Shown here: positions 1 through 64,000 of the stretch, piece after piece
How positions within the stretch are numbered: position 1 is the stretch's first letter
Layout: each line of letters starts with the position of its first letter
DNA from: Nocardioidaceae bacterium
GTDB lineage: Bacteria > Actinomycetota > Actinomycetes > Propionibacteriales > Nocardioidaceae
NCBI GenBank assembly: GCA_030655315.1
Contig: JAURVT010000006.1
Location: forward strand, 1 to 64,000
DNA: 64,000 nucleotides
Direction: 5' to 3'
Made by a program: the position numbers and the translations under genes
The notes under the pieces: model-generated
Database searches by the model: none
Seen by the model: only the letters and a program-made list of their open reading frames with translations
Told to the model about the DNA's origin: nothing

Positions 1-1
1 C

Positions 2-376
2 GGCTGCGAGCACGGGGTCTGCGGGGCCTGCACCGTCCTGCTCGACGGCGACCCGGTGCGGGCCTGCCTGATGCTGGCCGTGTCCGCGGTCGACGCGGAG
101 ATCACCACCGTGGAGGGGCTGGGCAACCCCGACGGCTCGCTCGGCCCCGTGCAGCAGGCCTTCCTGGAGTGCCACGGCCTGCAGTGCGGCTTCTGCACCC
201 CAGGCTTCCTCACCACGATCACCGCCGGCCTGCGCGACAACCCCGCCCCCAGCGAGGACGAGGCGCGCGAGATGGTCGGCGGCAACCTCTGCCGCTGCAC
301 CGGCTACCAGAACATCGTCGCCTCGGTGCTGCGCGCCGCGGAGATCACCCACGAGCGCACGGGGGACGTCGCGTGA
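2..376 (+). CDS. Molybdenum hydroxylase small subunit, [2Fe-2S] (5' partial)
   Basis: Iron-sulfur subunit of a xanthine dehydrogenase/CO dehydrogenase-family enzyme; it carries electrons from the molybdenum centre toward FAD. The reading frame is open at the left window edge, so the N-terminus is missing. Seen: the plant-type ferredoxin cysteine cluster CEHGVCGAC at the very start, and the second cluster as CGFCTPG and CRCTGYQ further on, which is the normal two-cluster layout of CoxS/XdhC-type subunits. The stop overlaps the GTG start of the large subunit (GTGA), so the two are cotranslated. The FAD subunit is not in the window and would be expected upstream. Confidence 0.93.
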   Translation, partial: GCEHGVCGACTVLLDGDPVRACLMLAVSAVDAEITTVEGLGNPDGSLGPVQQAFLECHGLQCGFCTPGFLTTITAGLRDNPAPSEDEAREMVGGNLCRCTGYQNIVASVLRAAEITHERTGDVA

Positions 377-2766
377 CCACCAAGAGCTTCGGCCAGCGCG
401 TCCAGCGCACCGAGGACGAGCGGTTCCTGCGCGGACGCGGGCAGTACACCGACGACCTCCTGCCCGACGCGCTGCACGTCGCCGTCCTGCGCAGCCCGCA
501 CGCGCACGCACGCATCGGCGACATCGAGGTCGACGCGGTGCTCGACGTCGAGGGCGTCGTCGCGGTCTACACCTACGAGGATCTCGAGGGGGCGATGGCC
601 GAGCCCCTCCCCCTGCTCATCCCGCACCCCGCGCTCACCCATGGCCGCACCCAGTACGCGCTGGCCCGCGACGAGGTGAACTACGTGGGCGAGGCCGTCG
701 CCATGGTCGTCGCCACCGACCGCTACGTCGCCGAGGACGCCGCGGCGCGCATCACCGTCGTCTACGAGACGCTGCCCGTCGTCGTCGGCATCGACGCCGC
801 CCGCGACGCGTCCCGGCTCGTCCACGACGACGTGCCCGGCAACGTCGCCGCGCGCATGGAGCAGTCGACCGGCGATGCCGCCGCCGCGATCGCGAAGGCC
901 CCGCACCGCCTCGAGCTCGAGCTCGACATCGAGCGCAGCGCCTGCATGCCGCTGGAGGGACGCGCCACCGCGGCCCGCTGGGACACCGACACCTCGCGCC
1001 TCACCGTCTGGACGTCCACGCAGACGTCGACGGGCGTGCGCGCCGCGGTCGCGTCCAAGCTGGGACTCGACCTCGTGCAGGTCGACGTCATCACGCCCGA
1101 CGTGGGCGGCGGGTTCGGCGTCAAGGTCGTGCACCCGTGGCCCGAGGAGGTGCTCGTCCCGATGGCCGCACGCCTGCTCGGCCGTCCGGTCAAGTTCACC
1201 GAGGACCGCCGCGAGCACTTCATCTCCTCCGCGCACGAGCGCGCGCAGCACCACCACGTCGAGGTCGGCTTCGACGACGACGGTCGCGTCGAGGGCCTGT
1301 CGGTGCAGTTCTGGCACGACAACGGCGCCTACACGCCGTACGGCCTGATCGTCCCGATCATCACCTCGACGCAGCTGCTCGGCCCGTACAAGCCGCCGGT
1401 CTACTCCGTGGTCTTCGAGAGCCTCTACACCAACACCGTGATCGTGACGCCGTACCGCGGCGCCGGGCGTCCGCAGGGCGTCTTCGCGATGGAGCGCACG
1501 ATGGACGCGATCGCTGCGTACCTCGGCAAGGACCGCGCCGCCGTGCGCGCCGTCAACTTCATCCAGCCCGACGAGTTCCCCTACGACCAGGGCCTGATCT
1601 TCCAGGACGGCAAGCCGCTGATCTACGACTCGGGCGACTTCCCGCAGTCGCTCGACAAGATCAAGGCGCTCGTCGGGTGGGACGACTTCGAGCGCGTGCG
1701 CGACGAGGCCCGCGCCGAGGGACGCACCGTCGGCATCGGCCTGGCCTGCTACGTCGAGGGCACGGGCGTCGGCCCCTACGAGGGCGGGCACGTGCAGGTC
1801 GAGACCACCGGCAAGGTCAAGGTCTCCACCGGCCTGACCACGCAGGGCCAGGGCCACCAGACCGCGTTCGCGCAGATCGTCGCCGACGAGCTCGGCGTGC
1901 GGTTCGAGGACGTCGAGGTGGTCACCGGCGACACCCGACGGATGCCCTACGCGGTGGGCACCTACGCGTCCCGCGCGGCGGTGATGAGCGGGTCGGCGAT
2001 CGCGCTGACGGCCCGCGCCGTCAAGGCCAAGGCGCTGAAGCTCGCGGCCGACGCGCTGGAGGTGGCCGAGGACGACCTCGAGGTCGCCGACGGCGTCGTC
2101 TCGGTCAAGGGCGCGCCGTCGTCCAACGTCTCGCTCGGCACGCTCGCGGTGCTGAGCAACCCGCTGCGCTACGCCTTCGACGAGGCGTCCAAGTCGGCCA
2201 CGCAGTTCTCCGTCGGCGACCCCGACGCGGTGCCCGTGCCCGAGGGCGAGAGCCCGGGCCTGGAGAGCCGCGACTACTTCTCCCCGCCCCGCTCGACGTT
2301 CGCGAGCGGCATGCACGCCGTCGTCGTCGAGACCGATCCCGAGACCGCCGAGATCTCGATCCTGCGCTACTGCGTGGTGCACGACTGCGGACGCCTGATC
2401 AACCCGCTCATCGTCGAGGGCCAGATCCACGGCGGCGTCGCTCAGGGCGTCGGCGGGGCGCTGTACGAGCGGATGGCCTACGACGAGCACGGCCAGCTGC
2501 AGAACGCCTCGTTCATGGACTTCCTGATGCCCTACGTCAGCGAGGTGCCGCGCGAGATCGAGGTCGACCACCTCGAGACGCCGTCGCCACTCAACCCGCT
2601 CGGCATCAAGGGCGCGGGCGAGGCCGGCGTGATCCCGTCGGCCGCCCTGTTCGCGTCCGCGATCGAGGACGCCGAGGGCTTCGCGATCACCCGCATGCCC
2701 ATCTCCCCCTCCGAGCTGTACGCCCTGCGGCTCGAGCACGCCACCACCGAAGGAGCCGACCGATGA
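373..2766 (+). CDS. Molybdenum hydroxylase large (molybdopterin) subunit, xanthine dehydrogenase family
   Basis: Catalytic subunit (797 aa) that binds the molybdopterin cofactor and hydroxylates an aromatic N-heterocycle or similar substrate with water as oxygen donor. Seen: N-terminal a/b hammerhead domain (about 15-125), the active-site loop PYRGAGR at 360-366 and the invariant catalytic Glu750 in KGAGEAG. True CO dehydrogenases carry a CSFR loop with the Cu-ligating Cys, while this is the form-II-like loop, so CO oxidation is unlikely. GTG start chosen because it overlaps the small-subunit stop and begins the family-typical N-terminus. The following amidase, hydantoinase and barbiturase-like genes suggest a pyrimidine- or hydantoin-like substrate, by inference. 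Confidence 0.92.
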   Translation: MTTKSFGQRVQRTEDERFLRGRGQYTDDLLPDALHVAVLRSPHAHARIGDIEVDAVLDVEGVVAVYTYEDLEGAMAEPLPLLIPHPALTHGRTQYALARDEVNYVGEAVAMVVATDRYVAEDAAARITVVYETLPVVVGIDAARDASRLVHDDVPGNVAARMEQSTGDAAAAIAKAPHRLELELDIERSACMPLEGRATAARWDTDTSRLTVWTSTQTSTGVRAAVASKLGLDLVQVDVITPDVGGGFGVKVVHPWPEEVLVPMAARLLGRPVKFTEDRREHFISSAHERAQHHHVEVGFDDDGRVEGLSVQFWHDNGAYTPYGLIVPIITSTQLLGPYKPPVYSVVFESLYTNTVIVTPYRGAGRPQGVFAMERTMDAIAAYLGKDRAAVRAVNFIQPDEFPYDQGLIFQDGKPLIYDSGDFPQSLDKIKALVGWDDFERVRDEARAEGRTVGIGLACYVEGTGVGPYEGGHVQVETTGKVKVSTGLTTQGQGHQTAFAQIVADELGVRFEDVEVVTGDTRRMPYAVGTYASRAAVMSGSAIALTARAVKAKALKLAADALEVAEDDLEVADGVVSVKGAPSSNVSLGTLAVLSNPLRYAFDEASKSATQFSVGDPDAVPVPEGESPGLESRDYFSPPRSTFASGMHAVVVETDPETAEISILRYCVVHDCGRLINPLIVEGQIHGGVAQGVGGALYERMAYDEHGQLQNASFMDFLMPYVSEVPREIEVDHLETPSPLNPLGIKGAGEAGVIPSAALFASAIEDAEGFAITRMPISPSELYALRLEHATTEGADR

Positions 2767-3407
2767 AGGTCGCCGGAACCGCCGTCCTGAACGCCCCCGT
2801 CGCCCAGGTCTGGGACGCGCTGCTCGACCCGCAGGTACTGGTCCGGACCATTCCGGGCTGCGAGAGCCTGCGCACCACCGCCGAGAACGAGTACGCGATG
2901 ACGGTGACCGCCGGCGTCGCATCCATCAAGGGCACCTACGCCGGCACCTGCTCGCTGAGCGACCTCAAGCCGCACGAGTCGCTGCTGCTCAGGGCCGAGG
3001 GCTCGGGCGGCCCGGGCACGGTCGCGGCCGACGTCACCGTCAGCTTCGGCGACCGCGGCGACGGCACCACCACCGTCGACTACGCCGCGGACGCCGTCGT
3101 CGGCGGCATGATCGGCGGCGTGGGCCAGCGGATGCTGACGTCCGTCAGCCGTCGGATGGCCGGCGAGTTCTTCTCCGCCGTCGACAAGGTCATCCGCGAC
3201 GGCATCCCGGCCGAGGCCCCCGCCCCGGGCGCCGTCGGCGCGGGGACGCCGTCCGCGGCCGCCCCCTCCGAGCCGGGCGTGTTCACCGCGCCGGCCAAGG
3301 CGTCGGCGCTGCCCGCCGGCGACGACTTCGTGAAGGGCGCCGTCGTCGGCGGTACCCTGGTGCTGCTCGGCGTGCTGGCCGGCGGCCTGCTCGGCCGCCG
3401 CCGGTGA
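2763..3407 (+). CDS. CoxG-like SRPBCC protein with C-terminal membrane anchor
   Basis: 214 aa. Residues 1-150 match the CoxG/SRPBCC fold (start MKVAGTAVLNAPVAQVWDAL, then the IPGCESL motif), found next to molybdenum hydroxylase genes and thought to help recruit or mature the enzyme at the membrane. An Ala/Pro-rich linker (about 150-185) leads to a hydrophobic segment (about 190-210) ending in RRR, a tail anchor that would put the domain on the cytoplasmic face. It overlaps the large-subunit gene (ATGA) and the amidase gene (GTGA), so it belongs to the same transcript. Confidence 0.9.
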   Translation: MKVAGTAVLNAPVAQVWDALLDPQVLVRTIPGCESLRTTAENEYAMTVTAGVASIKGTYAGTCSLSDLKPHESLLLRAEGSGGPGTVAADVTVSFGDRGDGTTTVDYAADAVVGGMIGGVGQRMLTSVSRRMAGEFFSAVDKVIRDGIPAEAPAPGAVGAGTPSAAAPSEPGVFTAPAKASALPAGDDFVKGAVVGGTLVLLGVLAGGLLGRRR

Positions 3408-4813
3408 CGATCGACGTCCACAGTCCCGCGCGGGAGATGGCGGCGGCCGTCGCCGACCGGACCATCTCGGCGCGCGAGCTGCTGGACCTCCACCTCGACC
3501 GCATCGACGAGGTGAACGACCGCGTCAACGCGATCGTCAGCCTCGACCCCGAGCGTGCCCGCGTCGAGGCCGCCGAGCGGGACGAGGAGACCGCGCGCGG
3601 CGTGTCGCGCGGGCCGCTGCACGGGCTGCCGTTCGCGTTCAAGGACACGCACGCGGTCGCGGGCTGGCGCACCACGTACGGCTCCCCGCTGATGGCCGAG
3701 AACGTCCCGTCGCGCGACGAGCTGGTGGTCGAGCGCATCCGCGGCGCGGGGGCGGTGACGATCGGCAAGACCAACGTGCCGGAGTGGGCGGCCGGGTCGC
3801 ACACCTTCAACACGGTCTTCGGCACCACCCGCAACCCCTACGACCTGACGCGCTCGGCCGGCGGCTCCAGCGGCGGCGCGGGCGCGGCGCTCGCCTGCGG
3901 CATGGTGCCGCTCGCCGAGGGCAGCGACATGGGCGGCTCGCTGCGCAACCCGGCGTCGTTCGACAACGTCGTCGGCCTGCGTCCGTCCCTCGGCCGGGTG
4001 CCCGAGTGGCCCGCGGCCAACGGCTGGGAGACGACGTCCGTCGGCGGACCGATGGCACGCTCGGTGGACGACCTGTCGCTGCTGCTGTCGGTGGTCGCCG
4101 GGCCCGACCCGCGGGCGCCCCTGGCGCTCGGCGACCCGGGTGCGACGTTCGCCGCCCCCGTCTCGGGCTCGCTCGCCGGCGTGCGCGTGGCGTTCTCCAC
4201 CGACCTCGGCGGCGCGTTCGAGGTGGACGAGCAGGTGGCGCGGATCGTCGGCGACCAGCGAGCCGTCATGGCCGAGGCCGGCGCCGTCGTCGTGGACGCG
4301 CACCCCGACCTGTCCCTCGCCGAGGACACCTTCCGCACGCTGCGGGCGTGGCGCTTCCAGGCGATGTTCGGCGCGCGGCTGGCCCGTCACCCCGACGCGT
4401 TCAAGGCCTCGCTGGCCGACAACATCCGCGCCGGCGAGCACCTCACCGGCGCCGACGTCGCCCGTGCGTACGAGCAGCGGACGTCGCTCGGCCACACGAT
4501 GCGCCGCTTCTTCGCCGACCACGACGTGCTCGCGCTCCCCGTCAGCCAGGTGCCGCCGTTCAGCGCCGACGAGGAGTACCCGTCGCGCATCAACGGCCGC
4601 GAGCAGGCCACCTACCTCGACTGGATGCGCTCGGCCTACTTCATCACCGTGACCGGCTGCCCCGCCATCTCCGTCCCGGCCGGCTTCACCGCCGAGGGCT
4701 GGCCCGTCGGCATCCAGCTCGTCGCCCGCCACGGCGGCGAGGCCGCCCTGCTCTCCGTCGCCCACGCCTTCGAGCAGCTCACCGCCCACGGCCGCGTCCG
4801 CCCGACGCTGTAG
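3404..4813 (+). CDS. Amidase-signature family amidohydrolase
   Basis: 469-aa cytoplasmic amidase that hydrolyses an amide or ureido bond. The Ser-cisSer-Lys triad is visible: Lys80 in PFAFKDT, cis-Ser155 in GGSSGG, and nucleophile Ser179 in SDMGGSLR, 24 residues after the cis-Ser as in fatty-acid amide hydrolase. The GTG start overlaps the CoxG stop. In the oxidative pyrimidine pathway (uracil to barbiturate to ureidomalonate) an amidohydrolase must split the ureido acid into malonate and urea; this gene could do that here, but substrate specificity cannot be read from the sequence. A palindromic element follows the stop codon directly. Confidence 0.92.
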   Translation: MTIDVHSPAREMAAAVADRTISARELLDLHLDRIDEVNDRVNAIVSLDPERARVEAAERDEETARGVSRGPLHGLPFAFKDTHAVAGWRTTYGSPLMAENVPSRDELVVERIRGAGAVTIGKTNVPEWAAGSHTFNTVFGTTRNPYDLTRSAGGSSGGAGAALACGMVPLAEGSDMGGSLRNPASFDNVVGLRPSLGRVPEWPAANGWETTSVGGPMARSVDDLSLLLSVVAGPDPRAPLALGDPGATFAAPVSGSLAGVRVAFSTDLGGAFEVDEQVARIVGDQRAVMAEAGAVVVDAHPDLSLAEDTFRTLRAWRFQAMFGARLARHPDAFKASLADNIRAGEHLTGADVARAYEQRTSLGHTMRRFFADHDVLALPVSQVPPFSADEEYPSRINGREQATYLDWMRSAYFITVTGCPAISVPAGFTAEGWPVGIQLVARHGGEAALLSVAHAFEQLTAHGRVRPTL

Positions 4814-4821
4814 GAGACCCG

Positions 4822-4878
4822 CGAGATACGGGTTCTGCACCACGGCGGACGCTCCTGTGGTGCAGAAGCCGTATCTCG
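4822..4878. repeat. 57-bp palindromic element, copy 1 (22-bp arms, 13-nt loop)
   Basis: Left arm 4822-4843 and right arm 4857-4878 pair at 21 of 22 positions around a 13-nt loop. The arms read CGAGATACGG...CTGCACCAC. An almost identical element with the same loop length lies at 56862-56918. It begins 8 nt after the amidase stop and could terminate transcription, but the absence of a T-tract and the second copy fit a dispersed REP-like element better. Confidence 0.85.
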
Positions 4879-5006
4879 GCGACTCAGGGCGGGCGGTCCG
4901 GGGGTTGACAGGCGGGGAGGCGTCGGCAACTCCTGACAGCGGCGTGCCCGATCCGACGACGATCTTCGCCATACGTCCTGCCACGCGATCGGGGTTGGAT
5001 CGGGGC

Positions 5007-7118
5007 ATGACGCCTGCACCGCACCGCCGCATCCGGATCGGGATCGACACCGGGGGCACGTTCACCGACGTCGTCGCGTTCGACGAGAGCACCGGCGAGC
5101 TCGTGACCACCAAGACCCCCTCCACGCCGGGCAACCCCGCGGACGGGTTCCTCGCCGGCATCGAGAAGGTGCTGGGCATCGCAGGCCTGCCCGCCGACTC
5201 CGGCGACGCGATCGCGTCGGTCAGCCACGGCACCACCGTCGCGACCAACCAGCTGCTCGAGGGCAAGGTCGAGAACCTCGGGTTCCTCACCAACGACGGC
5301 TACGAGCAGGTCCTCGAGATCGCCCGCCAGTCCGTCCCCGACGGCTACGGCAACTCCTACTTCTGGGTCAAGCCCGACCGCATCGTCCCCCGCGACCTGG
5401 TGCGCACCGTCGTCGGACGCATGTCGTACACCGGCGAGGAGATCCGCCCGCTCGACGAGGACGGCGTCCGCGCCGCCGGACGCTGGTTCAGGGCCAAGGG
5501 CGTCGAGTCGCTCGGCGTCTGCCTGCTCCACTCCTATGCCAACTCCGCGCACGAGGAGCGGGTCCGCCAGATCCTCCTCGAGGAGCACCCGGACGCCGTG
5601 GTCTCGCTGTCGTCGGAGGTGCTGCGCGAGTACCGCGAGTACGAGCGCTCCATGACGACGCTCGTCGACGCCGCCGTGAAGCCCAAGGTGTCGCGCTACG
5701 TCTCCAACATCAAGACCCGCCTCGACGCGTACACGTCAGCCGACGACGGCCGCGCCGTCCCGTTCTACGTGATGAAGTCCAACGGTGGCGTGCTCAGCGC
5801 CGAGGAGGTCGTGCACCAGCCGATCACCACCGTGCTGTCCGGCCCCGCGGCGGGCGCGCTCGGCGCCGCGCTGATCGCCGAGGTCGCCGGCTTCGACCGC
5901 GTCCTCACCTGCGACGGCGGCGGCACGTCCACCGACGTCTCGGTGGTCGTCGACGGCGAGCCGACGCTCACCACCGAGGGCACCGTGGGCGTCTACCCGT
6001 CGAAGATCCCGATGATCGACGTCGTGACGGTCGGCGCGGGCGGCGGCTCCATCGCCTGGCTGTCGCCGGAGAACACCCTGAAGGTCGGTCCCGCGTCGGC
6101 CGGCGCCGACCCCGGACCGCTCTGCTACGCCAAGGGCGGCACCGACGTCACCATCACCGACGCGCACGTCGTGCTCGGACGCATCCCTCCCCACCTGCTC
6201 GGCGGCGAGATCCCGCTCGACGTCGACGCGGCCCGCCGCGGCCTGGAGGAGCTCGCCGCGAGGCTCGGCCTCGGTGTCGAGGAGTGCGCCGGCGGCGTGC
6301 TGGAGATCTCGGCCTGGAACCAGGCCAACGCCCTGCGCCAGATCACCGTCAAGCGCGGGCTCGACGTCCGCGACTTCACGCTGACGACGTTCGGCGGCTC
6401 GGGCTCGCTGCTGCTGTGCCGGCTCGTCGACGTGCTCGACCTGCCCGCCGTCCTGGTGCCCCCGAACCCCGGCAACGTCTCGGCGTTCGGCCTGCTGACG
6501 GTCGACGTGAAGAACGACTACGTGCAGACCGCGGTCACCCTGCAGGACCAGATCGACCTCGGCGCGGTGGGCGGCGTCTTCGACGACCTGTCGGCCCGCG
6601 CCGCCAAGGCGCTCGTCGAGGAGGGGTTCGCCGACAGCGAGCACCGCTTCGTCCGCACCGCCGACCTGCGCTACTTCGGCCAGGCCTTCGAGGTCCGCGT
6701 CCCGGTGCCGGAGGGCCCGATGACCAACGAGCTGGTGGCCGCGGTCGCCGACGCGTTCCACGCCGCCCACCGCGGTCTCTACGGCTACGACTTCGCGAGC
6801 GACCCGACCCAGCAGGTCGAGTGGGTCAACCTGCGCGTCTCGGGCATCGGACCGATCCAGCGCCCCGAGATCCGTCGCCACGAGGCGTCCACCGACCCCG
6901 TCCCGGAGCCGCGCAGCATCCGTCCGGTCTGCTTCGACGCCGCCGACGGCTACGTCGACACCGGCGTCTGGTGGCGCGACGACCTGCGGCCCGGGCACGT
7001 CGTCGACGGCCCCGCGGTGATCGAGGAGTTCGGCTCCACCGTGCCGCTGCACCCGGGCTTCACCGCCCGCATCGACGACCACCTCAACATCATCGTGACC
7101 CGTCAGGAGCAGGCATGA
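5007..7118 (+). CDS. hyuA: Hydantoinase/oxoprolinase family protein, subunit A
   Basis: 703-aa ATP-binding subunit of an ATP-dependent N-methylhydantoinase/5-oxoprolinase/acetone-carboxylase-type enzyme; with HyuB it opens a lactam or hydantoin ring at the cost of ATP. Seen: the N-terminal ASKHA phosphate loop GIDTGGTFTDVV, the hydantoinase A core with CDGGGTSTDVSV near 310-325, and normal family length. ATG 5007 was chosen over an upstream in-frame start because it opens directly on the conserved N-terminus; a weak TTGGAT box lies 6 nt before it, which could mean a leaderless start. The stop overlaps hyuB by ATGA. Confidence 0.92.
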   Translation: MTPAPHRRIRIGIDTGGTFTDVVAFDESTGELVTTKTPSTPGNPADGFLAGIEKVLGIAGLPADSGDAIASVSHGTTVATNQLLEGKVENLGFLTNDGYEQVLEIARQSVPDGYGNSYFWVKPDRIVPRDLVRTVVGRMSYTGEEIRPLDEDGVRAAGRWFRAKGVESLGVCLLHSYANSAHEERVRQILLEEHPDAVVSLSSEVLREYREYERSMTTLVDAAVKPKVSRYVSNIKTRLDAYTSADDGRAVPFYVMKSNGGVLSAEEVVHQPITTVLSGPAAGALGAALIAEVAGFDRVLTCDGGGTSTDVSVVVDGEPTLTTEGTVGVYPSKIPMIDVVTVGAGGGSIAWLSPENTLKVGPASAGADPGPLCYAKGGTDVTITDAHVVLGRIPPHLLGGEIPLDVDAARRGLEELAARLGLGVEECAGGVLEISAWNQANALRQITVKRGLDVRDFTLTTFGGSGSLLLCRLVDVLDLPAVLVPPNPGNVSAFGLLTVDVKNDYVQTAVTLQDQIDLGAVGGVFDDLSARAAKALVEEGFADSEHRFVRTADLRYFGQAFEVRVPVPEGPMTNELVAAVADAFHAAHRGLYGYDFASDPTQQVEWVNLRVSGIGPIQRPEIRRHEASTDPVPEPRSIRPVCFDAADGYVDTGVWWRDDLRPGHVVDGPAVIEEFGSTVPLHPGFTARIDDHLNIIVTRQEQA

Positions 7119-9091
7119 CCACCACGGCACAGGACACGACGCAGCAGGGGCACCCCGACACCGGCTCGACGCGGGCCCCCACGCAGTTCCCGTTCGGCCC
7201 GCTGACGGCCGACAGCGGCGCGTCGGCCGACCCGGTGCTCGTCGAGATCGTCCAGGGCAGCCTGGCGTCGGTCGAGATGGAGGTCGAGACGGCCATCGCG
7301 CGCACCTCGCGCTCGCCGATGATCCGCGACGCGCACGACTTCCGCGCCGGCATCCACGACCGCCGGCTGCGCAAGCTCACCGGCCGCTCGTACTCCGCGC
7401 TCGTGCACCCGATCGCCCGCGACTTCCCGCTCGAGGAGATGGTGCCGGGCGACGTCTTCTTCCACAACGACGTCTACGGCTCGGAGGGCGGCATCGGCCA
7501 CCTGCCCGACCTCTGCGTCACGGTGCCCGTCTTCCACGACTCCGGCGACGGCCCCGAGGTGGTGGCGTTCGTCCAGGCGTTCGGCCACCACGACGACATC
7601 GGCGGCGCCGTGCCCGGCTCGATGCCGAGCAACGCGACGTCGGTGTTCGAGGAGGGCCTGATGGTCCCCCCGATCAAGCTCTGGGACGCCGGCACGCCCG
7701 TGCGCTCGGCGCTCGCGATCATGACGCGCAACTCGCGCATGCCCGACTCGCTCGCCGCCGACCTCGACGCCGAGTGCTCGGCCTGCCTGATGGGCGCACG
7801 CCGGCTCGGCGAGCTGTTCGACCGGTACGGGCGCGACGTCGTCGAGTCGTGCTTCGACGCCATCATCGACCGCACCACGCAGACCTACCGCCGCGAGATC
7901 CTCAGCAAGATCCCCGTCGGCACCTGGGTCTGGGAGGACTACGCCGAGCACGACGGCGTCGACGACCCGAGGCTGCACACCCAGCGCATCACCCTGACGC
8001 GCACCGCCGCCGACGACCCCGACGGCGAGCGGCTGATCGTCGACTTCGCCGGCACCTCGCCGCAGGCCAAGGGGCCGATCAACCACTGTGGCGACTACTC
8101 CGACGGCGTCTTCCTGAAGAAGTGGCTCGCGCCGATCCTGCGCAACCTCGCCGACACCCCCGAGCGGATGGCCGAGCTCGACGTCAACGAGGGCATCGTG
8201 CCGCTGATCGAGATGCGGTTCCCCGAGAAGGGCACGCTGCTGACGCCGATCTTCCCGGCGCCCACCAACGCGCGGACGTTCGTCATCCTGCGCCTGCTGG
8301 GCGTGCTGGCCGGCGTCGTCGCCAAGGCCGTCGACGGCATGATGCCCGCCGACCAGGAGACGATCCGCTACACCGGGGTGTGGGGCGAGGACCTCGAGGG
8401 CCGCCCCTACCTGATGCGCGAGGTGCTCGGCGGCGGTGCCGGCGGCCGCTACTACGCCGACGGCGAGGACACCATCCACGTCGTCCCGGACTCGCGGAAC
8501 CTGCCGACGGAGTTCACCGAGGCGCGCTTCCCGTTCGTGGTGGAGCGGCTCGGCCTGGCGCGAGACTCCGGCGGCGCGGGCCAGTTCCGCGGGGGGCTGG
8601 GGTACGAGAAGCACGTCCGGATGCTCAAGGACGCCAACTTCATGTCGATCGCCGACCGCTCGATCCTGGCCTGCTGGGGCGTGCGCGGCGGCAGGGCCGG
8701 CACCCCGTTCGAGGTCGTGATCAACCCGGGCGCCGACGACGAGCGCGTCGTCGACTCGCTCGCCGACGCCGAGCCCGTCAGGGCCGGCGAGACCATCCGC
8801 ATCCGCACCACCGGCGGCGGCGGCTGGGGCGACCCGCTCGAGCGCGAGCCCGAGGCCGTCGTCCGCGACGTGGTCTGGGGCAAGGTCTCGGCCGGTGCGG
8901 CACGCGAGCAGTACGGCGTCGTGCTGACCGGGTCGGTCGACGGCGACGACCTCGGCCACGACGCCGACGCGACGCGGGCGCTCCGCGACGAGCAGCGCGC
9001 GGCCCGTCCGGAGGAGGCCTTCTTCGACCGCGGGCCCGGGTACGCCACGCTGAGCGGCGGCGACGTCGCAGCGAGCGTCGACTGGCTGTGA
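7115..9091 (+). CDS. hyuB: Hydantoinase B/oxoprolinase family protein
   Basis: 658-aa partner of HyuA. Seen: the family core EIVQGSLASVEMEVE near the N-terminus, the metal-binding-type GDVFFHNDVYGSEGGIGHLPD stretch (partly shown as GDVFFHNDVY), an FGHHDDIGG motif, and the C-terminal GGGGWGDP signature of HyuB proteins. The first 40 residues are Thr/Gln/Asp-rich and unlike the family core. It overlaps hyuA (ATGA) and the next gene (GTGA), so all three are cotranscribed. Likely role: ring opening of a hydantoin- or lactam-like intermediate. The substrate is unknown. Confidence 0.92.
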   Translation: MTTTAQDTTQQGHPDTGSTRAPTQFPFGPLTADSGASADPVLVEIVQGSLASVEMEVETAIARTSRSPMIRDAHDFRAGIHDRRLRKLTGRSYSALVHPIARDFPLEEMVPGDVFFHNDVYGSEGGIGHLPDLCVTVPVFHDSGDGPEVVAFVQAFGHHDDIGGAVPGSMPSNATSVFEEGLMVPPIKLWDAGTPVRSALAIMTRNSRMPDSLAADLDAECSACLMGARRLGELFDRYGRDVVESCFDAIIDRTTQTYRREILSKIPVGTWVWEDYAEHDGVDDPRLHTQRITLTRTAADDPDGERLIVDFAGTSPQAKGPINHCGDYSDGVFLKKWLAPILRNLADTPERMAELDVNEGIVPLIEMRFPEKGTLLTPIFPAPTNARTFVILRLLGVLAGVVAKAVDGMMPADQETIRYTGVWGEDLEGRPYLMREVLGGGAGGRYYADGEDTIHVVPDSRNLPTEFTEARFPFVVERLGLARDSGGAGQFRGGLGYEKHVRMLKDANFMSIADRSILACWGVRGGRAGTPFEVVINPGADDERVVDSLADAEPVRAGETIRIRTTGGGGWGDPLEREPEAVVRDVVWGKVSAGAAREQYGVVLTGSVDGDDLGHDADATRALRDEQRAARPEEAFFDRGPGYATLSGGDVAASVDWL

Positions 9092-9894
9092 GGACGCGGG
9101 TCGCGGTCGTCGGCGCGTCCGGGAAGACCGGACGCGCTGCTGCCGACGCCCTGCTCGCGCGGGGCGCGCACGTCGTCCCGACGGGCCGGGCGGAGTGGGC
9201 CGACCTCGCCGGGGCGCTGGCCGGCTGCACGGCCGTCTACGTGGTCGCGCCCAACCTGCACCCCGACGAGCCGTCGTTCGTCGCGTCGGTGCTGGACGCG
9301 GCGCGCGCGGCGGGGGTCGGGCGCGTGGTGCACCACTCGGTCGCGTCGCCGTACGTCCCCGACATGCCGCACCACGTGGGCAAGGCCGTGGCCGAGGACC
9401 TCGTCCGTCGCAGCGGTCTGAGCTGGACGCTGCTGCAGCCGTGCGCCTACGTGCAGAACATGGTGCCGGCGCTGCGCATGCCCGAGCCGGTGCTCGACGT
9501 CGCCTACGACCCGGCCGCACGGTTCGGCCTGGTCGACCTCGCCGACGTGGGCGCCGCGGCCGCGACCGTGCTGCTCGAGGACGGCCACCACGGTGCGACG
9601 TACGAGCTGGGCGGTCCGTCGCTCGTCACCGTCGACGACGTGGCCGCGACGGCGTCGACGGTGCTCGGCGTCCCCGTGCCCGTCCGGCGCACCACGCCGG
9701 CGGCCTGGCGGGCCGGCGCCGACGGCCTGGACCCGCGCGAGGCCGACTGGCTCGCCGCGATGTTCGCCTACTACGACGACCACGGCCTGCCGACGGGCCC
9801 GCGTCCGCTCGCGTCGCTCCTCGGTCGAGACGCCGCCCCCCTCCTCGACACCCTCGCCCGCGAGCTCACCCAGGAGTCGTCAGCACCCCGATGA
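9088..9894 (+). CDS. NmrA-like NAD(P)-binding Rossmann protein
   Basis: 268 aa. The N-terminus has the dinucleotide loop VVGASGKTGRAAADALLARG of atypical short-chain dehydrogenases (NmrA/azoreductase-like group), followed by HHSVASPYVPDM and a PCAYVQNM stretch, all usual for this family. No Tyr-x3-Lys pair is evident, as in many NmrA-like proteins, so it may be a redox sensor or a reductase. GTG start overlaps the hyuB stop, tying it to the catabolic operon. Confidence 0.85.
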   Translation: MRTRVAVVGASGKTGRAAADALLARGAHVVPTGRAEWADLAGALAGCTAVYVVAPNLHPDEPSFVASVLDAARAAGVGRVVHHSVASPYVPDMPHHVGKAVAEDLVRRSGLSWTLLQPCAYVQNMVPALRMPEPVLDVAYDPAARFGLVDLADVGAAAATVLLEDGHHGATYELGGPSLVTVDDVAATASTVLGVPVPVRRTTPAAWRAGADGLDPREADWLAAMFAYYDDHGLPTGPRPLASLLGRDAAPLLDTLARELTQESSAPR

Positions 9895-9924
9895 GTTCGG
9901 GGGGCGGAGACGGTCGGTCGGGGC

Positions 9925-11070
9925 ATGGGTGATCTCGAGAGACTGCTGCAGCGACACGTCGACGCCGGTGCGGTGCCCGGTGCGGTGGCGCTCGTCGGGC
10001 GGGGCGACGACGTCGAGCACGCCGTCGTGGGCGTCGCCGACCTCGCGACGGGCGCCCCGATGGCACGCGACTCGATCGTCCGGGCCGCGTCCGTCGGCAA
10101 GCTCGTCACCGCGACGGCCGTGATGCTGCTCGTCGAGGACGGCGCCCTCCGGCTCGACGACCCGGTCGCCCGCTGGCTGCCCGAGCTGGCCGAGCCGGTC
10201 GTGGTGCGCACCCCGTCGTCGCCGGTGGACGACGTGGTGCCGGCCGTCCGTCCGATCACCGTGCGGCACCTGATGACGTCCAGCGTCGGCTGGGGCTTCC
10301 CGTCGGACTTCTCCTGGCCGGCCGTCGCGCCACTGATGCACGTGGTGCAGCGCGACGGGCGCGACCCCCAGCTCCGTCCGCCGCCGGACGAGTGGCTGGC
10401 CCTGCTGGCCCGCATCCCGCTGCTGCACCAGCCCGGCGACGGCTGGCTCTACAACACCAGCTCGGACCTGCAGGGCGTGCTGCTGGCGCGCGTCAGCGGG
10501 ACGCCGCTGCCCGACCTGCTGCAGGAGCGCGTGCTCGGGCCGCTCGGGATGGTCGACACCGGGTTCGTCGTGCCGGCCGCCGACCTCGATCGGTTCACCG
10601 CCTACTACCGCCCCACCGCCGACGGCCTCGAGCTCGCCGACCCGCCGGACGGGCAGTGGAGCTCGATGCCCGCCTTCCCGGCGGGGTCCGGCGGACTGGT
10701 CTCCACGCTGGACGACCTGCACGCGCTCGCCCGGATGCTGGTGGGCGGCGGCGAGGCGGACGGACGACGCCTGCTGACGGAGGCGTCGGTCCGCCAGATG
10801 GCCACCGACCACCTGGACGACGCCCAGCGCCGGATGGGCTCGCTGTTCCTGGACGGACAGGGCTGGGGGTACGGCGGGTCGGTGGACGGCGCGGCCGACG
10901 ACCCCTGGACGGTGCCGGGACGCTACGGCTGGGTGGGCGGCACCGGCACGTCGCTGCACGTCGTGCCGTCCACCGGCGACGTCTCGATCCTGCTCACCCA
11001 GGTGGGGCTCGACGGCCCCGTCCCGGCCCCGCTGATGCCCGAGTTCTGGACGTACGCGGCGCGGGCCTGA
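9925..11070 (+). CDS. Serine hydrolase, beta-lactamase/EstB family
   Basis: 381-aa class C beta-lactamase-like esterase or amidase. The nucleophile motif SVGK places Ser56 and Lys59. WLYNTSSDLQG near 175 corresponds to the Tyr motif region, and GGTGTSLHV near the C-terminus to the KTG-like motif. No signal peptide, so it is probably cytoplasmic and not an antibiotic-resistance enzyme. It starts 30 nt after the NmrA-like gene and is likely in the same transcript; it could hydrolyse an ester or lactam intermediate. Confidence 0.85.
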   Translation: MGDLERLLQRHVDAGAVPGAVALVGRGDDVEHAVVGVADLATGAPMARDSIVRAASVGKLVTATAVMLLVEDGALRLDDPVARWLPELAEPVVVRTPSSPVDDVVPAVRPITVRHLMTSSVGWGFPSDFSWPAVAPLMHVVQRDGRDPQLRPPPDEWLALLARIPLLHQPGDGWLYNTSSDLQGVLLARVSGTPLPDLLQERVLGPLGMVDTGFVVPAADLDRFTAYYRPTADGLELADPPDGQWSSMPAFPAGSGGLVSTLDDLHALARMLVGGGEADGRRLLTEASVRQMATDHLDDAQRRMGSLFLDGQGWGYGGSVDGAADDPWTVPGRYGWVGGTGTSLHVVPSTGDVSILLTQVGLDGPVPAPLMPEFWTYAARA

Positions 11071-11163
11071 TCCCCCTCCGTCCAGCTGTCGGTGAGCAGA
11101 TGTTGACGACGGATCGACGGTTCGACGTCAGGTGTTGCCCGTGCCCGGGAACACGTGCGCCCG

Positions 11164-11175
11164 TAGGTTCGGGGC
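11164..11175 (+). promoter_or_regulatory. Leaderless-type -10 box before carbamate kinase
   Basis: TAGGTT at 11164-11169 is followed by exactly 6 nt and the ATG, so transcription would begin at or near the start codon. No Shine-Dalgarno sequence is present. This suggests that carbamate kinase and the barbiturase-like gene have their own promoter. Confidence 0.6.
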
Positions 11176-12114
11176 ATGCGCCTCGTGATCGCCCTCGGTG
11201 GCAACGCCATGACGGCGGCCGACGGGTCGGCCACCCCCGAGGACCAGCGCGCCGCCGTGCAGAGCGCGATGGGGGCGGTCGCCGACCTCGTCGTCGCCGG
11301 CCACGAGGTGGTCCTGACGCACGGCAACGGCCCGCAGGTGGGCAACCTCCTGCTCAAGAACGAGCTCGCCGCCGACACCGTCGCGCCCGTCCCGCTCGAC
11401 TGGTGCGGCGCGCAGACGCAGGCCACCATCGGCATGCTCGTGCTCGACACCCTCGACGTCGCCCTCGACGAGCGCGGGTCCGACCGCCGCGCCGCGGTGC
11501 TCGTCAGCCGCACCCTCGTCGACGCTGACGACCCCGCCTTCCAGACGCCCACCAAGCCGATCGGCCGCTACCTGCCCGAGGCCGAGGCGGCGCTGATGAT
11601 CGAGCACGGCCAGCACTGGGTCGAGGTCGGCTCCCGGGGCTGGCGACGCGTCGTCGGGTCCCCCGAGCCGGTCCGCATGCTCGACCTCGCGGCCGCCCAG
11701 GCACTCCTGGCCGACGGCTTCGTCGTCGTGTGCGCCGGGGGCGGCGGCATCCCCACGCTGCACGACCCCGCCACCGGGTACACCGGCGTCGAGGCCGTGA
11801 TCGACAAGGACGTCGCGTCCGCGCTGCTCGCCGAGCAGGTGCAGGCCGACGCGCTCGTCATCGCCACCGACGTCGACGCCGCCGTCGTCGGCTGGGGCAC
11901 CCCGGACGCCCGGGCGCTCGGCGAGGTCGACGCCGCCGAGATGCGCCGCATCGCCGCCGAGGGCCACTTCGCCGCCGGGTCCATGGGCCCCAAGGTCGAG
12001 GCCGTCACCCGCTTCGCCGAGCGGTGCGGCCGCGTCGGCGTCATCACCTCCCTGCCCCGCATCGCCGACGCCGTCGCCGGCACCGCCGGCACGCGCGTCG
12101 TCCCGAAGTCCTGA
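11176..12114 (+). CDS. arcC: Carbamate kinase
   Basis: 312-aa amino-acid-kinase-fold enzyme interconverting carbamoyl phosphate + ADP and ATP + carbamate. Seen: N-terminal ALGGNAM nucleotide/phosphate loop, [11 protein letters not shown], the CAGGGGIP loop near 190, VIDKD, and GSMGPKVEA near the C-terminus, all diagnostic of carbamate kinases. It is 26 nt ahead of the ring-opening amidohydrolase, implying that a carbamoylated product is turned into ATP. No carbamoyltransferase gene is visible in the window. Confidence 0.93.
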
Positions 12115-12139
12115 ACACCACCCCGAACGAGAGGTCGTC

Positions 12140-13243
12140 ATGCCCGCCGCCATCGAAGTCCGCAAGGTCCCGATCCACTCCGTCGCCGACGCCAGCGAGC
12201 TCGCGAAGCTCATCGACGACGGCGTCATGGAGGCCGACCGCGTCGTCGCCGTCATCGGCAAGACCGAGGGCAACGGCGGCGTCAACGACTACACCCGGAT
12301 CATCGCCGACCGCGCGTTCCGCGAGGTCATCCAGGCCAAGGGCACCCGCTCGGTCGAGGACGTCAAGCAGATCCCGATCGTCTGGTCCGGCGGTACCGAC
12401 GGCGTCATCAGCCCCCACGCCACGATCTTCGCCACCGTCGCCGACGAGAAGGCGACGAAGACCGACGAGCCGCGCCTGACGGTCGGCTTCGCGATGAGCG
12501 AGCAGCTGCTGCCCGAGGAGATCGGCCGCACGCCGATGATCACCAAGGTCGCCGACGCCGTGAAGGTCGCCATGGAGCGCGCCGGCATCACCGACCCCGC
12601 CGACGTGCACTACGTGCAGACCAAGACGCCGCTGCTCACGATCCACACCATCCGCGACGCCAAGAGCCGCGGCCAGAAGGTCTGGACCGAGCACACCCAC
12701 GAGTCGATGGACCTCTCCAACGGCGTCACCGCGCTCGGCATCGCCGTCGCCCTGGGCGAGATCGAGATGCCCACCGACGCGGACGTCATGCACGACCGCA
12801 GCCTGTTCTCGGCCGTCGCCTCCTGCTCCTCGGGCGTCGAGCTCGACCAGGCCCAGGTCGTCGTGGTCGGCAACGCCCGCGGCGTCGGCGGCGACTACCG
12901 CATCGGCCACGCCGTGATGAAGGACGCCCTCGACGCCGACGGCATCTGGGACGCCATCCGCGACGCGGGCCTCGACCTCCCCGAGCGCCCCCGCACGTCC
13001 GACCTCGAGGACCGCCTCGTCAACGTCTTCCTCAAGTGCGAGGCCAGCCAGGACGGCGAGGTGCGCGGTCGTCGCAACGCGATGCTCGACGACTCCGACG
13101 TCCACTGGCACCGCCAGATCAAGGCCGCCGTCGGTGGCGTCACCGCCGCCGTCACGGGCGACCCCGCCGTCTTCGTCTCCGTCTCCGCCGCCCACCAGGG
13201 TCCCGAGGGTGGAGGCCCCGTCGCCGCCATCATCAAGGCCTGA
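12140..13243 (+). CDS. Ring-opening amidohydrolase, barbiturase/cyanuric acid amidohydrolase family
   Basis: 367 aa, the family length. The three-fold Toblerone design is visible as three Lys/Ser pairs: Lys41 with Ser83 (VWSGGTDG), Lys162 with Ser230-Ser231 (SCSSGVE), and Lys299 with Ser349 ([15 protein letters not shown]). These enzymes open cyanuric acid or barbiturate rings. I cannot tell the two apart by eye; the molybdenum hydroxylase and amidase upstream favour a barbiturase-like role in oxidative pyrimidine breakdown. ATG 12140 follows a GAGAGG ribosome site. The stop is followed by a large nested stem-loop. Confidence 0.92.
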
Positions 13244-13248
13244 GAGCT

Positions 13249-13331
13249 GGGGCATCCCGGCTGGGTGCGTGGCCCGGTGCTCGGCGAACCCGGTTCGCCG
13301 TCGCACCGGCGCCTTCCCAGCCGGGCGCCCC
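13249..13331 (+). terminator. Large nested stem-loop after the barbiturase-like gene
   Basis: Three nested helices: outer arms 13249-13265 and 13316-13331 (GGGGC..CCCGGCTGGG against CCCAGCCGGGCGCCCC), middle arms 13274-13280/13303-13309 and inner arms 13282-13289/13293-13300. It is placed where the operon should end. There is no T-tract, so it may act as a Rho-independent-like stop or 3' stabiliser. Confidence 0.65.
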
Positions 13332-13472
13332 ACCCCTCAGGACCTCCGTGACCACGCTGAGAACCTCCCGGGACGTCAAGAACACCGTGCAGACGGTCCG
13401 AGCACCCCGCCTCGACGCCGGGACGCCCGACCGGTCAGTGACATCGCCTCGATCCTCGGCGAGGATCGGCCC

Positions 13473-13679
13473 ATGACCGACGCACCGAAGCCCCAGGGCC
13501 CCGCCTCCTACTTCCCGTCCATCGAGAAGACCTACGGGCAGCCGATCGAGCACTGGCTCCAGCTGGTGCGCGACAGCCCGCTGAGCAAGCACGGCGAGCT
13601 CGTCACCTGGCTCAAGACCGAGCACGGGATGGGGCACGGCCACGCCAGCGCCGTCGTCGCGCACGCCCTGAAGGGATGA
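13473..13679 (+). CDS. Small DUF4287-type protein
   Basis: 68 aa. The sequence SYFPSIEKTYGQPIEHW followed by LVTWLKTEHGMGHGHA is the DUF4287 pattern, a small domain of unknown function common in actinobacteria and sometimes fused to DUF5655. Single domain, cytoplasmic, no known partner. A short inverted repeat (13451-13467) lies just before the ATG. Confidence 0.85.
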   Translation: MTDAPKPQGPASYFPSIEKTYGQPIEHWLQLVRDSPLSKHGELVTWLKTEHGMGHGHASAVVAHALKG

Positions 13680-13770
13680 CGGCCGCCCGTCCCCGATGAG
13701 TTCGTCGTCCGCCGCCGGTCTGTCCTGTGAGCGGCCGACGAGGGCCGCGCTCGAGCAAGGAGACACCGAG

Positions 13771-14325
13771 ATGCGCGCAGTGACCGCTGGGCTGTTCCAC
13801 TCCGTCGACGGCGTGGTCGAGGCCCCGAACCTCTGGCAGCTCGACGCCTTCGACGAGGTCATGGGCCAGGAGATGGGCGCCTTCATCTCCCGCGCCGACA
13901 CCGTCGTCATGGGCCGGGTCGGGTACGAGCAGTGGTCGGACTACTGGCCCACCGCCGCCGAGCAGGACGGGTTCGGCACCTTCATCAACGCCGTCCCCAA
14001 GCTCGTCGCGTCGCGCACCCTGAGCGGAGAGCTGACCTGGCAGAACGCGAGCCTGGTCGAGGGCGACCTGTTCGACGCGGTCCGCGCGCTCAAGGAGACC
14101 GAGGGCGGCGACATCGCGGTCTGCGGCGGCATCACGATCGTCCGCGAGCTGCTGTTCGCCGGCCTGCTCGACCGCCTCACCCTGATGACCCACCCCGTCG
14201 TCGCCGGGTCGGGGCGCCACCTCTTCGAGCCGGGCGACCCGGTCACCCGGCTCACCCTCGACCGGTCGATCACCACGCCCAAGGGCAACGTCGTGACCGA
14301 CTACTCGGTGCGGCGCGACGGCTGA
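13771..14325 (+). CDS. Dihydrofolate-reductase-fold family protein (RibD C-terminal type)
   Basis: 184 aa with the RibD-C/DHFR-like pattern: AGLFHSVDGVVEAP at the start, VVMGRVGYEQWSDYW near 50, GGDIAVCGGITIVRELL near 110-125, and a closing PVVAGSGRHLF. Such proteins bind NADPH; many are orphan reductases outside riboflavin synthesis. The ATG was chosen for the AAGGAG site 9 nt upstream. It converges with the minus-strand sugar operon, whose last gene ends 7 nt away. Confidence 0.9.
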   Translation: MRAVTAGLFHSVDGVVEAPNLWQLDAFDEVMGQEMGAFISRADTVVMGRVGYEQWSDYWPTAAEQDGFGTFINAVPKLVASRTLSGELTWQNASLVEGDLFDAVRALKETEGGDIAVCGGITIVRELLFAGLLDRLTLMTHPVVAGSGRHLFEPGDPVTRLTLDRSITTPKGNVVTDYSVRRDG

Positions 14326-14332
14326 GCCGGGC

Positions 14333-15370
14333 TCAGCGCCGCAGCACGTCGGGGTTGGCCACGTGCTCGGGGACGGCGCCCCGGGCGTACCGGGCGACGT
14401 CCGCCCCCAGGATCTGGGCCGCACGCAGCGCGGTCTGCTTGCTCGCCCCGGCCAGGTGCGGGGTGAGCACGAGACCGGGGGTCGTCAGCAGGCGCGAGCC
14501 GGCGGGGATCGGCTCGACCGGGAACACGTCGAGGGCGGCGCCGAACAGGTGGCCGCGGTCCAGGGCGTCGCAGAGTGCGTCGGCGTCGAGGAGCGTGCCC
14601 CGGGCGCAGTTGACGAGCACCGATCCCGGCCGCATCGCCGCGATCTGCTCGGCGCCGATCATCCCGGCCGTCTCGGCGGTGGCGCGGGCGTGCAGCGTGA
14701 CGACGTCGGACGACGCGAGGAGCTCGTCCAGATCCACCGGCTCGGCCAGGCCGGCCAGCTGGTCGGCGTCCACGAACGGGTCGTGGACGAGCACCCGGGC
14801 ACCGAACCCCTGGAGCATCCGGGCCACGCGGCGTCCGATCGCCCCGAAGCCCACCAGGCCCACGGTGCTCGAGCCGAGCTCGGGTCCGACGCTGTCGTAG
14901 GCGTAGTAGTCGCCCCGCCAGGTGCCGGCGTGCAGGTCGGCGTCCGTCGCGGGGATGCGCCTGGCCGCGGCCAGGATCAGGCCCAGGGTGTGCTCGGCCG
15001 TCGCAGGCGCGTTGCGTCCCGGTGCGTACGTGACCGTGACCCCGTGCGCGGTGGCCGCGTCGAGGTTGGCGTTGACGGGGCCGCCGCGGCTCACCCCGAA
15101 CATCCGCAGGTCGGGGCACGCCTCGAGGACCCGCTCGGTGAGGGGCGCCATCTGCGTGAGGCACACCTCGACGCCCTGCAGTGCCTCGACCAGCTGCTCC
15201 TCGGTGCCCGACGCCTCGTCCACCTCGCCCACGGGGCCGAAGGGCTCGATCGGCCACGGCAGCGTCAGCTCACGCACCTCCACCGGCCGCTCGACGACGC
15301 CGCGCACCGAGTCGGCGAGCAGGGTGCTGAGGACGAAGTGGTCGCCGGCGGCGAGGACGGACAGGCTCAT
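14333..15370 (-). CDS. D-2-hydroxyacid dehydrogenase family protein
   Basis: 345-aa NAD-dependent dehydrogenase of the phosphoglycerate-dehydrogenase/glyoxylate-reductase class. Seen: NAD loop GLVGFGAIGRRVA, catalytic Arg region VNCARGTLLD, the Glu region DVFPVEPIP and the catalytic His in LTPHLAGASKQT. It closes the sugar operon and overlaps the phosphatase gene by ATGA, so it probably handles a sugar-acid or phosphorylated sugar-acid intermediate rather than serine synthesis. Substrate not determinable. Confidence 0.9.
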   Translation of the reverse strand: MSLSVLAAGDHFVLSTLLADSVRGVVERPVEVRELTLPWPIEPFGPVGEVDEASGTEEQLVEALQGVEVCLTQMAPLTERVLEACPDLRMFGVSRGGPVNANLDAATAHGVTVTYAPGRNAPATAEHTLGLILAAARRIPATDADLHAGTWRGDYYAYDSVGPELGSSTVGLVGFGAIGRRVARMLQGFGARVLVHDPFVDADQLAGLAEPVDLDELLASSDVVTLHARATAETAGMIGAEQIAAMRPGSVLVNCARGTLLDADALCDALDRGHLFGAALDVFPVEPIPAGSRLLTTPGLVLTPHLAGASKQTALRAAQILGADVARYARGAVPEHVANPDVLRR

Positions 15371-15993
15371 GACGATGACACCTTCGGTTCGAGGGGGCGG
15401 TTGAGCTCGAGGAGGGCGGCGGGCCCGTCCCCGACGACGCGCAGCCGGGTCAGCGCGGCGTTGTGCAGCGAGGGGAGCACGCGTCGATAGCTCCCGAGGG
15501 GGATGCCGACGAGCTGACAGACCGCGAGCCGGATCGCGGTGCTGTGCGCCACCACGAGGACGGTGCCGGCGGGCTGGGCCGCCGACGCGGCGTGGAGCGC
15601 GGCGACGAAGCGGTCCGCCACCACGTCGGGGTGCTCCCCACCGGGCAGGGGGTGCTCCACGGGGTCGCGGACGAAGGCCGCGCGGGCCTCGGGGAACGCC
15701 TGCTCCATCTCGGCCGCGGTCAGGCCCTCCCCCGCACCGAAGTGCGCCTCGGTGAGACGGTCGTCGACGCCGACCTCGAGGCCCGTGGTCCGGGCGCAGG
15801 CGGCCGCGGTCAGCCGCGCCCGTGACAGCGGCGAGCTCCAGATCGCGTCGAGCCCGGCCGTCGCGGCCCACCGGCCCAGCGCCTCGGCCTGCTCGAGACC
15901 GACGTCGGTGAGGCCGACGTCGCTCGAGCCGGCGTAGCGGTTCTCGGCGTGCCAGAGGGTCTGGCCGTGGCGCACCAGGACGAGGTCGGTCAT
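15367..15993 (-). CDS. Histidine phosphatase (phosphoglycerate mutase-like)
   Basis: 208 aa. The phosphohistidine motif LVRHGQT is at 6-12 and the second catalytic His lies in VVAHSTAIRLA near 150; the Glu is in the LTEAHFGAGEG stretch. These enzymes remove phosphate from sugar phosphates and similar small molecules. It overlaps the kinase gene upstream and the dehydrogenase gene downstream, an unusual kinase-phosphatase-dehydrogenase arrangement in one operon. Confidence 0.9.
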   Translation of the reverse strand: MTDLVLVRHGQTLWHAENRYAGSSDVGLTDVGLEQAEALGRWAATAGLDAIWSSPLSRARLTAAACARTTGLEVGVDDRLTEAHFGAGEGLTAAEMEQAFPEARAAFVRDPVEHPLPGGEHPDVVADRFVAALHAASAAQPAGTVLVVAHSTAIRLAVCQLVGIPLGSYRRVLPSLHNAALTRLRVVGDGPAALLELNRPLEPKVSSS

Positions 15994-17486
15994 GCGTGTG
16001 CTCCCCTGCGGGCGTGGGCGGCGACGGGCTCGGCGAGCCAGCCGCGTCGCTCGAGCTGGTCGACCAGGGCCACGTAACCCTCCAGGAGGCGGTCGCGGGT
16101 CTGCCGCGGCTCGTAGGTGCGGGACGTGCCCGTCATGGCGGCCGCGACCGGGGCGGGGTCACCCTCGCCCGCGGCGGCCAGCACGGCCATCCCGAGCGCC
16201 GGCGTCGCGTCGTCGGGCACGCGCACCTCGCGACCGAGGACGTCGGCGCGGAGCTGGCACCAGTAGGCGTTGCCGCTCGCCCCGCCGGTGAGGACCACGT
16301 CACCGTGCAGCGGCGCGCCGAGCAGGTCGAGGTAGTCGTAGCAGAGCCGCTCGACGTGGGCCACGCCCTGCAGCACCGACGCGAAGCGGTCGGCGTCGTC
16401 GCCCGACGAGCCCACGGTGAACGCCCGCGCCCCGGGTGCGACGAACGGGAAGCGCTCGCCCTCGGAGACCAGGGGGTAGGTCAGCGCACCGGACGGCTCG
16501 TGCTCCCGGGCCCCCCGCGTGAGCGCGTCGAGGTCGGCCCCGGGGAACATCGAGGGGACGACGCCCGCACCGCTGCTCGAGGCGCCGCCCGGCAGCCATC
16601 GTCCGGCCGGGCCGCGGTGGGAGTACACGACGCCCGCGGGGTCGACGACCGGCCGCTCGGTCACCCCCTTGAGCACGAGGGTGGTGCCGAGCACGCTGTT
16701 CCAGCTGCCGACGTCGACGACGCCCGCGCCCAGCTGGCTCGCGCAGCCGTCGGTGGTGCCGGCGACGACGGGCGTGCCCGCGGGGATGCCGGTGGCGGCC
16801 GCGCCGGCGGCCCCCACCCGGCCGAGGCCGGCGCCGGGGGCCACGAGCGGTGGGAGCACCTCGGCGGGGACGCCGAGCCGGTCCATCACCGTCGTCGGCC
16901 AGCCGTGGTCGACGAGGTGGGCGCCGGTCTTGAGCGCGTTGCTGAGGTCGGTGGCGACGGCGTGGCCGACGAGCCGCCGGTTGACCAGGTCGACCTGGTG
17001 GGACAGGCGGACGTCGCGGGAGCCACCGGCCTCCGCGCGCTCCTGCAGCAACCACAGGAGCTTCGGCAGGCCCCAGGACACCTGCATCCGCTGGTACCCC
17101 AGCGCCGCCCACACGTCGGCACCCGCCACGTCGACGGCGGCGAGGTGGTCGTGGGCGCGTGCGTCGTCGTACATCAGCCCGGGCGTCAGCGGGGTGCCGT
17201 CGACGTCGGTCAGCAGCACCGTCCCCGACGTGCCGTCGGTGGCGACCCCGCGCACGGTGGCCGGGTCCAGGTCGGCGGTCGCGTGGCGTGACGCCTCGCC
17301 GACCGCGCTCCACCACTGCTCGGGGTCCTGCTCGTGACGGGGCCCGTCGCGCCGGCTGGACAGCGCCGACGAGCCGCGCCCCACCACGACGCCGTCGCCG
17401 CGGACGGCCAGCACCCGGACGCTCTGCGTGCCGAGGTCGATGCCGATCCACGTCCCGTCCGGGTCGGTGCTCCCGGGGGCGGTCAT
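15990..17486 (-). CDS. FGGY-family carbohydrate kinase 1
   Basis: 498-aa ATP-dependent sugar/polyol kinase. Seen: N-terminal phosphate loop GIDLGTQSVRVLAV, the adenosine-side TTDGCASQLGAG stretch, and GDVVLTGGASGNAYWCQ near the C-terminus, the FGGY signature region. ATG chosen because it overlaps the stop of kinase 2. It differs from kinase 2 throughout, so this is not a recent duplication. Closest in pattern to xylulokinase-like members; substrate unknown. Confidence 0.9.
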   Translation of the reverse strand: MTAPGSTDPDGTWIGIDLGTQSVRVLAVRGDGVVVGRGSSALSSRRDGPRHEQDPEQWWSAVGEASRHATADLDPATVRGVATDGTSGTVLLTDVDGTPLTPGLMYDDARAHDHLAAVDVAGADVWAALGYQRMQVSWGLPKLLWLLQERAEAGGSRDVRLSHQVDLVNRRLVGHAVATDLSNALKTGAHLVDHGWPTTVMDRLGVPAEVLPPLVAPGAGLGRVGAAGAAATGIPAGTPVVAGTTDGCASQLGAGVVDVGSWNSVLGTTLVLKGVTERPVVDPAGVVYSHRGPAGRWLPGGASSSGAGVVPSMFPGADLDALTRGAREHEPSGALTYPLVSEGERFPFVAPGARAFTVGSSGDDADRFASVLQGVAHVERLCYDYLDLLGAPLHGDVVLTGGASGNAYWCQLRADVLGREVRVPDDATPALGMAVLAAAGEGDPAPVAAAMTGTSRTYEPRQTRDRLLEGYVALVDQLERRGWLAEPVAAHARRGAHA

Positions 17487-18964
17487 GCCGGGACCCGCTC
17501 GGCCGAGCGGCGTGCGGCGAGCAGCCGCCAGGCAGGGGCGGCCTCCTCGCGCAGGCGGACGAAGTCGGCGTACAGGCCGTCGTAGACGTCGTGCGCCCGG
17601 GGATCGGGCTCGAAGCGTCGGCCGAGCACGACCGGCGGGGCCTCGACGCCGCGGACGCGCGCCGCGACCAGGTAGGCGCCGCGGGCCCCCACCTCGGCGT
17701 CCTCGGTCCGGGTGACGGGCACGCCCGTGACGTCGGCGATGACCTGGGTCCACACGTCGTTGACGGCACCGCCGCCGCACACGCGGAGGTCTGACACCGG
17801 GGTGGCGCAGACCTCGAGGCAGTCGCGCACGACGAGCGACAGGCCCTCGACGACGGCCCGCGCGACGTGGGCCGGGCCGTGCGCGAAGGACAGCCCGTGC
17901 AGGACCCCGCGGGCGGCGGCGTCCTGGAAGGGGGCGCGCTCGCCGGCCTGGGACAGGTAGGGCAGCAGCACCAGGCCGTCCGCACCGACGGGGGCCTGAC
18001 GGGCGAGCGCCCCGAGCTCCGACGGGTGGTGCAGGCCGAGCAGGGTGCAGGCCCAGCCGATCACCTCGCCGCCGGCGAGCGTGGGGAACGCACGGACGTG
18101 CCGTCCCGGCAGGCCGGACGCGACCGTGATGCCCGTCGCGACCTCACCCACGGGCAGCTCGTCGACGACGACCTCGGTGCACAGGGTGGTGCCGAGGATG
18201 CAGCAGGCCTGGCCGGCGTCGACGGCGCCCGAGCCCAGGGCCGTGGCCACGATGTCGTAGGGCGCGAGCACCACCGGGACCCCGGACGGGATCCCCAGCC
18301 GGCCGGCGACGTCGTCGAGCACCGGGGCCGCGCGGTCGTCGTCGGCGAGGACGCGCGGGAGCAGACGGCGGGCCCACGACATCGAGAACAGGGCGATCAG
18401 CTTCTCGGAGTACGCGAGCGTGCGCAGGTCGAGGAACGGCGCCGACGCGTCGGAGGTGTCGCTCACGCGCAGACCGGTGAGGCAGGAGAAGATCCAGCCC
18501 CCGCACGTCAGGGAGGTCGCCGAGGCCGCGAGCCGGTCGGGGTCGTGCCTCTCGAGCCAGGCCAGGACGGCGTGCCCGATCCCGGACGACCCCAGGTTCC
18601 CGTTGAGCGCGAACGCCGCGTCGAGCAGCCCCTCGCGCTGCCACCGGGACACGACGTCGGCCGCGCGGCCGTCGTTCCAGAGCACGGCCGGGCCCGTGGG
18701 TCGGCCGGCGTCGTCGACCAGCCAGGCGCCGTCGCCCTGGGCGGTGACCGCGACGGCCTCGAGATCGCCGTCCAGCTGCGGGACGACCTCGGCGACGGCC
18801 GAGGCGACGGCGTCCCACACCGCGTCCATGTCCTGCTCGGACCAGCCGGGCTCGGGGTGCAGCACCTCGGTGGGACGGCGGGCGACCACGGCCTCCCGTC
18901 CGTCGGCCGCGTAGCCGACGACCTTGATCATGGTGGTGCCCGCGTCGATCGTGATCACGCTCAT
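17483..18964 (-). CDS. FGGY-family carbohydrate kinase 2
   Basis: 493 aa. Phosphate loop TIDAGTTMIKVVGY at 4-17, AVTAQGDGAWLVDD near 95, WNDGRAADVV, CCILGTTLCTEV near 265 and VCGGGAVNDVWTQ near 395. The TAQGDG and NDGRA motifs resemble erythritol kinase/L-xylulose kinase-like members, suggesting a polyol or ketose. An upstream in-frame ATG exists, but the one at 18964 begins exactly at the family N-terminus. It starts 34 nt after the permease gene. Confidence 0.9.
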   Translation of the reverse strand: MSVITIDAGTTMIKVVGYAADGREAVVARRPTEVLHPEPGWSEQDMDAVWDAVASAVAEVVPQLDGDLEAVAVTAQGDGAWLVDDAGRPTGPAVLWNDGRAADVVSRWQREGLLDAAFALNGNLGSSGIGHAVLAWLERHDPDRLAASATSLTCGGWIFSCLTGLRVSDTSDASAPFLDLRTLAYSEKLIALFSMSWARRLLPRVLADDDRAAPVLDDVAGRLGIPSGVPVVLAPYDIVATALGSGAVDAGQACCILGTTLCTEVVVDELPVGEVATGITVASGLPGRHVRAFPTLAGGEVIGWACTLLGLHHPSELGALARQAPVGADGLVLLPYLSQAGERAPFQDAAARGVLHGLSFAHGPAHVARAVVEGLSLVVRDCLEVCATPVSDLRVCGGGAVNDVWTQVIADVTGVPVTRTEDAEVGARGAYLVAARVRGVEAPPVVLGRRFEPDPRAHDVYDGLYADFVRLREEAAPAWRLLAARRSAERVPA

Positions 18965-18998
18965 CGTGGCGCTCCGTCCCTGGTCGGTGCCGACATCG

Positions 18999-20258
18999 TC
19001 ACGCACGGCCGGACGAGGCACGGGTGCGGCGTGCCGCGGAGTCCAGCGCGACGGCGAGCATCAGCACCGCGCCCGTGACCATGAAGCGGAACGACGAGTC
19101 CAGGCTCAGCAGCGTCAGACCGCTCGAGATGGACTGGATGACCAGCACGCCCAGCAGCGCGGCGAACGCGGTGCCGCGGCCGCCGAACAGGCTGGTGCCG
19201 CCGATGACCGCCGCCGCGATCGCGTTGAGGTTGACGTCGCCGCCGCCGCTGCTCTGGTTGGCCGCGGCGAGCCGCGCCGCCGCGAGGACGCCCCCGAGCG
19301 CGGCGAAGGAGGTGCAGAGCATGAAGCACGAGGTGTAGACGAGGCGGACGTTGATGCCCGCGCGACGGGCCGCCTCGACGTTGCCGCCCACCGCGTAGAC
19401 CGAGCGGCCCCACTTGGTGCGGGAGAGCAGGTAGTGCATGACGAGCACGAGCCCCACGAACAGCACGAACATCCAGCCGACGCCCCGGGTCTGGTTCAGG
19501 TAGAAGACCACGAAGCCCAGCAGGAGGAGCAGCACCGCGCTGCGCACGCCGAGGTCGGTGAGACCCCGGTGCGACAGGCCGGCCGCCGCCCGCTTGCGTG
19601 AGTGCGCGAGGCCGGTCACCAGGAGCCCGCCGGCGGCGAGGACCACGAGGACGTACGAGAGCCACGGCGGCACGAACCACAGCTGCGCGAACTTCACCAG
19701 GCCCGAGTCGAACGGGAGGTTGATCGAGCCCTGGGCGCCCAGCAGGTACAGCTGCAGGCCGAGGAAGCCCAGCAGGCCGGCGAGGGTGATGACGAAGCTG
19801 GGCACGCCGAACCGGTTGAACATCAGCGAGTAGGCGAAGCCGACCACGGCGCCCGCCAGCACGGCGGCGACGATCGCGACGACGACGGGCAGACCCTTGT
19901 CGACGAACAGGATCGCCACGATCGCCGAGGACAGCCCGCTCACCGAGCCGACCGACAGGTCGATCTGGCCGACGAGCAGCATGAAGACCACGCCGAGCGC
20001 GATGATGCCGACGCTGGCGCACTCGAGCGTGAGGTTCACCAGGTTGGCGCTCGACAGGAAGATCGGGTTGAGGGCCTGGAGCACGCCCCAGATCACGACG
20101 AGTCCGGCGACGACCGGCAGGACGCCGAGGTCGCCGTCCTTGATCCGACGGACCTGGGCGTCGACGGTGCCGCGCAGTCCGGACGACCGGCGCAGGCGCT
20201 CGTCCTGCAGGTCGGTGGCGACGGCCGTCTGCTCGGCCGGCTGGTCGGTGGTGGTCAT
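18999..20258 (-). CDS. Sugar ABC transporter permease (XylH/RbsC type)
   Basis: 419-aa inner-membrane permease with about 10 hydrophobic segments. Seen: VFMLLVGQIDLSVGS (the classic RbsC-family motif near TM3), AVGGNVEAARRAGI, and AIAAAVIGGTSLFGGRGTAFAALLG near the C-terminus. Length suits the D-xylose-type XylH subgroup. It overlaps the ATPase gene by ATGA, so the pair forms the transporter core. Confidence 0.93.
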   Translation of the reverse strand: MTTTDQPAEQTAVATDLQDERLRRSSGLRGTVDAQVRRIKDGDLGVLPVVAGLVVIWGVLQALNPIFLSSANLVNLTLECASVGIIALGVVFMLLVGQIDLSVGSVSGLSSAIVAILFVDKGLPVVVAIVAAVLAGAVVGFAYSLMFNRFGVPSFVITLAGLLGFLGLQLYLLGAQGSINLPFDSGLVKFAQLWFVPPWLSYVLVVLAAGGLLVTGLAHSRKRAAAGLSHRGLTDLGVRSAVLLLLLGFVVFYLNQTRGVGWMFVLFVGLVLVMHYLLSRTKWGRSVYAVGGNVEAARRAGINVRLVYTSCFMLCTSFAALGGVLAAARLAAANQSSGGGDVNLNAIAAAVIGGTSLFGGRGTAFAALLGVLVIQSISSGLTLLSLDSSFRFMVTGAVLMLAVALDSAARRTRASSGRA

Positions 20259-21079
20259 GACGGTGCTCCCTCGTGGGTGGTGGTGGCGCCCTGGCGCCGG
20301 GACGCACGCTGGGAGACCGCGTTGTCCGTGGCGCCGGTGATGGCCGCGATGATCTCCTCGCTGGAGACGTCCTGGACGTCGAAGACGCCGTTGTTGCGCC
20401 CGAGGCGGAGCACCGCGACCTTGTCGGCCACGGCCCGCACGTCCTCCATGTTGTGGCTGATCATGATCACGCCGAGACCGCGCTCGCGGAGCCGCTCCAC
20501 CAGGTTCAGGACCTCGGCGGTCTGGGCCACGCCGAGCGCCGCGGTGGGCTCGTCGAGGATGATCACGCGCGGGTCGCCGATCAGCGACCGCGCGATCGCC
20601 ACCGTCTGGCGCTGGCCACCCGAGAGCGACGCGACGGGGATGCGGACCGTCGGGATCTTCGCCGAGAGCTGCCGCAGCAGCTCCCAGGACCTGACCTCCA
20701 TCGCGACGTCGTCGAGCCGCAGCGCGTTGATCTCGCGGCCGAGGAACAGGTTCTCGATCACGTTGAGGTTCTCGCACAGGGCGAGGTCCTGGAACACCGT
20801 GGCGATGCCGAGGTCGTGCGCGGTGGCCGGGTCGTCGATCGTCACCGTCCGCTGCTCGAAGGTGATCGTGCCCGACGTCGGCGCGTGCACGCCGGCGAGC
20901 ACCTTGACGAGGGTCGACTTGCCGGCGCCGTTGTCGCCGACGACGGCGACGACCTGACCGGGGGCGACGTCGAGGTCGACGTCGGTGAGCGCCGCGACGG
21001 CGCCGAAGGTCTTGGAGATGGAGCGCAGCGACAGCACGCTGGTGTCGGCCGGTGCGCTCGCGGGTGCGGTGGGCGTCAT
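20255..21079 (-). CDS. Sugar ABC transporter ATP-binding protein
   Basis: 274-aa single-domain ATPase. Walker A GDNGAGKST at 48-56, signature LSGGQ at 152-156, Walker B VIILDEP at 172-178, and the switch His in MISHNM. The fused double-cassette RbsA/XylG form is about twice as long; the single-domain form is common in actinobacteria. It powers the adjacent permease. Confidence 0.93.
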   Translation of the reverse strand: MTPTAPASAPADTSVLSLRSISKTFGAVAALTDVDLDVAPGQVVAVVGDNGAGKSTLVKVLAGVHAPTSGTITFEQRTVTIDDPATAHDLGIATVFQDLALCENLNVIENLFLGREINALRLDDVAMEVRSWELLRQLSAKIPTVRIPVASLSGGQRQTVAIARSLIGDPRVIILDEPTAALGVAQTAEVLNLVERLRERGLGVIMISHNMEDVRAVADKVAVLRLGRNNGVFDVQDVSSEEIIAAITGATDNAVSQRASRRQGATTTHEGAPS

Positions 21080-21171
21080 GGGTGCCTCGGGGGTGGGTCG
21101 GGGGGTGAGGTCAGGGGTTGGTCGGGGGCAGGTGGCCGGGTCCCCTGCCGAGGGCGGGGACCCGGCGCACG

Positions 21172-22260
21172 TCAGCTGATGCCCAGCTCGGTGCAGGCCT
21201 TCGCGTACTCGCCGGTGCAGACGTCGGCGGCCTCGAGGGCGCCGGAGTCGAACAGCGCCTCCTTGATGTTGTCCCGGGTGACGACCTCGGGGGTGAACAG
21301 CTGCGAGGGGGTGTCGAACAGCGTCGCCTTGCCCTTCGGCGTCTTGCCCTGGGCGAAGTCGTAGGCGACCACGGCCGCGGCCTCGGCGACGGTCTTGATC
21401 GGCTTGGAGATGGTGTTGTACTGGTCGCCGGCGAGGATCCGCTGCGCGGCGGCGAGCTCGGCGTCGTTGCCCGTGACGGGCGGGACGGTGACCCCGGCCG
21501 CCTTGAAGGCGGCGATGGCCCCGCCGCCGGTGCCGTCGTTGGCGGCGACCACGCCCGCGATCTGGTCGGGGAACTTGGTGATCTGGCCGCTCACCCAGCT
21601 CTGCGCCTTCTCGGGCTGCCAGTCCGGGGTGTCGTACTCGGCGAGCAGGTCGATGCCGCTGGGGTCGATCGCGCTGTGGATGCCCTTCTTGATCAGGCCG
21701 GCGGCGGCGTCCGTCGGCGAGCCGTTGACCTGGAGGATGCCGCCCTCGGCCTTGGTCGCCTTCAGGTCGTCGACGAGCGACTGACCGATGAGCGCGCCGA
21801 TCTTCTCGTTGTCGAACGAGACGTAGTAATCGGCCGGGATCTTGGGGATCGGTCGGTCGTAGGCGATCACCGGGACGTCCTGGCTCTGCGCGGTCTGGAC
21901 GATCGTGGCGGCCGCCGCGGAGTCGACGGGATCGATGACCAGGGCCTTCACGCCCTGCGCCAGCGCCGAGTCGGCCTGCTGCTGCTGCTTCGAGGCGTCG
22001 GAGTCGGCGTTCTGGTAGATGACCTCGCAGCCCGGGCACAGCTCGGCGATCTTCTTCTTGAACAGCGGGCTGTCGTACTGCTCGTAGCGCGTCGAGGCCA
22101 GGTCGGGCATGAGGAACGCGATCTTGGCGTCCTCGGCCCCGCCGCCACCGCCTCCGCCACTGCCGCCGCCGTCCGAGCCGGAGCCGCAGGCACTGAGGGC
22201 GAGGGTCGTGGACAGGGCGGCGGCGACGAGCGCCGCCACACGGGTTCGGGGGTTGGTCAC
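21172..22260 (-). CDS. Sugar ABC transporter substrate-binding lipoprotein (XylF-like)
   Basis: 362 aa. N-terminal signal with lipobox LSACGS, then a Gly-rich linker, then a type-1 periplasmic-binding fold: IAFLMPDLAS, DYYVSFDNEKIG, ANDGTGGGAIAA and TGNDAELAAAQR, a pattern seen in D-xylose-binding proteins. Exported and anchored outside the membrane. The GTG at 22260 was chosen because AAGGAG lies 8 nt before it and the signal peptide begins there; a longer upstream frame is implausible. First gene of the operon; 92 nt separate it from the ATPase gene. Confidence 0.92.
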   Translation of the reverse strand: MTNPRTRVAALVAAALSTTLALSACGSGSDGGGSGGGGGGGAEDAKIAFLMPDLASTRYEQYDSPLFKKKIAELCPGCEVIYQNADSDASKQQQQADSALAQGVKALVIDPVDSAAAATIVQTAQSQDVPVIAYDRPIPKIPADYYVSFDNEKIGALIGQSLVDDLKATKAEGGILQVNGSPTDAAAGLIKKGIHSAIDPSGIDLLAEYDTPDWQPEKAQSWVSGQITKFPDQIAGVVAANDGTGGGAIAAFKAAGVTVPPVTGNDAELAAAQRILAGDQYNTISKPIKTVAEAAAVVAYDFAQGKTPKGKATLFDTPSQLFTPEVVTRDNIKEALFDSGALEAADVCTGEYAKACTELGIS

Positions 22261-22363
22261 GGTGGACTCCTTCGTCGCTGGTGATCGGTGGGCGTTCGGC
22301 ACCGGACCCGTCCGGTGCGTGCCACCGCCGACCGGCCGTGGCCGGTTCCAGGTGACGCCTGTC

Positions 22364-22392
22364 ACACTAGGTCGCTGCTGCACATATGTCCA
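22364..22392 (-). promoter_or_regulatory. Candidate promoter of the sugar operon
   Basis: On the minus strand TGGACA (22392-22387) is separated by 17 nt from TAGTGT (22369-22364), a good sigma-A-type promoter. It would give a leader of roughly 95 nt before the binding-protein gene. Confidence 0.55.
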
Positions 22393-22395
22393 GCA
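22376..22395. promoter_or_regulatory. 20-bp palindromic operator between sugar operon and SorC regulator
   Basis: The sequence TGCTG-C-ACATATGT-C-CAGCA is symmetric except at one base pair. It covers the -35 box of the sugar-operon promoter and lies 75 nt before the regulator gene, the place expected for a SorC-family operator. Confidence 0.6.
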
Positions 22396-22469
22396 CATTC
22401 GTGCCGAGGTTTTCACCGTCCCTCGCTCGCGCCGACCGCCCGACCGGACGTGCGACGATGTGACGCGAC

Positions 22470-23456
22470 ATGGACGCGCTCGCCCCGACCCCCGGACCCG
22501 ACGGCCCCGACCCCGTGGGGCGCGACGCCAACCGGTTCGCGCCCGAGCTGATGTACGCCGCGGCCACGCAGTACTACCTGGAGGACGTCACCCAGGCCGG
22601 CGTCGCCGAGCGGCTGGGCGTCAGCCGCGCGACCGTCAGCCGGATCCTCACCGAGGCGCGGCGCCAGGGCATCGTCACCATCTCGGTGCACCGGCCCGAC
22701 GGGTACGAGCGGCTCGCGGCCGAGGTGGCCGACGCCCTCGGGCTGCACGCGGTCTACGTCGTGCCCGAGGTGCAGGGCACCCAGCTCGGCCCGTGGCTCT
22801 CCCCCGGGGTGACGCGCGCGTTGACCGGCGTCGGCCTCGAGCCCGGCGACGTCCTGCTCGTCTCGTCGGGCCGCACGGTCTACGAGTGCGCGCTCGAGGA
22901 GCGCACCCGGCTGCCCGGCGTCGTCATCGCGCCGGCGGTCGGCGGGCAGGAGGACCCGCAACCGTGGTTCCAGACGAACGAGACCACGCGCGTGCTCGCC
23001 GAGCGGACCGGCGCCCGTCCCAGCTACCTCTACGCACCCGCCCTGCCCGGTCGCGAGCTGTTCGAGTCGCTGCACCGTGACCCGACCTTCCAGCGCATCA
23101 CCACGCTCTGGACCCGCGCCCGGTGCGCGCTCGTCGGGGTGGGGTCCGCGCCGCTGACGCGGACCTCGCTGCCCTCGTTCGTGCCGTCGGACGCGCCGTC
23201 GCTGCAGCGCGCCGTGGGCGACGTCTGCTCGCGGTTCTACGACCGCGACGGCCAGCCGGTGGACTACCCGGGGAGCGAGCGCATCGTCGCCACCGGGCTG
23301 GACGACCTGCGCCACATCCCCGACACCATCGCGGTCGCGGTCGGCGAGGACAAGGTGCGTTCCATCGTCGCGGCGGCCCGGGGCCGCTACTTCACCCAGC
23401 TGGTCACCGACGCGGCCACGGCCACCCGGCTGGTGCAGCAGGCACCGCGTCACTGA
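22470..23456 (+). CDS. SorC/DeoR-type sugar-binding transcriptional regulator
   Basis: 328 aa. N-terminal helix-turn-helix (about 38-62) with TQAGVAERLGVSRATVSRIL, followed by the sugar-binding domain of SorC/LsrR/CggR regulators that senses a phosphorylated sugar. Divergent from the transporter/kinase operon, with a palindrome between them, so it most likely controls that operon and responds to the kinase product. Both the regulator class and the kinases recall the LsrR/LsrK arrangement, but no LsrF or LsrG homolog is present. Confidence 0.9.
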   Translation: MDALAPTPGPDGPDPVGRDANRFAPELMYAAATQYYLEDVTQAGVAERLGVSRATVSRILTEARRQGIVTISVHRPDGYERLAAEVADALGLHAVYVVPEVQGTQLGPWLSPGVTRALTGVGLEPGDVLLVSSGRTVYECALEERTRLPGVVIAPAVGGQEDPQPWFQTNETTRVLAERTGARPSYLYAPALPGRELFESLHRDPTFQRITTLWTRARCALVGVGSAPLTRTSLPSFVPSDAPSLQRAVGDVCSRFYDRDGQPVDYPGSERIVATGLDDLRHIPDTIAVAVGEDKVRSIVAAARGRYFTQLVTDAATATRLVQQAPRH

Positions 23457-23496
23457 GTCCTCGCGCAATCCACCACACCGGGCCGTCCGGCGCGGA

Positions 23497-23508
23497 TACG
23501 GTGGGACG
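23497..23508 (+). promoter_or_regulatory. Leaderless-type -10 box before the 9-codon ORF and TetR gene
   Basis: TACGGT at 23497-23502 is followed by 6 nt and an ATG at 23509, the spacing seen at several other starts in this window. No convincing -35 element is visible. Confidence 0.5.
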
Positions 23509-23538
23509 ATGGGCTCGCTCGGGCAGGGACGGCGATGA
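23509..23538 (+). CDS. Possible 9-codon leader ORF coupled to the TetR gene
   Basis: ATG at 23509 opens MGSLGQGRR and stops at 23538; its TGA overlaps the TetR ATG (ATGA). The leaderless spacing from TACGGT suggests ribosomes would load here first and re-initiate on the regulator. This is position-based inference and the peptide may have no function of its own. Confidence 0.35.
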   Translation: MGSLGQGRR

Positions 23539-24119
23539 CGGCCGTCGACGGCTCGCCGCGCGAGCGGATCGTGACCGCGGCGCACGGGCTCTTCCTGGCC
23601 GGCGGCTACCTCGGCACCACGATGGGCGAGATCGCCACCGAGGCCGGGGTCTCGCTGCTCGAGGTGTTCGACGTGGTGGGGTCCAAGGCCGGCGCGCTGG
23701 CCGCCGTGGTCGACGAGGCCGTGGTGGGTGACGCCGAGCCCGTCGCGCTGCTCGACCGCGCGTGGGTGGCCGGGCTCGGGTCGATGTCGACGGAGGAGGC
23801 GCTGCGCAGCGTCGTGGCCAACCTCGCCGAGGCCACCGAGCGGGCCTCGCCCGTGCACGAGGTGGTCGCGAGCGCGGCGTCCGACCCCGAGGTCGGGGCG
23901 CTGCTCTCCGTGCTGCACGCGCAGCGGGTCGAGACCTGCGCGCGGCTCGCCGAGCTGGTCGCCCCGTCCCCCACCGTGGTCGACCTGCTGGCCGACCAGC
24001 TCTACGCCGTCGTCGGACCCGAGTGCTTCCACCTCCTGGTCGTGCGTCGCGGCTGGTCGCGTCGGCGCTGGGAGCGGTGGGCCGAGCAGGGGCTGACCGC
24101 GGCGCTCGCGGCCACCTGA
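23535..24119 (+). CDS. TetR/AcrR-family regulator
   Basis: 194 aa. N-terminal helix-turn-helix with RERIVTAAHGLFLAGGYLGTTMGEIATEAGVS (shown here only as its motif ends RERIV and TEAGVS) at about 8-41, then an all-helical ligand domain with no recognised class. It precedes an M20 peptidase and an MFS exporter on the same strand and may regulate that exporter, as TetR genes beside efflux pumps often do. Confidence 0.85.
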   Translation: MTAVDGSPRERIVTAAHGLFLAGGYLGTTMGEIATEAGVSLLEVFDVVGSKAGALAAVVDEAVVGDAEPVALLDRAWVAGLGSMSTEEALRSVVANLAEATERASPVHEVVASAASDPEVGALLSVLHAQRVETCARLAELVAPSPTVVDLLADQLYAVVGPECFHLLVVRRGWSRRRWERWAEQGLTAALAAT

Positions 24120-24135
24120 CGGGCCGTCGCGTCGG

Positions 24136-24147
24136 TAGCATGCGGCG
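24136..24147 (+). promoter_or_regulatory. Leaderless-type -10 box before the M20 peptidase gene
   Basis: TAGCAT at 24136-24141, then 6 nt, then ATG 24148; no Shine-Dalgarno. It lies between the TetR stop and the peptidase start. Confidence 0.55.
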
Positions 24148-25503
24148 ATGACCACGCCGCGGCCCGACGACTTCGCCGAGCTGCGCGACCGGGCCGTGGA
24201 CGCGCTCCGGGCCCTGGTGCGGATCCGCACCGTCTCCCACGCCGACCCGGCGCTGCGCGACGAGGAGCCGTTCGTGGCGGTGGTGGCCGAGCTGCGGCGC
24301 CGGTTCCCCCTCCTCCACGAGCAGCTCGAGCTCACCCCGATCCCCGGGCACGCCCTGCTGTTCCGCTGGCCCGGCCGCAGCGCCGCGCGTCCGGTGGTGC
24401 TGATGGCGCACCTCGACGTGGTCCCCGTCGACGACGCGGCGCCGTGGCAGCACCCCGCCTGGGAGGCCAGGGTCGTGGACGGCCACGTGTGGGGCCGCGG
24501 GACGCTCGACGACAAGGGCCCGCTGGTGTGCACCGCCGCGGCGGTGGAGCGGCTGCTGGCCCGCGGGTTCGTGCCCGCCCAGGACGTCTGGCTGTCCTTC
24601 GGCACCACCGAGGAGGTGTCGGGCGAGACCGCGCCGCTGGCCGTCGACGAGCTCGAGCGACGGGGCGTGCGGCCGTGGTTCGTCGTCGACGAGGGCGGCG
24701 CCGTCGCGTCCGACGCCTTTCCCGGCGTGACCCGGCCGGTGGGCGTCGTCGGCGTCGCCGAGAAGGGCACGACCACGATCGAGCTGCGGGTCGACGGCCG
24801 CGGCGGGCACGCGTCCACCCCCGCCCGGATGGACGCGACGGCCCGTGTGGCCCGAGCCGTCGTGCGACTCGACCGGAGCCCGATGCCGGTGTCGGTGCCC
24901 GCGCCGACGATCGAGCTCTTCCGCCGCCTCGCGCCCCACGCGCCGCGCCCGCTGCGGCGTCTGATGGCAGGCGCCGGGAGCCTGCGGCCGGTGCTCGCCC
25001 GCGTCCTGGTCGCGGCCGGTCCCGAGACCGCCGCGATGGCCCGGACCACCGTCGCCGTGACGACGCTGTCGGGCTCCCCCGCGCACAACGTGCTGGCCTC
25101 GACCGCCCGCGCCGGCGTCAACGTCCGCGTGATGGTGGGCGACACGGTCGACGGCGTCGTCGCGCACCTGCGCCGCGCGATCCACGACGAGAAGGTGCGG
25201 GTGTCGGTCGTCGAGAGCGGCGAGGCGAGCCCGGTCTCCCCCGTCGACGACGACGCGTTCCGGCTGCTGGAGCGCACGATCGGCGAGCAGTTCCCCGAGG
25301 CGGTGGTGGCGCCCTACGTGATGATGGCCGCCACCGACGCGCGGTTCTTCACCCGGATCTGCCCGCGGGTCTACCGGTGGTCGCCGCTGCGGATGAGCGG
25401 GGAGCAACGGGCGTCGCTGCACTCCTTCGACGAGCGCGTCGGCGTGGACGACCTCGCCGACGGCGTGCTCTGGTACGAGCGACTCCTGGTGGCGATCGAG
25501 TGA
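24148..25503 (+). CDS. M20-family metallopeptidase (carboxypeptidase/deacylase-like)
   Basis: 451-aa zinc hydrolase. Metal and catalytic residues fit the family: His88 and Asp90 in MAHLDVVP, Asp121 in RGTLDDKGP, and Glu155-Glu156 in TTEEVSGE; the dimerisation domain begins near VDGRGGHASTPA. Such enzymes cleave dipeptides or N-acyl amino acids in the cytoplasm. The stop overlaps the MFS start (GTGA), suggesting that a peptide or acylated amino acid and its transport are linked. Confidence 0.9.
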   Translation: MTTPRPDDFAELRDRAVDALRALVRIRTVSHADPALRDEEPFVAVVAELRRRFPLLHEQLELTPIPGHALLFRWPGRSAARPVVLMAHLDVVPVDDAAPWQHPAWEARVVDGHVWGRGTLDDKGPLVCTAAAVERLLARGFVPAQDVWLSFGTTEEVSGETAPLAVDELERRGVRPWFVVDEGGAVASDAFPGVTRPVGVVGVAEKGTTTIELRVDGRGGHASTPARMDATARVARAVVRLDRSPMPVSVPAPTIELFRRLAPHAPRPLRRLMAGAGSLRPVLARVLVAAGPETAAMARTTVAVTTLSGSPAHNVLASTARAGVNVRVMVGDTVDGVVAHLRRAIHDEKVRVSVVESGEASPVSPVDDDAFRLLERTIGEQFPEAVVAPYVMMAATDARFFTRICPRVYRWSPLRMSGEQRASLHSFDERVGVDDLADGVLWYERLLVAIE

Positions 25504-26957
25504 CCTCGGCACGGGTGACGTCGAGCGTGCCCGGCCTGTGGACCGTGGTCGGCTTCCTGGTCGCGGTCGAGGTCGCGAGCGGGGTGCTGCAGGGCTACTA
25601 CACGCCGATCATCCCCCAGATCGCCGACCACCTCGGGATCCAGGACGCCAGCTTCAACTGGTTCGAGGCCGCCCAGCTGATCGTGTCCGCGCTGGTCGTG
25701 CCCGTGCTCGCGAGGCTCGGTGACCTCGTCGGGCACCGGCGCGTGCTGCTGCTGTCGACGGTGGTCACGGCGCTGGCGTCGTGGGCGCTCGCGTTCACCC
25801 CGTCGTTCTCGACGTTCCTCGTGGCCTGGGCGGTGCAGGGCTTCTACGTGGTGTGGCTCCCGCTCGAGGTGAGCATCATCCACCGCCGCACCGCGCACAC
25901 CGGGCAGCAGGCGCGGCTCACCCGCCGCGCCGCCGGGTTCCTGGTCGCGGCGCTCGAGCTGGGCGTCGTCGTCGGAGCCCTGACGAGCGGCGCGCTGGTG
26001 GACTCGACCGGGATGCGGGTGGTCCTGATGCTGCCCGCCGTGGTCGTCACCCTGAGCCTGGTCGCGATCTGGTTCGGCGTGTCCGACACCGAGCCCGTCG
26101 CCGAGGGCGGCGTCGACTGGACCGGGTTCGCGCTCGTCACCGTCGCGCTCGGCGTCCTGATGGGCGGGCTCGTCCTGATCCGTCTCGACGGCCCGGACAG
26201 CCTGCTCGCCTGGGGCGTCGTCGTGCTCGGCCTGCTCGCGTTCGTGCCGTTCGTGCGGGCCGAGCTCGCCCATCCCGAGCCGCTCGTCGACGTCCGGCTG
26301 CTGGCGACACCGGGCCAGTGGCCCGTGCAGCTGACCGCGTTCCTGTTCGGCATGTCCGTCCTCGGCGCCCAGATCCCGCTGTCGACCTACGCCCAGAGCG
26401 ATCCCGCCGTGGTCGGCTACGGCCTGGGTGCGTCGTCGGGGTTCGTCTCGACGCTGATCGGCGTCTACGTGCTGACGATGGTCGCGGGCGCCCTGCTGCT
26501 CCCGGCGGCCTCCCGGTGGCTCGGCCCGCGCCACGCGCTGCTCGTCGCCTGCCTGCTCGTCGCGACCGGGTACGGGCTCTGGATCCCCTTCCACGACGGC
26601 ACCGGCCAGGCGCTGCTCAACATGGCGATCGCCGGCGTCGGGTCGGGTGCCCTGGTCGCGGCGCTCCCCGCGGCGGCGGCCGCCGCGGCACCGGCCGACC
26701 GCACCGGCTTCGCCACGGGCATGACCAACACCACCAAGACGGTGGGCGGCGCGATCGCGTCGAGCATCTTCGCGATCGCCCTCTCGGCCACCGGCAGCAT
26801 CGACACCGAGGGCTCGGTCGCGGCGCCGCTGAGCGGCTACCTCGTCGTCTGGGCCGTCTGCTCGGCGTCGGCCCTGCTCGCCGCCCTGAGCCTGCTCGCC
26901 GTCCCCCGACGCGCCTTCGCCGACCCCGCCGAGCCGACTCCCCCGTCCGCGATCTGA
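25500..26957 (+). CDS. MFS transporter (DHA2-like, 14 TM)
   Basis: 485-aa major-facilitator protein with about 14 hydrophobic segments. The cytoplasmic-loop motif ARLGDLVGHRRVLL lies after TM2, and TGFATGMTNTTKTVGGAIASS is typical of the DHA2/EmrB exporter branch. GTG start overlaps the M20 gene. Likely an exporter of a small molecule. Its stop codon sits in the left arm of a stem-loop that follows. Confidence 0.9.
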   Translation: MTSARVTSSVPGLWTVVGFLVAVEVASGVLQGYYTPIIPQIADHLGIQDASFNWFEAAQLIVSALVVPVLARLGDLVGHRRVLLLSTVVTALASWALAFTPSFSTFLVAWAVQGFYVVWLPLEVSIIHRRTAHTGQQARLTRRAAGFLVAALELGVVVGALTSGALVDSTGMRVVLMLPAVVVTLSLVAIWFGVSDTEPVAEGGVDWTGFALVTVALGVLMGGLVLIRLDGPDSLLAWGVVVLGLLAFVPFVRAELAHPEPLVDVRLLATPGQWPVQLTAFLFGMSVLGAQIPLSTYAQSDPAVVGYGLGASSGFVSTLIGVYVLTMVAGALLLPAASRWLGPRHALLVACLLVATGYGLWIPFHDGTGQALLNMAIAGVGSGALVAALPAAAAAAAPADRTGFATGMTNTTKTVGGAIASSIFAIALSATGSIDTEGSVAAPLSGYLVVWAVCSASALLAALSLLAVPRRAFADPAEPTPPSAI

Positions 26958-27010
26958 TGCCTCGGCGGGGTTCTGCACCCCCCGGAACCCCGCCACGCCA
27001 TCGGATCGCG
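26948..27010 (+). terminator. Two-stage stem-loop at the end of the MFS gene
   Basis: Outer arms 26948-26959 and 26999-27010 pair at 11 of 12 bases; inner arms 26964-26973 and 26985-26994 pair perfectly (GGCGGGGTTC/GAACCCCGCC). The MFS stop codon lies inside the outer left arm. Probable transcription stop without a T-tract. Confidence 0.6.
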
Positions 27011-27042
27011 GACGCGGGAGGAGGGGGCTCGTCGGTGGTTGC

Positions 27043-27065
27043 GTGACCCACCTTGTTCACCTGGG
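27043..27065 (+). promoter_or_regulatory. Possible PHO-box-like repeat upstream of alkaline phosphatase
   Basis: GTGACCC at 27043 and GTTCACC at 27055 recur 12 nt apart, about 105 nt before the phosphatase start. Actinobacterial PhoP sites are 11-nt direct repeats with a GTTCACC core, so the fit is partial, but the gene function supports phosphate control. Confidence 0.35.
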
Positions 27066-27170
27066 GGACGGGACGCGTCCACCCCGCACGCTCCGCCGGT
27101 TCAGCGCGCTGGGGTGACGTGCGAGGTGCTGCCCGCGCTCACGTGGGCCGAATCCCCCGAAGGAAGCACC

Positions 27171-28610
27171 ATGCGCCTGCACTCCTCCCTCCGCACGCTG
27201 CGCCGACCCGCCGCCAGGACCGTCGCCGCGCTCGCCGCCGGCGTCCTCGTCGTCGGCGCCGCGGGCTACGCGGCCGGCTCCGGCCGCGACCTCACCGCCC
27301 ACGGCGGCGCCACCCGCAACAACGGCGACCGCTCCGCCGACGTCAAGCGCGCCATCGACAAGGGCACCGCCCGCAACGTCATCCTCCTGATCGGCGACGG
27401 GATGGGCGACAGCGAGATCACCTCGGCCCGCAACTACACCAAGGGCGCGGACGGCCGGTTCCCCGGCATCGACGCGCTGCCCATGACCGGCCAGTACACG
27501 ACCTTCTCGGTCACCAAGGACGGCAAGGCCGACTACGTCCCCGACTCCGCCGCCACCGGCAGCGCCTGGGCGACCGGCACCAAGACCTACGACAACGCGA
27601 TCTCCGTCGACGTCGAGGGTCGACCCGAGGCCACCCTGCTCGAGCTCGCCAAGAAGCGCGGCCTCAAGACCGGCGACGTCTCCACGGCCGAGATCCAGGA
27701 CGCCACCCCCGCCGTCCAGGTCTCCCACGTCACCGCGCGGTCCTGCTACGGCCCCACCGCGACCACCAAGACCTGCCCCACCAACGCCCTGGAGAACGGC
27801 GGCGCCGGCTCCATCGGCGAGCAGCTGCTCAAGACCCGTCCCGACGTCACGCTCGGCGGCGGCTCGACGACGTTCGCCGAGAAGGCCGTCGCCGGTCGCT
27901 ACGCCGGCCTCACCCTCGACCAGCAGGCGGCGGCGCGCGGGTACCAGCGCGTCACCACCAAGGCCGGCCTGGCCGCGGTCAAGAAGGCCGACCAGGACAA
28001 GCCGCTGCTCGGACTGTTCACGCCCGGCAACTTCCCGGTCCGCTGGACCGGGCCGGCCGCGACCCCCACGGGCGGCGCCGCCGCCCCGGCGCGCTGCACG
28101 ACCAACCCCGAGCGCACCGCCACCCAGCCGTCGCTGCGTGACATGACCCGCAAGTCCATCGAGCTGCTGAACTCCAAGAAGGGCAAGGGCTTCTTCCTCC
28201 AGGTCGAGGGCGCGAGCATCGACAAGCGCGACCACGCCGCCGACGCCTGCGGCCAGATCGGCGAGGTCCTCGACCTCGACGAGGCCGTGCAGGAGGCGCT
28301 GGCGTTCGCCCGCAAGGACGGCAACACCACCGTCATCGTCACCGCCGACCACGCCCACACCAGCCAGATCGTCGAGGCCGGCGGCAACACGCCGGGCCTG
28401 ACCACGACGCTGCTCACCGACGAGGGCAGCCCGATGACGATCAGCTACGGCACCGCCCCCGCGGGCGGGTCGCAGCAGCACACCGGCACGCAGCTGCGCG
28501 TCGCCGGGTACGGCCCGCAGGCCGCGAACCTGACCGGGCTCACCGACCAGACCGACCTGTTCTTCACCATCAGCCGTGCCCTGCGTCTCGAGGGCGCCGG
28601 CAGGCGCTGA
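27171..28610 (+). CDS. phoA: Secreted alkaline phosphatase
   Basis: 479 aa. Signal peptide/anchor region at 1-36 ([20 protein letters not shown]), so it is exported. Metal ligand Asp76 in [10 protein letters not shown], nucleophile Ser126 in [13 protein letters not shown], and the C-terminal ligands in [19 protein letters not shown] and QQHTGTQ; these mark the PhoA family of zinc phosphomonoesterases that release phosphate from organic esters. The start is supported by GAAGGAAG 6-13 nt upstream. Single gene, closed by a strong terminator hairpin. Confidence 0.95.
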
Positions 28611-28623
28611 CCTGCTCCACCCC

Positions 28624-28658
28624 GTCCGCCCCCGCACGCTCGTCGTGCGGGGGCGGAC
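28624..28658 (+). terminator. Perfect 15-bp hairpin after phoA
   Basis: Arms 28624-28638 and 28644-28658 pair perfectly around a 5-nt loop, 14 nt after the phosphatase stop. Stable enough to end transcription. Confidence 0.8.
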
Positions 28659-28790
28659 CTCTGCCCGGGGCCGCCTGACCGTCCGACATTGAAAAGTTAA
28701 ACCGCCGCCCGTGGGTTGGCGCGGCTCCCCGGGGGTACCTCTGTGCTGAGTCGGTGCACCGTGCGCCCCCGTCACACAGGAGCTTGACCC

Positions 28791-29900
28791 ATGACCTCAC
28801 TGCTGTCCCGCACCCGAGCCGGCCGTCGCGCCGCCGTCGTCACCGCCGGCCTGGCCACCGCCGCGATCGCCGCCCTGCCCCTCACCGGCACCTCGGCCAC
28901 CACGACGGACGCGGGCGACCCGACGTCGTCGGCCAAGGTCGACGTCGCCCAGGCGAAGTCCGACCAGGCCGCGGCGAAGAAGGCCCAGGCCATCGTCAAG
29001 AAGGTCGACGGCGACGCCGGCGCCTACCTGACCTCGTCCAGCAAGGTCGTCGTGAACATCACCGACGCCGCGGACGCGAAGGTCGTCGAGCAGGAGGGCG
29101 CCACCGCGAAGGTCGTCGCCCACAGCGCCAAGGAGCTCAAGGCCGCCGAGGCCGTCCTGGCCGAGAAGGCCAGCATCCCCGGCACCTCGTGGGCGATCGA
29201 CCCCACGAGCAACAGGGTGCTCGCCACCGCCGACTCGACCGTCAGCGCCGAGGAGCTGGCCCAGCTGCAGTCGGTGGCCAAGAGCCTCGGCGGCCGCGTC
29301 GAGGTCTCCCGCGAGGCCGGCACCCTGTCGACCACGGCCCGCGGCGGCGACGCCATCTGGGCCCAGGGCGGCGGACGCTGCTCGCTCGGCTTCAACGTGC
29401 GCACCGCCCAGGGCCCGGCCTTCGTGACCGCCGGCCACTGCACCGACGTCGCGGCCACATGGTACAACGACTCGGCGCAGACCAGCCTGCTCGGCACCGG
29501 CGGCACCGGCTCGTTCCCCGGCAACGACTACGGCATCGTCCGCACCTCGACCGCCGGCCCGAGCACCGTCAACCTCTACAACGGCTCCACCCAGGCCATC
29601 ACCGGCGCCGGCTCGGCCACCGTCGGCCAGACCGTCACCCGCAGCGGCTCCACCACCGGCCTGTTCAGCGGCCGCGTCACCGCGCTGAACTCCACGGTCA
29701 ACTACGCCGAGGGCAGCGTCACCGGCCTCATCCGCACCACCGTCTGCGCCGAGCCCGGCGACTCCGGCGGCTCGCTGTTCGCCGGCTCCACCGCCCTCGG
29801 CCTCACCTCCGGCGGCAGCGGCGACTGCACCTCCGGCGGCACGACCTACTTCCAGCCCGTCGGCGAGGCCCTGTCGGCCTACGGCGCGTCCATCGGCTGA
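28791..29900 (+). CDS. Secreted S1-family serine protease (streptogrisin/alpha-lytic type)
   Basis: 369 aa. Signal peptide about 1-37; a Lys/Ala-rich pro-region (about 40-180) that should fold the enzyme and be cleaved; mature chymotrypsin-like domain from about residue 185. Triad: His216 in TAGHCTD, Asp246 in GNDYGIV and Ser325 in EPGDSGGS; Cys197/Cys217 likely form the first disulfide. Acts outside the cell on proteins. RBS ACAGGAG upstream. An AT-rich island lies about 100 nt before the start. Monocistronic. Confidence 0.94.
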
Positions 29901-29938
29901 TTGCGCGGCACCCAGCAACCCGTAGCACCCGGCACCTC

Positions 29939-29974
29939 AGGGCCCCGGACGGATCTCGGACCGTCCGGGGCCCT
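29939..29974. terminator. Perfect 14-bp bidirectional terminator hairpin
   Basis: Arms 29939-29952 and 29961-29974 pair perfectly around an 8-nt loop in the 83-nt gap between the convergent protease and oxidoreductase genes; it can serve both. Confidence 0.8.
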
Positions 29975-29983
29975 CGTGCGTCG

Positions 29984-30961
29984 TCAGCCGTGCGGCAGGA
30001 CGAGCAGCTTGCCCGTGGTGCGGCGACCCTCGAGGTCGTCGTGGGCACGGGCCGCGTCATCGAGGGCGTAGGTGCCGCCGATGGTGAGGCGCAGGGACCC
30101 GTCGCGGACCCAGCCGAGGACGCGGCCGGTGCGCTCGAGCAGCTCCTCGCGGGTGACCACGTGGTCGACGACCGTCGGGCGGGTGAAGAACAGGGAGCCG
30201 CCGGCGTTGAGACGCTTGGCCTCCACCGGGGGGACGGGTCCGCTGGCCTGGCCGTAGAGGACGTAGACGCCGCGGCGCGCGAGGCTGTCGAGGCTCGCGT
30301 CCTGGGTGGTGCGGCCGACGCCGTCGTACGCGACGGCCACGCCCCGGCCGTCCGTGAGGCGCCTGACCTCGTCCGCGACGTCCTGGCTGGTGTAGTCGAC
30401 CACGTGCGCCGCGCCGGCGGCCCGCGCCGCCTCCGCCTTGGCCGGCGTGGACGTCGTGCCGATCACCCGAGCACCGAGGAAGGTGCAGATCTGGGTGAGC
30501 AGGAGGCCCATGCCGCCGGCCGCCGCGTGCACGAGCACGTCGTCGCCGGGTCGCACCACGTAGGTGGAGTGGGTCAGGTAGTCGGCGGTGACGCCCTGAA
30601 GCATCGCGGCGGCGGCCGTCCGGTCGTCGACGTCGTCGGGCACCGGCACGCACCGCTCGGCCGGCACCAGCACCTGCTCGGCGTAGCCGCCGCCCGCGAC
30701 CATCAGCCACGCCACCCGGTCGCCGACGCGCACGTCGTCGACCTCGGCGCCCACGGCCGACACCGTCCCGGCGCCCTCGGAGCCGGCGACGAACGGCGTC
30801 TCCATCGGGTACGCGCCGCTGCGCTGGTAGGTGTCGATGAAGTTCACCCCCGACGCGCCGACGTCGACCCGCACCTCGTGCGGACCCGGCTGCGGCTCGG
30901 GACGGTCCTGCACCTGCATCGCGTCCGACCCGCCCTGCTGCGTCACGACCACTGCGCGCAC
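29984..30961 (-). CDS. NADPH:quinone oxidoreductase (zeta-crystallin-like MDR)
   Basis: 325-aa medium-chain reductase. Seen: GVNFIDTYQRSGAYP near the start, the NADPH loop VHAAAGGMGLLLTQ near 150, and no structural-zinc cysteines, all features of the QOR branch (one-electron quinone reduction). Cytoplasmic. It stands alone, 66 nt downstream of the MFS gene stop on the same strand, so readthrough from the MFS gene is not excluded only if the order is reversed: this gene lies upstream of neither. Confidence 0.9.
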   Translation of the reverse strand: MRAVVVTQQGGSDAMQVQDRPEPQPGPHEVRVDVGASGVNFIDTYQRSGAYPMETPFVAGSEGAGTVSAVGAEVDDVRVGDRVAWLMVAGGGYAEQVLVPAERCVPVPDDVDDRTAAAAMLQGVTADYLTHSTYVVRPGDDVLVHAAAGGMGLLLTQICTFLGARVIGTTSTPAKAEAARAAGAAHVVDYTSQDVADEVRRLTDGRGVAVAYDGVGRTTQDASLDSLARRGVYVLYGQASGPVPPVEAKRLNAGGSLFFTRPTVVDHVVTREELLERTGRVLGWVRDGSLRLTIGGTYALDDAARAHDDLEGRRTTGKLLVLPHG

Positions 30962-31027
30962 TGCGTCACCTCTCGGTACGCGGCCGACCGCTCGGCCGTC
31001 GCCGCCATCGTGCCACCCGCGCGCGGG

Positions 31028-32467
31028 TCAGGCGGCGAGCCGCTCGCCCGTCCGCGTCTCGGCGCCCTCGACGGGGGCGGGCTGCTCGTCCTGCTCCACG
31101 GCCGACGCGCCGGGCACGAGGAGCCCGGCGAACCCGGCCAGAGCCATCACGACGGCGAGCACGACGAACGTGACCGTGTAGCCGACCTCGGCGGTGAAGC
31201 CGTTGGGGAGCACCTGCGCGGTGACGATGCTGGTGGCCATCGCGGAGCCGACGGCACCGCCGACGGTGCGCAGGTTGGCGTTCATGCCGCTCGCGACGCC
31301 GGTCTGGGCGGCCGGGACGGCGGCCACGACGAGGTTGGCCAGGAGCGCGAACACCAGGCCCACGCCGATGCTCGTGATGCCGGCGCCGATCGCGGTCTGC
31401 ACCAGGGTGTCGTGGAACAGGGCGGTGGACGCCAGGCCGACGGCGCCGATCATGCAGGACGCGACGACCATCGGCTTGGGCCCGAAGAAGCGGGCCAGCG
31501 GGGTGGCCACCAGTCCGGCGACGAACGTCGCGGCCGCGCTCGGCAGCATCACCAGGCCCGCCTGGGTCACGGTCGCGCCGAGTCCCCAGCCGGACGCGGA
31601 CGGCGTCTGCACCAGCTGCGGGACGAACCCGAACGACGCGTACATCGAGACGCCCACGAGCAGCGCGACGAGGTTCGCCGCCCAGACCGGACGACGGCGC
31701 ATCATCTGCAGGTCGACGACGGGGACGCGCGCCCGCTGCTCCGAGCGCACCCAGGCGTACGTCAGCACGACCGCCCCGACGAGCAGACCGAGGACGCCGG
31801 GCGAGGCCCAGCCCCACGCGGGGCCCTGGCTGACCGCGAGCAGGAAGGCCGAGAGCCAGCCGGCCAGCAGGACCGCGGGCAGGACGCTCACGCCGCCGGG
31901 CGTCCGCACCGGCGAGGCGGGGACGAAGACGAACGCGGCGACGGCAGCGAGGCCGGCCACGATGGCGGGCAGGACGAAGAGCCAGTGGTAGCCCAGCACG
32001 TCGAGGATCGGGCCCGCCACGACGATGCCGATCCCGAACCCGACCGCCATCAGCGAGGACACGACGCTGATCGCCATCGACCGGTGCCGCTCGGGCACCT
32101 CGTCGCGGATGATGCCGAAGGCCAGCGGGATCACGCCGCCGCCGATGCCCTGGATCACCCGGGCGCCGATGAGCACGCCGATGTCGGTGGCGAGCGCGGC
32201 CACGACCGACCCGACCGCCAGCGCCCCCACGGCGACCACGAGCATCCGGTTCTTGCCGACGGCGTCGCCGACCCGTCCGAGGATGGGCGTGGAGACCGCG
32301 GCGGCGAGCAGCTGCGCGGTGAGCACCCACGTCACGGCGCTCTGCGTCGTCCCGAGCTCGGACTGGAGCAGGGGCAGCGTGGGGACGGTCATGGACTGGA
32401 CGAGCGCGTACGACATCACCGAGATGGTGAGGACGGCGAACGTGGCGCGGTAGGACCTGCGGCGCAC
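31028..32467 (-). CDS. MFS drug-resistance-type transporter (DHA2/EmrB-like)
   Basis: 479 aa, about 14 TM segments. Motif GRVGDAVGKNRMLV after TM2, RVIQGIGGGVIPLAFGIIRDEVP (family motif around TM4; core RVIQGIGGG) and ASGMNANLRTVGGAVG in the second half are typical of proton-driven multidrug exporters. GTG 32467 was chosen because GAGGAG lies 6 nt upstream; a longer frame begins at 32563 but has no ribosome site. The quinone oxidoreductase gene starts 66 nt after its stop and may be cotranscribed. Confidence 0.9.
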   Translation of the reverse strand: MRRRSYRATFAVLTISVMSYALVQSMTVPTLPLLQSELGTTQSAVTWVLTAQLLAAAVSTPILGRVGDAVGKNRMLVVAVGALAVGSVVAALATDIGVLIGARVIQGIGGGVIPLAFGIIRDEVPERHRSMAISVVSSLMAVGFGIGIVVAGPILDVLGYHWLFVLPAIVAGLAAVAAFVFVPASPVRTPGGVSVLPAVLLAGWLSAFLLAVSQGPAWGWASPGVLGLLVGAVVLTYAWVRSEQRARVPVVDLQMMRRRPVWAANLVALLVGVSMYASFGFVPQLVQTPSASGWGLGATVTQAGLVMLPSAAATFVAGLVATPLARFFGPKPMVVASCMIGAVGLASTALFHDTLVQTAIGAGITSIGVGLVFALLANLVVAAVPAAQTGVASGMNANLRTVGGAVGSAMATSIVTAQVLPNGFTAEVGYTVTFVVLAVVMALAGFAGLLVPGASAVEQDEQPAPVEGAETRTGERLAA

Positions 32468-32595
32468 GGGTCTCCTCGAGAGGTCGGGCGGGGACGGGAC
32501 GACGTTAGTTGTTCTCGTCACCCAACCGTGAGGACGGACGTCACATTCCGTGCCGTGGGTCACGGACCGGTCGCTCGAGCGGGGCTTCCCACCCG

Positions 32596-32688
32596 CCGAT
32601 CCGTCGCTCCCACCCCACCCGTCCGTCGCTCCCAGCCCGGTGGCGGGGGTCGGAACGACGGACGGCGGGGGTCGGAGCGGCGGATCAG
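32596..32688. repeat. Long imperfect inverted repeat (43-bp arms, 7-nt loop)
   Basis: Arms 32596-32638 and 32646-32688 pair at 36 of 43 positions. Each arm holds two related sub-units (GTCGCTCCCA type). The right arm covers the stop codon of the thioesterase gene, so the RNA hairpin forms just as that gene ends. Probable terminator or intergenic repeat. Confidence 0.7.
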
Positions 32689-33491
32689 GGGTGGGCGCGG
32701 CGGACGAGGAGCAGCTGCTCGGAGCGTCCGACCGGGCCGTCGGCGTCGTGGAGCACCGCCGACGTGACGCCCTGCCCGTCCGGGCCGAAGACCACCTGGA
32801 CCTCGAGGCCGACGTCCGTGCCGCGCGGCGGGCGGTGCAGGTGGATGCTCAGGTCGATGCTGGGGAAGAGCCACTCCCGGGGCGACTCGCGCACCCCGAG
32901 GCCGTTGGCGGTGTCGACCAGCCCGACCCAGCGGGCGAGGTCGCCGACGGGCTCACCGTGCACGAGCGGCACGTCGGTCGACAGCCAGGCCGCCACCCGG
33001 CCGGGGATCGCCGGCTCCACCGGACGCACGTCGAGCGACGCGATGTACCCACCGCCCCAGAGGTGGGAGTAGACCGTCCGCTCGAGCACGTCGCGCGCCG
33101 GCAGCGACGGGCCGGCGCCGCCCTCGACCGCCGAGGTGTCGTGGCGCGCGAGACGCCAGGCGCGGGCCCGGACCGCCGCACGTCCGCGCGAGAGCACCGT
33201 CGCCTCGAGCAGCTCGAGGCTGCGGCCGCCGCGGACCGTCTCGACGCACACCTCCACCTCCTCGATGGGCAGCACGCCCAGCACCTCGAACGTCAGGCGG
33301 GCGAGGACGAGGTCGTCGCCGGCCCGCCCGGCCACGAACCGCTCGATCTCGTGCACGACGAGCCCGAACGCCGGGCTGACGTGCTGCTCGCTCTCGGTCC
33401 AGGCGCCGCCGGTGTGCGTCGTCGCGCGGTAGCGCCCTGCCCCGAGGGGCACGAAGTAGGCGTGAGGCTCGTCGGTGGTGGGCTCGGGCAT
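32685..33491 (-). CDS. Acyl-CoA thioesterase-like double-hotdog protein
   Basis: 268 aa. Two tandem hotdog halves: the first contains HTGGAWTESEQHVSPAFGLVVHE (core WTESEQHVSPAFG) and the second YIASLDVRPVEPAIPG then WLFPSIDLSIHLHRPPRG, the TesB/thioesterase-like pattern. It would hydrolyse acyl-CoA thioesters in the cytoplasm; the substrate is unknown. It stands alone and ends inside the long inverted repeat. Confidence 0.82.
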   Translation of the reverse strand: MPEPTTDEPHAYFVPLGAGRYRATTHTGGAWTESEQHVSPAFGLVVHEIERFVAGRAGDDLVLARLTFEVLGVLPIEEVEVCVETVRGGRSLELLEATVLSRGRAAVRARAWRLARHDTSAVEGGAGPSLPARDVLERTVYSHLWGGGYIASLDVRPVEPAIPGRVAAWLSTDVPLVHGEPVGDLARWVGLVDTANGLGVRESPREWLFPSIDLSIHLHRPPRGTDVGLEVQVVFGPDGQGVTSAVLHDADGPVGRSEQLLLVRRAHP

Positions 33492-33631
33492 GTCACCTCG
33501 TCGGACGTCGGGTCGCGGCCGACCGTACCGTTCGCCGCGGTCGGCCCGAGTGGCCGCCGGTTGCCCGGACGGCGTTCACCCGGCGGCCACCTCGGGCCGG
33601 GATCCTGGAGGCCGACGACGGAGGTGGAGCG

Positions 33632-33988
33632 ATGAGCTGGGTGACCACGGCCTGGCAGGCCTGCACGGGAGCCCTCACGGGCGACCCCGGACGAGCGTCA
33701 GGTGCGCCGCTGCCCGCGGACGCGGAGGCCGACGTCGTCCAGCACGCCCTGCGCATGGTCGTGCGCGAGTGGTCCGACGAGCAGCTGTCGTGGGCGTGGC
33801 GCACCAGCGACCACCAGGTGCGCTCGACCACGGGCCCGGCGGCCGTCGAGGCCGTCGTGAGGCGTCAGATGCTGCTCGAGGAGGTCGAGCGGCGCGACCC
33901 CGCCGGCTTCGCGCTGTGGATGGACGACCACGCGCTCACGGGCGACGACACCGGTCTGCAGCACGCGACCGACGACGACGCCGCCTGA
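33632..33988 (+). CDS. Hypothetical protein, 118 aa
   Basis: I do not recognise the family. Charged, mostly helical sequence without signal peptide or membrane segment; notable Trp-rich centre (EWSDEQLSWAWRTSD) and acidic C-terminus (DDDAA). GGAG lies 8 nt before the ATG, and codon use is like its neighbours, so it is probably real. It converges with the epimerase gene; a terminator hairpin separates them. Confidence 0.7.
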   Translation: MSWVTTAWQACTGALTGDPGRASGAPLPADAEADVVQHALRMVVREWSDEQLSWAWRTSDHQVRSTTGPAAVEAVVRRQMLLEEVERRDPAGFALWMDDHALTGDDTGLQHATDDDAA

Positions 33989-33990
33989 CC

Positions 33991-34032
33991 TGTCGGTGGC
34001 TGGTGATGCCGGGGCATCACCACGCACCGACA
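33991..34032. terminator. Bidirectional terminator hairpin, 20-bp arms
   Basis: Arms 33991-34010 and 34013-34032 pair at 18 of 20 bases (TGTCGGTG..TGGTGATGCC) around a 2-nt loop, filling the gap between convergent genes. Confidence 0.8.
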
Positions 34033-34042
34033 CGTCGGGGGA

Positions 34043-35113
34043 TCAGGGCAGGCGACGGGTGGCGACGGTGCCGGCCGACCGCACGGCCGAAACCACCTGC
34101 TCGACGAACCGGCGCGGACGCAGGACGGGTCCGTCCGCCCCCTCGCCGTCCGCCATCGCCGTGAGCGTCTCGGCCAGGGTGTCGAGGGACGACCGGCGCG
34201 GCGCCCAGCCCAGCACGCTGCGGGCGCGGCCGGTGTCCATCAGCGGGACGCCGAACGCGAGGTCGATCCAGCCCGGGTTCAGGGCCTGGACGTGCAGCCG
34301 CCAGCTGAGGTCGACCAGGGCGCGCAGCACCTGGCGGGGCACGTGGACGGGCGTCGCCGACAGCACCTCCGCGATGTCGTCGCGGCCCACCGACGGCTCG
34401 GCGGCGAGGTTGAAGGCACCGGACGCCCGCTGGTCGAGCACCCGGACGACGGCGTCGGCGACGTCGTCGGCGTGCACCAGCTGGATCCGCAGCCCCCGGT
34501 CGACGGGCAGCACCGGCACGTGCCGGAGCACCGCGGACGGGACCCACGACGGCACCCCGTAGCGCAGCAGCGCACCGGCGGCCGCGGCCTGCATGACCAG
34601 GCCCGGACGCAGCCGCGCGATCGTCAGCCCGGGCCGGTCCTCGTACCCGTCCAGGAGCGCCTCGGCGGCGGCCTTCTGCAGGCTGTAGGACGACCCCGGC
34701 ACGCCCGCGGTGGGCCACGACTCGTCGACCCGTGCGTCGTCCACCCGCGGGGAGTACGCCCCGAGCGACGACATGTGCACCACGTGGGGGACGCCCGTCG
34801 CGACGGCCGCCTCCAGCACCGACGCGGTGCCCTGCAGGCCGAGCCGGTCGAGGTACTCGAGGTCGTGCGAGGGCTGGAAGCCCCACGCGAGGTGGACGAC
34901 GGCGTCGGCGCCCTCCAGGGCCCGGACGAGCGCCGCCGCGGCCTCGGGCTCGGCCAGGTCGGCCTGCACCCACTCGACCCCGGCGTAGGGGGCCACCTCG
35001 GGCGGGCGGCGACGGCTGACGCCGACCACCTCGTGCTGGTCGGGTGCGGCCGCGAGGTGGCGCAGCAGCGCCGTCCCCACGTTGCCGCTGGCTCCGGTGA
35101 CGACGATGCGCAT
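34043..35113 (-). CDS. NAD-dependent epimerase/dehydratase family protein
   Basis: 356-aa extended SDR. N-terminal VTGASGNVGTALLRHL, DAVVHLAWG near 70, MSSLGAYSP with the active Ser near 115, and YSLQKAAAE giving the Tyr-x3-Lys pair near 145. Role is a sugar-nucleotide or other NAD(P)-linked epimerisation/reduction; substrate unknown. It starts 2 nt after the stop of the preceding gene, so it is the last gene of the five-gene operon from 37707. Confidence 0.88.
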   Translation of the reverse strand: MRIVVTGASGNVGTALLRHLAAAPDQHEVVGVSRRRPPEVAPYAGVEWVQADLAEPEAAAALVRALEGADAVVHLAWGFQPSHDLEYLDRLGLQGTASVLEAAVATGVPHVVHMSSLGAYSPRVDDARVDESWPTAGVPGSSYSLQKAAAEALLDGYEDRPGLTIARLRPGLVMQAAAAGALLRYGVPSWVPSAVLRHVPVLPVDRGLRIQLVHADDVADAVVRVLDQRASGAFNLAAEPSVGRDDIAEVLSATPVHVPRQVLRALVDLSWRLHVQALNPGWIDLAFGVPLMDTGRARSVLGWAPRRSSLDTLAETLTAMADGEGADGPVLRPRRFVEQVVSAVRSAGTVATRRLP

Positions 35114-35115
35114 GA

Positions 35116-35802
35116 TCAGGCTCCTTCACTGGGTCCGTGTCGACCCGAGCCCGAACGGCTGCCGCTGTACGCCGCCTCGCGCACCGCGCCCAGCCAGGCG
35201 GGGGCCAGGACGGCACCGGTGGGGTGGTCGGTCACGGGGTCGAACGACTCCACGACCGTGGTGCGGTCAATCTCGACGCGCAGGGTCGCGACGTCGTGTC
35301 GCCCCTTGCGGGAGACGGCCGAGAGGGAGACGACGGCCTCGCCGTGCACGTCGTTCGGCTCGGTGCTCGAGCCGTCGGTGGCGGGTCCGCCGGCCGTGGC
35401 GAGCAGCCACGTCCAGCGCGGGCCCACCTGGTAGGGGGCCAGGGTGCTGTAGGTCGCCCGACCCCACGAGCGCGCCGGCGCAGGCGGGACACGGGCGACC
35501 GGCCCCGGGCCGACGCACGACGACATGAGGACGTCGAACTCGCCGGGTCCGAGCCGGCGGAACGCGAGCCCCAACAGGTCCGGACCACTGGACGCCAGGC
35601 TGATGCCGCGGGACAGCCGCACCACCGCGTCGGACGGCGTCCGCGGCCACGGGTCGCTCACGTCGGGCGCGGGGACCCAGCGACCGGTGAGCACGACGCC
35701 GCGGGTGTGCAGGGCGCGCGCACCGCGGGCCCGCCCGCCGAGGCGCGCGGCGGCCGAGACCGGGGACACCCACCAGGGCAGGGTGCCGGCCGTCGCCGTC
35801 AC
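35116..35802 (-). CDS. Actinobacterial protein of unknown function, 228 aa
   Basis: Resembles proteins often labelled only as phosphodiesterase or hypothetical in actinobacteria; I see no catalytic motif that proves activity. Features: LPWWVSPVSAAARLGG at the start, HTRGVVLTGRW, and LSRGISLASSGPDLLGLAFR, a pattern reminiscent of catalase-fold-related proteins. The GTG start overlaps the methyltransferase stop. Cytoplasmic by lack of signal. Confidence 0.7.
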   Translation of the reverse strand: MTATAGTLPWWVSPVSAAARLGGRARGARALHTRGVVLTGRWVPAPDVSDPWPRTPSDAVVRLSRGISLASSGPDLLGLAFRRLGPGEFDVLMSSCVGPGPVARVPPAPARSWGRATYSTLAPYQVGPRWTWLLATAGGPATDGSSTEPNDVHGEAVVSLSAVSRKGRHDVATLRVEIDRTTVVESFDPVTDHPTGAVLAPAWLGAVREAAYSGSRSGSGRHGPSEGA

Positions 35803-36428
35803 GGGGCGCGCAGGTGCGCGAGGACGCCACCGGGCCGGTGGTCGCGGACCGTGACGAGCTCGAGGTCGCCCGCGGCGTCGCCGATGGTGCGCCACAGCTC
35901 GTCGACCTGCTCGGGGTGGCCCATCTGCAGCACGGCGTGCCCGCCGGGCGCGAGGCACCGGGACACCACGCCGACCGCCTCGCGGGCGAGCGCGAGGCCG
36001 TCGTGGCCGCCGTCGATCGCGAGCACGGGGTCCTCGGGGAACTGCGTGAGGTCGGCGGTGGCCACCCAGGGCGGGTCCACGAGGGCGAGGGCGAACGTCT
36101 CGCCCTCGAGGACCGTGCGCCCGACGGCGGCGTGCCGGACCTCGACCACGAGCCCCGCGGCCTCGGCGTTGGCGCGGATGAAGTCGCACGCCACCGGGTT
36201 GAGGTCGGCGAGCACGGTCGGGCGACCCGTCGCCCGGGCGAGCGCGAGCCCCATGTGGCCGGCGCCGCTGAACAGCTCGAGCGCGCGTCCGGGGGGCGCG
36301 TCGACGGCGAGCTCGGCCAGCCAGTGGGGCTGCGCGACCGTCCACGGACGGGGTTCCAGGACGCGCTCGTCCCAGGCGATCTCGAGACCGTCGAACGCGA
36401 GGGTGCGGGAGGGGGGCGTCGTCCTCAC
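35799..36428 (-). CDS. SAM-dependent methyltransferase (HemK/RsmC-like fold)
   Basis: 209 aa. Motif I as LELFSGAGHMGLALA near 52-66, acidic residue in VLADLNPVACDF, and motif IV VDPPWVATAD near 120, the (N/D)PP(Y/W) motif of amino- or RNA-modifying N-methyltransferases. Target unknown. GTG start chosen for its overlap with the CDGSH gene stop. Confidence 0.85.
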   Translation of the reverse strand: MRTTPPSRTLAFDGLEIAWDERVLEPRPWTVAQPHWLAELAVDAPPGRALELFSGAGHMGLALARATGRPTVLADLNPVACDFIRANAEAAGLVVEVRHAAVGRTVLEGETFALALVDPPWVATADLTQFPEDPVLAIDGGHDGLALAREAVGVVSRCLAPGGHAVLQMGHPEQVDELWRTIGDAAGDLELVTVRDHRPGGVLAHLRAP

Positions 36429-36661
36429 CGGACGTCCTCGGCCCCGGGGCGTCGTGCGGGGGGCAGCATCTTGTGCGCGCCGTCGCACCAGGGTGCCCGC
36501 GAGGAGCAGGCGCACCGGCACAGGGCGACGACGGGGCGCAGGACGTCGTGCACCGACCCGTCGAGTGCGACGACCTGCTCGGCGCCGCGCACGAGGAGCG
36601 GTCCGCCCGGGCACGCCTGGGTGCGGACGTCGGCGCCCAGCGCCTGCGGGATCGCGCTCAC
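36425..36661 (-). CDS. CDGSH iron-sulfur domain protein
   Basis: 78 aa. The [2Fe-2S] ligand motif CACSSRAPWCDGAH (three Cys, one His) sits at the C-terminal end; the N-terminal half is a small b-rich scaffold (QACPGGPLLVRGAEQV). CDGSH proteins carry redox-active, acid-labile clusters. GTG start overlaps the upstream diiron-protein gene (GTGA). Placement beside an iron-containing oxidoreductase suggests an electron or cluster donor, by inference. Confidence 0.92.
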   Translation of the reverse strand: MSAIPQALGADVRTQACPGGPLLVRGAEQVVALDGSVHDVLRPVVALCRCACSSRAPWCDGAHKMLPPARRPGAEDVR

Positions 36662-37707
36662 GCCGGGACCCGCTCGGCGCGGCCGGTGGGCGCCGTCGAC
36701 CCGTCGGCCCAGGCCGCCAGCAGCATCTCGGCGAACCGGACCTCCGTGTGCAGGCACAGCGCGGCACCCAGCAGCACGTCGCGCTCCAGCTCGGGGTGGG
36801 CCCGGACCAGGCTGCCGCAGACGTCGCGGACGGCCAGCTGCTCGTGGACGGCGTCGGCCTCGACGTGCTCGTCGAAGAACGTCGCGACCTCGTCGGGCAG
36901 GCCGACCCGGCGCACGCCCGCGGCGTAGAGGCGACAGGGCAGCGAGCTCGTCGCCTCGACCGCCGCGAGGTGGCCCACCGCGGCGCCCCGCCAGCGCTGG
37001 TGCAGGCCGAGCATCGACACCACCGTGCTGAGCGCGAGCGTCTGGGCCGGCACGTCGTCGACGTAGGCGGCGTAGGCGTCGTCGAGACCGGCCGCGGCCA
37101 TGGTGCGCGCGTAGAGGTGCTGGTGGACGCGGTCGGGACGGCCCGCGCCGTACTCGTCGAACTGGATCTCGACCAGCGTCGCCTTGGTGACCGCGTCCAG
37201 GCGGGGGACGACGAAGGTGTGCGGGTCGGCCTCCTTGAGCTGGTAGACGCTGCGGTGGGCGAGGAAGTCCAGCACCTGGGCGCGGTCGGCCTGGCGTCCG
37301 ACCACCGACGACAGCGACGGCCCCGGGTAGGTCTCGCAGAGCTCGAAGAACCGGGACGCGAGGTCGCCCGAGGCCGCCATCGCGGCGTCGACCTCGGGGG
37401 CGACCGCGTTGAGCAGGTGGGCCAGGAGCACGCGCTCGAGCTGGCGGCGGACGTGCAGCAGCCGGGGCGACCACTCCCAGCCCGGGTCGATGCCGGTGAA
37501 CCCGCGGAAGTGCAGCTCGTACAGCGTCCACAGCGCGACCTGGAGGTCGTCGTCGGCCAGCGGGTCGTCGCTCGACACGTCGAGGTCGACGAGCGGTCCG
37601 TCGACGTCGGGGTCGCCGGACAGCAGGTCGAGCACGTGCCGGCTCAGCGGGCCCCGGGCGATCGGCAGGTCACCGGGTGCACGGCCGGTCGAGGGGGTGG
37701 GCTGCAT
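36658..37707 (-). CDS. Heme-oxygenase-like diiron (iron-containing redox) protein
   Basis: 349 aa, all-helical. Matches the iron-containing redox enzyme family (HDO fold): VEIQFDEYGAGRPDRVHQHL at about 179-198 and FFDEHVEADAVHEQL near 277-291 are its key helices. Candidate ligands are Glu180, His195, Glu251, His281, Asp285 and His288. Relatives activate O2 for desaturation, C-C or N-oxidation chemistry. First gene of a tight operon with CDGSH, methyltransferase, unknown and epimerase genes. Substrate unknown. Confidence 0.82.
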   Translation of the reverse strand: MQPTPSTGRAPGDLPIARGPLSRHVLDLLSGDPDVDGPLVDLDVSSDDPLADDDLQVALWTLYELHFRGFTGIDPGWEWSPRLLHVRRQLERVLLAHLLNAVAPEVDAAMAASGDLASRFFELCETYPGPSLSSVVGRQADRAQVLDFLAHRSVYQLKEADPHTFVVPRLDAVTKATLVEIQFDEYGAGRPDRVHQHLYARTMAAAGLDDAYAAYVDDVPAQTLALSTVVSMLGLHQRWRGAAVGHLAAVEATSSLPCRLYAAGVRRVGLPDEVATFFDEHVEADAVHEQLAVRDVCGSLVRAHPELERDVLLGAALCLHTEVRFAEMLLAAWADGSTAPTGRAERVPA

Positions 37708-37850
37708 GACGGAACGCTCCGCTCGATGTGGCCTCGCGGCCGGTCGGAGGCTCTGGTCGAACCCGACTTCGACGATAGGCGCGGGCCGGAGCGGGCGCCG
37801 AACGGCGGCGCGCCCGCTCCCCTCGTCACCGGGACGGGTCGGACGCCGGC

Positions 37851-39659
37851 TCAGGCCCGGGACTGCATGGCGAGGCGGACGTGGGTGTCGGCCTGGCCGT
37901 AGCCGTCGTAGCCGCCGCGTCGCTCGAGGAGCTCGACGTAGAACCCTGTGCCGAGCACGGGCGTGTAGAGGTGGAGCAGCTCGCCCGAACCGGAGCGGTC
38001 GTAGAGCAGGCCGTGGTCGCGCAGGTCGGCGACAGTGGCGTCGTCGAGCCCGAAGCGGGCGGCCACGTCCACGTAGTAGTTGTCGGGCACCGGCATGAGC
38101 GCCACGCCCGCCTCGCGCAGCCGCACCGACTCCGCCCGCAGGTCGGTGCAGGCGAAGGCGAGCTGGGTGATCCCGCGGGGACGGTCCGGGCCGGCGGTGT
38201 CGGCGACGTTGAGCACCACCCGCAGGTCGCCCGACGACGGACGCAGGGCGCGGCTGCGCAGGCGGCCCTGCGGCTCCATGAACTCCTCGACGGCGCCGGG
38301 CTCGAGGCCCAGCAGCGTGCGGTGGAACGACACCTCCTCGTTCAGCACGTCGGCCGGCACCGCCACGCCCACGTGGTCCAGCCCGAGCCACGTCGAGGCG
38401 TCCGGGGTGCCGTCCACGGGCTCGAAGTCGGCGTGCCAGTCGTCGGGCGCACCCGGCTCGGCGCTGACGAAGACGTGCACCCCCGACGGCGCCGTCAGCC
38501 CGGGCAGCCGGGCCTCGCCGTCGCCTCGGGTGCGCGCGAGCGCGGGCCACAGCAGGGCCTCGGCGCGGGCGGCGACCGACGCGACGGGGGGCGCGACGAC
38601 CCCGATGGCGGTGGCCGCGCCGGACAGCGTCGTGGGCACGGGCTCGTGGTTGACGACCACGTGAGCGTCGCCCTGGCTCCACCAGGTCACGTGCTTGGTG
38701 CGGTGGCGTCCGACCACCGCGAACCCCAGCCCGGTGAGCAGGTCGGACGGGTCGTCGTCGGCGGCCGACAGCTCGACGAACGCCGCGTCGGTGCGCGGCG
38801 CCGGCGCCGGGGCGGCCGCCACGACCGAGGCGGCGGGCCCGTCCAGCCGTGCGGCGAGCTGGTCCTCCAGGAAGATCAGCGACCGCATCGCGTCGCGCGC
38901 GGTGACGCGCGGGTCGGCCTCGCGGACGACGTCGCTGAACACCTCGAGCGACAGCGGCCCGCGGTAGCCCGCCTCGAGGGTCGCCGCGACCACACCGGTC
39001 ACGTCCAGCGTGCCCTGGCCGGGGAAGCAGCGGAAGTGCCGGCTCCACTCGAGCACGTCCATGTCGAGCGCGGGGGCGTCGGCGACCTGGAGGAACCCGA
39101 TCCGCTCCCCCGGCACGTCCTCGAGCGCGGACCCGTCGTCGCCGCGCGACAGCATGTGGAAGGTGTCGACCGCGAGCGTCACCGCGGGGTGGTCGGCGCG
39201 GCGCACGACGTCCCACGACCGACCGACCCGGTTGACGTGACGGCCCCAGGCGAGGGCCTCGAAGGCGATCGTCACGCCGGCGTCGTGCGCGAGGTCGCCG
39301 AGGCGGGCGAGCTGCTCGGCGCTGAGGTCGACGTCGTCGACGGCGTCGGCCGCCACGGTGGAGCAGCAGAGCACGGTCGTCGCCCCGAGCCCGGCCATCA
39401 CGTCGAGCTTGGCGGCGAACCGGCGCAGCACCGCGTCGAAGCGCTCCGGCGGCACCCCCTCGACGTCGCGCACGGGCTGGAACAGGTCGATCGACAGCCC
39501 CAGCCCGGCGCAGCGGCGGGCCACGTCGGCCGGCGAGAGGTCGGAGGAGACGAGGTCGTTGTCGAACAGCTCGATCCCGTCGAAGCCCGCCGCCGCGGCG
39601 GCGTCCAGCTTGTCGGCGAGCCGCCCGCTGAGCGAGACGGTGGCGATCCCCCGGTGCAT
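37851..39659 (-). CDS. quiC: 3-Dehydroshikimate dehydratase, two-domain QuiC1/QsuB type
   Basis: 602 aa. Residues 1-275 form a sugar-phosphate-isomerase-like TIM barrel with metal-site residues Glu134 (FEALAWG), Asp165 and His168 (AVDTFHML), Gln191 and Glu239 (LEVFSD), positions that fit the family. Residues 285-602 are a VOC/HPPD-like domain ending in YVELLERRGGYDGYG. It converts 3-dehydroshikimate to protocatechuate. Odd: the second HPPD iron His (usual GxQHIAF) reads GITQLAF here, so the C-terminal domain likely has no HPPD activity. Overlaps the dehydrogenase gene by 1 nt. Confidence 0.92.
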   Translation of the reverse strand: MHRGIATVSLSGRLADKLDAAAAAGFDGIELFDNDLVSSDLSPADVARRCAGLGLSIDLFQPVRDVEGVPPERFDAVLRRFAAKLDVMAGLGATTVLCCSTVAADAVDDVDLSAEQLARLGDLAHDAGVTIAFEALAWGRHVNRVGRSWDVVRRADHPAVTLAVDTFHMLSRGDDGSALEDVPGERIGFLQVADAPALDMDVLEWSRHFRCFPGQGTLDVTGVVAATLEAGYRGPLSLEVFSDVVREADPRVTARDAMRSLIFLEDQLAARLDGPAASVVAAAPAPAPRTDAAFVELSAADDDPSDLLTGLGFAVVGRHRTKHVTWWSQGDAHVVVNHEPVPTTLSGAATAIGVVAPPVASVAARAEALLWPALARTRGDGEARLPGLTAPSGVHVFVSAEPGAPDDWHADFEPVDGTPDASTWLGLDHVGVAVPADVLNEEVSFHRTLLGLEPGAVEEFMEPQGRLRSRALRPSSGDLRVVLNVADTAGPDRPRGITQLAFACTDLRAESVRLREAGVALMPVPDNYYVDVAARFGLDDATVADLRDHGLLYDRSGSGELLHLYTPVLGTGFYVELLERRGGYDGYGQADTHVRLAMQSRA

Positions 39660-40519
39660 CAGGCCGCCCGCGTCAGCTCGGCGAAGTGCCGTGCCATCCG
39701 GTCGGCGTCGGCCGGGCGGTCGGTGAAGTGCTCGAAGGCGCCCACCGCCTGCTGCACCGCCATGCCGCCGCCGGTGACGACGCGGCAGCCGCGGGAGCGG
39801 GCCAGCCGTACCAGCTCGGTCTCGAGGGGGAAGTAGACGACGTCCGACACCCACAGCCGCTCGTCGACCAGCTCGGCCGGCACCGAGGTCCCGGGGTGGC
39901 CGAGCATCCCGACCGGGGTCGCGTTGACCACGCCCTGCGCGTCACCGACCGCCCGCTCGAGGTCGGTGGCGACGGTGACGCGGTCGTCCCCGAAGCGCTT
40001 GGCGAGACGGACGACGCACGCCTCGGCACGGTCGTGGTCGCTGTCGACGACGGCCACGTGCTCGGCGCCCTGCGACAGCAGCCCGTAGCCGACGGCCACC
40101 CCCGCGCCACCGGCCCCGACGAGCACGGCGCGGTCGGCCGTGGCGTCCGGCAGCGCCTCGGTGAACGCCCGGGACCAGCCGGCCCAGTCGGTGTTGCGGC
40201 CCAGGGCCCGCCCGTCGCGGAGCACGACGGTGTTGACGGCCCCGAGGTCGGCGGCGTCGGGCGAGAGGTCGTCGAGCAGCGGGACGACGGCCTGCTTGAA
40301 CGGGTGCGTGACGTTCAGGCCGTCGAAGCCGAGGCGCTGCGCCCAGAGCAGGACGTCCCGCAGGTCGTCGACGCCGATGCCGCGCACGTCGGCGTCGATG
40401 AGCCGGTAGCTCAGCCGCAGGCCGGCCTCGTGCCCCTCCCGCTCCTGCATCGCCGGGGTGAGCGAGGCGCCGATGCCCTGGCCGACCAGCCCCAGCAGGT
40501 AGGACGTCTGCTCGGCCAT
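39659..40519 (-). CDS. Quinate/shikimate dehydrogenase
   Basis: 286-aa AroE-family enzyme. Substrate residues Ser19 and Thr21 in GASLTPAM, catalytic Lys75 in NVTHPFK and Asp111 in NTDWAGW; NAD(P) loop GAGGAGVAVGYGL near 137. The SxT rather than SxS pair and the operon with dehydroshikimate dehydratase and importer argue for a catabolic enzyme (quinate/shikimate to dehydro forms) rather than biosynthetic AroE. The start shares one base with the importer stop. Confidence 0.9.
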   Translation of the reverse strand: MAEQTSYLLGLVGQGIGASLTPAMQEREGHEAGLRLSYRLIDADVRGIGVDDLRDVLLWAQRLGFDGLNVTHPFKQAVVPLLDDLSPDAADLGAVNTVVLRDGRALGRNTDWAGWSRAFTEALPDATADRAVLVGAGGAGVAVGYGLLSQGAEHVAVVDSDHDRAEACVVRLAKRFGDDRVTVATDLERAVGDAQGVVNATPVGMLGHPGTSVPAELVDERLWVSDVVYFPLETELVRLARSRGCRVVTGGGMAVQQAVGAFEHFTDRPADADRMARHFAELTRAA

Positions 40520-41877
40520 CAGGCGGCCGTCGTCAGCGAGCCACGGGACCGGACGGGCCCGAGGTCGCGGGTGGGCACCCGGTGGGTGGCCTTCGGACCG
40601 GTGAGCACGGCGGTGGCCGAGATGACGCAGGCGAGGATCGAGAACGCCGCGACCCGCCACCAGTTGTCGGCGTCGCCGGCCATCAGGGCACCGGCGATCG
40701 TCGGGGTGAAGCCGGCCAGCGCGAAGCCGAACTGGGTGCCGATCGCGAGGCCGGACAGGCGCACCGAGGTGGGGAAGTACTCCGAGTACGTCGCGGGCCA
40801 CACGGCGTTGGGCATGCTGTACGCGACGCCGGCGAGCGCCACGCCGAGGACGAACATCAGCGGCACGTTGGCCGCGGCGATGGCGCTCAGGAAGGCGGTG
40901 ACGAGCACCGCGCTGCCCACCACACCGGTGAGGAAGACGGGCTTGCGGCCGATGCGGTCCGACAGCGTGGCCCACAGCGGGATGACCGCGATCGCGACGG
41001 TGTTGGCGACGATCGCGAGCCAGAGCATCGTGGTGTTGCTGATCCCGATGCCGTACTCGTCGGCGGTGGCGAAGTTCAGCGCGAAGACCTGGAACATCGT
41101 GTTGACCATCGCGATGAAGGCGGCGCAGAACACGCGCAGCACGTTGCGCCAGTGGTCGCGGAAGAGCTCGGCGAGCGGCGTGCGGGGCGGCGGGGCCGAC
41201 GCGGCGTCGGCCTGGGCGACCTCGTCGGTGAACTCGGGCGTCTCCTCGAGCGAGCGGCGGATGATGAACCCGACGACCAGCAGCACCGAGCTCAGCAGGA
41301 ACGGCACGCGCCAGCCCCACGAGAGCAGGTCCTCCTCGGGCAGGATCGCCGCGAGCGGGAGGAACACGGCGGGGGCGAGGATCTGGCCGCCCTGGGTGCC
41401 GCTGAGGGTGAAGCTGGTGAAGAAGCCGCGACGGTCGTCCGGGGCGTGCTCGAAGCTCATCGCGTTGGCGCCGGCCTGCTCGCCCGCGGCCGACAGGCCC
41501 TGCAGCAGGCGGAGCAGCACGAGCAGGGCCGGGGCCAGCATGCCCACCTGGTCGTACGTGGGGAGGCAGCCGATCAGGAACGTCGAGACGCCCATCAGCA
41601 GCAGCGTCCCGATCAGGATCACCTTGCGCCCGACCCGGTCGCCGATGTGGCCCATCGCGAACGACCCGATCGGACGCGCGACGTAGGCGACGCCGAAGGT
41701 GGCGAGCGCCGCGATGGTCGCGGTCTGCTCGTTGCCCTCGGGGAAGAAGATCTTGGGGAAGACGAGCGCCGCGGCGGTGCCGTAGATCGCCAGGTCGTAG
41801 TACTCCAGGGCGCTGCCGCTCCAGGCGGCGAGCGCGGCCTTGCCGGGCGTCCGCCTCTCGTGCGTGCTGGTGCTCAT
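40519..41877 (-). CDS. MFS shikimate/quinate-type importer
   Basis: 452 aa, 12 TM metabolite:H+ symporter of the ShiA/KgtP branch. Seen: AAWSGSALEYYDLAIYGTAAALVFPKIFFP (first TM signature; core LEYYDLAIYG) and GHIGDRVGRKVILIG after TM2, plus RLLQGLSAAGEQAGANAM in TM4. It opens the operon and faces the LacI gene across the operator. Substrate is inferred from the genes downstream. Confidence 0.9.
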   Translation of the reverse strand: MSTSTHERRTPGKAALAAWSGSALEYYDLAIYGTAAALVFPKIFFPEGNEQTATIAALATFGVAYVARPIGSFAMGHIGDRVGRKVILIGTLLLMGVSTFLIGCLPTYDQVGMLAPALLVLLRLLQGLSAAGEQAGANAMSFEHAPDDRRGFFTSFTLSGTQGGQILAPAVFLPLAAILPEEDLLSWGWRVPFLLSSVLLVVGFIIRRSLEETPEFTDEVAQADAASAPPPRTPLAELFRDHWRNVLRVFCAAFIAMVNTMFQVFALNFATADEYGIGISNTTMLWLAIVANTVAIAVIPLWATLSDRIGRKPVFLTGVVGSAVLVTAFLSAIAAANVPLMFVLGVALAGVAYSMPNAVWPATYSEYFPTSVRLSGLAIGTQFGFALAGFTPTIAGALMAGDADNWWRVAAFSILACVISATAVLTGPKATHRVPTRDLGPVRSRGSLTTAA

Positions 41878-41952
41878 CTCGTCCTCCAGGTGTGGCCGGT
41901 CCCGCCGACGGCGACCGTGTGACGCCCGTCTCGTCGTGGACCGGCTGCCGTG

Positions 41953-41982
41953 ACGCTAGAAGTGGTCCGCCTCACATGGCAA
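41953..41982 (-). promoter_or_regulatory. Promoter of the quinate/shikimate operon
   Basis: Minus-strand TTGCCA (41982-41977), 18-nt spacer, TAGCGT (41958-41953). The -35 box is part of the LacI operator, so binding would block polymerase. Leader length about 70 nt. Confidence 0.55.
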
Positions 41983-42002
41983 ACGTTTGCCAATATTTGC
42001 CA
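41977..42002. promoter_or_regulatory. LacI-type operator with third half-site
   Basis: Perfect 16-bp palindrome TGGCAAACGTTTGCCA at 41977-41992, with an extra TTTGCCA half-site at 41996-42002 next to the regulator's -10 box. The central CG and the half-sites are typical of LacI-family operators. It lies over both divergent promoters. Confidence 0.85.
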
Positions 42003-42014
42003 TACGCTGCCGAC
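42003..42014 (+). promoter_or_regulatory. Leaderless-type -10 box of the LacI gene
   Basis: TACGCT at 42003-42008, 6 nt, then GTG 42015. It is adjacent to the operator, giving autoregulation. Confidence 0.55.
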
Positions 42015-43025
42015 GTGCCCCCGCCCGCGCGCCGACGCGCCACGATCACCGACGTCGCCCGCGCCGCCGGGGTCGCCACGTCGACCGTGTCGCGGGCCTT
42101 CACCCGCCCCGGACGGGTCAACCACCGCACCCGCGCGCACGTCCTGGAGGTCGCCGAAAGCCTCGGCTACGCGCCCAACCCGACGGCCCAGGCGCTCGAG
42201 TCCGGTCGCAGCAACACCGTCGCGCTCGTCGTCCCCGACATCACCAACCCGTACTTCGCCGGCGTGATCAAGGGGGCCGAGCAGGCCGTGTCCCAGGCCG
42301 GACTGACGCTCGTGCTCGGCGACTCCCAGGAGAGCGCCGCCCAGGAGGAGCGACTGGTGCGCCGGCTCGGCCCCGCCGTCGACGGCTTCGTGCTCAGCGC
42401 GTCGCGACTCCCCGACGAGGTGCTGCGTCGCGCCGCCGAGCTCAACCCGCTCGTCCTGGTCAACCGGGCGTCCCCGGGGGTCCCGTGCGTCGTCGCCGAC
42501 TACGACCACGGCACCCGCCAGATCGTCGACCACCTCGCCGCGCTCGGCCACCGCTCGTTCGTGTTCCTCGGTGGGCCGGCCGAGTCGTGGTCCGGTGCGC
42601 GCCGCTGGGCGGGCCTGCAGGCGGCCGCGGCCGACGCGGGCCTCGACGCGGGACGGTTCGGGCCGTTCGCCCCCGACCGCACCGCCGGTGCCGCGGCGGC
42701 GGACGCGGTGCTCGCCTCCGGCGCGACGGCGGTGGTCGCGCACAACGACATGCTCGCCATCGGCGTGCTCAGCCGGCTGGCCGAGCGGGGCGTCGACGTG
42801 CCGGGCGAGATCAGCGTCGTCGGCTTCGACGACGTGTTCGGCGCCGACTTCTGCCACCCGCCGCTCACCACCCTGGCCGAGCGCACCCGTGACGCCGGGG
42901 CGCGCGCGATCGAGTCGCTCCTCGCCCTGCCGCCCGACCGGGCCGGGCGCGACTTCCAGGCGCGGGTGCTCCCCACCCAGCTCGTCGTCCGACGGTCCAC
43001 CGGGCCGCGCCCAGGTCGGTCCTGA
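42015..43025 (+). CDS. LacI-family transcriptional regulator
   Basis: 336 aa. Helix-turn-helix at about 10-30 (ITDVARAAGVATSTVSRAF) with hinge helix near 55, followed by the periplasmic-binding-like effector domain (VALVVPDITNPYFAGVI, VVAHNDMLAIGVL, VVGFDDVFGADF). Likely represses the divergent quinate/shikimate operon and itself; the effector is probably a pathway metabolite. GTG 42015 was chosen because the family N-terminus starts there and the -10 box is 6 nt before; an upstream in-frame extension would cross the operator. Confidence 0.92.
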   Translation: MPPPARRRATITDVARAAGVATSTVSRAFTRPGRVNHRTRAHVLEVAESLGYAPNPTAQALESGRSNTVALVVPDITNPYFAGVIKGAEQAVSQAGLTLVLGDSQESAAQEERLVRRLGPAVDGFVLSASRLPDEVLRRAAELNPLVLVNRASPGVPCVVADYDHGTRQIVDHLAALGHRSFVFLGGPAESWSGARRWAGLQAAAADAGLDAGRFGPFAPDRTAGAAAADAVLASGATAVVAHNDMLAIGVLSRLAERGVDVPGEISVVGFDDVFGADFCHPPLTTLAERTRDAGARAIESLLALPPDRAGRDFQARVLPTQLVVRRSTGPRPGRS

Positions 43026-43031
43026 CGCGCC

Positions 43032-44267
43032 TCAGCGCACCCCGACCGGCGGCCGCGACGCGCGCGAGGCGGCCTCCTGGATCGCGTTGGCGTGCGGCAG
43101 CGCCCAGGCGAACGCAATGCCCGTGGCCTCGAGGAGGTCGGGCGCGCACGGGGCGTCGGCGTCGACCTCGATCCGGGCCTGGAAGTCGCGCACCTCGGCG
43201 ACGAGGCCGCCGAGCGGCGTCGTGTCGTCGAAGGCCACCGCCGTGAGGTCGGCGTCGAGGTCGAGCGCGTCGCGGACCTCGTCCCGGTCGACGCCGAGCA
43301 TGACGTCGAGCGCCGAGACGAGACCGGCGGTGAACCCGAGGTCGGCCGAGCCGACCAGCCGGTCCTGCGCCAGCAGCTCGCAGGTCCGGGCGCGCACCAA
43401 AGCGGTCGCGATCCCGTCGGGCGAGGCGCCGTGCTGGGAGCCGAGCACCAGCAGCGCGATCCACTGCCGCAGCCGGTCCATCCCGAGCAGCACCATCGCC
43501 TGCCGGAGCGTCAGCGGCCGACGGGGCGTCCACGACGTGGCGATCGAGGTCGCCATCTGCAGCACCTGGAGCACCAGGCCCGGGTCGTGCCGCATCAGCT
43601 CCTCGAGCTCGGCGAACTGCAGGTCGCGGCGCAGCAGGGTGCCCGCGAGCCGGACGTGGCTCACCGCCGACACCGACACCGTGCGGCGGCTCATCCGGGC
43701 CGGGCGCGCCACGGCGTAGCCCTGGAACAGGTGGAAGCCGCGCGAGCGGGCCCAGGCGACGTCCTCGTCGGTCTCGACCTTCTCGGCGACGAGCGAGACG
43801 TTGTAGGGCGCGAGGCGCCGCACGGTGTCGACGATCTCCTCGCGGGTCATCAGCAGGAAGTCGATCTTGACGAACGAGACCAGCGGCAGCAGCCGCTCGA
43901 CGCCGGGCGCCCAGCCGAAGTCGTCGAGCGCGAGGCGGTAGCCGTCGCGGCGCAGGCGCCGGCAGCCCTCGACCACCTCGTCGTCGACCACGACGGTCTC
44001 GACCACCTCGACCACCGTCCGGGACGGCGGCAGGGTGATCGGCGTGGTGCCCACCAGGACGCCGCGGTCGGCGTTGCAGAACATCAGCTTGCCGCCGGCG
44101 AGGTGCTCCAGCCCGATGGACATCGCCCCGAGCTGCACCCGGGCCGTCATCTGCTCGCCGTCAACGTTGTCAGGGGTGGCCTGGGTGGAGCGGTAGAGCA
44201 GCTCGTACCCCACCACCGCGAGCCGCGAGTTGACGATGGGCTGCCGCGCCAGCACGACCTCGATCAC
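43032..44267 (-). CDS. EAL-HDOD signalling protein (YuxH-like)
   Basis: 411-aa cytoplasmic protein. EAL domain about 1-195: YELLYR replaces EALxR, but DDFG (LALDDFGWAPG), the Lys in SFVKIDFLL and the Glu in AEKVET are kept, so c-di-GMP binding is possible and hydrolysis uncertain. HDOD domain about 200-395 (LQFAELEELMRHDPGLVLQVL), without HD metal residues. Divergent from a membrane GGDEF-EAL protein, suggesting one c-di-GMP module. It ends 6 nt after the LacI stop (convergent). Confidence 0.9.
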   Translation of the reverse strand: MIEVVLARQPIVNSRLAVVGYELLYRSTQATPDNVDGEQMTARVQLGAMSIGLEHLAGGKLMFCNADRGVLVGTTPITLPPSRTVVEVVETVVVDDEVVEGCRRLRRDGYRLALDDFGWAPGVERLLPLVSFVKIDFLLMTREEIVDTVRRLAPYNVSLVAEKVETDEDVAWARSRGFHLFQGYAVARPARMSRRTVSVSAVSHVRLAGTLLRRDLQFAELEELMRHDPGLVLQVLQMATSIATSWTPRRPLTLRQAMVLLGMDRLRQWIALLVLGSQHGASPDGIATALVRARTCELLAQDRLVGSADLGFTAGLVSALDVMLGVDRDEVRDALDLDADLTAVAFDDTTPLGGLVAEVRDFQARIEVDADAPCAPDLLEATGIAFAWALPHANAIQEAASRASRPPVGVR

Positions 44268-44437
44268 CAGCTACCGCCCCCCTCGTCGCGTGGCGTCGTA
44301 CCGCGCCACCTGTCTCATCGGTCGGTCGGGCCCGATGCTGAGGGGGACGGAGGTGTCATCTCGGGCGATCTGGCGGCCGTCCCCATTGACGGGGCCGTTC
44401 TGCTCGTCTGTGGGCGCGAACGGCCGATGGGGACGGT

Positions 44438-46681
44438 GTGCCCCCGGTGACCGCTGCGATCCCCCGTGCCCTCTCGTGGGCCGTGATCGGCGTGTTCCCA
44501 CTGGTCGGCGCACTGTTCGTGCTGGGCGACGGGAGCGCGCTCGGCACCGCCGTCGCGGCGGCCGTCGTGCTCGCCGCCGTCGCCGCCGCCTGCTGGGGCG
44601 GCCGCGCGCACCTCGACCTCCCGGTGCTCCGCTGGTCGCTCGTGGGGTGCGCCGCCGGGTTCGTGCTCTCCGAGCTGACCCGCGTGGCCGTGGCCTCGGG
44701 CGGTCTCGGCGGCTCCCGGGCGCTGGCGGTACTGCCGCTGGTCCCCGCCCTGGCGGGCTACGGGCTCGCCCTGCTCTTCATCGTCGTGATGGTGCGACGG
44801 GTGGCCTCGCAGGCGGGCCTGGTGCTGTGGATCGACGCCGGGCTGCTCGCCGTCGGTGTCACGCTCGTGGCGTGGACGACGCTGGTGACGCCCGTCCTGA
44901 CCGACCCCGCCCGCGTCCAGGAGGCGGCGTTCGGGGTGCTCTACATCGGCATCGACGCCCTCATCATCGGCCTGGTCCTGCAGCTCAGCGTCCGTCCGGT
45001 CGCCCGCGTGCCGGCGTTCTGGTTCATGCTCGGTGGGTTCGCTGCGATGACCGTCGGCGACGTCGGCCGCGCGCTGGAGGTCGCCGGACGTCTCGACGCG
45101 TCCCCGGCGGCCATCGACGTCTGGCAGCTGGCGGCGTTCGTCCTCCTGACGGCCACCTGCCTGCACCCCTCGGTGGCCGAGCTGCGCACGGGCGCCGCCG
45201 ACCACGCGGTGCACGCAAACCCCGCCCGCCTGGTCATCTCCTACGTCGCGCTCACGGTGCCGACGATCGTGCTGCTGGAGAACCGCTCGGCCTCGGGCCT
45301 GGAGCACCGGCTGCGGACCGCCCTCTACGTCGTCCTGGTCTCCGCGGTGTTCGCGCGGATGTGCCTGACCGCGGTGCACCTCGCCCGCCTGCAGCGCACC
45401 ACCCGGCACCGGGCCGACCACGACGAGCTGACGGGGCTGCTGAACCGGTCGGCGACGCTCGCCACCCTCCAGCGCCGCCTCGACCGGACCGACGGGCGCA
45501 CCACCCACCTGCTGTTCGTCGACGTCGACCACTTCAAGCAGGTCAACGACACCTGGGGCCACGGCACGGGCGACGCGGTGCTACGCCAGGCGGCGTCCCG
45601 CATCCTGCGGGCGTCCGGCCCCGGCGCGGTGGTGGGCCGCGTCGGCGGCGACGAGTTCGTCGTCGGCTGCCACGAGGACCCGCTCGCCGTCGCCACCCGG
45701 ATCCGCGGCGCGTTCGCGGAGTCGTTCGCGCGTCCCGACGGGGAGCCCCTCGCGGTCACGTGCTCCATCGGCGTCGCGAGCCAGGGCGAGGGCACCGGCA
45801 TCGACACGCTCGTGGCCGACGCGGACGTCGCGATGTACTCGGCCAAGAAGGCCGACCGGAACTCCATCCGCCAGTTCTCCCAGCAGGAGCGGCACCTCGC
45901 CGACGAGACCGCGCAGCTGCGCCAGCTGCTCGACGGCGCGCTCGAGCGCGACGAGCTGGCCGTGCACCTCCAGCCGCTCGTCGACGTGGACGGCGCGATC
46001 GCCGGCTACGAGGCGCTGCTGCGGTGGACCGTCCCGGGACGCGGCCCGGTGCCGCCCGACGTGTTCGTCCCCATCGCCGACGGCGCCGGCCTGATGGAGC
46101 GGCTCGGCGCGTGGGTGCTGCGCGAGGCGTGCGCGCACCTCGTCCCGCTCCGCGAGCGGCACGGGCCCGACCTCTACGTGAGCGTCAACCTCACCGCGCG
46201 CCAGCTGGCCGACACCGGTCTGCACGACGCGGTGACGTCGGCGCTCCGCTCGGCGGACCTGCCGCCGACGGCGCTGTGGCTGGAGCTCACGGAGTCCTCG
46301 ATGGTCCGCGACACCGTCGCCACCCGCGAGAACGTGGCCGCGCTGCGCCGGATCGGCGTCGTGTTCGCGCTGGACGACTTCGGCACCGGCTTCGCCTCGC
46401 TCGCCCACCTCCACGACATCGACTGCCAGGTGGTCAAGATCGACCGGTCCTTCGTCGCCCGGCTGGGCGAGGCCGGGTCGGCCGAGGCGATCATCCGCGC
46501 CATCATCGCGATGGCGCACTCGCTCGAGCTCAGCGTCGTCGCCGAGGGCGTCGAGACCCGGGCCCAGGCCGAGCGCCTGCGCCTGCTCGGCGTGGACTAC
46601 CTGCAGGGCTACTACTTCGGTCGTCCGACCGCGTGGGACGTGCAGGCGGCGCTGCCCGCACCGGGCCGCCAGATCGCCTGA
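44438..46681 (+). CDS. Membrane GGDEF-EAL c-di-GMP protein
   Basis: 747 aa. N-terminal 7-8 membrane segments (about 10-300) of sensor type, then a GGDEF domain with intact GGDEF at 403-407 (cyclase), then an EAL domain with EAL at 525-527, LELTESSMV, DDFGTGFASL, KIDRSFV and AEGVET all present (phosphodiesterase). No RxxD inhibitory site is seen just before GGDEF. So it may both make and degrade c-di-GMP in response to a membrane signal. A second GTG nine nt downstream is an alternative start. Confidence 0.92.
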   Translation: MPPVTAAIPRALSWAVIGVFPLVGALFVLGDGSALGTAVAAAVVLAAVAAACWGGRAHLDLPVLRWSLVGCAAGFVLSELTRVAVASGGLGGSRALAVLPLVPALAGYGLALLFIVVMVRRVASQAGLVLWIDAGLLAVGVTLVAWTTLVTPVLTDPARVQEAAFGVLYIGIDALIIGLVLQLSVRPVARVPAFWFMLGGFAAMTVGDVGRALEVAGRLDASPAAIDVWQLAAFVLLTATCLHPSVAELRTGAADHAVHANPARLVISYVALTVPTIVLLENRSASGLEHRLRTALYVVLVSAVFARMCLTAVHLARLQRTTRHRADHDELTGLLNRSATLATLQRRLDRTDGRTTHLLFVDVDHFKQVNDTWGHGTGDAVLRQAASRILRASGPGAVVGRVGGDEFVVGCHEDPLAVATRIRGAFAESFARPDGEPLAVTCSIGVASQGEGTGIDTLVADADVAMYSAKKADRNSIRQFSQQERHLADETAQLRQLLDGALERDELAVHLQPLVDVDGAIAGYEALLRWTVPGRGPVPPDVFVPIADGAGLMERLGAWVLREACAHLVPLRERHGPDLYVSVNLTARQLADTGLHDAVTSALRSADLPPTALWLELTESSMVRDTVATRENVAALRRIGVVFALDDFGTGFASLAHLHDIDCQVVKIDRSFVARLGEAGSAEAIIRAIIAMAHSLELSVVAEGVETRAQAERLRLLGVDYLQGYYFGRPTAWDVQAALPAPGRQIA

Positions 46682-46793
46682 CGCCCGGGCGCCCGCGGCC
46701 GTCGAGCCGTGCCCCGGTCCCCGCGACGCACCCGTGCTGTGGAAATCTCGGTCGGGCCGTGCCCGCGCCGCGGGCCCGAGGAGAGGATCGATC

Positions 46794-48050
46794 GTGCCCG
46801 CTGCCGAGTCGGCGTCCGGACCGCACCGGGGCCGTCGCCAGGTCCGTCAGTCCGAGAAGCTGCACGACGTCCTCTACGACATCCGCGGCCCGGTGAACGC
46901 CCGCGCCCAGCAGATGGAGGCCGCGGGGCACCACGTGCTGAAGCTCAACATCGGCAACCCGCAGACGTTCGGGTTCGAGGCGCCCGACTCGATCGTGGCC
47001 GACATGATCGCCGCGCTGCCCGTCTCGCAGGGCTACTCCGACGCACGGGGCATCGTCTCGGCCCGACGCGCGGTCGTCCAGCGGTACGAGCTCGAGGAGG
47101 GCTTCCCGCACGTCGACGTCGACGACGTGTGGCTCGGCAACGGCGTCTCCGAGCTGATCCAGATCGCCCTGCAGGCGCTCCTGGACGACGGCGACGAGGT
47201 GCTCATCCCGTCGCCGGACTACCCGCTGTGGACCGCGGCCACCAAGCTCGCCGGCGGTGTCCCGCGGCACTACCGGTGCGACGAGTCGTCTGGCTGGGAG
47301 CCCGACCTCGAGCACCTCGCGTCGCAGGTCACGGACCGCACCCGCGCGATCGTCGTGATCAACCCGAACAACCCCACCGGCGCGGTCTACTCCGCCGAGG
47401 TCCTCGACGGCGTCGCCGAGGTCGCGCGCCGGCACGACCTCGTGCTGATGAGCGACGAGATCTACGACCGCGTGCTCTACGACGACGCGGTGCACGTGCC
47501 GACGGCGACGCGCGCCCCCGACCTGCTCACGCTCACCTTCAGCGGTCTGTCCAAGGCCTACCGGGTGTGCGGCTACCGCGCCGGCTGGGTCGTCGTCAGC
47601 GACCCCGGCGGCGTCGCGCAGGACTACGAGCACGGCATCAACCTGCTCGCCTCGATGCGCCTGTGCCCCAACGTCCCGGCGCAGCACGCGATCCAGGTGG
47701 CCCTCGGCGGTCACCAGTCGATCCACGACCTCGTCCTTCCCGGCGGACGCCTGCGCGAGCAGCGTGACGCCGCCGTCACCGCGCTCCGCGCCATCCCCGG
47801 CGTCACCGTGGCCGAGCCCCGCGGCGCCCTCTACGTCTTCCCCCGCCTCGACCCCGACGTCTACCCCGTCCGCGACGACGAGCAGCTCGCCCTCGACCTC
47901 CTCCTGGCCCAGCGCATCCTGCTCACCCAGGGCACCGGCTTCAACTGGCCCCACCCCGACCACCTCCGCATCGTCACCCTCCCCCGTGCCGCCGAGCTCA
48001 CCGACGCCATCGCCCGGCTCGGGGTGTTCCTGTCCACGTACGCGCAGTGA
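46794..48050 (+). CDS. PLP-dependent aminotransferase, AlaA-like
   Basis: 418-aa fold-type I class I transaminase. Seen: LKLNIGNPQTFGFEAP near 45, DYPLWTAATKLAGG, INPNNPTGAVYS with the Asn/Pro loop, SDEIYDRVLYD (PLP-binding Asp/Tyr) and Lys254 in SGLSKAYRVCGYRAGW as the PLP Schiff-base residue. AlaA-type enzymes make alanine from pyruvate and glutamate. GTG start supported by GAGGAGAGG 8 nt upstream. Monocistronic. Confidence 0.92.
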   Translation: MPAAESASGPHRGRRQVRQSEKLHDVLYDIRGPVNARAQQMEAAGHHVLKLNIGNPQTFGFEAPDSIVADMIAALPVSQGYSDARGIVSARRAVVQRYELEEGFPHVDVDDVWLGNGVSELIQIALQALLDDGDEVLIPSPDYPLWTAATKLAGGVPRHYRCDESSGWEPDLEHLASQVTDRTRAIVVINPNNPTGAVYSAEVLDGVAEVARRHDLVLMSDEIYDRVLYDDAVHVPTATRAPDLLTLTFSGLSKAYRVCGYRAGWVVVSDPGGVAQDYEHGINLLASMRLCPNVPAQHAIQVALGGHQSIHDLVLPGGRLREQRDAAVTALRAIPGVTVAEPRGALYVFPRLDPDVYPVRDDEQLALDLLLAQRILLTQGTGFNWPHPDHLRIVTLPRAAELTDAIARLGVFLSTYAQ

Positions 48051-48142
48051 GGGTGGGTGACGGTGGGGTGTGGTCGGCCGGCTCTCGGGGGTGCGGGGGC
48101 CCACGATCCAGCGCACCCGCTGGTAGGGGAGCTCGCGGGTCG

Positions 48143-48427
48143 GAAGTGCGCAGCTACGGACGGGGCGGCGGGGGGGCGGGCCTGGTGGCCGGGCTCGGGT
48201 CTCGGACCGTGAGACACCCCCGCCACTGACCACGGCAAAGAGGCGCTTCCCACGGTGAATTCACCACGGCAAGCACCCTTTTGCCACGGTCGGCGTGACG
48301 GCTGGTGCTCGTGGGGCTCGCCGGTCCACCCACCGAGACGCACCCGGCCGCGACGCCCGGGCCGCGACCACCCCGTCCGTAGCCGCCTGTCGGCGCGCAC
48401 CCCGACGGCGCCGCACCCGGACCCGTC
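48143..48427. repeat. ~284-bp tandem unit, copy 1
   Basis: Direct repeat with copy 2 at a period of 316-317 bp, high identity with scattered substitutions and a 1-nt shift. Within it, 16-bp inverted repeats at 48153-48168 and 48368-48383 (15/16 match) bound a 231-bp core that holds a central GGTGAATTCACC palindrome (48255-48266). Confidence 0.9.
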
Positions 48428-48459
48428 AGCGCCTCCGCCACCCGGGGTGCTCGCGCGAC

Positions 48460-48743
48460 GAAGTGCGCAGCTACGGACGGGGCGGCAGGAGGCGGGCACC
48501 GCCGACGGGCCCGCGTCTCGGACCGTGAGACACCCCCGCCGCTGACCACGGCAAAGAGGCGCTTCGCACGGTGAATTCACCGCGGCAAGCACCCGTTTGC
48601 CACGGTCGGCGTGACGGCTGGTGCTCGTGGGGCTGGCCGGTCCACCCACCGAGACGCACCCGGCCGCGTCGCCCGGGCCGCGACCGCCCCGTCCGTAGCC
48701 GCCTGTCGGCGCGCACCCCGACGGCGCCGCACCCGAACCCGTC
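48460..48743. repeat. ~284-bp tandem unit, copy 2
   Basis: Second copy, 32 nt after copy 1. Its terminal inverted repeats at 48470-48485 and 48684-48699 match perfectly (16/16), and the central palindrome extends to CGGTGAATTCACCG. No transposase frame inside, so it would be a non-autonomous element if mobile. Confidence 0.9.
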
Positions 48744-48803
48744 TGGTCGCTGACGCTCGAGGTGCTGCGCGAGCAGGTGCTCGCGGCCCGCTGACGTCCG
48801 GAC

Positions 48804-49619
48804 TCACCCCTCGACGACCGGCCACCCGATCTCGGTGACGGGAGGGACGTCGGGGTCGTCGAGCGCGGAGACCAGGTAGCGCTCGCGCACCGGTCCCGGG
48901 GCGCCGATGCCACGGGTGGCGACGTGCGCGCCCAGGGCCCCGTAGGCACGGTCGATCTCGGCGTCCGGGCCGGCGTGCACGGTCACGGCGAGGTCGACCC
49001 CCGGAAGCACGTCAGCCACCACGCGCCCGATCGGCGCCACGTCGCCGGCCGCCTCGACGGGGCGGAACACCGTCACCTCACCGTGCTCGTCGCGGAACAG
49101 CTCGTCCGACCACAGGCCGCCGCGCGGCCCGAGCACGACCAGCCCGGACGCCGCGACCGCCGCGTCGAGCTCGGCGAACGCCTCGAGGTACCAGTCCGAG
49201 AGTTCCGCGAGATCGATCCGGTCGGCGATCGCCAGCACCGGCGTCGCCGGCACGCGGACGTGCTCGACCCGCACCGTCGGAACCGGCGCGACCAGGAGCG
49301 ACCGCAGCGACGCGACGGCCTCCTGCGTGCGGGCGAGACGGTTCTCCATCTCGTCCAGGTGCGCCGCGAGCAGGGCGTCGCGGGCCGCGCCGTCGGGCGC
49401 GCCGAGGACCTCCCTGATCCGCTCCACCGGCATCTCCAGCGCGCGGTAGCGCCGGATGGCCTGGGCGGTCGGCAGCTGCGCGACGTCGTAGCGCCGGTAG
49501 CCGGTGGTCGGGTCGACGTCGACCGGCTCGAGCACGCCCACCCGGTGGTAGTACCGCAGCGTCTTGGCGCTGAGGTGGGTCATACGCGAGAACTCGCCGA
49601 TGCTCAGCCTCGTCGCCAC
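48804..49619 (-). CDS. MerR-family regulator with GyrI-like effector domain
   Basis: 271 aa. Winged HTH at 5-75 (LSIGEFSRMTHLSAKTLRYYHRVGVL; core KTLRYYHRVG), coiled helix about 85-120, then a GyrI-like small-molecule domain from about 125 to the end (VEHVRVPATPVLAI). Multidrug-sensing BltR/TipA style. The GTG start is 48 nt from the divergent NTF2-like gene, whose promoter carries a MerR-type operator. Confidence 0.88.
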   Translation of the reverse strand: MATRLSIGEFSRMTHLSAKTLRYYHRVGVLEPVDVDPTTGYRRYDVAQLPTAQAIRRYRALEMPVERIREVLGAPDGAARDALLAAHLDEMENRLARTQEAVASLRSLLVAPVPTVRVEHVRVPATPVLAIADRIDLAELSDWYLEAFAELDAAVAASGLVVLGPRGGLWSDELFRDEHGEVTVFRPVEAAGDVAPIGRVVADVLPGVDLAVTVHAGPDAEIDRAYGALGAHVATRGIGAPGPVRERYLVSALDDPDVPPVTEIGWPVVEG

Positions 49620-49629
49620 GGGCCCATCC

Positions 49630-49660
49630 TTGACCCTCCCCCTGGAGGAAGGTCCAGCGT
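49630..49660 (+). promoter_or_regulatory. MerR-type promoter with 19-bp spacer
   Basis: TTGACC at 49630-49635, 19-nt spacer, CAGCGT at 49655-49660, then 7 nt to the ATG. The spacer is mostly an inverted repeat (ACCCTCC..GGAAGGT, 8 of 10 pairs), the layout that MerR proteins need to twist. Confidence 0.65.
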
Positions 49661-49667
49661 GGGCGCC

Positions 49668-50000
49668 ATGACCACGCTCCTGCCCTTCCAGGCCGCCCGC
49701 TACCTCGACGCCGTCGAGCGCGACGACGTCGACGCCGCCCTGTCCTGCCTCGCCCCCGGCGCCACCGTGGTCGACGAGGGCCGCTCCCACACCGGCGACG
49801 ACGTCCGCACCTGGCTCACCACGACCTCGTCGGAGTTCACCTTCACCCGCGACTTCCGCGGGCTCGAGCCGCTGGACGAGCACCGCAGCGTCGCCCGGTT
49901 CCACCTCGAGGGCGACTTCCCCGGCGGCGTCGTCGACCTCCGCTTCACCTTCACCACCGGCGCTGACGGCCTGGTCACGCGCCTCGAGATCGCACCCTGA
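49668..50000 (+). CDS. NTF2/SnoaL-like small protein
   Basis: 110 aa. Cone-shaped a+b barrel pattern: QAARYLDAVERDDVDAALSCLAPGATVVDEG then RSVARFHLEGDF and VDLRFTFTT. Such domains bind or transform hydrophobic ligands; catalytic residues are not evident. Likely regulated by the divergent MerR protein. A 7-bp hairpin (50006-50012/50019-50025) follows the stop. Confidence 0.85.
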   Translation: MTTLLPFQAARYLDAVERDDVDAALSCLAPGATVVDEGRSHTGDDVRTWLTTTSSEFTFTRDFRGLEPLDEHRSVARFHLEGDFPGGVVDLRFTFTTGADGLVTRLEIAP

Positions 50001-50033
50001 CGTCCCCCGGCTCGCTGAAGCCGGGCGACGGCC

Positions 50034-50045
50034 TACCGTCGACGC
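50034..50045 (+). promoter_or_regulatory. Leaderless-type -10 box of dienelactone hydrolase gene
   Basis: TACCGT at 50034-50039, 6 nt, ATG 50046; no ribosome site. Confidence 0.55.
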
Positions 50046-50789
50046 ATGGGACGCCACCTGACGATCAGCACCGACGACGGCACCGCCGAGGCCTACCTGG
50101 CCGGCGACGACGGGCGGCCGGGCGTCCTGTTCTTCGTCGACGCGATCGGCCTGCGTCCGCAGACCGAGGCGATGGCCGACCGCATCGCGGGCTGGGGCTG
50201 CACCGTGCTGGTGCCCCACGTCTTCTACCGCGACGGCAGCGCCGCCGAGCTCGCGCCGCACGGCGACCTGCGTGAGCCGGGCGAGCGCGAGGCCTTCTTC
50301 GCGTCCGGCGTGATGGACCGCGTCGGGGCCCTGACCCCCGAGCTGTCCGAGCCGGACACCCGGGCCTGGGTCCGCACCCTGCAGGAGCACGCCGCCGACG
50401 GGCCGATCGGCACCACCGGCTACTGCATGGGCGCCCGGCTCGCGGTGCGCGCGGCCGGCAGCCACCCCGGTCTCGTCGCCGCCGTCGGGGGCTTCCACGG
50501 CGGTGGCCTGGTCACCGACGGTCCCGACAGCCCGCACCTGGCCGTCGCCGGGTCGACCGCGTCCTACGTCTTCGGGCACGCCGACCAGGACGGCTCGATG
50601 CCGCCCGAGGCGATCGAGACGCTCGGCCGTGCCCTCGCGGCCGCGGACCGTCCGCACGTCAACGAGGTCTTCGCCGGGGCCGTGCACGGCTACTCGATGG
50701 CCGACACCTCGATGTACGACGAGGTCGCCGCCGAGCGCCACTTCACCGTCCTGCGACGCCTCCTCACGGACGCACTCGGGCTGGCCTGA
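50046..50789 (+). CDS. Dienelactone hydrolase family protein
   Basis: 247-aa a/b-hydrolase. Nucleophile Cys127 in TGYCMGARLA, acid Asp180 or Asp182 in FGHADQD, His214 in AVHGYSM; residues IGLRPQTEAMADRIAGWG after strand 1 are typical of DLH proteins. Hydrolyses lactones or esters in the cytoplasm. Monocistronic. Confidence 0.9.
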   Translation: MGRHLTISTDDGTAEAYLAGDDGRPGVLFFVDAIGLRPQTEAMADRIAGWGCTVLVPHVFYRDGSAAELAPHGDLREPGEREAFFASGVMDRVGALTPELSEPDTRAWVRTLQEHAADGPIGTTGYCMGARLAVRAAGSHPGLVAAVGGFHGGGLVTDGPDSPHLAVAGSTASYVFGHADQDGSMPPEAIETLGRALAAADRPHVNEVFAGAVHGYSMADTSMYDEVAAERHFTVLRRLLTDALGLA

Positions 50790-50859
50790 CCGGCCCCCTG
50801 CGCCGCGGCCGGCGAATCGGACCAGACCGGGGCACTCTTCCTTGAGCGCGGGTGCCCGT

Positions 50860-50873
50860 CACGTGAAAACGTG
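50860..50873. promoter_or_regulatory. Candidate operator upstream of the carbohydrate importer
   Basis: CACGT-GAAA-ACGTG inverted repeat 46 nt before the binding-protein start, with TTGAGC at 50842-50847 as a possible -35 box. Weak evidence. Confidence 0.3.
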
Positions 50874-50918
50874 GGCGCACCCAGGCCCCCCGGGGCCGCC
50901 GCCACGAGGGGGATCTCG

Positions 50919-52232
50919 ATGACGCTCGACCGACGTACCTTCCTGTCCCGCACGGCCCTGTCGGCCGCGGGCCTGTCCAGCGCGGGGCTGCTGTCGGCCT
51001 GTGCCGGCTTCACCGGCTCGGACGAGGGCTCCGGCGGCAGCACCGGCGAGCTGACCTTCACCACCTGGGGCACCGACAGCGAGCTCGCGGGCTTCCGCCG
51101 CAGCATCGACGCGTTCAAGAAGGCCAACTCCGGAGCCGAGGTCGTCCTCAACGCGGTGCCGTACGAGCAGATGTTCACCAACATCGACGCCCAGCTGCAG
51201 TCGGGCGAGGCGCCCGACCTGTTCCGCGTCGACTACGACAACCTCGGCACCTACGCCGGGCGCGGCCAGCTGCTCAACCTGGAGAAGCTCGTCGACCCCT
51301 CGCTGGGCGAGGAGTTCACCGACGCGATGTGGCAGGCCGTGCAGTTCGAGGACGCCCCGTACGGCGTGCCGCACCACACCGACACCTCCGCGATCCTCTA
51401 CAACAAGGGCGCCCTCGAGTCGGCGGGCGTCACGAGCGTGCCCACCACGCTCGACTCGGCCTGGACGTGGGACGAGTTCGAGGCGGTGGCGCTCAAGCTG
51501 CGCGCCGACCTGCCCGACGACCGCTACCCGTTCGCCTACAACTGGCAGCAGAGCGGCGTCACCCGCTGGCTCAGCTGGCTCTTCCAGGCCGACGGACGCT
51601 TCCTCGCCGACGACCTCACCACGCCGGCCATCGACTCCGCAGCCGGTCGGGCGGCGGTCGACTTCACCGCCTCCTTCTTCCCGCGCAAGCTGGTGCCGGC
51701 CAACAGCTCGGTGAAGTCGTCGGTCTACGCGAGCGACATCTTCTTCTCCGAGACCGTCGCCATGACGTTCGCCGGCGCCTTCCTGCTCCCCGACGCCGAC
51801 AAGCTCGCGTCGTTCGGGTGGGGTGCGACGTTCTCGCCGCGCGACGCCCGCGGGGGCGGCGACCTCGGTGGCAACGCGCTCGTCGCCACCGCCGACGCCA
51901 AGAACCCCGAGCTGGCCGCCGAGTTCCTCACCTTCATGACGACGCGGGGCCCGATGGAGGACTTCTGCAAGGGGTCGAGCCTGCTGCCGACCCGCAAGGA
52001 CCTGGTCGACCGCGGCATCGAGTTCGCGGTGCGTCCCGAACTCTCGACGGTCTTCCTGCAGCAGGCCTCCACCGTGCGTCCCGCCGACGCCGAGCAGGTG
52101 GCGTCACCGTCGATGGCGCAGATCAACACCGTCCTGAGCGACCAGCTCGAGCTGGCATTCACCCAGGGCCAGAGCACCGAGGAGACGCTGGCGAACATGA
52201 CGTCCGGGATCGCCGAGGCCACGGCGTCATGA
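50919..52232 (+). CDS. Carbohydrate ABC transporter substrate-binding lipoprotein
   Basis: 437 aa. Signal region has a twin-arginine-like DRRTFLSR at 4-11 and a lipobox LLSACAG near 28, so a Tat- or Sec-exported lipoprotein. Then the type-2 sugar-binding fold (family 1): TFTTWGTDSEL, GEAPDLFRVDY, YGVPHHTDTSAILYNK and AGAFLLPD. Ligand is probably a di- or oligosaccharide or related compound. First gene of a three-gene importer operon. Confidence 0.93.
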   Translation: MTLDRRTFLSRTALSAAGLSSAGLLSACAGFTGSDEGSGGSTGELTFTTWGTDSELAGFRRSIDAFKKANSGAEVVLNAVPYEQMFTNIDAQLQSGEAPDLFRVDYDNLGTYAGRGQLLNLEKLVDPSLGEEFTDAMWQAVQFEDAPYGVPHHTDTSAILYNKGALESAGVTSVPTTLDSAWTWDEFEAVALKLRADLPDDRYPFAYNWQQSGVTRWLSWLFQADGRFLADDLTTPAIDSAAGRAAVDFTASFFPRKLVPANSSVKSSVYASDIFFSETVAMTFAGAFLLPDADKLASFGWGATFSPRDARGGGDLGGNALVATADAKNPELAAEFLTFMTTRGPMEDFCKGSSLLPTRKDLVDRGIEFAVRPELSTVFLQQASTVRPADAEQVASPSMAQINTVLSDQLELAFTQGQSTEETLANMTSGIAEATAS

Positions 52233-53191
52233 CCCAGGAGGCCCGGGTGCGGGCTCCCGCGGAGTCCCGGCCGGCGTCGCCGAGCTCCGGCGAGGGCCCG
52301 TCACCTCGACGCAGCCGCACCCGCCGGCTGCACGACGCCGTCACCGGCTACTCGTTCCTCGCGCCCAACCTGGTGCTGATCGGCGTCTTCCTGTTCCTGC
52401 CGCTCGTGTGGGCCCTGCTGATCAGCTTCCGCGAGACCAACGGCTTCGGCGACGGCGACTTCGTCGGGCTCGCCAACTACCAGCGGCTGCTGAGCGACCC
52501 GGCGTTCTGGCGGTCGCTGGCCAACACCGTCCTCTTCACGGCGCTGGTCGTCCCGCTGAGCCTACTGGCCGGGCTCGGCTGCGCGGTGCTGATGAACTCG
52601 GTGCTGCCGGCCCGCGGCCTGTTCCGGACGCTGATCATCCTCCCGATGGCGATCTCCGGCGTCGCGACCGCGCTGATCGGCGTGCTCGTCTTCGACCAGA
52701 ACACCGGCATCGCCAACAAGCTGCTCGGCGCGATCGGCATCTCGCAGGTGCCCTGGCAGTCCGGCGGCACCGCGGCGTTCATCTCGGTCGTCCTGGTGAC
52801 GCTGTGGTGGCGCATCGGCTTCAACATGATCATCTACCTGGCCGGGCTGCAGGGGATCTCCCCCGAGCTCTACGAGTCGGCGCGCCTCGACGGCGCGGGC
52901 CCGTGGCAGCGGTTCCGGTTCATCACGGTGCCGATGGTCGGGCCGTCGACGTTCTTCCTGCTCGTCATGAACGTCATCTACTCCTTCCAGGTCTTCGACA
53001 TCATCTTCGTGATGACCAACGGCGGACCGGGCCGCGCGACGTCCGTGCTCGTCACCTACGCCTACGAGCGCGGCTTCTCCACCCGGGAGCAGGGGTACGC
53101 CGCCGCCATCGGGATGGTGCTGCTCCTCGTGACCCTCGCCTTCACGGCACTGCAGTGGCGCTACAGCCGCACCCGAGACCTGGTGGAGTGA
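52229..53191 (+). CDS. Carbohydrate ABC transporter permease 1 (MalF-like)
   Basis: 320 aa, six TM segments after a 40-residue polar N-terminus. Coupling-loop EAA motif ELYESARLDGAGPWQRFRFITVPM (core ESARLDGAGPWQRF) near 215. Overlaps the binding-protein gene by ATGA. Confidence 0.93.
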   Translation: MTQEARVRAPAESRPASPSSGEGPSPRRSRTRRLHDAVTGYSFLAPNLVLIGVFLFLPLVWALLISFRETNGFGDGDFVGLANYQRLLSDPAFWRSLANTVLFTALVVPLSLLAGLGCAVLMNSVLPARGLFRTLIILPMAISGVATALIGVLVFDQNTGIANKLLGAIGISQVPWQSGGTAAFISVVLVTLWWRIGFNMIIYLAGLQGISPELYESARLDGAGPWQRFRFITVPMVGPSTFFLLVMNVIYSFQVFDIIFVMTNGGPGRATSVLVTYAYERGFSTREQGYAAAIGMVLLLVTLAFTALQWRYSRTRDLVE

Positions 53192-53192
53192 C

Positions 53193-54047
53193 ATGACGAC
53201 CGCCCCGCACGCCCCCACCCCCGCGCGCCGCCGTCCCGGCCGCGGCGCCGCCCTGCGGCTGCTCGCCGCCGTCCTGGTCGCCGGCGTCCTGATGTCCCCC
53301 CTGTACTGGATGGTCGTCGTGGCCTTCTCGCCGCGGGCCGAGCTGCTGGCCACCGACCTGCGCCTGTGGCCGCGCTCGTTCACCCTCGACAACTTCGACC
53401 GCGTGTTCTCCGGCTTCCCCGCCATCACCTGGCTGGGCAACTCCGTCGCCATCACCGCGGTCGTCACCGTCCTGACGGTGAGCGTGAGCCTGCTCGCGGG
53501 CTACGCGTTCGCGCAGCTGCGGTTCCGCGGCCGCAACGTGGTGTTCCTGCTGACGCTCAGCACGATGATGCTGCCCGTCCAGGTGATCATCGTGTCGCAG
53601 TTCCGCCTGGTCACCGATCTGGGCATCTACGGCACCTACTGGGCGGTGATCCTGCCGACCGCGGCCTCGGCCTTCGGCGTCTTCCTGGCCCGGCAGTTCA
53701 TCATCGGCATCCCCAGCGAGCTGCTGGACGCCGCCCGCGTCGACGGGGCGGGGTCGTTCCGGATCTTCTTCCAGGTGGTGCTCCCGCTCTGCAAGCCGCT
53801 GATCGCGGCCCTCACCCTGCTGACGGTGCTGTCGACGTGGAACGACTTCGCGTGGCCGCTGATCGCGCTCAAGGAGAACAGCCTCTACACGCTGCCCATC
53901 GGCCTGCTCTACCTGCAGGGCCAGTTCGGCTCCGACTACGGCGCCACCATGGCCTTCGCCCTGCTCAGCGTCCTGCCGATGGTGGTCCTGTTCCTCGTCT
54001 TCCAGCGCCACTTCGTGCAGGGCTTCGCGCGCAGCGGCATCCGCTGA
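53193..54047 (+). CDS. Carbohydrate ABC transporter permease 2 (MalG-like)
   Basis: 284 aa, six TM segments; EAA loop ELLDAARVDGAGSFRIFFQVV (core DAARVDGAGSFRIF). Starts 1 nt after permease 1. No ATPase gene follows, so the importer must borrow a shared MsiK-like ATPase from elsewhere, as is common in actinobacteria. Confidence 0.93.
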   Translation: MTTAPHAPTPARRRPGRGAALRLLAAVLVAGVLMSPLYWMVVVAFSPRAELLATDLRLWPRSFTLDNFDRVFSGFPAITWLGNSVAITAVVTVLTVSVSLLAGYAFAQLRFRGRNVVFLLTLSTMMLPVQVIIVSQFRLVTDLGIYGTYWAVILPTAASAFGVFLARQFIIGIPSELLDAARVDGAGSFRIFFQVVLPLCKPLIAALTLLTVLSTWNDFAWPLIALKENSLYTLPIGLLYLQGQFGSDYGATMAFALLSVLPMVVLFLVFQRHFVQGFARSGIR

Positions 54048-54145
54048 CCGGGCGCCCGCACCAGGCGGGAATGCGACGGGGGGCGGGGGTGTTCGGACAG
54101 GGGTCGACCGTGCCGGTCGGCGGGCCGGCACGTGGAGGAGGAGCG

Positions 54146-54649
54146 ATGTCCCACCACGTGCCCGGCGGCCTCGCCGGGCTGCCGCGGCTGGTGGCCGGCT
54201 GGACGCTCACCGTCGCCGGCGTCGCCCTCGTGCCGCTGCCCGGTCCGGGCACCGTCGTCCTCGTCGCGGGCATCGGGCTGCTCGCGCCGCACTACGCCTG
54301 GGCCCGTCGCCTGCTCGACCCGCTGCGCACGCGGGCCGTCGCCGCGGCGTCCTACGGCGCCGCCACCTGGCCGCGCGTCGTCGCCTCGGTGCTCGGCGCC
54401 GTCGCGGTCGTCGCGCTCGGCGCGCTGTGGTGGGTCGACCCGGCCTTCACCTCGCGCGACGTCCTCGGGCTCCGCGTCGGCCCGCACCTGCCGTTCGGTG
54501 GTCACCTGACCGCGCTGGGGCTGTGGGCGTCGGCCGTCGCGAGCCTCGTGCTGGTGGCCTACAGCGTGGCGCGGTGGGCCCCGCGGCGCGCGGCAGCCGA
54601 CCGTCCGGTGGCGACCGCCCCGGCGTCCCGTCGTCCGTGCCACTGCTGA
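54146..54649 (+). CDS. PGPGW-type membrane protein
   Basis: 167 aa. Two close hydrophobic segments near the N-terminus around LVPLPGPGTVVLVAGIGLLA, the PGPGW-domain (TIGR02611-like) pattern, and two more at about 75-95 and 120-145. GGAGGAG ribosome site 5-11 nt upstream. Function unknown; shares one base with the SDR start. Confidence 0.82.
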   Translation: MSHHVPGGLAGLPRLVAGWTLTVAGVALVPLPGPGTVVLVAGIGLLAPHYAWARRLLDPLRTRAVAAASYGAATWPRVVASVLGAVAVVALGALWWVDPAFTSRDVLGLRVGPHLPFGGHLTALGLWASAVASLVLVAYSVARWAPRRAAADRPVATAPASRRPCHC

Positions 54650-55398
54650 TGACCGCGCTGGACGGCGTCGCGCTCGTGACCGGTGCGTCCCGCGGGCTCG
54701 GGGCCGCGATCGCCGAGGTGCTGGCCGCGGCGGGCCACGTCGTCGCGGTCAACTACGCGTCGTCGGCCGACCGGGCCGAGGCCGTCGTCGCCCGCATCAC
54801 CGCGGCCGGCGGTCGTGCCGCCGCGTTCCGCGCCGACGTCACCTCCGAACCGGACGTGCAGCGGCTGGTCGCCGAGGTCGAGGCGCGGCTCGGTCCGGTC
54901 ACGGTCCTGGTGGTCAACGCCACGGGGGCGCAGCCCACCACGCCGGTGCACGAGCTGGGCTGGGACGACGTCACGCCGATGCTCGACTACTTCGTCCGGA
55001 GCCCGGTGCTCCTCACCTCGGCGGTGGTGCCGTCGATGACGGCCGCCGGTGCGGGACGCATCGTCCACGTGGGGTCGGACGTCGTCGACCGGGCCCCCGA
55101 GGGCAACGCCGCCTACGTCGCCGCCAAGTCCGCCCAGCTGGGGCTCGCCCGGGTGGGCGCCCGCGAGCTCGGGCCCCGCGGCATCACCGTCAACACCGTC
55201 CAGCCCGGGTGGGTGCCGGTGGAGCGTCATGCCGACGTGCCGCAGGCCGACCTCGACCGGCACGCGGCCACGGTGCCGGTGGGTCGGACGGGGACGCCCG
55301 CCGAGGTGGCCGCGAGCGTGGTGCACCTCGCGTCGGTCGAGGCCGCCTACGTCAACGGTGCGGTGCTCACGGTCAACGGCGGCAGCACCGTCGCCTGA
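54649..55398 (+). CDS. SDR-family oxidoreductase
   Basis: 249-aa classical short-chain dehydrogenase. TGASRGLGAAIAE at 11-23, Ser143, Tyr156 and Lys160 as the triad; VNATG replaces the usual NNAG; C-terminal NGAVLTVNGGST. Cytoplasmic NADP(H)-dependent, substrate unknown. The ATG overlaps the previous stop (TGATG). A GTG 12 nt upstream is an alternative. Confidence 0.9.
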   Translation: MTALDGVALVTGASRGLGAAIAEVLAAAGHVVAVNYASSADRAEAVVARITAAGGRAAAFRADVTSEPDVQRLVAEVEARLGPVTVLVVNATGAQPTTPVHELGWDDVTPMLDYFVRSPVLLTSAVVPSMTAAGAGRIVHVGSDVVDRAPEGNAAYVAAKSAQLGLARVGARELGPRGITVNTVQPGWVPVERHADVPQADLDRHAATVPVGRTGTPAEVAASVVHLASVEAAYVNGAVLTVNGGSTVA

Positions 55399-55404
55399 CG
55401 AGGC

Positions 55405-55437
55405 GTTCACCTTCTCCTCACCCGCCGTTCGGTCGGG
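55405..55437 (+). promoter_or_regulatory. Candidate PHO box (11-nt repeats) before the DUF6454-like gene
   Basis: Three consecutive 11-nt units, GTTCACCTTCT, CCTCACCCGCC and GTTCGGTCGGG, 50-80 nt before the start. The first two fit the GTTCACC-type repeat of actinobacterial PhoP sites; the third is weaker. Confidence 0.5.
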
Positions 55438-55486
55438 CGCGGTGCACTGACCCGTCAGCACCGCCGCTCCTCCCCCGGGATCCCCC

Positions 55487-56458
55487 ATGCGCCTGCACGC
55501 CTCCCTGTCACGCCCGCTCGTGGTCGCCGCGCTCACCGCGGTCACCGCCGTCGTGCCCCTCGCCGTCCACACCACCGACGCGCCGGCGGGCTCGCGGCGC
55601 GACGGCGACCTCGCCCGGACCTTCACCGACACCACGCGGAGCACCGCCTGGGTGCGCACCGGTGCGCTGACGCTGGACTTCGACACCTTCCACCCGCAGG
55701 GCCTGGTGGTGACCCGCGACCGGATCTACCTCTCGTCGGTGGAGATCCTCGAGCTGCCCGTGAAGAACCCCGACCCCTCGGACGGCTTCGACCGCACCCC
55801 CGGCCGGGGCAAGGGCCACCTGTTCGTGATGGACCGCACGGGCCGGCTGCTGGAGGACGTCCCGCTCGGCCGGGGCACCAGCTACCACCCCGGCGGCATC
55901 AGCACGGACGGCCGGAACATCTGGGTCAGCGTCGCGCAGTACCGGCCGAACAGCCACGCGATCGTCTACCGGATCCCGACCGACACGCTGCGCCCCGAGC
56001 GGGTCTTCGAGGTCGACGACCACGTCGGCGGCATCGTCTACGACCCAGAGCGCCGGGTGCTCGTCGGCAACACCTGGGGCTCGCGTCGCTTCTACGAGTG
56101 GACGACGCGCGGCCGCGAGCGCGACACCTGGCTGAACCCCGGCCACCTCGTCGACTACCAGGACTGCACCTACGCCGCGCGGTCCAAGGCCCTGTGCACC
56201 GGCGTGACCGACCTGCCGCAGCGTCCGGGCTCGACCGGCACCTACGAGCTGGGCGGCCTCGGTCTCGTCGACCTGCGCACCCACGCCGTCACGCACGAGA
56301 TCCCGTTCCAGCAGTTCTCCACCGGCGGGCACGTCGCCACCCGCAACCCGGTCGACGTCCACGCGGCCGGCCGCACCCTGACGATGTACGCCGCCCCCGA
56401 CGACAGCGACGAGGGCGTCGGCACCCAGGTGCTCACCTACCGGGCGGTGGTGGGCTGA
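55487..56458 (+). CDS. Secreted DUF6454-like beta-rich protein
   Basis: 323 aa. Signal peptide about 1-33 (VVAALTAVTAVVPLAV). Body has repeated b-strand blades (HPQGLVVTRDRIYLSS, HPGGISTDGRNIWVSV, VGGIVYDPERRVLVGN), suggesting a b-propeller with no visible catalytic site. Looks like the DUF6454 family, function unknown. Its candidate PHO box suggests induction in phosphate limitation. Its 3' end overlaps the convergent NTF2-like gene by 26 bp. Confidence 0.85.
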   Translation: MRLHASLSRPLVVAALTAVTAVVPLAVHTTDAPAGSRRDGDLARTFTDTTRSTAWVRTGALTLDFDTFHPQGLVVTRDRIYLSSVEILELPVKNPDPSDGFDRTPGRGKGHLFVMDRTGRLLEDVPLGRGTSYHPGGISTDGRNIWVSVAQYRPNSHAIVYRIPTDTLRPERVFEVDDHVGGIVYDPERRVLVGNTWGSRRFYEWTTRGRERDTWLNPGHLVDYQDCTYAARSKALCTGVTDLPQRPGSTGTYELGGLGLVDLRTHAVTHEIPFQQFSTGGHVATRNPVDVHAAGRTLTMYAAPDDSDEGVGTQVLTYRAVVG

Positions 56459-56789
56459 CGTCGGTCCAGACCTCGACCAGCTCGCCGACCAGCCCGTCGC
56501 GCTCGGTCACGAACGACGCGACGGCGTAGGTGTCGACCTGCCCGTCGGTGTGGGCGGTGACGCGGGCCCGACCGACGGCTCTGGTGCCCGCGTCGACGAC
56601 GTCGACCAGGTCGAACCGCTCGAAGCCCGGGTAGTCGGCGTTGAGCCGGACGAACGCGTCGACGTCGAACCGCTCGCCGGTGTGGACGTACCTCACCTCG
56701 AGCTCGGGGTGGAGCAGCGCCGGCAGGTCGTCCCACCGGTGCTCGTCGAGCACGACGGCGAGGCGTCGGAGGAGGTCCGCGGCAGGCAT
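56433..56789 (-). CDS. NTF2/SnoaL-like protein 2
   Basis: 118 aa, a+b cone fold: LLRRLAVVLDEHRWDDLPALLHPELEVRYVHTG near the start, then RARVTAHTDGQVDTYAVASF and a closing TDVS. Ligand-binding or catalytic role not readable. Stop lies inside the 3' end of the convergent DUF6454-like gene. Confidence 0.82.
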   Translation of the reverse strand: MPAADLLRRLAVVLDEHRWDDLPALLHPELEVRYVHTGERFDVDAFVRLNADYPGFERFDLVDVVDAGTRAVGRARVTAHTDGQVDTYAVASFVTERDGLVGELVEVWTDVSPPPPGR

Positions 56790-56861
56790 CCGGCCAGTGT
56801 GCCGGACGCGGTCCGGCCCACCCGCCGCGAAGAACGCCGACCCCACCCCGCCCCGAGTCGC

Positions 56862-56918
56862 CGAGATACGGGTTCTCCCCCACCGGACGTCGTCGCGTGG
56901 TGCAGAACCCGTATCTCG
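56862..56918. repeat. 57-bp palindromic element, copy 2
   Basis: Arms 56862-56883 and 56897-56918 pair at 20 of 22 positions around a 13-nt loop, same architecture as 4822-4878. It sits in the gap between the divergent NTF2-like and small helical protein genes, where a terminator is not needed, which favours a dispersed-repeat identity. Confidence 0.85.
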
Positions 56919-56952
56919 ACCACTCCTCTGGCGGCCCTGATTGACTGCACCC

Positions 56953-57252
56953 ATGAGTGGCGACCACCCCGATCTCGCGGCCGCGCGCCGCGGACTGACC
57001 GAGGTCAACGACCGCATCGGCGCGCACCCGCTGCGCTCGCAGGAGTTCCTGCGAGCCCGCGAGGTGATGGCGGCCGCGTCCGAGGAGGACGCGGACGCGG
57101 TCGACGACGCGCTCCGCCGGCAGGGCCTGCCGGGCCGGGGCCGGCAGCTGCGGATGATGGCGCTCGGGCTCACGTCGCTCGCGCGCCTGAACCGCAAGCG
57201 CCTCGCCCTCGAGGCCAGGATCGCCGAGCTCGAGGCGGACGACGCGCGGTAG
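56953..57252 (+). CDS. Small helical protein, 99 aa, unknown
   Basis: Not recognised. Mostly amphipathic helix with a Leu-rich C-terminal coiled coil (LNRKRLALEARIAELEADDAR; core ARIAELEADD). No signal. ATG 56953 preferred over an upstream TTG. Could be a DNA- or protein-binding adaptor, but this is only inference. Confidence 0.7.
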   Translation: MSGDHPDLAAARRGLTEVNDRIGAHPLRSQEFLRAREVMAAASEEDADAVDDALRRQGLPGRGRQLRMMALGLTSLARLNRKRLALEARIAELEADDAR

Positions 57253-57361
57253 TCCTCCTGGTCCTGCCCCGACCACGGACAGGGCGGCGTCTCACATTGA
57301 GACGGCGTGCAGCCCGGTGGGCCGCTTGACTACCGGCACACCCGAGCACGGAGGCACCGCC

Positions 57362-57826
57362 ATGAACCCCGCCGACACCGCGACCCCCACCGACGAGATG
57401 GTCTTCCGGCTGGTCTACCGGTCGCGCAGCACGATCGGGGAGGACCAGCGGGTCGACGAGCTGGGCGACATCTTCGCCACCGCCCGCAAGCGGAACCAGA
57501 GCATCGGCGTCACCGGCGCCCTGATGCTGCGCGGGGACCGCTTCGTGCAGACCCTGGAGGGCGAGCGGGCCGACGTCCAGGCGCTCTACGACGACATCGC
57601 GCGGGACGCCCGGCACAGCGACGTGGAGCTGCTGAGCACCGAGGAGTCGGCGCCCCGGTTGTTCGGCCGGTGGGCCATGGCCCGGGTGACCGAGGACGGG
57701 GCTCCCGACATCCGGCTGCTGAGCCATGCCGGCAAGCGTCGGATCAGCGAGACCGGGACCGGTCCGCACCCCACCGACGACCAGGAGCAGCACCTGAGCA
57801 CGATGCGGAGCGCGCTGGGCTCCTGA
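57362..57826 (+). CDS. BLUF-domain blue-light sensor
   Basis: 154 aa. FAD-binding BLUF fold at 10-110 with photocycle residues Tyr19 (LVYRS), Asn45 (KRNQSIGVTG), Gln63 (FVQTLEG), Trp104 and Met106. These positions match the canonical set, so it should photoswitch. Residues 110-154 are a short helical C-terminal cap, without an output domain, so signalling must be through a partner. Starts after a GGAGG-like site; followed by the convergent dnaB gene. Confidence 0.92.
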   Translation: MNPADTATPTDEMVFRLVYRSRSTIGEDQRVDELGDIFATARKRNQSIGVTGALMLRGDRFVQTLEGERADVQALYDDIARDARHSDVELLSTEESAPRLFGRWAMARVTEDGAPDIRLLSHAGKRRISETGTGPHPTDDQEQHLSTMRSALGS

Positions 57827-57856
57827 TCGAGGGGCTCTCGGGCCGGGGCCGACGGC

Positions 57857-59254
57857 TCAGCCGAACTCCTTGGCCATGTCGGTGAAGCGGGAGTAGTGGC
57901 CCTGGAAGGTCACGGTGCAGGTGCCGGGCTGGCCCGAGCGGTTCTTCGCGAGGATGAAGTCGGCCTCGCCGAGGCGCTCGGACTCGTCCTCGTACATGTC
58001 GGGGCGGTGCAGCAGCAGGACCATGTCGGCGTCCTGCTCGATCGAGCCGGACTCGCGCAGGTCCGACAGCATGGGGCGCTTGTCGGTGCGCTGCTCGGAG
58101 CCTCGGTTGAGCTGGCTGATCGCGATGATCGGGATCTCCAGCTCCTTGGCCAGCAACTTGATCTGCCGGGAGAACTCCGAGACCTCGACCTGGCGGGACT
58201 CGACCTTGCGGCCCGACGTCATCAGCTGCAGGTAGTCCAGCACGATCAGCTTGAGGTCGTGGCGCTGCTTGAGCCGCCGCGCCTTGGCCCGGATCTCCAT
58301 CATCGTCATGTTCGGCGAGTCGTCGATGAACAGCGGTGCCTCGGACACCTCGCCCATCCGGCGGGCGAGCTTGGCCCACGCCTCGTCGTCGAGCTGGCCC
58401 GAGCGCATCTCGTGCAGCGACACCCGCGCCTCGGCCGACAGCAGCCGCATCGTGATCTCGACGCGGCTCATCTCCAGCGAGAACACCGCCGCGCACATGC
58501 CGTGCTTGATCGCCGCCGAGCGGCAGATGTCGAGGCCAAGGGTGGACTTGCCGACACCGGGACGGGCCGCGACCACGATCATCTGGCCCGGGTGGAAGCC
58601 GTTGGTGTAGCGGTCGAGGTCGGCGAACCCCGACGGGACGCCGGCCATCTTGCCGTCCCGGGCGCCGATCGCCTCGAGCTCGTCGAACGTCGCCTCCATG
58701 ATGTCCGACAGCGGCGCGTAGTCCTCCGACGTGCGGGCCTCGGTGACCGCGAACACCTCGGACTGGGCGGCGTCGACGACGTCGTCGATCTGGCCCTCGC
58801 CGGCGAAACCCATCTGCGCGATCTTGGTGCCGGCGTCGATCAGGCGTCGCAGGATCGCCTTCTCGCGCACGATGTGGGCGTAGTAGCCGGCATTGGCCGC
58901 GATCGGGACCTGCGAGACCAGCGTGTGCAGGTACGGGGCGCCGCCGATCCGGGCCAGCTCGCCGCCGCGCTGCAGCTCCGCGGAGATGGTGACCGCGTCG
59001 GCCGGCTCGCCCCGGGAGTACATGTCGAGGATCGCGTCGTAGATCGTCTCGTGCGCCGGACGGTAGAAGTCGCCGCCCTTGACCTGCTCGACGACGTCGG
59101 CGATCGCGTCCTTGGACAGCAGCATCGCGCCCAGCACCGACTGCTCGGCCCCATTGTCCTGCGGGGGCGTGCGACCCAGCTGGTGGCCGCCGTCCTCGTA
59201 GTCCTGGGGCGGCTCGGACGGTGCCGACGGGCCTCGCAGATCGGTCACGCTCAC
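57857..59254 (-). CDS. dnaB: Replicative DNA helicase DnaB
   Basis: 465-aa hexameric replication helicase. N-terminal primase-interacting domain (about 30-140, NGAEQSVLGAMLLS), Walker A RPGVGKST at 231-238, Walker B LIVLDYLQL at 336-344, and SQLNRG near 385 (H3/H4 region). No intein is present: the core is uninterrupted. GTG 59254 or 59248 are both plausible starts. Confidence 0.96.
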   Translation of the reverse strand: MSVTDLRGPSAPSEPPQDYEDGGHQLGRTPPQDNGAEQSVLGAMLLSKDAIADVVEQVKGGDFYRPAHETIYDAILDMYSRGEPADAVTISAELQRGGELARIGGAPYLHTLVSQVPIAANAGYYAHIVREKAILRRLIDAGTKIAQMGFAGEGQIDDVVDAAQSEVFAVTEARTSEDYAPLSDIMEATFDELEAIGARDGKMAGVPSGFADLDRYTNGFHPGQMIVVAARPGVGKSTLGLDICRSAAIKHGMCAAVFSLEMSRVEITMRLLSAEARVSLHEMRSGQLDDEAWAKLARRMGEVSEAPLFIDDSPNMTMMEIRAKARRLKQRHDLKLIVLDYLQLMTSGRKVESRQVEVSEFSRQIKLLAKELEIPIIAISQLNRGSEQRTDKRPMLSDLRESGSIEQDADMVLLLHRPDMYEDESERLGEADFILAKNRSGQPGTCTVTFQGHYSRFTDMAKEFG

Positions 59255-59721
59255 CGGGCAGCACCTCGCAGCACAGAACGGGCACCGGGACGCTCCCGAG
59301 CCGTGGTCGTCACTCTCCCGCGTGCCACCGACAGTGACAGGCGGAGAGGTCGAAGGGCTCACCGTAGGCGTCCCCCGGCAGGCGTCCAAGCCGGTCCGGG
59401 CCACCCCTGTTGACGACCTGGGGACAACCCGTCCCAGCCTGTGGAGAAACGCCATATGTCATGTGCACAGGCTGGGTATAACTCTGTGGATGAATGCGTG
59501 GGACGGCGATGGAAGCGGCTCTGACCTGGGACGATGCTCGCGCACCGGGTGTGGGTGGAAAATAGTTCGCACCTGACTTTGTCCACGGGACGTACACGAC
59601 GTCGGCCGCGAAAGCGACTCAAGAACGTCTCAAGGTCGCCGTCCACGAGGGGACGGGGCGAGGTTCCGCGGGTACCTCGACCGCGTGGTCGGGGTCGTGG
59701 GCCGCCGCCTACTGTGGGCCG
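59255..59721. other. 467-bp intergenic region, divergent dnaB/MATE promoters with DnaA-box-like sites
   Basis: No gene. Holds DnaA-box-like 9-mers at 59419-59427, 59440-59448, 59485-59493 and 59579-59587, an 11-bp inverted repeat (59433-59443/59466-59476) and AT-rich tracts near 59478 and 59558. Confidence 0.7.
59710..59721 (+). promoter_or_regulatory. Leaderless-type -10 box of the MATE gene
   Basis: TACTGT at 59710-59715, 6 nt, then GTG 59722. Confidence 0.55.
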
Positions 59722-61065
59722 GTGCCGCCGTCTCGTCCCCGTCTGCGCGCCGAGGACGTCCGGATCGTCCGGATCGCGGTGCCGGCGTTCGCCGCGCTCG
59801 TCGCCGAGCCCCTGATGCTGCTGGCCGACACCGCCATCGTCGGGCGGCTCGGGACCACCCCGCTGGCCGGTCTCTCGGTCGCCTCGACGGTGCTCCTGAC
59901 GTTCGTCGGTCTGTGCGTGTTCCTCGCGTACGGCACGACCGCCGCGGTCGGCCGCGCGCTCGGCTCGGGCGACCGACGCGCCGCGCTCGCCCTCGGCGTC
60001 GACGGGTTGTGGCTGGCCGCGTCGATCGGCGTGGTGGCCGCCGCCGTCGCGGCCGGTGCCGCCCGACCGGTCGTCGGACTGTTCGGCACGTCGGACGCGG
60101 TCGCCGACCAGGCCGTCACCTACCTCGCGATCTCCGCGATCGGCATCCCCGCGATGCTCGTCGTGCTGGCCGCCACCGGCGTCCTGCGCGGCCTGCAGGA
60201 CCTGCGGACGCCGCTCGTGGTGATGATCGCGGCCAACGTGGTGAACGCCGTCCTCAGCGTCACGCTCGTGCACGTCGTCGGCCTCGGGATCGCCGGCGCC
60301 GCCATCGGCACGGTGCTCGCGCAGCTCGCCGCGGCGACCTGGCTCGTCGCGGTGGTGGTCCGGGTCGCGCGCTCCCACGGCGCACCGCTCGGCCCGACAC
60401 GCACCGGGCTCGCGCAGGCGTCGCGGGCGGGGGTCGCGCTCGTCGTCCGCACGCTGACCCTGCGCGCCGCCCTCCTGCTGGCCACGTTCGCCGCCGCCGC
60501 GCAGGGGGACGCGTCGCTCGCGGCGCAGCAGGTGGCGGTCACCGTCGTCTCGGTGGTGGCCTACGCGCTCGACTCGATCGCGATCGCCGGCCAGACGCTG
60601 ACCGGGCACGCCCTGGGGGCGTCCGACCCCGCGGGCGCGAGGCGCCTGACCCGGCGGATGGTCGGCTGGGGCGTCGCGAGCGGTGTCGTCGCGGCCCTCG
60701 TCGTGGTGGCGCTGCACCGGGTGCTGCCCGGCTGGTTCAGCGGGGACGACGAGGTGCGGGCCGTCCTGGTCCCGGCGCTGCTCGTGGTGGCCGTCATCCA
60801 GCCCGTGTCCGGCGTGGTGTTCGTGCTGGACGGCGTCCTGATCGGCGCCGGCGACGGGGCCTACCTGGCCTGGGCGGGGGTGGCGACGCTCGTCGCGTAC
60901 GTGCCCCTCGTCGTGGCCGTGTGGGCCACCGACGCCGGGCTGACCTGGCTCTGGGTCGCCTACGGCGGGTTCATGCTCGCCCGGATGGCCACGCTGGTGC
61001 TGCGGGAGCGGTCGGACCGCTGGCTCGTCACCGGCGCCACCGCCCACGTCCCCCCCACCTCATGA
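59722..61065 (+). CDS. MATE-family efflux transporter
   Basis: 447 aa, 12 TM segments in two related halves; AEPLMLLADTAIVGRLG (TM1-2 signature) and ATGVLRGLQDLRTPL in the first half, and GVVFVLDGVLIGAGD in the second. Cation-coupled exporter, DinF branch by pattern. GTG start supported by the leaderless -10 box. Confidence 0.93.
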   Translation: MPPSRPRLRAEDVRIVRIAVPAFAALVAEPLMLLADTAIVGRLGTTPLAGLSVASTVLLTFVGLCVFLAYGTTAAVGRALGSGDRRAALALGVDGLWLAASIGVVAAAVAAGAARPVVGLFGTSDAVADQAVTYLAISAIGIPAMLVVLAATGVLRGLQDLRTPLVVMIAANVVNAVLSVTLVHVVGLGIAGAAIGTVLAQLAAATWLVAVVVRVARSHGAPLGPTRTGLAQASRAGVALVVRTLTLRAALLLATFAAAAQGDASLAAQQVAVTVVSVVAYALDSIAIAGQTLTGHALGASDPAGARRLTRRMVGWGVASGVVAALVVVALHRVLPGWFSGDDEVRAVLVPALLVVAVIQPVSGVVFVLDGVLIGAGDGAYLAWAGVATLVAYVPLVVAVWATDAGLTWLWVAYGGFMLARMATLVLRERSDRWLVTGATAHVPPTS

Positions 61066-61114
61066 TTCGACGCGTCTCGGTCGTCCCCGTCGGCGTGTCG
61101 ACGACCCGAACGCG

Positions 61115-61831
61115 TCACATCGTGGGGCCGGCGCCCGCCGCGGCGACGAGGGCGCCAAAGAGCGCGGTGCCGGTGCCGCCGCGCTCGGTCTCGGGATGCC
61201 ACTGCACGCCGACCCAGAACGGGCGCGACGGGTCCTCCAGCGCCTCCACCGTGCCGTCGTCGGCATGGGCCGAGACGGTCAGGCCCGGGTGCGTGTCGAC
61301 GGACTGGTGGTGGTGGCAGCGCACGTCGGCGACGTCGCCGACGGCCGCCGCGACGAGCGTCCCGGCGTAGGTGCTGACCGCCACCTCCCCGTACACGTCC
61401 CGTCCGGGCGAGTGGGCGTCGTGGCCGACGACGTCGGGCGTGTGCTGGTCGAGCGACCCGCCGGCGTGGACGGCCATCACCTGCAGCCCGCGGCACACCC
61501 CCAGCACCGGGAGTCCCCGGGCGGCGGCCGCGTCGAGGAGCGCGAGCTCCCACGCGTCGCGGTCGGGGCGCCAGGCGGCCGTCCGCTCGTGCGGCTCGGC
61601 GCCGTAGCGCGACGGGTCGACGTCGGCGCCGCCCGTCACCACCAGGGCGTCCAGGCGCGCGACGACGTCGGCCGCGAGCGCGACGTCGGCCGGCGGCAGC
61701 AGCACGGGCAGGCCGCCGGCGGCCGCGACGCCGTCGGCGTAGTCGGCCGGCAGCAGGTCGGCGGGGACTCCCGACCACACGCCCCAGGTCGCGTCCTCGC
61801 GGTAGGTGGTCAGCCCGACGAGCGGCGCCAC
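61115..61831 (-). CDS. Gamma-glutamyl hydrolase (PuuD/class I amidotransferase fold)
   Basis: 238 aa. Nucleophile Cys113 in GVCRGLQ, His212 and Glu214 in QWHPE, and TGGADVDPSRYG near 66. PuuD-type enzymes cleave gamma-glutamyl amides such as gamma-Glu-GABA. Its neighbours, SDR and aldehyde dehydrogenase, resemble the mycobacterial glnA4-Rv2859c-aldC-Rv2857c cluster, so it likely serves gamma-glutamylated amine catabolism. GTG start; 1-nt gap from the SDR gene. Confidence 0.9.
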   Translation of the reverse strand: MAPLVGLTTYREDATWGVWSGVPADLLPADYADGVAAAGGLPVLLPPADVALAADVVARLDALVVTGGADVDPSRYGAEPHERTAAWRPDRDAWELALLDAAAARGLPVLGVCRGLQVMAVHAGGSLDQHTPDVVGHDAHSPGRDVYGEVAVSTYAGTLVAAAVGDVADVRCHHHQSVDTHPGLTVSAHADDGTVEALEDPSRPFWVGVQWHPETERGGTGTALFGALVAAAGAGPTM

Positions 61832-61832
61832 C

Positions 61833-62600
61833 TCAGACCGGCGTGACGTAGGCGCCGGAGATGCCGCCGTCGACGAGGAACGTCGAGGCGGTGATGAAGC
61901 TGGACTCGTCCGAGCCGAGGAACAGCACCGCGTTGGCGATCTCGTCGGGCTCGGCGAACCGGCCGACCGGCACGTGGATCAGCCGGCGCGCGGCCCGCTC
62001 GGGGTCGTTGGCGAACAGCTCCTGCAGCAGCGGGGTGTTGACCGGTCCCGGGCACAGCGCGTTGACCCGGATGCCCTGGCGGGCGAACTGCACGCCGAGC
62101 TCGCGGCTCATCGACAGCACGCCGCCCTTGGACGCCGAGTACGAGATCTGCGACGTGGCCGCGCCCATCACCGCGACGAACGACGCGGTGTTGATGATCG
62201 ATCCCTTCTTGGCCTCGATCATGTAGGGCAGCGCGGCCTTGCAGCACAGGTAGACGCTGGTGAGGTTGACGTCCTGGACGCGCTTCCACGCCTCGAGGTC
62301 GGTGTCGAGGATGGAGTCGTCGTCGGGCGGCGAGATGCCTGCGTTGTTGAACGCGACGTCGACCGACCCGTACGTCTCCTTGGTGGTCGCGAACAGCGCG
62401 TCCACCTGGTCCTTGTCGGTGACGTCGGTGTGGATGAACAGGCCGCCCACCTCGGCGGCGACCTCCTCGCCGCGGGCGTCGTCGAGGTCGGCGATCACCA
62501 CGTGGGCGCCCTCGGCGGCGAAGCGGCGCACGCTCGCCAGGCCGATGCCCGAGCAGCCGCCGGTGACGACGACCGCCTTGCCCTGCACGCGTCCGGTCAT
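61833..62600 (-). CDS. SDR-family oxidoreductase (amine catabolism cluster)
   Basis: 255-aa classical SDR. VTGGCSGIGLASV at 12-24, NNAGIS, triad Ser140, Tyr154, Lys158, and VDGGISGAYV at the end. GGAGG ribosome site before ATG 62600. Probably dehydrogenates an alcohol or hydroxyacyl intermediate in the same pathway; 47 nt after the aldehyde dehydrogenase gene. Confidence 0.9.
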   Translation of the reverse strand: MTGRVQGKAVVVTGGCSGIGLASVRRFAAEGAHVVIADLDDARGEEVAAEVGGLFIHTDVTDKDQVDALFATTKETYGSVDVAFNNAGISPPDDDSILDTDLEAWKRVQDVNLTSVYLCCKAALPYMIEAKKGSIINTASFVAVMGAATSQISYSASKGGVLSMSRELGVQFARQGIRVNALCPGPVNTPLLQELFANDPERAARRLIHVPVGRFAEPDEIANAVLFLGSDESSFITASTFLVDGGISGAYVTPV

Positions 62601-62647
62601 GGGTGTGGTTCCTCCTGAAGCAGTGGGTGGTCAGAGATGGGAGGTGC

Positions 62648-64000
62648 TCAGTCCTCGGAGATGAAGACGTTCTTCTCCTCGGTGAACGCGTAGGGCGCGT
62701 CCGGGCCGAGCTCGCGGCCGAGGCCGGAGGACTTGAAGCCGCCGAACGGGGTCCAGTAGCGGACCGCCGAGTGCGAGTTGACGCTGAGGTTGCCCGACTG
62801 GACGCCGCGCGCGACGCGCAGCGCGCGTCCGACGTCACGGGTGAAGATCGAGCCCGACAGGCCGTACTCGGTGTCGTTGGCGAGCGCGACGGCGTCGGCC
62901 TCGTCGTCGAAGGGCATCACGGCGACGACGGGTCCGAAGACCTCCTCGCGCCAGATCGCCTCGGACGGGTCGGAGACGGTGACGACGGTCGGCGGCACCC
63001 AGAAGCCGGCGCCGCCGGGCGTCGTGCCGCTGAAGGCGACCGTGGCGCCGTCGACGTAGCGCTGGACGACGTCGCGCTGCTTCGCCGAGATCAGCGGGCC
63101 CATCTCGCTGGCCTCGTCGGTGGGGTCGAGCACCTTGACGCCCGCGACGGCGGGCTCGAGCAGCGACAGGAACTCGTCGTAGGCGCTGCGCTCGACCAGG
63201 ATCCGCGAGCGTGCGCAGCAGTCCTGGCCCGCGTTGTCGAACACCGCGTAGGGGGCGGTGGCGGCGGCCCTGGCGAGGTCGGCGTCGGCGAACACGATGT
63301 TGGCCGACTTGCCGCCGAGCTCGAGGGTGACGGGCTTGACCTGCTCGGCGCAGCCGGCCATGACGCGCTTGCCGACGGCCGTCGAGCCGGTGAAGACCAC
63401 CTTGCGGACGAGCGGGTGGGTGACGAAGCGCTCGCCCACGACGTCGCCCGCACCGGGGACCACGGTCAGGACGCCCTCGGGCAGGCCCGCCTCGAGCGCC
63501 AGCTCGCCGAGCCGGACGGCGGTGAGCGGCGTGTACTCGGCCGGCTTGAGCACGACGGTGTTGCCCGCGGCGAGCGCCGGCGCCAGGCCCCAGCCCGCGA
63601 CGGGCATCGGGAAGTTCCAGGGCACGATCACGCCGACGACGCCGAGCGGCTCGTGGAAGGTGAGGTTGACGCCGCCGGGCACCGGGATCTGCCGGCCGAG
63701 CAGCCGCTCGGGCGCCCCGGAGTAGTAGTTCAGGACGTCGCGGACGTTGCCCGCCTCCCAGCGCGCGTTGCCCCAGGTGTGCCCGGCGTTGCGGACCTCG
63801 AGCTCGGCCAGCTCCTCGACGTGCTCGTCGACGACCGCGGCGAAGCGCCGCAGCAGGCGCGCCCGCTCCCCCGGTGCGACGTCGCGCCAGGCGGGGAACG
63901 CCGCGGCGGCCCGCTCGATCGCGGCGTCGGCCTGCGCCTCGTCGGCGAGCTCGACGTCGGTGACCGGCTGGGCCGTCGCCGGGTTGAGGACGGTGTACGT
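62648..64000 (-). CDS. NAD-dependent aldehyde dehydrogenase (5' partial)
   Basis: Reading frame open to the window edge (450 codons seen, the N-terminal ~30-40 missing). Catalytic Cys in FDNAGQDCCARSR, general-base Glu in VTLELGGKSANIVF, NAD-site FTGSTAVGKRVM and PWNFPMPVAGWGLAPALAAGN (core VPWNFPMP). Oxidises an aldehyde, plausibly a gamma-glutamyl-amino-aldehyde, given the PuuD-like neighbour. A glutamine synthetase-like gene would be expected just beyond the window. Confidence 0.93.
   Translation of the reverse strand, partial: TYTVLNPATAQPVTDVELADEAQADAAIERAAAAFPAWRDVAPGERARLLRRFAAVVDEHVEELAELEVRNAGHTWGNARWEAGNVRDVLNYYSGAPERLLGRQIPVPGGVNLTFHEPLGVVGVIVPWNFPMPVAGWGLAPALAAGNTVVLKPAEYTPLTAVRLGELALEAGLPEGVLTVVPGAGDVVGERFVTHPLVRKVVFTGSTAVGKRVMAGCAEQVKPVTLELGGKSANIVFADADLARAAATAPYAVFDNAGQDCCARSRILVERSAYDEFLSLLEPAVAGVKVLDPTDEASEMGPLISAKQRDVVQRYVDGATVAFSGTTPGGAGFWVPPTVVTVSDPSEAIWREEVFGPVVAVMPFDDEADAVALANDTEYGLSGSIFTRDVGRALRVARGVQSGNLSVNSHSAVRYWTPFGGFKSSGLGRELGPDAPYAFTEEKNVFISED

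What the first reader, a model, noticed from the sequence alone, without database searches (positions are those of the whole stretch)
14333..22260. Sugar operon with two FGGY kinases, a sugar-phosphatase-like enzyme and a hydroxyacid dehydrogenase
Import plus two dissimilar kinases, a histidine phosphatase and a dehydrogenase in one overlapping operon is an unusual set; kinases and phosphatase could form a controlled phospho-shuttle or act on two related polyols. SorC regulator resembles LsrR type.
Basis: inference. Interest (0 to 1): 0.5.

Follow-up and report, generated by a model that had tools for sequence, protein, structure and literature searches.

The report
Probable pentitol operon that relocates phosphate
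This bacterial gene set probably imports a five-carbon sugar alcohol such as ribitol and burns it by adding a phosphate at one end, oxidising next to it, and then moving the phosphate to the other end; it recurs in many actinobacteria and, in a few Streptomyces, is joined to the CO2-fixing enzyme RuBisCO.

Summary
In detail: 14333-22260 (minus strand) carries SBP, ABC ATPase, permease, two dissimilar FGGY kinases (K1, K2), a histidine phosphatase (PH) and a D-2-hydroxyacid dehydrogenase (DH), beside a divergent SorC regulator. It is no oddity: 71 of 80 actinobacterial K2 loci hold all four enzyme genes. K1, DH and K2 are distant relatives of proteins that, by gene order, are EryA, RbtA and RbtB of the Sinorhizobium erythritol/adonitol/L-arabitol locus. 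There the K2 relative is followed by an unrelated (HAD) phosphatase-type protein. In 22 of 80 loci an RbtT/DalT-like transporter is present. I infer a pentitol route: K1 phosphorylates, DH oxidises to ketose-1-phosphate, PH removes that phosphate, K2 adds one at C5; ribitol to D-ribulose-5-phosphate is my best guess. Four Streptomyces carry form II RuBisCO directly behind DH and showed no clear phosphoribulokinase, so the operon may make ribulose-1,5-bisphosphate there. No step has been assayed. An AI-2 (Lsr) role is not supported. New variant of a known kind.

The parts
21172..22260 (-). substrate-binding protein (362 aa, XylF/ChvE-like, PF13407)
   Evidence: closest PDB chain D-xylose-binding protein 3m9w; XylF model 179.2 bits, below cut-off 389.55
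20255..21079 (-). ABC transporter ATPase, single nucleotide-binding domain (274 aa)
18999..20258 (-). sugar ABC permease (419 aa, PF02653)
   Evidence: GguB model 206.7 bits, below cut-off 450
17483..18964 (-). K1: FGGY kinase of the EryA clade, inferred pentitol kinase
   Evidence: 30% to the EryA place of L086; 28-row clade with EryA, support 100/99; D7 and D237 near-invariant
15990..17486 (-). K2: FGGY kinase of the RbtB clade, inferred D-ribulose (pentulose) 5-kinase
   Evidence: best PDB match SePSK 5htn; 35% to the RbtB place of L086; 26-row clade, 100/99; D17, T20, D246 align with SePSK D8, T11, D221 (numbering offset worked out by hand)
15367..15993 (-). PH: histidine phosphatase (branch 1), inferred ketose-1-phosphate phosphatase
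   Evidence: R8 H9 G10 R58 E82 H150 near-invariant in 86 rows; directly behind K2 in 77 of 80 loci
14333..15370 (-). DH: D-2-hydroxyacid dehydrogenase family, RbtA-like, inferred pentitol-phosphate dehydrogenase
   Evidence: 44% to the RbtA place of L086; R257 E286 H305 near-invariant in 85 rows; R95, N100 and R119 shared with all 5 RbtA-type rows compared and absent from 2 other dehydrogenases of the same genome
22470..23456 (+). SorC-family transcriptional regulator (328 aa, PF04198)
   Evidence: 28% to the SorC-family regulator of L086
22376..22395 (.). candidate SorC operator, imperfect palindrome TGCTGCACATATGTCCAGCA
   Evidence: found once in the window at 4 mismatches or fewer; a similar site (5 mismatches or fewer) lies upstream of the SBP gene in 22 of 25 SorC-type loci, in 0 of 17 loci with the SBP but no SorC gene seen, and in 1 of 300 random stretches

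Best explanation
A pentitol catabolic operon that works by phosphate relocation. The ABC transporter imports a pentitol, most likely ribitol (adonitol), second D-arabitol. K1 phosphorylates it at one end. DH, despite its 2-hydroxyacid family, oxidises the carbinol next to the phosphorylated carbon and gives a pentulose-1-phosphate. PH removes that phosphate. K2 phosphorylates the free pentulose at C5. The product, D-ribulose-5-phosphate (or D-xylulose-5-phosphate), enters the pentose phosphate pathway, so no aldolase or isomerase is needed in the operon. SorC controls it through the site at 22376-22395. Shown: gene set, families, conservation, kinship of K1, DH and K2 to the proteins in the EryA, RbtA and RbtB places, linkage to a pentitol-type transporter and to RuBisCO in relatives, operator-like site. 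Inferred: every reaction, its order, the substrate and the regulation.
For: (1) K1 falls in a clade with EryA and K2 in a clade with RbtB, both at 100/99 support and apart from the genome's own GlpK, AraB and XylB rows (the AraB and XylB rows are long branches, whose place the program calls unsure); a separate XylB passes its cut-off (421.7 against 380.25). (2) DH is 44% identical to RbtA over 335 residues and shares R95, N100 and R119. (3) In S. [quoted passage not shown] (4) The K2 relative RbtB is followed by a homologue of a HAD hydrolase (TIGR01459 in L085) in 9 of 9 alphaproteobacterial loci whose sequence reaches beyond it, one with a broken frame; the window's genome has no TIGR01459 protein over cut-off, and PH stands in that place. 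(5) DH homologues stand with PH/K2 or with a FucA-type class II aldolase (8 of 9 alphaproteobacterial loci fetched), two ways to use a ketose-1-phosphate; in L082 and L105 no EryB was found near, which leaves the DH homologue as the candidate dehydrogenase. (6) An MFS homologue in 22 of 80 loci; the one tested is RbtT/DalT/CsbX, 500.6 bits against 375. (7) K2 keeps the residues mutated in SePSK, which has D-ribulose kinase activity (PMC4880283 passages). (8) Form II RuBisCO behind DH in 4 Streptomyces points to a D-ribulose skeleton.
Against: No enzyme assay or growth test. The dehydrogenase family is known for 2-hydroxyacids, not polyol phosphates. I could not see which of EryB and RbtA oxidises the pentitol phosphate in S. 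meliloti (Geddes and Oresnik 2012 not held), and EryB is absent here. fucA is not needed for the three polyols in S. meliloti (PMC3599248), which weakens point 5. RbtB plus HAD also stands beside L-rhamnose genes with no EryA/RbtA seen (L085, L101), so that pair is not confined to pentitols. K1-DH and K2-PH can be split (L070, L074, L076, L084), K2-PH occurs without K1/DH on what is held of L068 and L078, and K1-DH without K2-PH in the stretch fetched for L093. Identities to EryA, RbtA and RbtB (30, 44, 35%) are below the cut-offs that the authors used within Proteobacteria (46, 50, 51%). The DH tree does not resolve DH plus RbtA as one clade, and L077 and L079 DH fall outside the main DH group. 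The SBP looks most like xylose-binding protein. The window's genome has neither the MFS nor RuBisCO.
Confidence: 0.6

Rival explanations
1. Same pathway, other order: K2 phosphorylates the ketose-1-phosphate first to the 1,5-bisphosphate (for ribulose this is RuBP), and PH then removes the 1-phosphate.
For: Form II RuBisCO directly behind DH in 4 Streptomyces (3 of 392 in a genus sample, two of them already known, plus L030), with catalytic motifs present and no clear phosphoribulokinase found: something must make RuBP.
Against: RuBisCO is present in only 3 of 80 loci; SePSK acts on free D-ribulose (PMC4880283 passages); a kinase acting on an already phosphorylated ketose is unusual in the FGGY family (recalled).
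Confidence: 0.2
2. Two independent pairs: K1-DH handles one polyol, K2-PH is a separate salvage or repair pair for stray ketose phosphates.
For: The pairs are separable: opposite strands or apart in L070, L074, L076, L084; K2-PH without K1/DH on what is held of L068 and L078, K2 alone in 3 of 80; K1-DH without K2-PH in L093; RbtB-HAD stands with rhamnose genes.
Against: All four are together in 71 of 80 loci, with 4-base overlaps K1/K2, K2/PH and PH/DH in the window; of 7 DH loci drawn without regard to K2, 5 hold K2-PH in the same stretch.
Confidence: 0.12
3. A sugar-acid pathway: K1 phosphorylates an aldonate and DH oxidises its 2-hydroxyl as its family name says.
For: DH belongs to the D-2-hydroxyacid dehydrogenase family with its R-E-H triad; PdxB of this superfamily oxidises a phosphorylated sugar acid (recalled).
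Against: Pentitol-type MFS homologue in 22 of 80 loci; kinship of K1, DH and K2 to polyol genes; no decarboxylase or aldolase in the operon to use a phospho-ketoacid.
Confidence: 0.08
4. Autoinducer-2 uptake and processing (Lsr-like).
For: SorC regulator, ABC transporter and FGGY kinase as in lsr operons.
Against: LsrK and LsrR models far below cut-off; none of the seven operon genes belongs to a family of LsrF or LsrG by its Pfam matches.
Confidence: 0.01

Closest known systems
Sinorhizobium meliloti erythritol/adonitol/L-arabitol locus (eryD, mptABCDE, eryA, rbtA, eryB, lalA, rbtBC; PMC3599248, passages)
   Same: Homologous polyol kinase (30%), RbtA-type dehydrogenase (44%), second FGGY kinase (35%), SorC-family regulator (28%), a phosphatase-type hydrolase behind the second kinase.
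   Different: No EryB, EryC, LalA, TpiB or RpiB in the operon; histidine phosphatase instead of HAD hydrolase; XylF-type ABC transporter instead of MptABCDE.
SePSK / AtXK-1 (PDB 5htn, 5htr), FGGY kinases; [quoted passage not shown]
   Same: Closest solved relatives of K2 by sequence; the residues mutated in SePSK are conserved.
   Different: They come from a cyanobacterium and a plant; I did not test whether they sit with a phosphatase.
Klebsiella-type ribitol/D-arabitol operons (RbtT, DalT; recalled)
   Same: Related transporter in 22 of 80 loci.
   Different: As recalled, those oxidise the free pentitol first and then use one kinase; here a kinase is thought to act first, and two kinases and a phosphatase are used.
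XylFGH D-xylose ABC transporter
   Same: Closest family for the binding protein and the ATPase.
   Different: Below the curated cut-offs; ATPase has one domain; no xylose isomerase in the operon.
Lsr AI-2 system
   Same: SorC regulator, ABC importer, FGGY kinase at family level.
   Different: All below cut-off; no LsrF or LsrG in the operon.

Membership tests
S. meliloti-type adonitol/L-arabitol (ery/rbt) locus | polyol kinase in one clade with EryA | tested here: met
   K1 in a 28-row clade with EryA, 100/99; the clade also holds Rhodobacterales kinases and one other kinase of this genome
S. meliloti-type adonitol/L-arabitol (ery/rbt) locus | second kinase in one clade with RbtB | tested here: met
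   K2 in a 26-row clade with RbtB, 100/99
S. meliloti-type adonitol/L-arabitol (ery/rbt) locus | dehydrogenase in one clade with RbtA | tested here: inconclusive
   44% identity, R95, N100 and R119 shared; clade not resolved
S. meliloti-type adonitol/L-arabitol (ery/rbt) locus | identity over the authors' cut-offs (EryA 46%, RbtA 50%, RbtB 51%) | tested here: not met
   30, 44 and 35% to L086
S. meliloti-type adonitol/L-arabitol (ery/rbt) locus | RbtC (HAD hydrolase) | tested here: not met
   PH is PF00300; no TIGR01459 over cut-off in the genome. So it may work like this locus but is not filed as a member of it.
S. meliloti-type adonitol/L-arabitol (ery/rbt) locus | growth on adonitol/L-arabitol | not testable with these tools
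   needs cells
Xylulokinase XylB | curated XylB score (TIGR01312, 380.25 bits) | tested here: not met
   K1 242.8, K2 172; another kinase of the genome reaches 421.7
Active histidine phosphatase (branch 1) | RHG, second Arg, Glu and second His | tested here: met
   R8 H9 G10 R58 E82 H150 near-invariant in 86 rows
Lsr / AI-2 system | LsrK and LsrR curated scores | tested here: not met
   80.5 and 94.8 against 528; 90.9 against 486
RbtT/DalT/CsbX MFS family (relatives' loci) | TIGR00897 score | tested here: met
   500.6 against 375 for the one protein tested, L061; homologues in 22 of 80 loci; none in the window's genome at 1e-20

The most novel reading that the evidence does not exclude
The operon makes ribulose-1,5-bisphosphate without phosphoribulokinase: pentitol kinase and dehydrogenase give D-ribulose-1-phosphate, K2 adds the 5-phosphate, and PH normally takes off the 1-phosphate; in a few Streptomyces a form II RuBisCO has been recruited behind DH to split RuBP with CO2 into two 3-phosphoglycerates, a RuBisCO-linked route of sugar-alcohol catabolism outside the Calvin cycle.
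Probability: 0.22. Interest if true: 0.8.

Novelty: new variant of a known kind. Interest (0 to 1): 0.5.

Why it matters
If right, a gene set annotated only generically in many actinobacteria gets a substrate and a pathway, a branch of the 2-hydroxyacid dehydrogenase family gets a new kind of substrate (polyol phosphates), and phosphate relocation appears as a solution met with two unrelated phosphatases. The RuBisCO-bearing version would be a testable case of RuBisCO working in heterotrophic pentitol use without phosphoribulokinase.

Tried and rejected
AI-2/Lsr reading: rejected on model scores. Xylose/xylulose reading: K1 and K2 fail the XylB cut-off, and another kinase of the genome passes it. 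A first guess from memory that the S. meliloti relative was the SMb20484 region was wrong: PMC4961836 (one passage seen) links that one to psicose. Literature searches gave nothing on this gene set in their listings; two searches gave PMC3599248 and PMC4880283 (passages seen of both). In one search my simple gene caller picked some antisense frames (clusters such as c11, c14, c16, c21); counts were taken from tblastn instead. The first DH tree script failed on an empty row and was repeated; it did not resolve the base. A working note said 7 of 7 sampled DH loci have K1; on rereading it is 6 of 7, and the report uses that. An AlphaFold job for DH (single sequence) was not finished at any collecting call (90, 92, 96, 98, 100), so no structure was used.
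Full report
What is there. Neither kinase reaches the cut-off of any NCBIfam kinase model listed; the SBP is XylF/ChvE-like and below the cut-offs. K1 and K2 are 29% identical. The usual catalytic residues of all four enzymes are near-invariant (97% or more of the filled rows) in alignments of 83 to 90 rows; naming them as catalytic is from general knowledge of the families, except SePSK D8, T11 and D221, which were the mutated residues in PMC4880283.

It is a conserved set. With K2 as query, the best 80 loci were kept from 282 confirmed relatives in the species-genome collection. 71 of 80 hold K1, K2, PH and DH, 65 in the window's order and strand, and 77 have PH directly behind K2. Of the 71, 25 have the SorC and SBP genes, 14 a DeoR-type regulator and the SBP, 16 DeoR and an MFS transporter, 3 DeoR and both transporters, 3 DeoR, MFS and RuBisCO, 6 DeoR alone and 4 none of these; the other 9 loci are smaller sets, including 3 with K2 alone. 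Some loci are cut by contig ends, and many of the 80 are related species. Without selecting on K2, 7 of 396 actinobacterial genomes (own apart) had a close DH homologue; a K1-like kinase is in 6 of the 7 stretches fetched and K2-PH in 5. One of the 7 contigs begins with DH and another ends with it; L093 has K1-DH but no K2-PH in its stretch. K1-clade membership was tested in the tree for 4 of the 7 (L088, L091, L092, L093); L088 and L091 hold further FGGY kinases outside that clade.

Two modules. K1-DH and K2-PH lie apart or on opposite strands in L070, L074, L076 and L084, and K2-PH is found without K1/DH in what is held of L068 and L078.

Relatives with a known role. In alphaproteobacterial plasmids the DH homologue stands with an FGGY kinase in 9 of 9 regions that I fetched (9 of the 32 alphaproteobacterial records among the 40 listed). 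In 8 of 9 a FucA-type class II aldolase is present; the ninth is S. fredii NGR234 (L104). The genes of L086 and L104 follow the order in which PMC3599248 lists its proteins (EryA, RbtA, EryB, LalA, RbtB, RbtC, EryC), and that paper says that NGR234 lacks fucA, as L104 does. That DH is RbtA and the K2 relative RbtB is therefore an inference from order, not from accessions. [quoted passage not shown] The words dehydrogenase, phosphatase and ribulose do not occur in its main text, so it assigns no such reactions to RbtA, RbtB or RbtC in those words.

The phosphatase is replaced. RbtB is followed by a homologue of a HAD hydrolase in 9 of 9 regions whose sequence reaches beyond RbtB (L085, L086, L099-L104, L108; in L086 its frame is broken; L081 ends inside RbtB). 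Seven of these nine are 7 of the 20 alphaproteobacterial K2 hits; L086 and L104 came through DH. The one scanned, L085, scores 279.8 bits against 103.75 for TIGR01459; three more are so annotated (L099, L100, L101), the others are tblastn matches. The window's genome has no TIGR01459 protein over cut-off (best 59 bits). So the K2/RbtB kinase is paired with a HAD hydrolase in one phylum and with a histidine phosphatase in another, which argues that kinase and phosphatase work together. A caution: in L085 and L101 the RbtB-HAD pair stands beside L-rhamnose genes with no EryA/RbtA seen.

Trees. K2 and RbtB form one clade (26 rows, 100/99); K1, EryA, the Rhodobacterales kinases and one further kinase of the same genome form another (28 rows, 100/99), apart from the genome's GlpK, AraB and XylB rows. 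The AraB, XylB and rhamnulokinase-like rows are long branches and their place is unsure. DH and RbtA share R95, N100 and R119, which two other dehydrogenases of the genome lack. The DH tree is unresolved at its base: RbtA-type rows group (9 rows, 98), most DH rows group (16 rows, 84), L077 and L079 DH fall outside (quick method). The extra arginines could hold a phosphate, but this is inference.

Pentitol. 22 of 80 loci carry a homologue of an MFS protein that scores 500.6 bits against 375 in the RbtT/DalT/CsbX model. RbtT and DalT are ribitol and D-arabitol transporters (recalled). K2 is nearest in the PDB to SePSK, reported to have D-ribulose kinase activity. Together with RuBisCO this favours a D-ribulose skeleton, so ribitol first and D-arabitol second. 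The window's genome itself has neither this MFS nor RuBisCO.

RuBisCO. L030, L035 and L061 (3 of 80) have a form II RuBisCO about 50-80 bases behind DH on the same strand (871.7 bits against 489 for L061). In 392 genomes of the genus of L061, 3 have it: those of L035 and L061 and a new one, G680, again directly behind DH (87 bases) in a full operon. The active-site motifs searched for are present in all four. The search for PF00485 in these four genomes found only weak matches (35.6 to 47.1 bits). Three of them I read by eye as pantothenate kinase and one as uridine-kinase-like; the G680 match (44 bits) was not fetched. I had no score for a true phosphoribulokinase to compare. No genome of the 396 in the phylum sample matched this RuBisCO at 1e-100, and the window's genome did not match; the same query did match. 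I found no paper on this in the listings; the library lacks most subscription journals.

Control. The site TGCTGCACATATGTCCAGCA lies at 22376-22395 between the regulator and the SBP gene. Upstream of the SBP gene, a site with 5 mismatches or fewer is found in 22 of 25 SorC-type loci, 0 of 17 loci with the SBP but no SorC gene seen, and 1 of 300 random stretches; upstream of the sorC gene itself in 9 of the 24 loci where that could be looked at. The pattern was taken from the window, which is not among the 25; the 25 are largely related species, so they are not independent.

Mechanism. The chain K1, DH, PH, K2 explains all four genes, the lack of aldolase and isomerase in the operon, and the kinase-phosphatase pairing; FucA behind DH in relatives would be another way to use a ketose-1-phosphate, though fucA is dispensable in S. 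meliloti. The erythritol pathway of Brucella (kinase, then oxidation next to the phosphate) is the recalled model for the first two steps. Whether PH acts before or after K2 is open; the RuBisCO loci favour a bisphosphate at least there. All reactions are inferred.

Verdict. Real, conserved and probably a pentitol operon; a new variant of a known kind rather than a new kind. The RuBisCO link is the most interesting part.

Noticed in passing
L030:12242-13615, L035:12245-13618, L061:12398-13777, L125:5130-6503: Form II RuBisCO directly behind the operon in four Streptomyces genomes in which no clear phosphoribulokinase was found.
   Followed up: partly
L118 (own genome, contig C24), about 2500-15500: Another sugar-type locus, read mostly by eye: CUT2-like ABC transporter, an FGGY kinase (9963-11459) directly followed by a HAD-IIA-type protein (about 9247-9942), a SorC-like regulator, GlpD- and GlpK-like genes, a class II aldolase and pyruvate/acetoin-dehydrogenase-like genes: a second kinase-phosphatase pair in the same genome.
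   Followed up: no
L119 (own genome, contig C13), 1398-6870: A kinase of the EryA clade (2986-4533) with, read by eye, a phosphotriesterase-like protein, a HAD phosphatase (1398-2069), an alcohol dehydrogenase and a branched-chain-type ABC transporter.
   Followed up: no
L083, L087, L106, L107: In Rhodobacterales an RbtA-like dehydrogenase, FucA-type aldolase and FGGY kinase stand with CoA-transferases, an acetolactate-synthase-like enzyme and a molybdopterin oxidoreductase; substrate unknown.
   Followed up: no
L090, L091: Actinobacterial loci that hold K2-PH, DH, two FGGY kinases and a FucA-type aldolase together, as if both ways of using a ketose-1-phosphate were kept.
   Followed up: no

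Follow-up and report, generated by a model that had tools for sequence, protein, structure and literature searches.

Results

The stretch of DNA analysed here (the window, 64,000 nucleotides) is part of a 4.18-Mb actinobacterial draft genome of 57 contigs. Repeat finding confirms two tandem repeats at 48143-48458 and 48460-48772 with the 316-bp period reported in the first-pass annotation and an identity of 91-93%. The matching inverted termini and the central EcoRI palindrome noted there are likewise present in both copies. The EcoRI site is peculiar to these two copies, most other members of the family reading GTATTC, CATATTC or GGATCC-like sequences at this position. The surroundings had been described as a gene desert; in fact both copies sit in a 753-bp gap with ordinary convergent genes on either side, an aminotransferase gene ending at 48050 and a MerR/GyrI-like gene with its 3' end at 48804. 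The assigned unit length of ~284 bp captured the repeat but not its extent, as the palindrome reaches past 284 bp into the linker. The features of the locus are as follows.

46794..48050, + strand: flanking gene, class I/II aminotransferase (context)
48143..48458, + strand: copy 1, long palindromic unit together with its right outer arm/linker (repeat finding, DNA comparison)
48143..48169, + strand: copy 1, left terminal inverted repeat, GAAGTGCGCAGCTACGGACGGGG... (sequence, repeat finding, family alignment)
48199..48215, + strand: copy 1, left 17-bp motif GTCTCGGACCGTGAGAC (sequence; conserved in family alignment)
48224..48294, + strand: copy 1, palindromic 71-bp core, four decamers, GAATTC in the centre at 48258-48263 (about 48228-48291 by repeat finding)
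48323..48339, - strand: copy 1, right 17-bp motif GGTCCACCCACCGAGAC (sequence; conserved in family alignment)
48371..48386, - strand: copy 1, right terminal inverted repeat CCCCGTCCGTAGCCGC (sequence, repeat finding)
48460..48772, + strand: copy 2, long palindromic unit (91% identity to copy 1 over 316 bp)
48460..48486, + strand: copy 2, left terminal inverted repeat (sequence, repeat finding)
48515..48531, + strand: copy 2, left 17-bp motif (sequence; family alignment)
48540..48610, + strand: copy 2, 71-bp core palindrome with GAATTC at 48574-48579 (about 48540-48611 by repeat finding)
48639..48655, - strand: copy 2, right 17-bp motif (sequence; family alignment)
48684..48702, - strand: copy 2, right terminal inverted repeat (95% complementary pair)
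48804..49619, - strand: flanking convergent gene, MerR regulator with GyrI-like domain (context)

According to repeat finding, the two copies share 93% identity across a 256-nt block and 94% in their 33-nt left ends, and the inverted ends match at 77% over 44 nt and, in copy 2, at 95% over 19 nt. Comparison of each left arm with its own right arm gives scores of 14-16 for the core (shuffles 3-4) and 31.5-36 for the outer arms (shuffles about 17.5), and the MFE of copy 1 corresponds to z = -4.3. Open reading frames within the repeat match no protein family, in line with the first-pass annotation. An Rfam search of the two-copy region returned noise, with no family at gathering score. The same region contains no consensus promoter, and not one U-tract terminator (a GC hairpin followed by a T run) is found in 47900-48950.

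DNA and covariance-model searches of the draft genome, together with alignment of the stretches surrounding the matches, identify about 32 long-type copies in 19 intergenic regions. The case considered in the first-pass annotation, that no other copies exist anywhere, is thus clearly contradicted. The copies are organised in nine tandem arrays of 2-4 units and ten single copies. Four units are found on contig C9, three each on C19 and C43, and two each on C45, C27, C37, C54, C55 and C6, the two units on C6 being divergent members among the 32. Array periods range from 316 to 370 bp. Identity is 85-96% inside one array and on average 79% between places, suggesting duplication or conversion at the locus. 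The middle unit of the C54 array has lost its interior and kept its ends; this mini-unit of ~95 bp (G000:C54:38200-38293; L043:4180-4300) consists of the two terminal arms alone and represents an internal-deletion derivative. Its presence within an array and the higher within-array identity are both signs of local duplication. DNA searches of plasmids and phages gave no match to the element, and the long DNA query yielded only short, chance-like matches in relatives.

The long element is a non-coding quasi-palindrome of about 280-320 bp built of inverted blocks. From the outside inwards, each arm comprises an outer linker block, which joins the palindrome in several long copies, and a terminal block, often followed by a GCACCCGACC block; the 17-bp motif (GTCTC-N7-GAGAC) and half of the core complete the arm. 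The terminal block reads GTCCTCGCTGCGC[AC]CTTC in most long copies, with a ..CGTCCGTAG.. variant in the subfamily of the window. The 71-bp core, the most conserved section of the element, harbours four TTYRCCRYGG-like decamers in inverted pairs. A role of the decamer as a DNA-uptake signal was rejected: it occurs 12 times in the window, and 7 of these occurrences lie within the two units.

The core model also reveals a second tier of elements in the same genome, i.e. stand-alone palindromes of 75-100 bp such as TTTACCACGTGAACGTGGTAAA-centre-TTTACCACGTTCACGTGGTAAA. These occupy 16 gaps of 83-211 bp, mostly directly 3' of stop codons. Across 245 genomes of the family, core matches at E <= 0.01 are present in 40, the own genome counted. 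Four relatives were read, and each genome carries a homogeneous, genus-specific version of its own (TTTACCATGTAAACATGGTAAA in G007, GCTTCATCACGGGATGCAGGCGAAG in G106, CATCACGGTATGTCG in G193 and CTTCCCACGACGAAG in G056). The long arms are confidently found in the own genome only, where matches reach 62 bits; eight other genomes of the 245 gave single matches of 22-25 bits. A core match in G007 (G007:C1:3649115; L064 / L193) apparently lies inside a long palindrome of its own, GGCTGGGGAAAGACGCGG...CCGCGTCTTTCCCAGCC, whose ends differ from those of the window element.

The elements have a preferred position relative to genes. Element-bearing gaps in the own genome are convergent in 21 cases, same-direction in 13 and divergent in 1, compared to 6, 52 and 42, respectively, for gaps of 60 bp or more that lack an element within these stretches (Fisher p = 1.5e-10); the stretches were selected around elements, so that this baseline is local and not genome-wide. 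In relatives, 16 of 39 elements are found in convergent gaps and 1 in a divergent gap, and the nearest gene 3' end lies at a median of 29.5 bp. For the long copies the median distance from the core to the nearest gene 3' end is 161 bp, indicating that they fill gaps instead of hugging stop codons. Within same-direction gaps, 7 of 9 long copies lie closer to the 3' end (not significant, p 0.18), as do 3 of 4 short ones and 16 of 22 in the relatives, no group being strongly significant alone. Overall, the elements show the location typical of REPs, downstream of genes in convergent and same-direction gaps and hardly ever in divergent ones.

All long copies fold more stably than dinucleotide shuffles on both strands, with a mean z of about -6 (a rough value from 12 shuffles each). 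In the relative G007 the stems show compensatory changes (GGATG/CATCC, GTACC/GGTAC, GGACC/GGTCC, GCACG/CGTGC), and 142 of 170 stem positions pair compared to 118 +/- 4.5 with shuffled partners. The long element shows weak arm-to-arm covariation, with results that vary from one subfamily to the next; the core gives a modest signal (77.5% paired cells versus 75.8% after shuffling). Selection on hairpins is thus supported in G007, while for the element of the window it is only suggested. The arm-versus-arm comparison does not support a single long hairpin under strict selection. The structured non-coding RNA locus, one of two options left open in the first-pass annotation, survives in part: 3'-end placement and the compensatory changes in one relative fit a transcribed hairpin, but the elements do not constitute a single ncRNA locus.

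The junction between the aminotransferase and MerR genes is absent from every named relative examined by synteny via the aminotransferase, so that these genomes show no empty site for the element of the window. The nearest named relatives of this enzyme include Paraoerskovia marina and Sediminihabitans luteus (both Cellulomonadaceae) at 73% identity, and Aeromicrobium-labelled records score equally; the host is thus placed in the Cellulomonadaceae only tentatively. In Cellulomonas humilata (L175:5216-5385) the gap after the same aminotransferase contains repeats of inverted GAGATCGGCAGCTGCCG-type motifs that bear no relation to the element of the window.

A comparison of occupied and empty sites was made for the element of G106 that lies at an FKBP junction, using 29 congeners. 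The gap at this junction measures 1-35 bp in 13 of the 29, compared to 118 bp with the element in G106; the remaining congeners show no synteny, a longer gap, or inserts and hairpins that are not related to the element. Unrelated hairpins or palindromes are present at the junction in other congeners of G106 (L251, L252, L254). Hairpins may thus be gained at this junction with particular frequency. Occupied junctions show little overlap between genera, and this low overlap and the near-empty junctions are consistent with gain of the element at new places.

By eye, no target-site duplication is seen at single copies or at the G106 elements, the ends of the long unit not being sharply defined. 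Insertion sequences often hide at contig ends; nowhere in the 57-contig draft do paired long-element ends enclose a gene. The Y1/RAYT family (PF01797) has no member in the own genome and is found in 2 of the 245 family genomes, and mobilisation by a RAYT was rejected on these grounds. The sole Y1 transposase of G009 (IS200/IS605 type; L275:3251-3670, G009:C33) is located 1.5 kb from one of the few core matches in that genome; it belongs to an ordinary IS200/IS605 copy without matching ends, and its link to the core is probably coincidence. Thus, the non-autonomous mobile element, the other option of the first-pass annotation, is supported in spirit by the dispersal over 19 intergenic regions and the near-empty site for a related element of a sister genus, but neither a transposase nor a target-site duplication was found.

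Discussion

The element in the window belongs to a dispersed multicopy family of multi-block palindromes with tandem arrays, a preference for convergent positions and the 3' ends of genes, a core common to the bacterial family and a near-empty site for the element of a relative. We favour, with a probability of roughly 0.55, that the locus holds, in two tandem copies, a large, composite and non-autonomous repeat resembling a REP dimer or BIME, which is dispersed and locally amplified and probably acts as a 3'-end hairpin. The earlier interpretation of the tandem repeats is thereby partly supported. In the proposed scenario the palindromic element would spread non-autonomously to intergenic sites 3' of genes, at which its presence would be tolerated or beneficial. 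After insertion, element and linker might be duplicated locally by recombination or replication slippage, giving rise to arrays with periods of 316-370 bp. Transcribed from either convergent gene, the copies would form very stable hairpins at the 3' ends of both transcripts, and a likely benefit would thus be that transcript ends are formed in both directions, or 3' ends protected, with no need of a U-tract. Transcription of the element and an effect on termination or RNA stability are predicted here from sequence.

A broader reading is possible, albeit doubtful. The actinobacterial family of the host (probably Cellulomonadaceae) may possess its own superfamily of palindromic 3'-end elements that preserve the hairpin-centre-hairpin plan and change in sequence from genus to genus. 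These would be spread by a non-Y1/RAYT enzyme and would be represented here by a giant, multi-block form that amplifies in tandem.

The favoured reading has to be weighed against a classical MITE, i.e. a deletion derivative of an insertion sequence with a DDE transposase, moved in trans through 16-20-bp terminal repeats. The element does have terminal inverted repeats, and their conservation (GTCCTCGCTGCGCNCTTC), the dispersed copies and the internal-deletion derivative with retained ends agree with such an origin. Yet we consider it unlikely, as no paired ends enclose a gene anywhere in the 57 contigs, no target duplication is seen, and the core is common to much shorter palindromes with different ends.

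The core might instead act at the DNA level, its array of inverted decamers being bound by a nucleoid or topology protein (e.g. gyrase, known from the BIMEs of E. coli) in the convergent gaps at which positive supercoiling accumulates. Besides the convergent placement, this could account for the four conserved TTYRCCRYGG decamers per core and for a conservation of core sequence that exceeds the conservation of pairs. However, both the compensatory hairpin changes in G007 and the sequence differences between genera favour shape over a fixed binding sequence and make such a site rather improbable.

We give little credence to resident, non-mobile bidirectional terminators homogenised within the genome by gene conversion. 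The 3'-end and convergent placement, the strong folding and the higher identity within arrays would be expected of them, but not the near-empty sites in congeners of G106, the small overlap of occupied junctions between genera or the 19 unrelated positions of a lineage-specific long form. That chance or neutral tandem duplication produced the feature from GC-rich intergenic DNA, conceivable as long as only the two copies in the window are considered, is refuted by about 30 further copies elsewhere and by their conserved blocks, and has next to no standing.

Among known systems, the BIMEs of E. coli are mosaics of alternately oriented palindromic motifs that form tandem arrays and are located at 3' ends. 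The element described here differs from them in its motifs and in a far larger repeat unit. ERIC, RUP and Correia-type MITE-like palindromes are mid-sized, intergenic, non-coding repeats with many copies; judged by description, the present element is set apart from these by its direct tandem arrays and by the lack of a visible target duplication.

REP dimers and REPINs, associated with a RAYT (TnpA-REP), consist of inverted hairpin pairs around a centre, occur in tens to hundreds of copies and show genome-specific sequences and compensatory changes (PMC3116915, PMC2817692). Their tandem clusters carry flanking DNA and contain up to four units (PMC3116915). Similarly, the element of the window is an inverted pair with many intergenic copies and tandem clusters that include the linker. 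Its unit of 280-320 bp, however, contrasts with about 70-110 bp for REP dimers, and in contrast to REPINs it has several conserved blocks per arm and resides in a genome without a Y1/RAYT gene. Because the RAYT link was probed and not found, we do not class the element as a RAYT-REP.

GTAG- and CGTC-tagged REPs are units of 20-40 bp with the tag at one end, located downstream of coding regions in convergent and same-direction gaps; the CGTC type has no dedicated transposase (PMC3733652). The family described here shares this placement downstream of genes in convergent and same-direction gaps. Unlike in tagged REPs, no GTAG or CGTC tag is seen by inspection beside the hairpins, although such strings do occur in the long element, within its terminal block. 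The text of the tagged-REP survey mentions neither Actinobacteria nor Cellulomonas (PMC3733652), nor is Cellulomonas mentioned in a second REP survey. We found no description of actinobacterial REP/MITE palindromes like these in the open-access library searched, which is no proof of novelty. The spread of REP families that lack a dedicated transposase is named as an open question for CGTC REPs (PMC3733652). The bacterial family studied here has frequent palindromic repeats that vary from genus to genus, while Y1 transposases are almost absent. One junction is occupied in G106 and nearly empty in many of its congeners, which opens the spreading mechanism and any role at 3' ends to direct testing. 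At 280-320 bp, the composite far exceeds the size of the REP units in the REP literature cited, and on the best reading it represents an outsized form of a known type of bacterial repeat that would work like a REP dimer or BIME.
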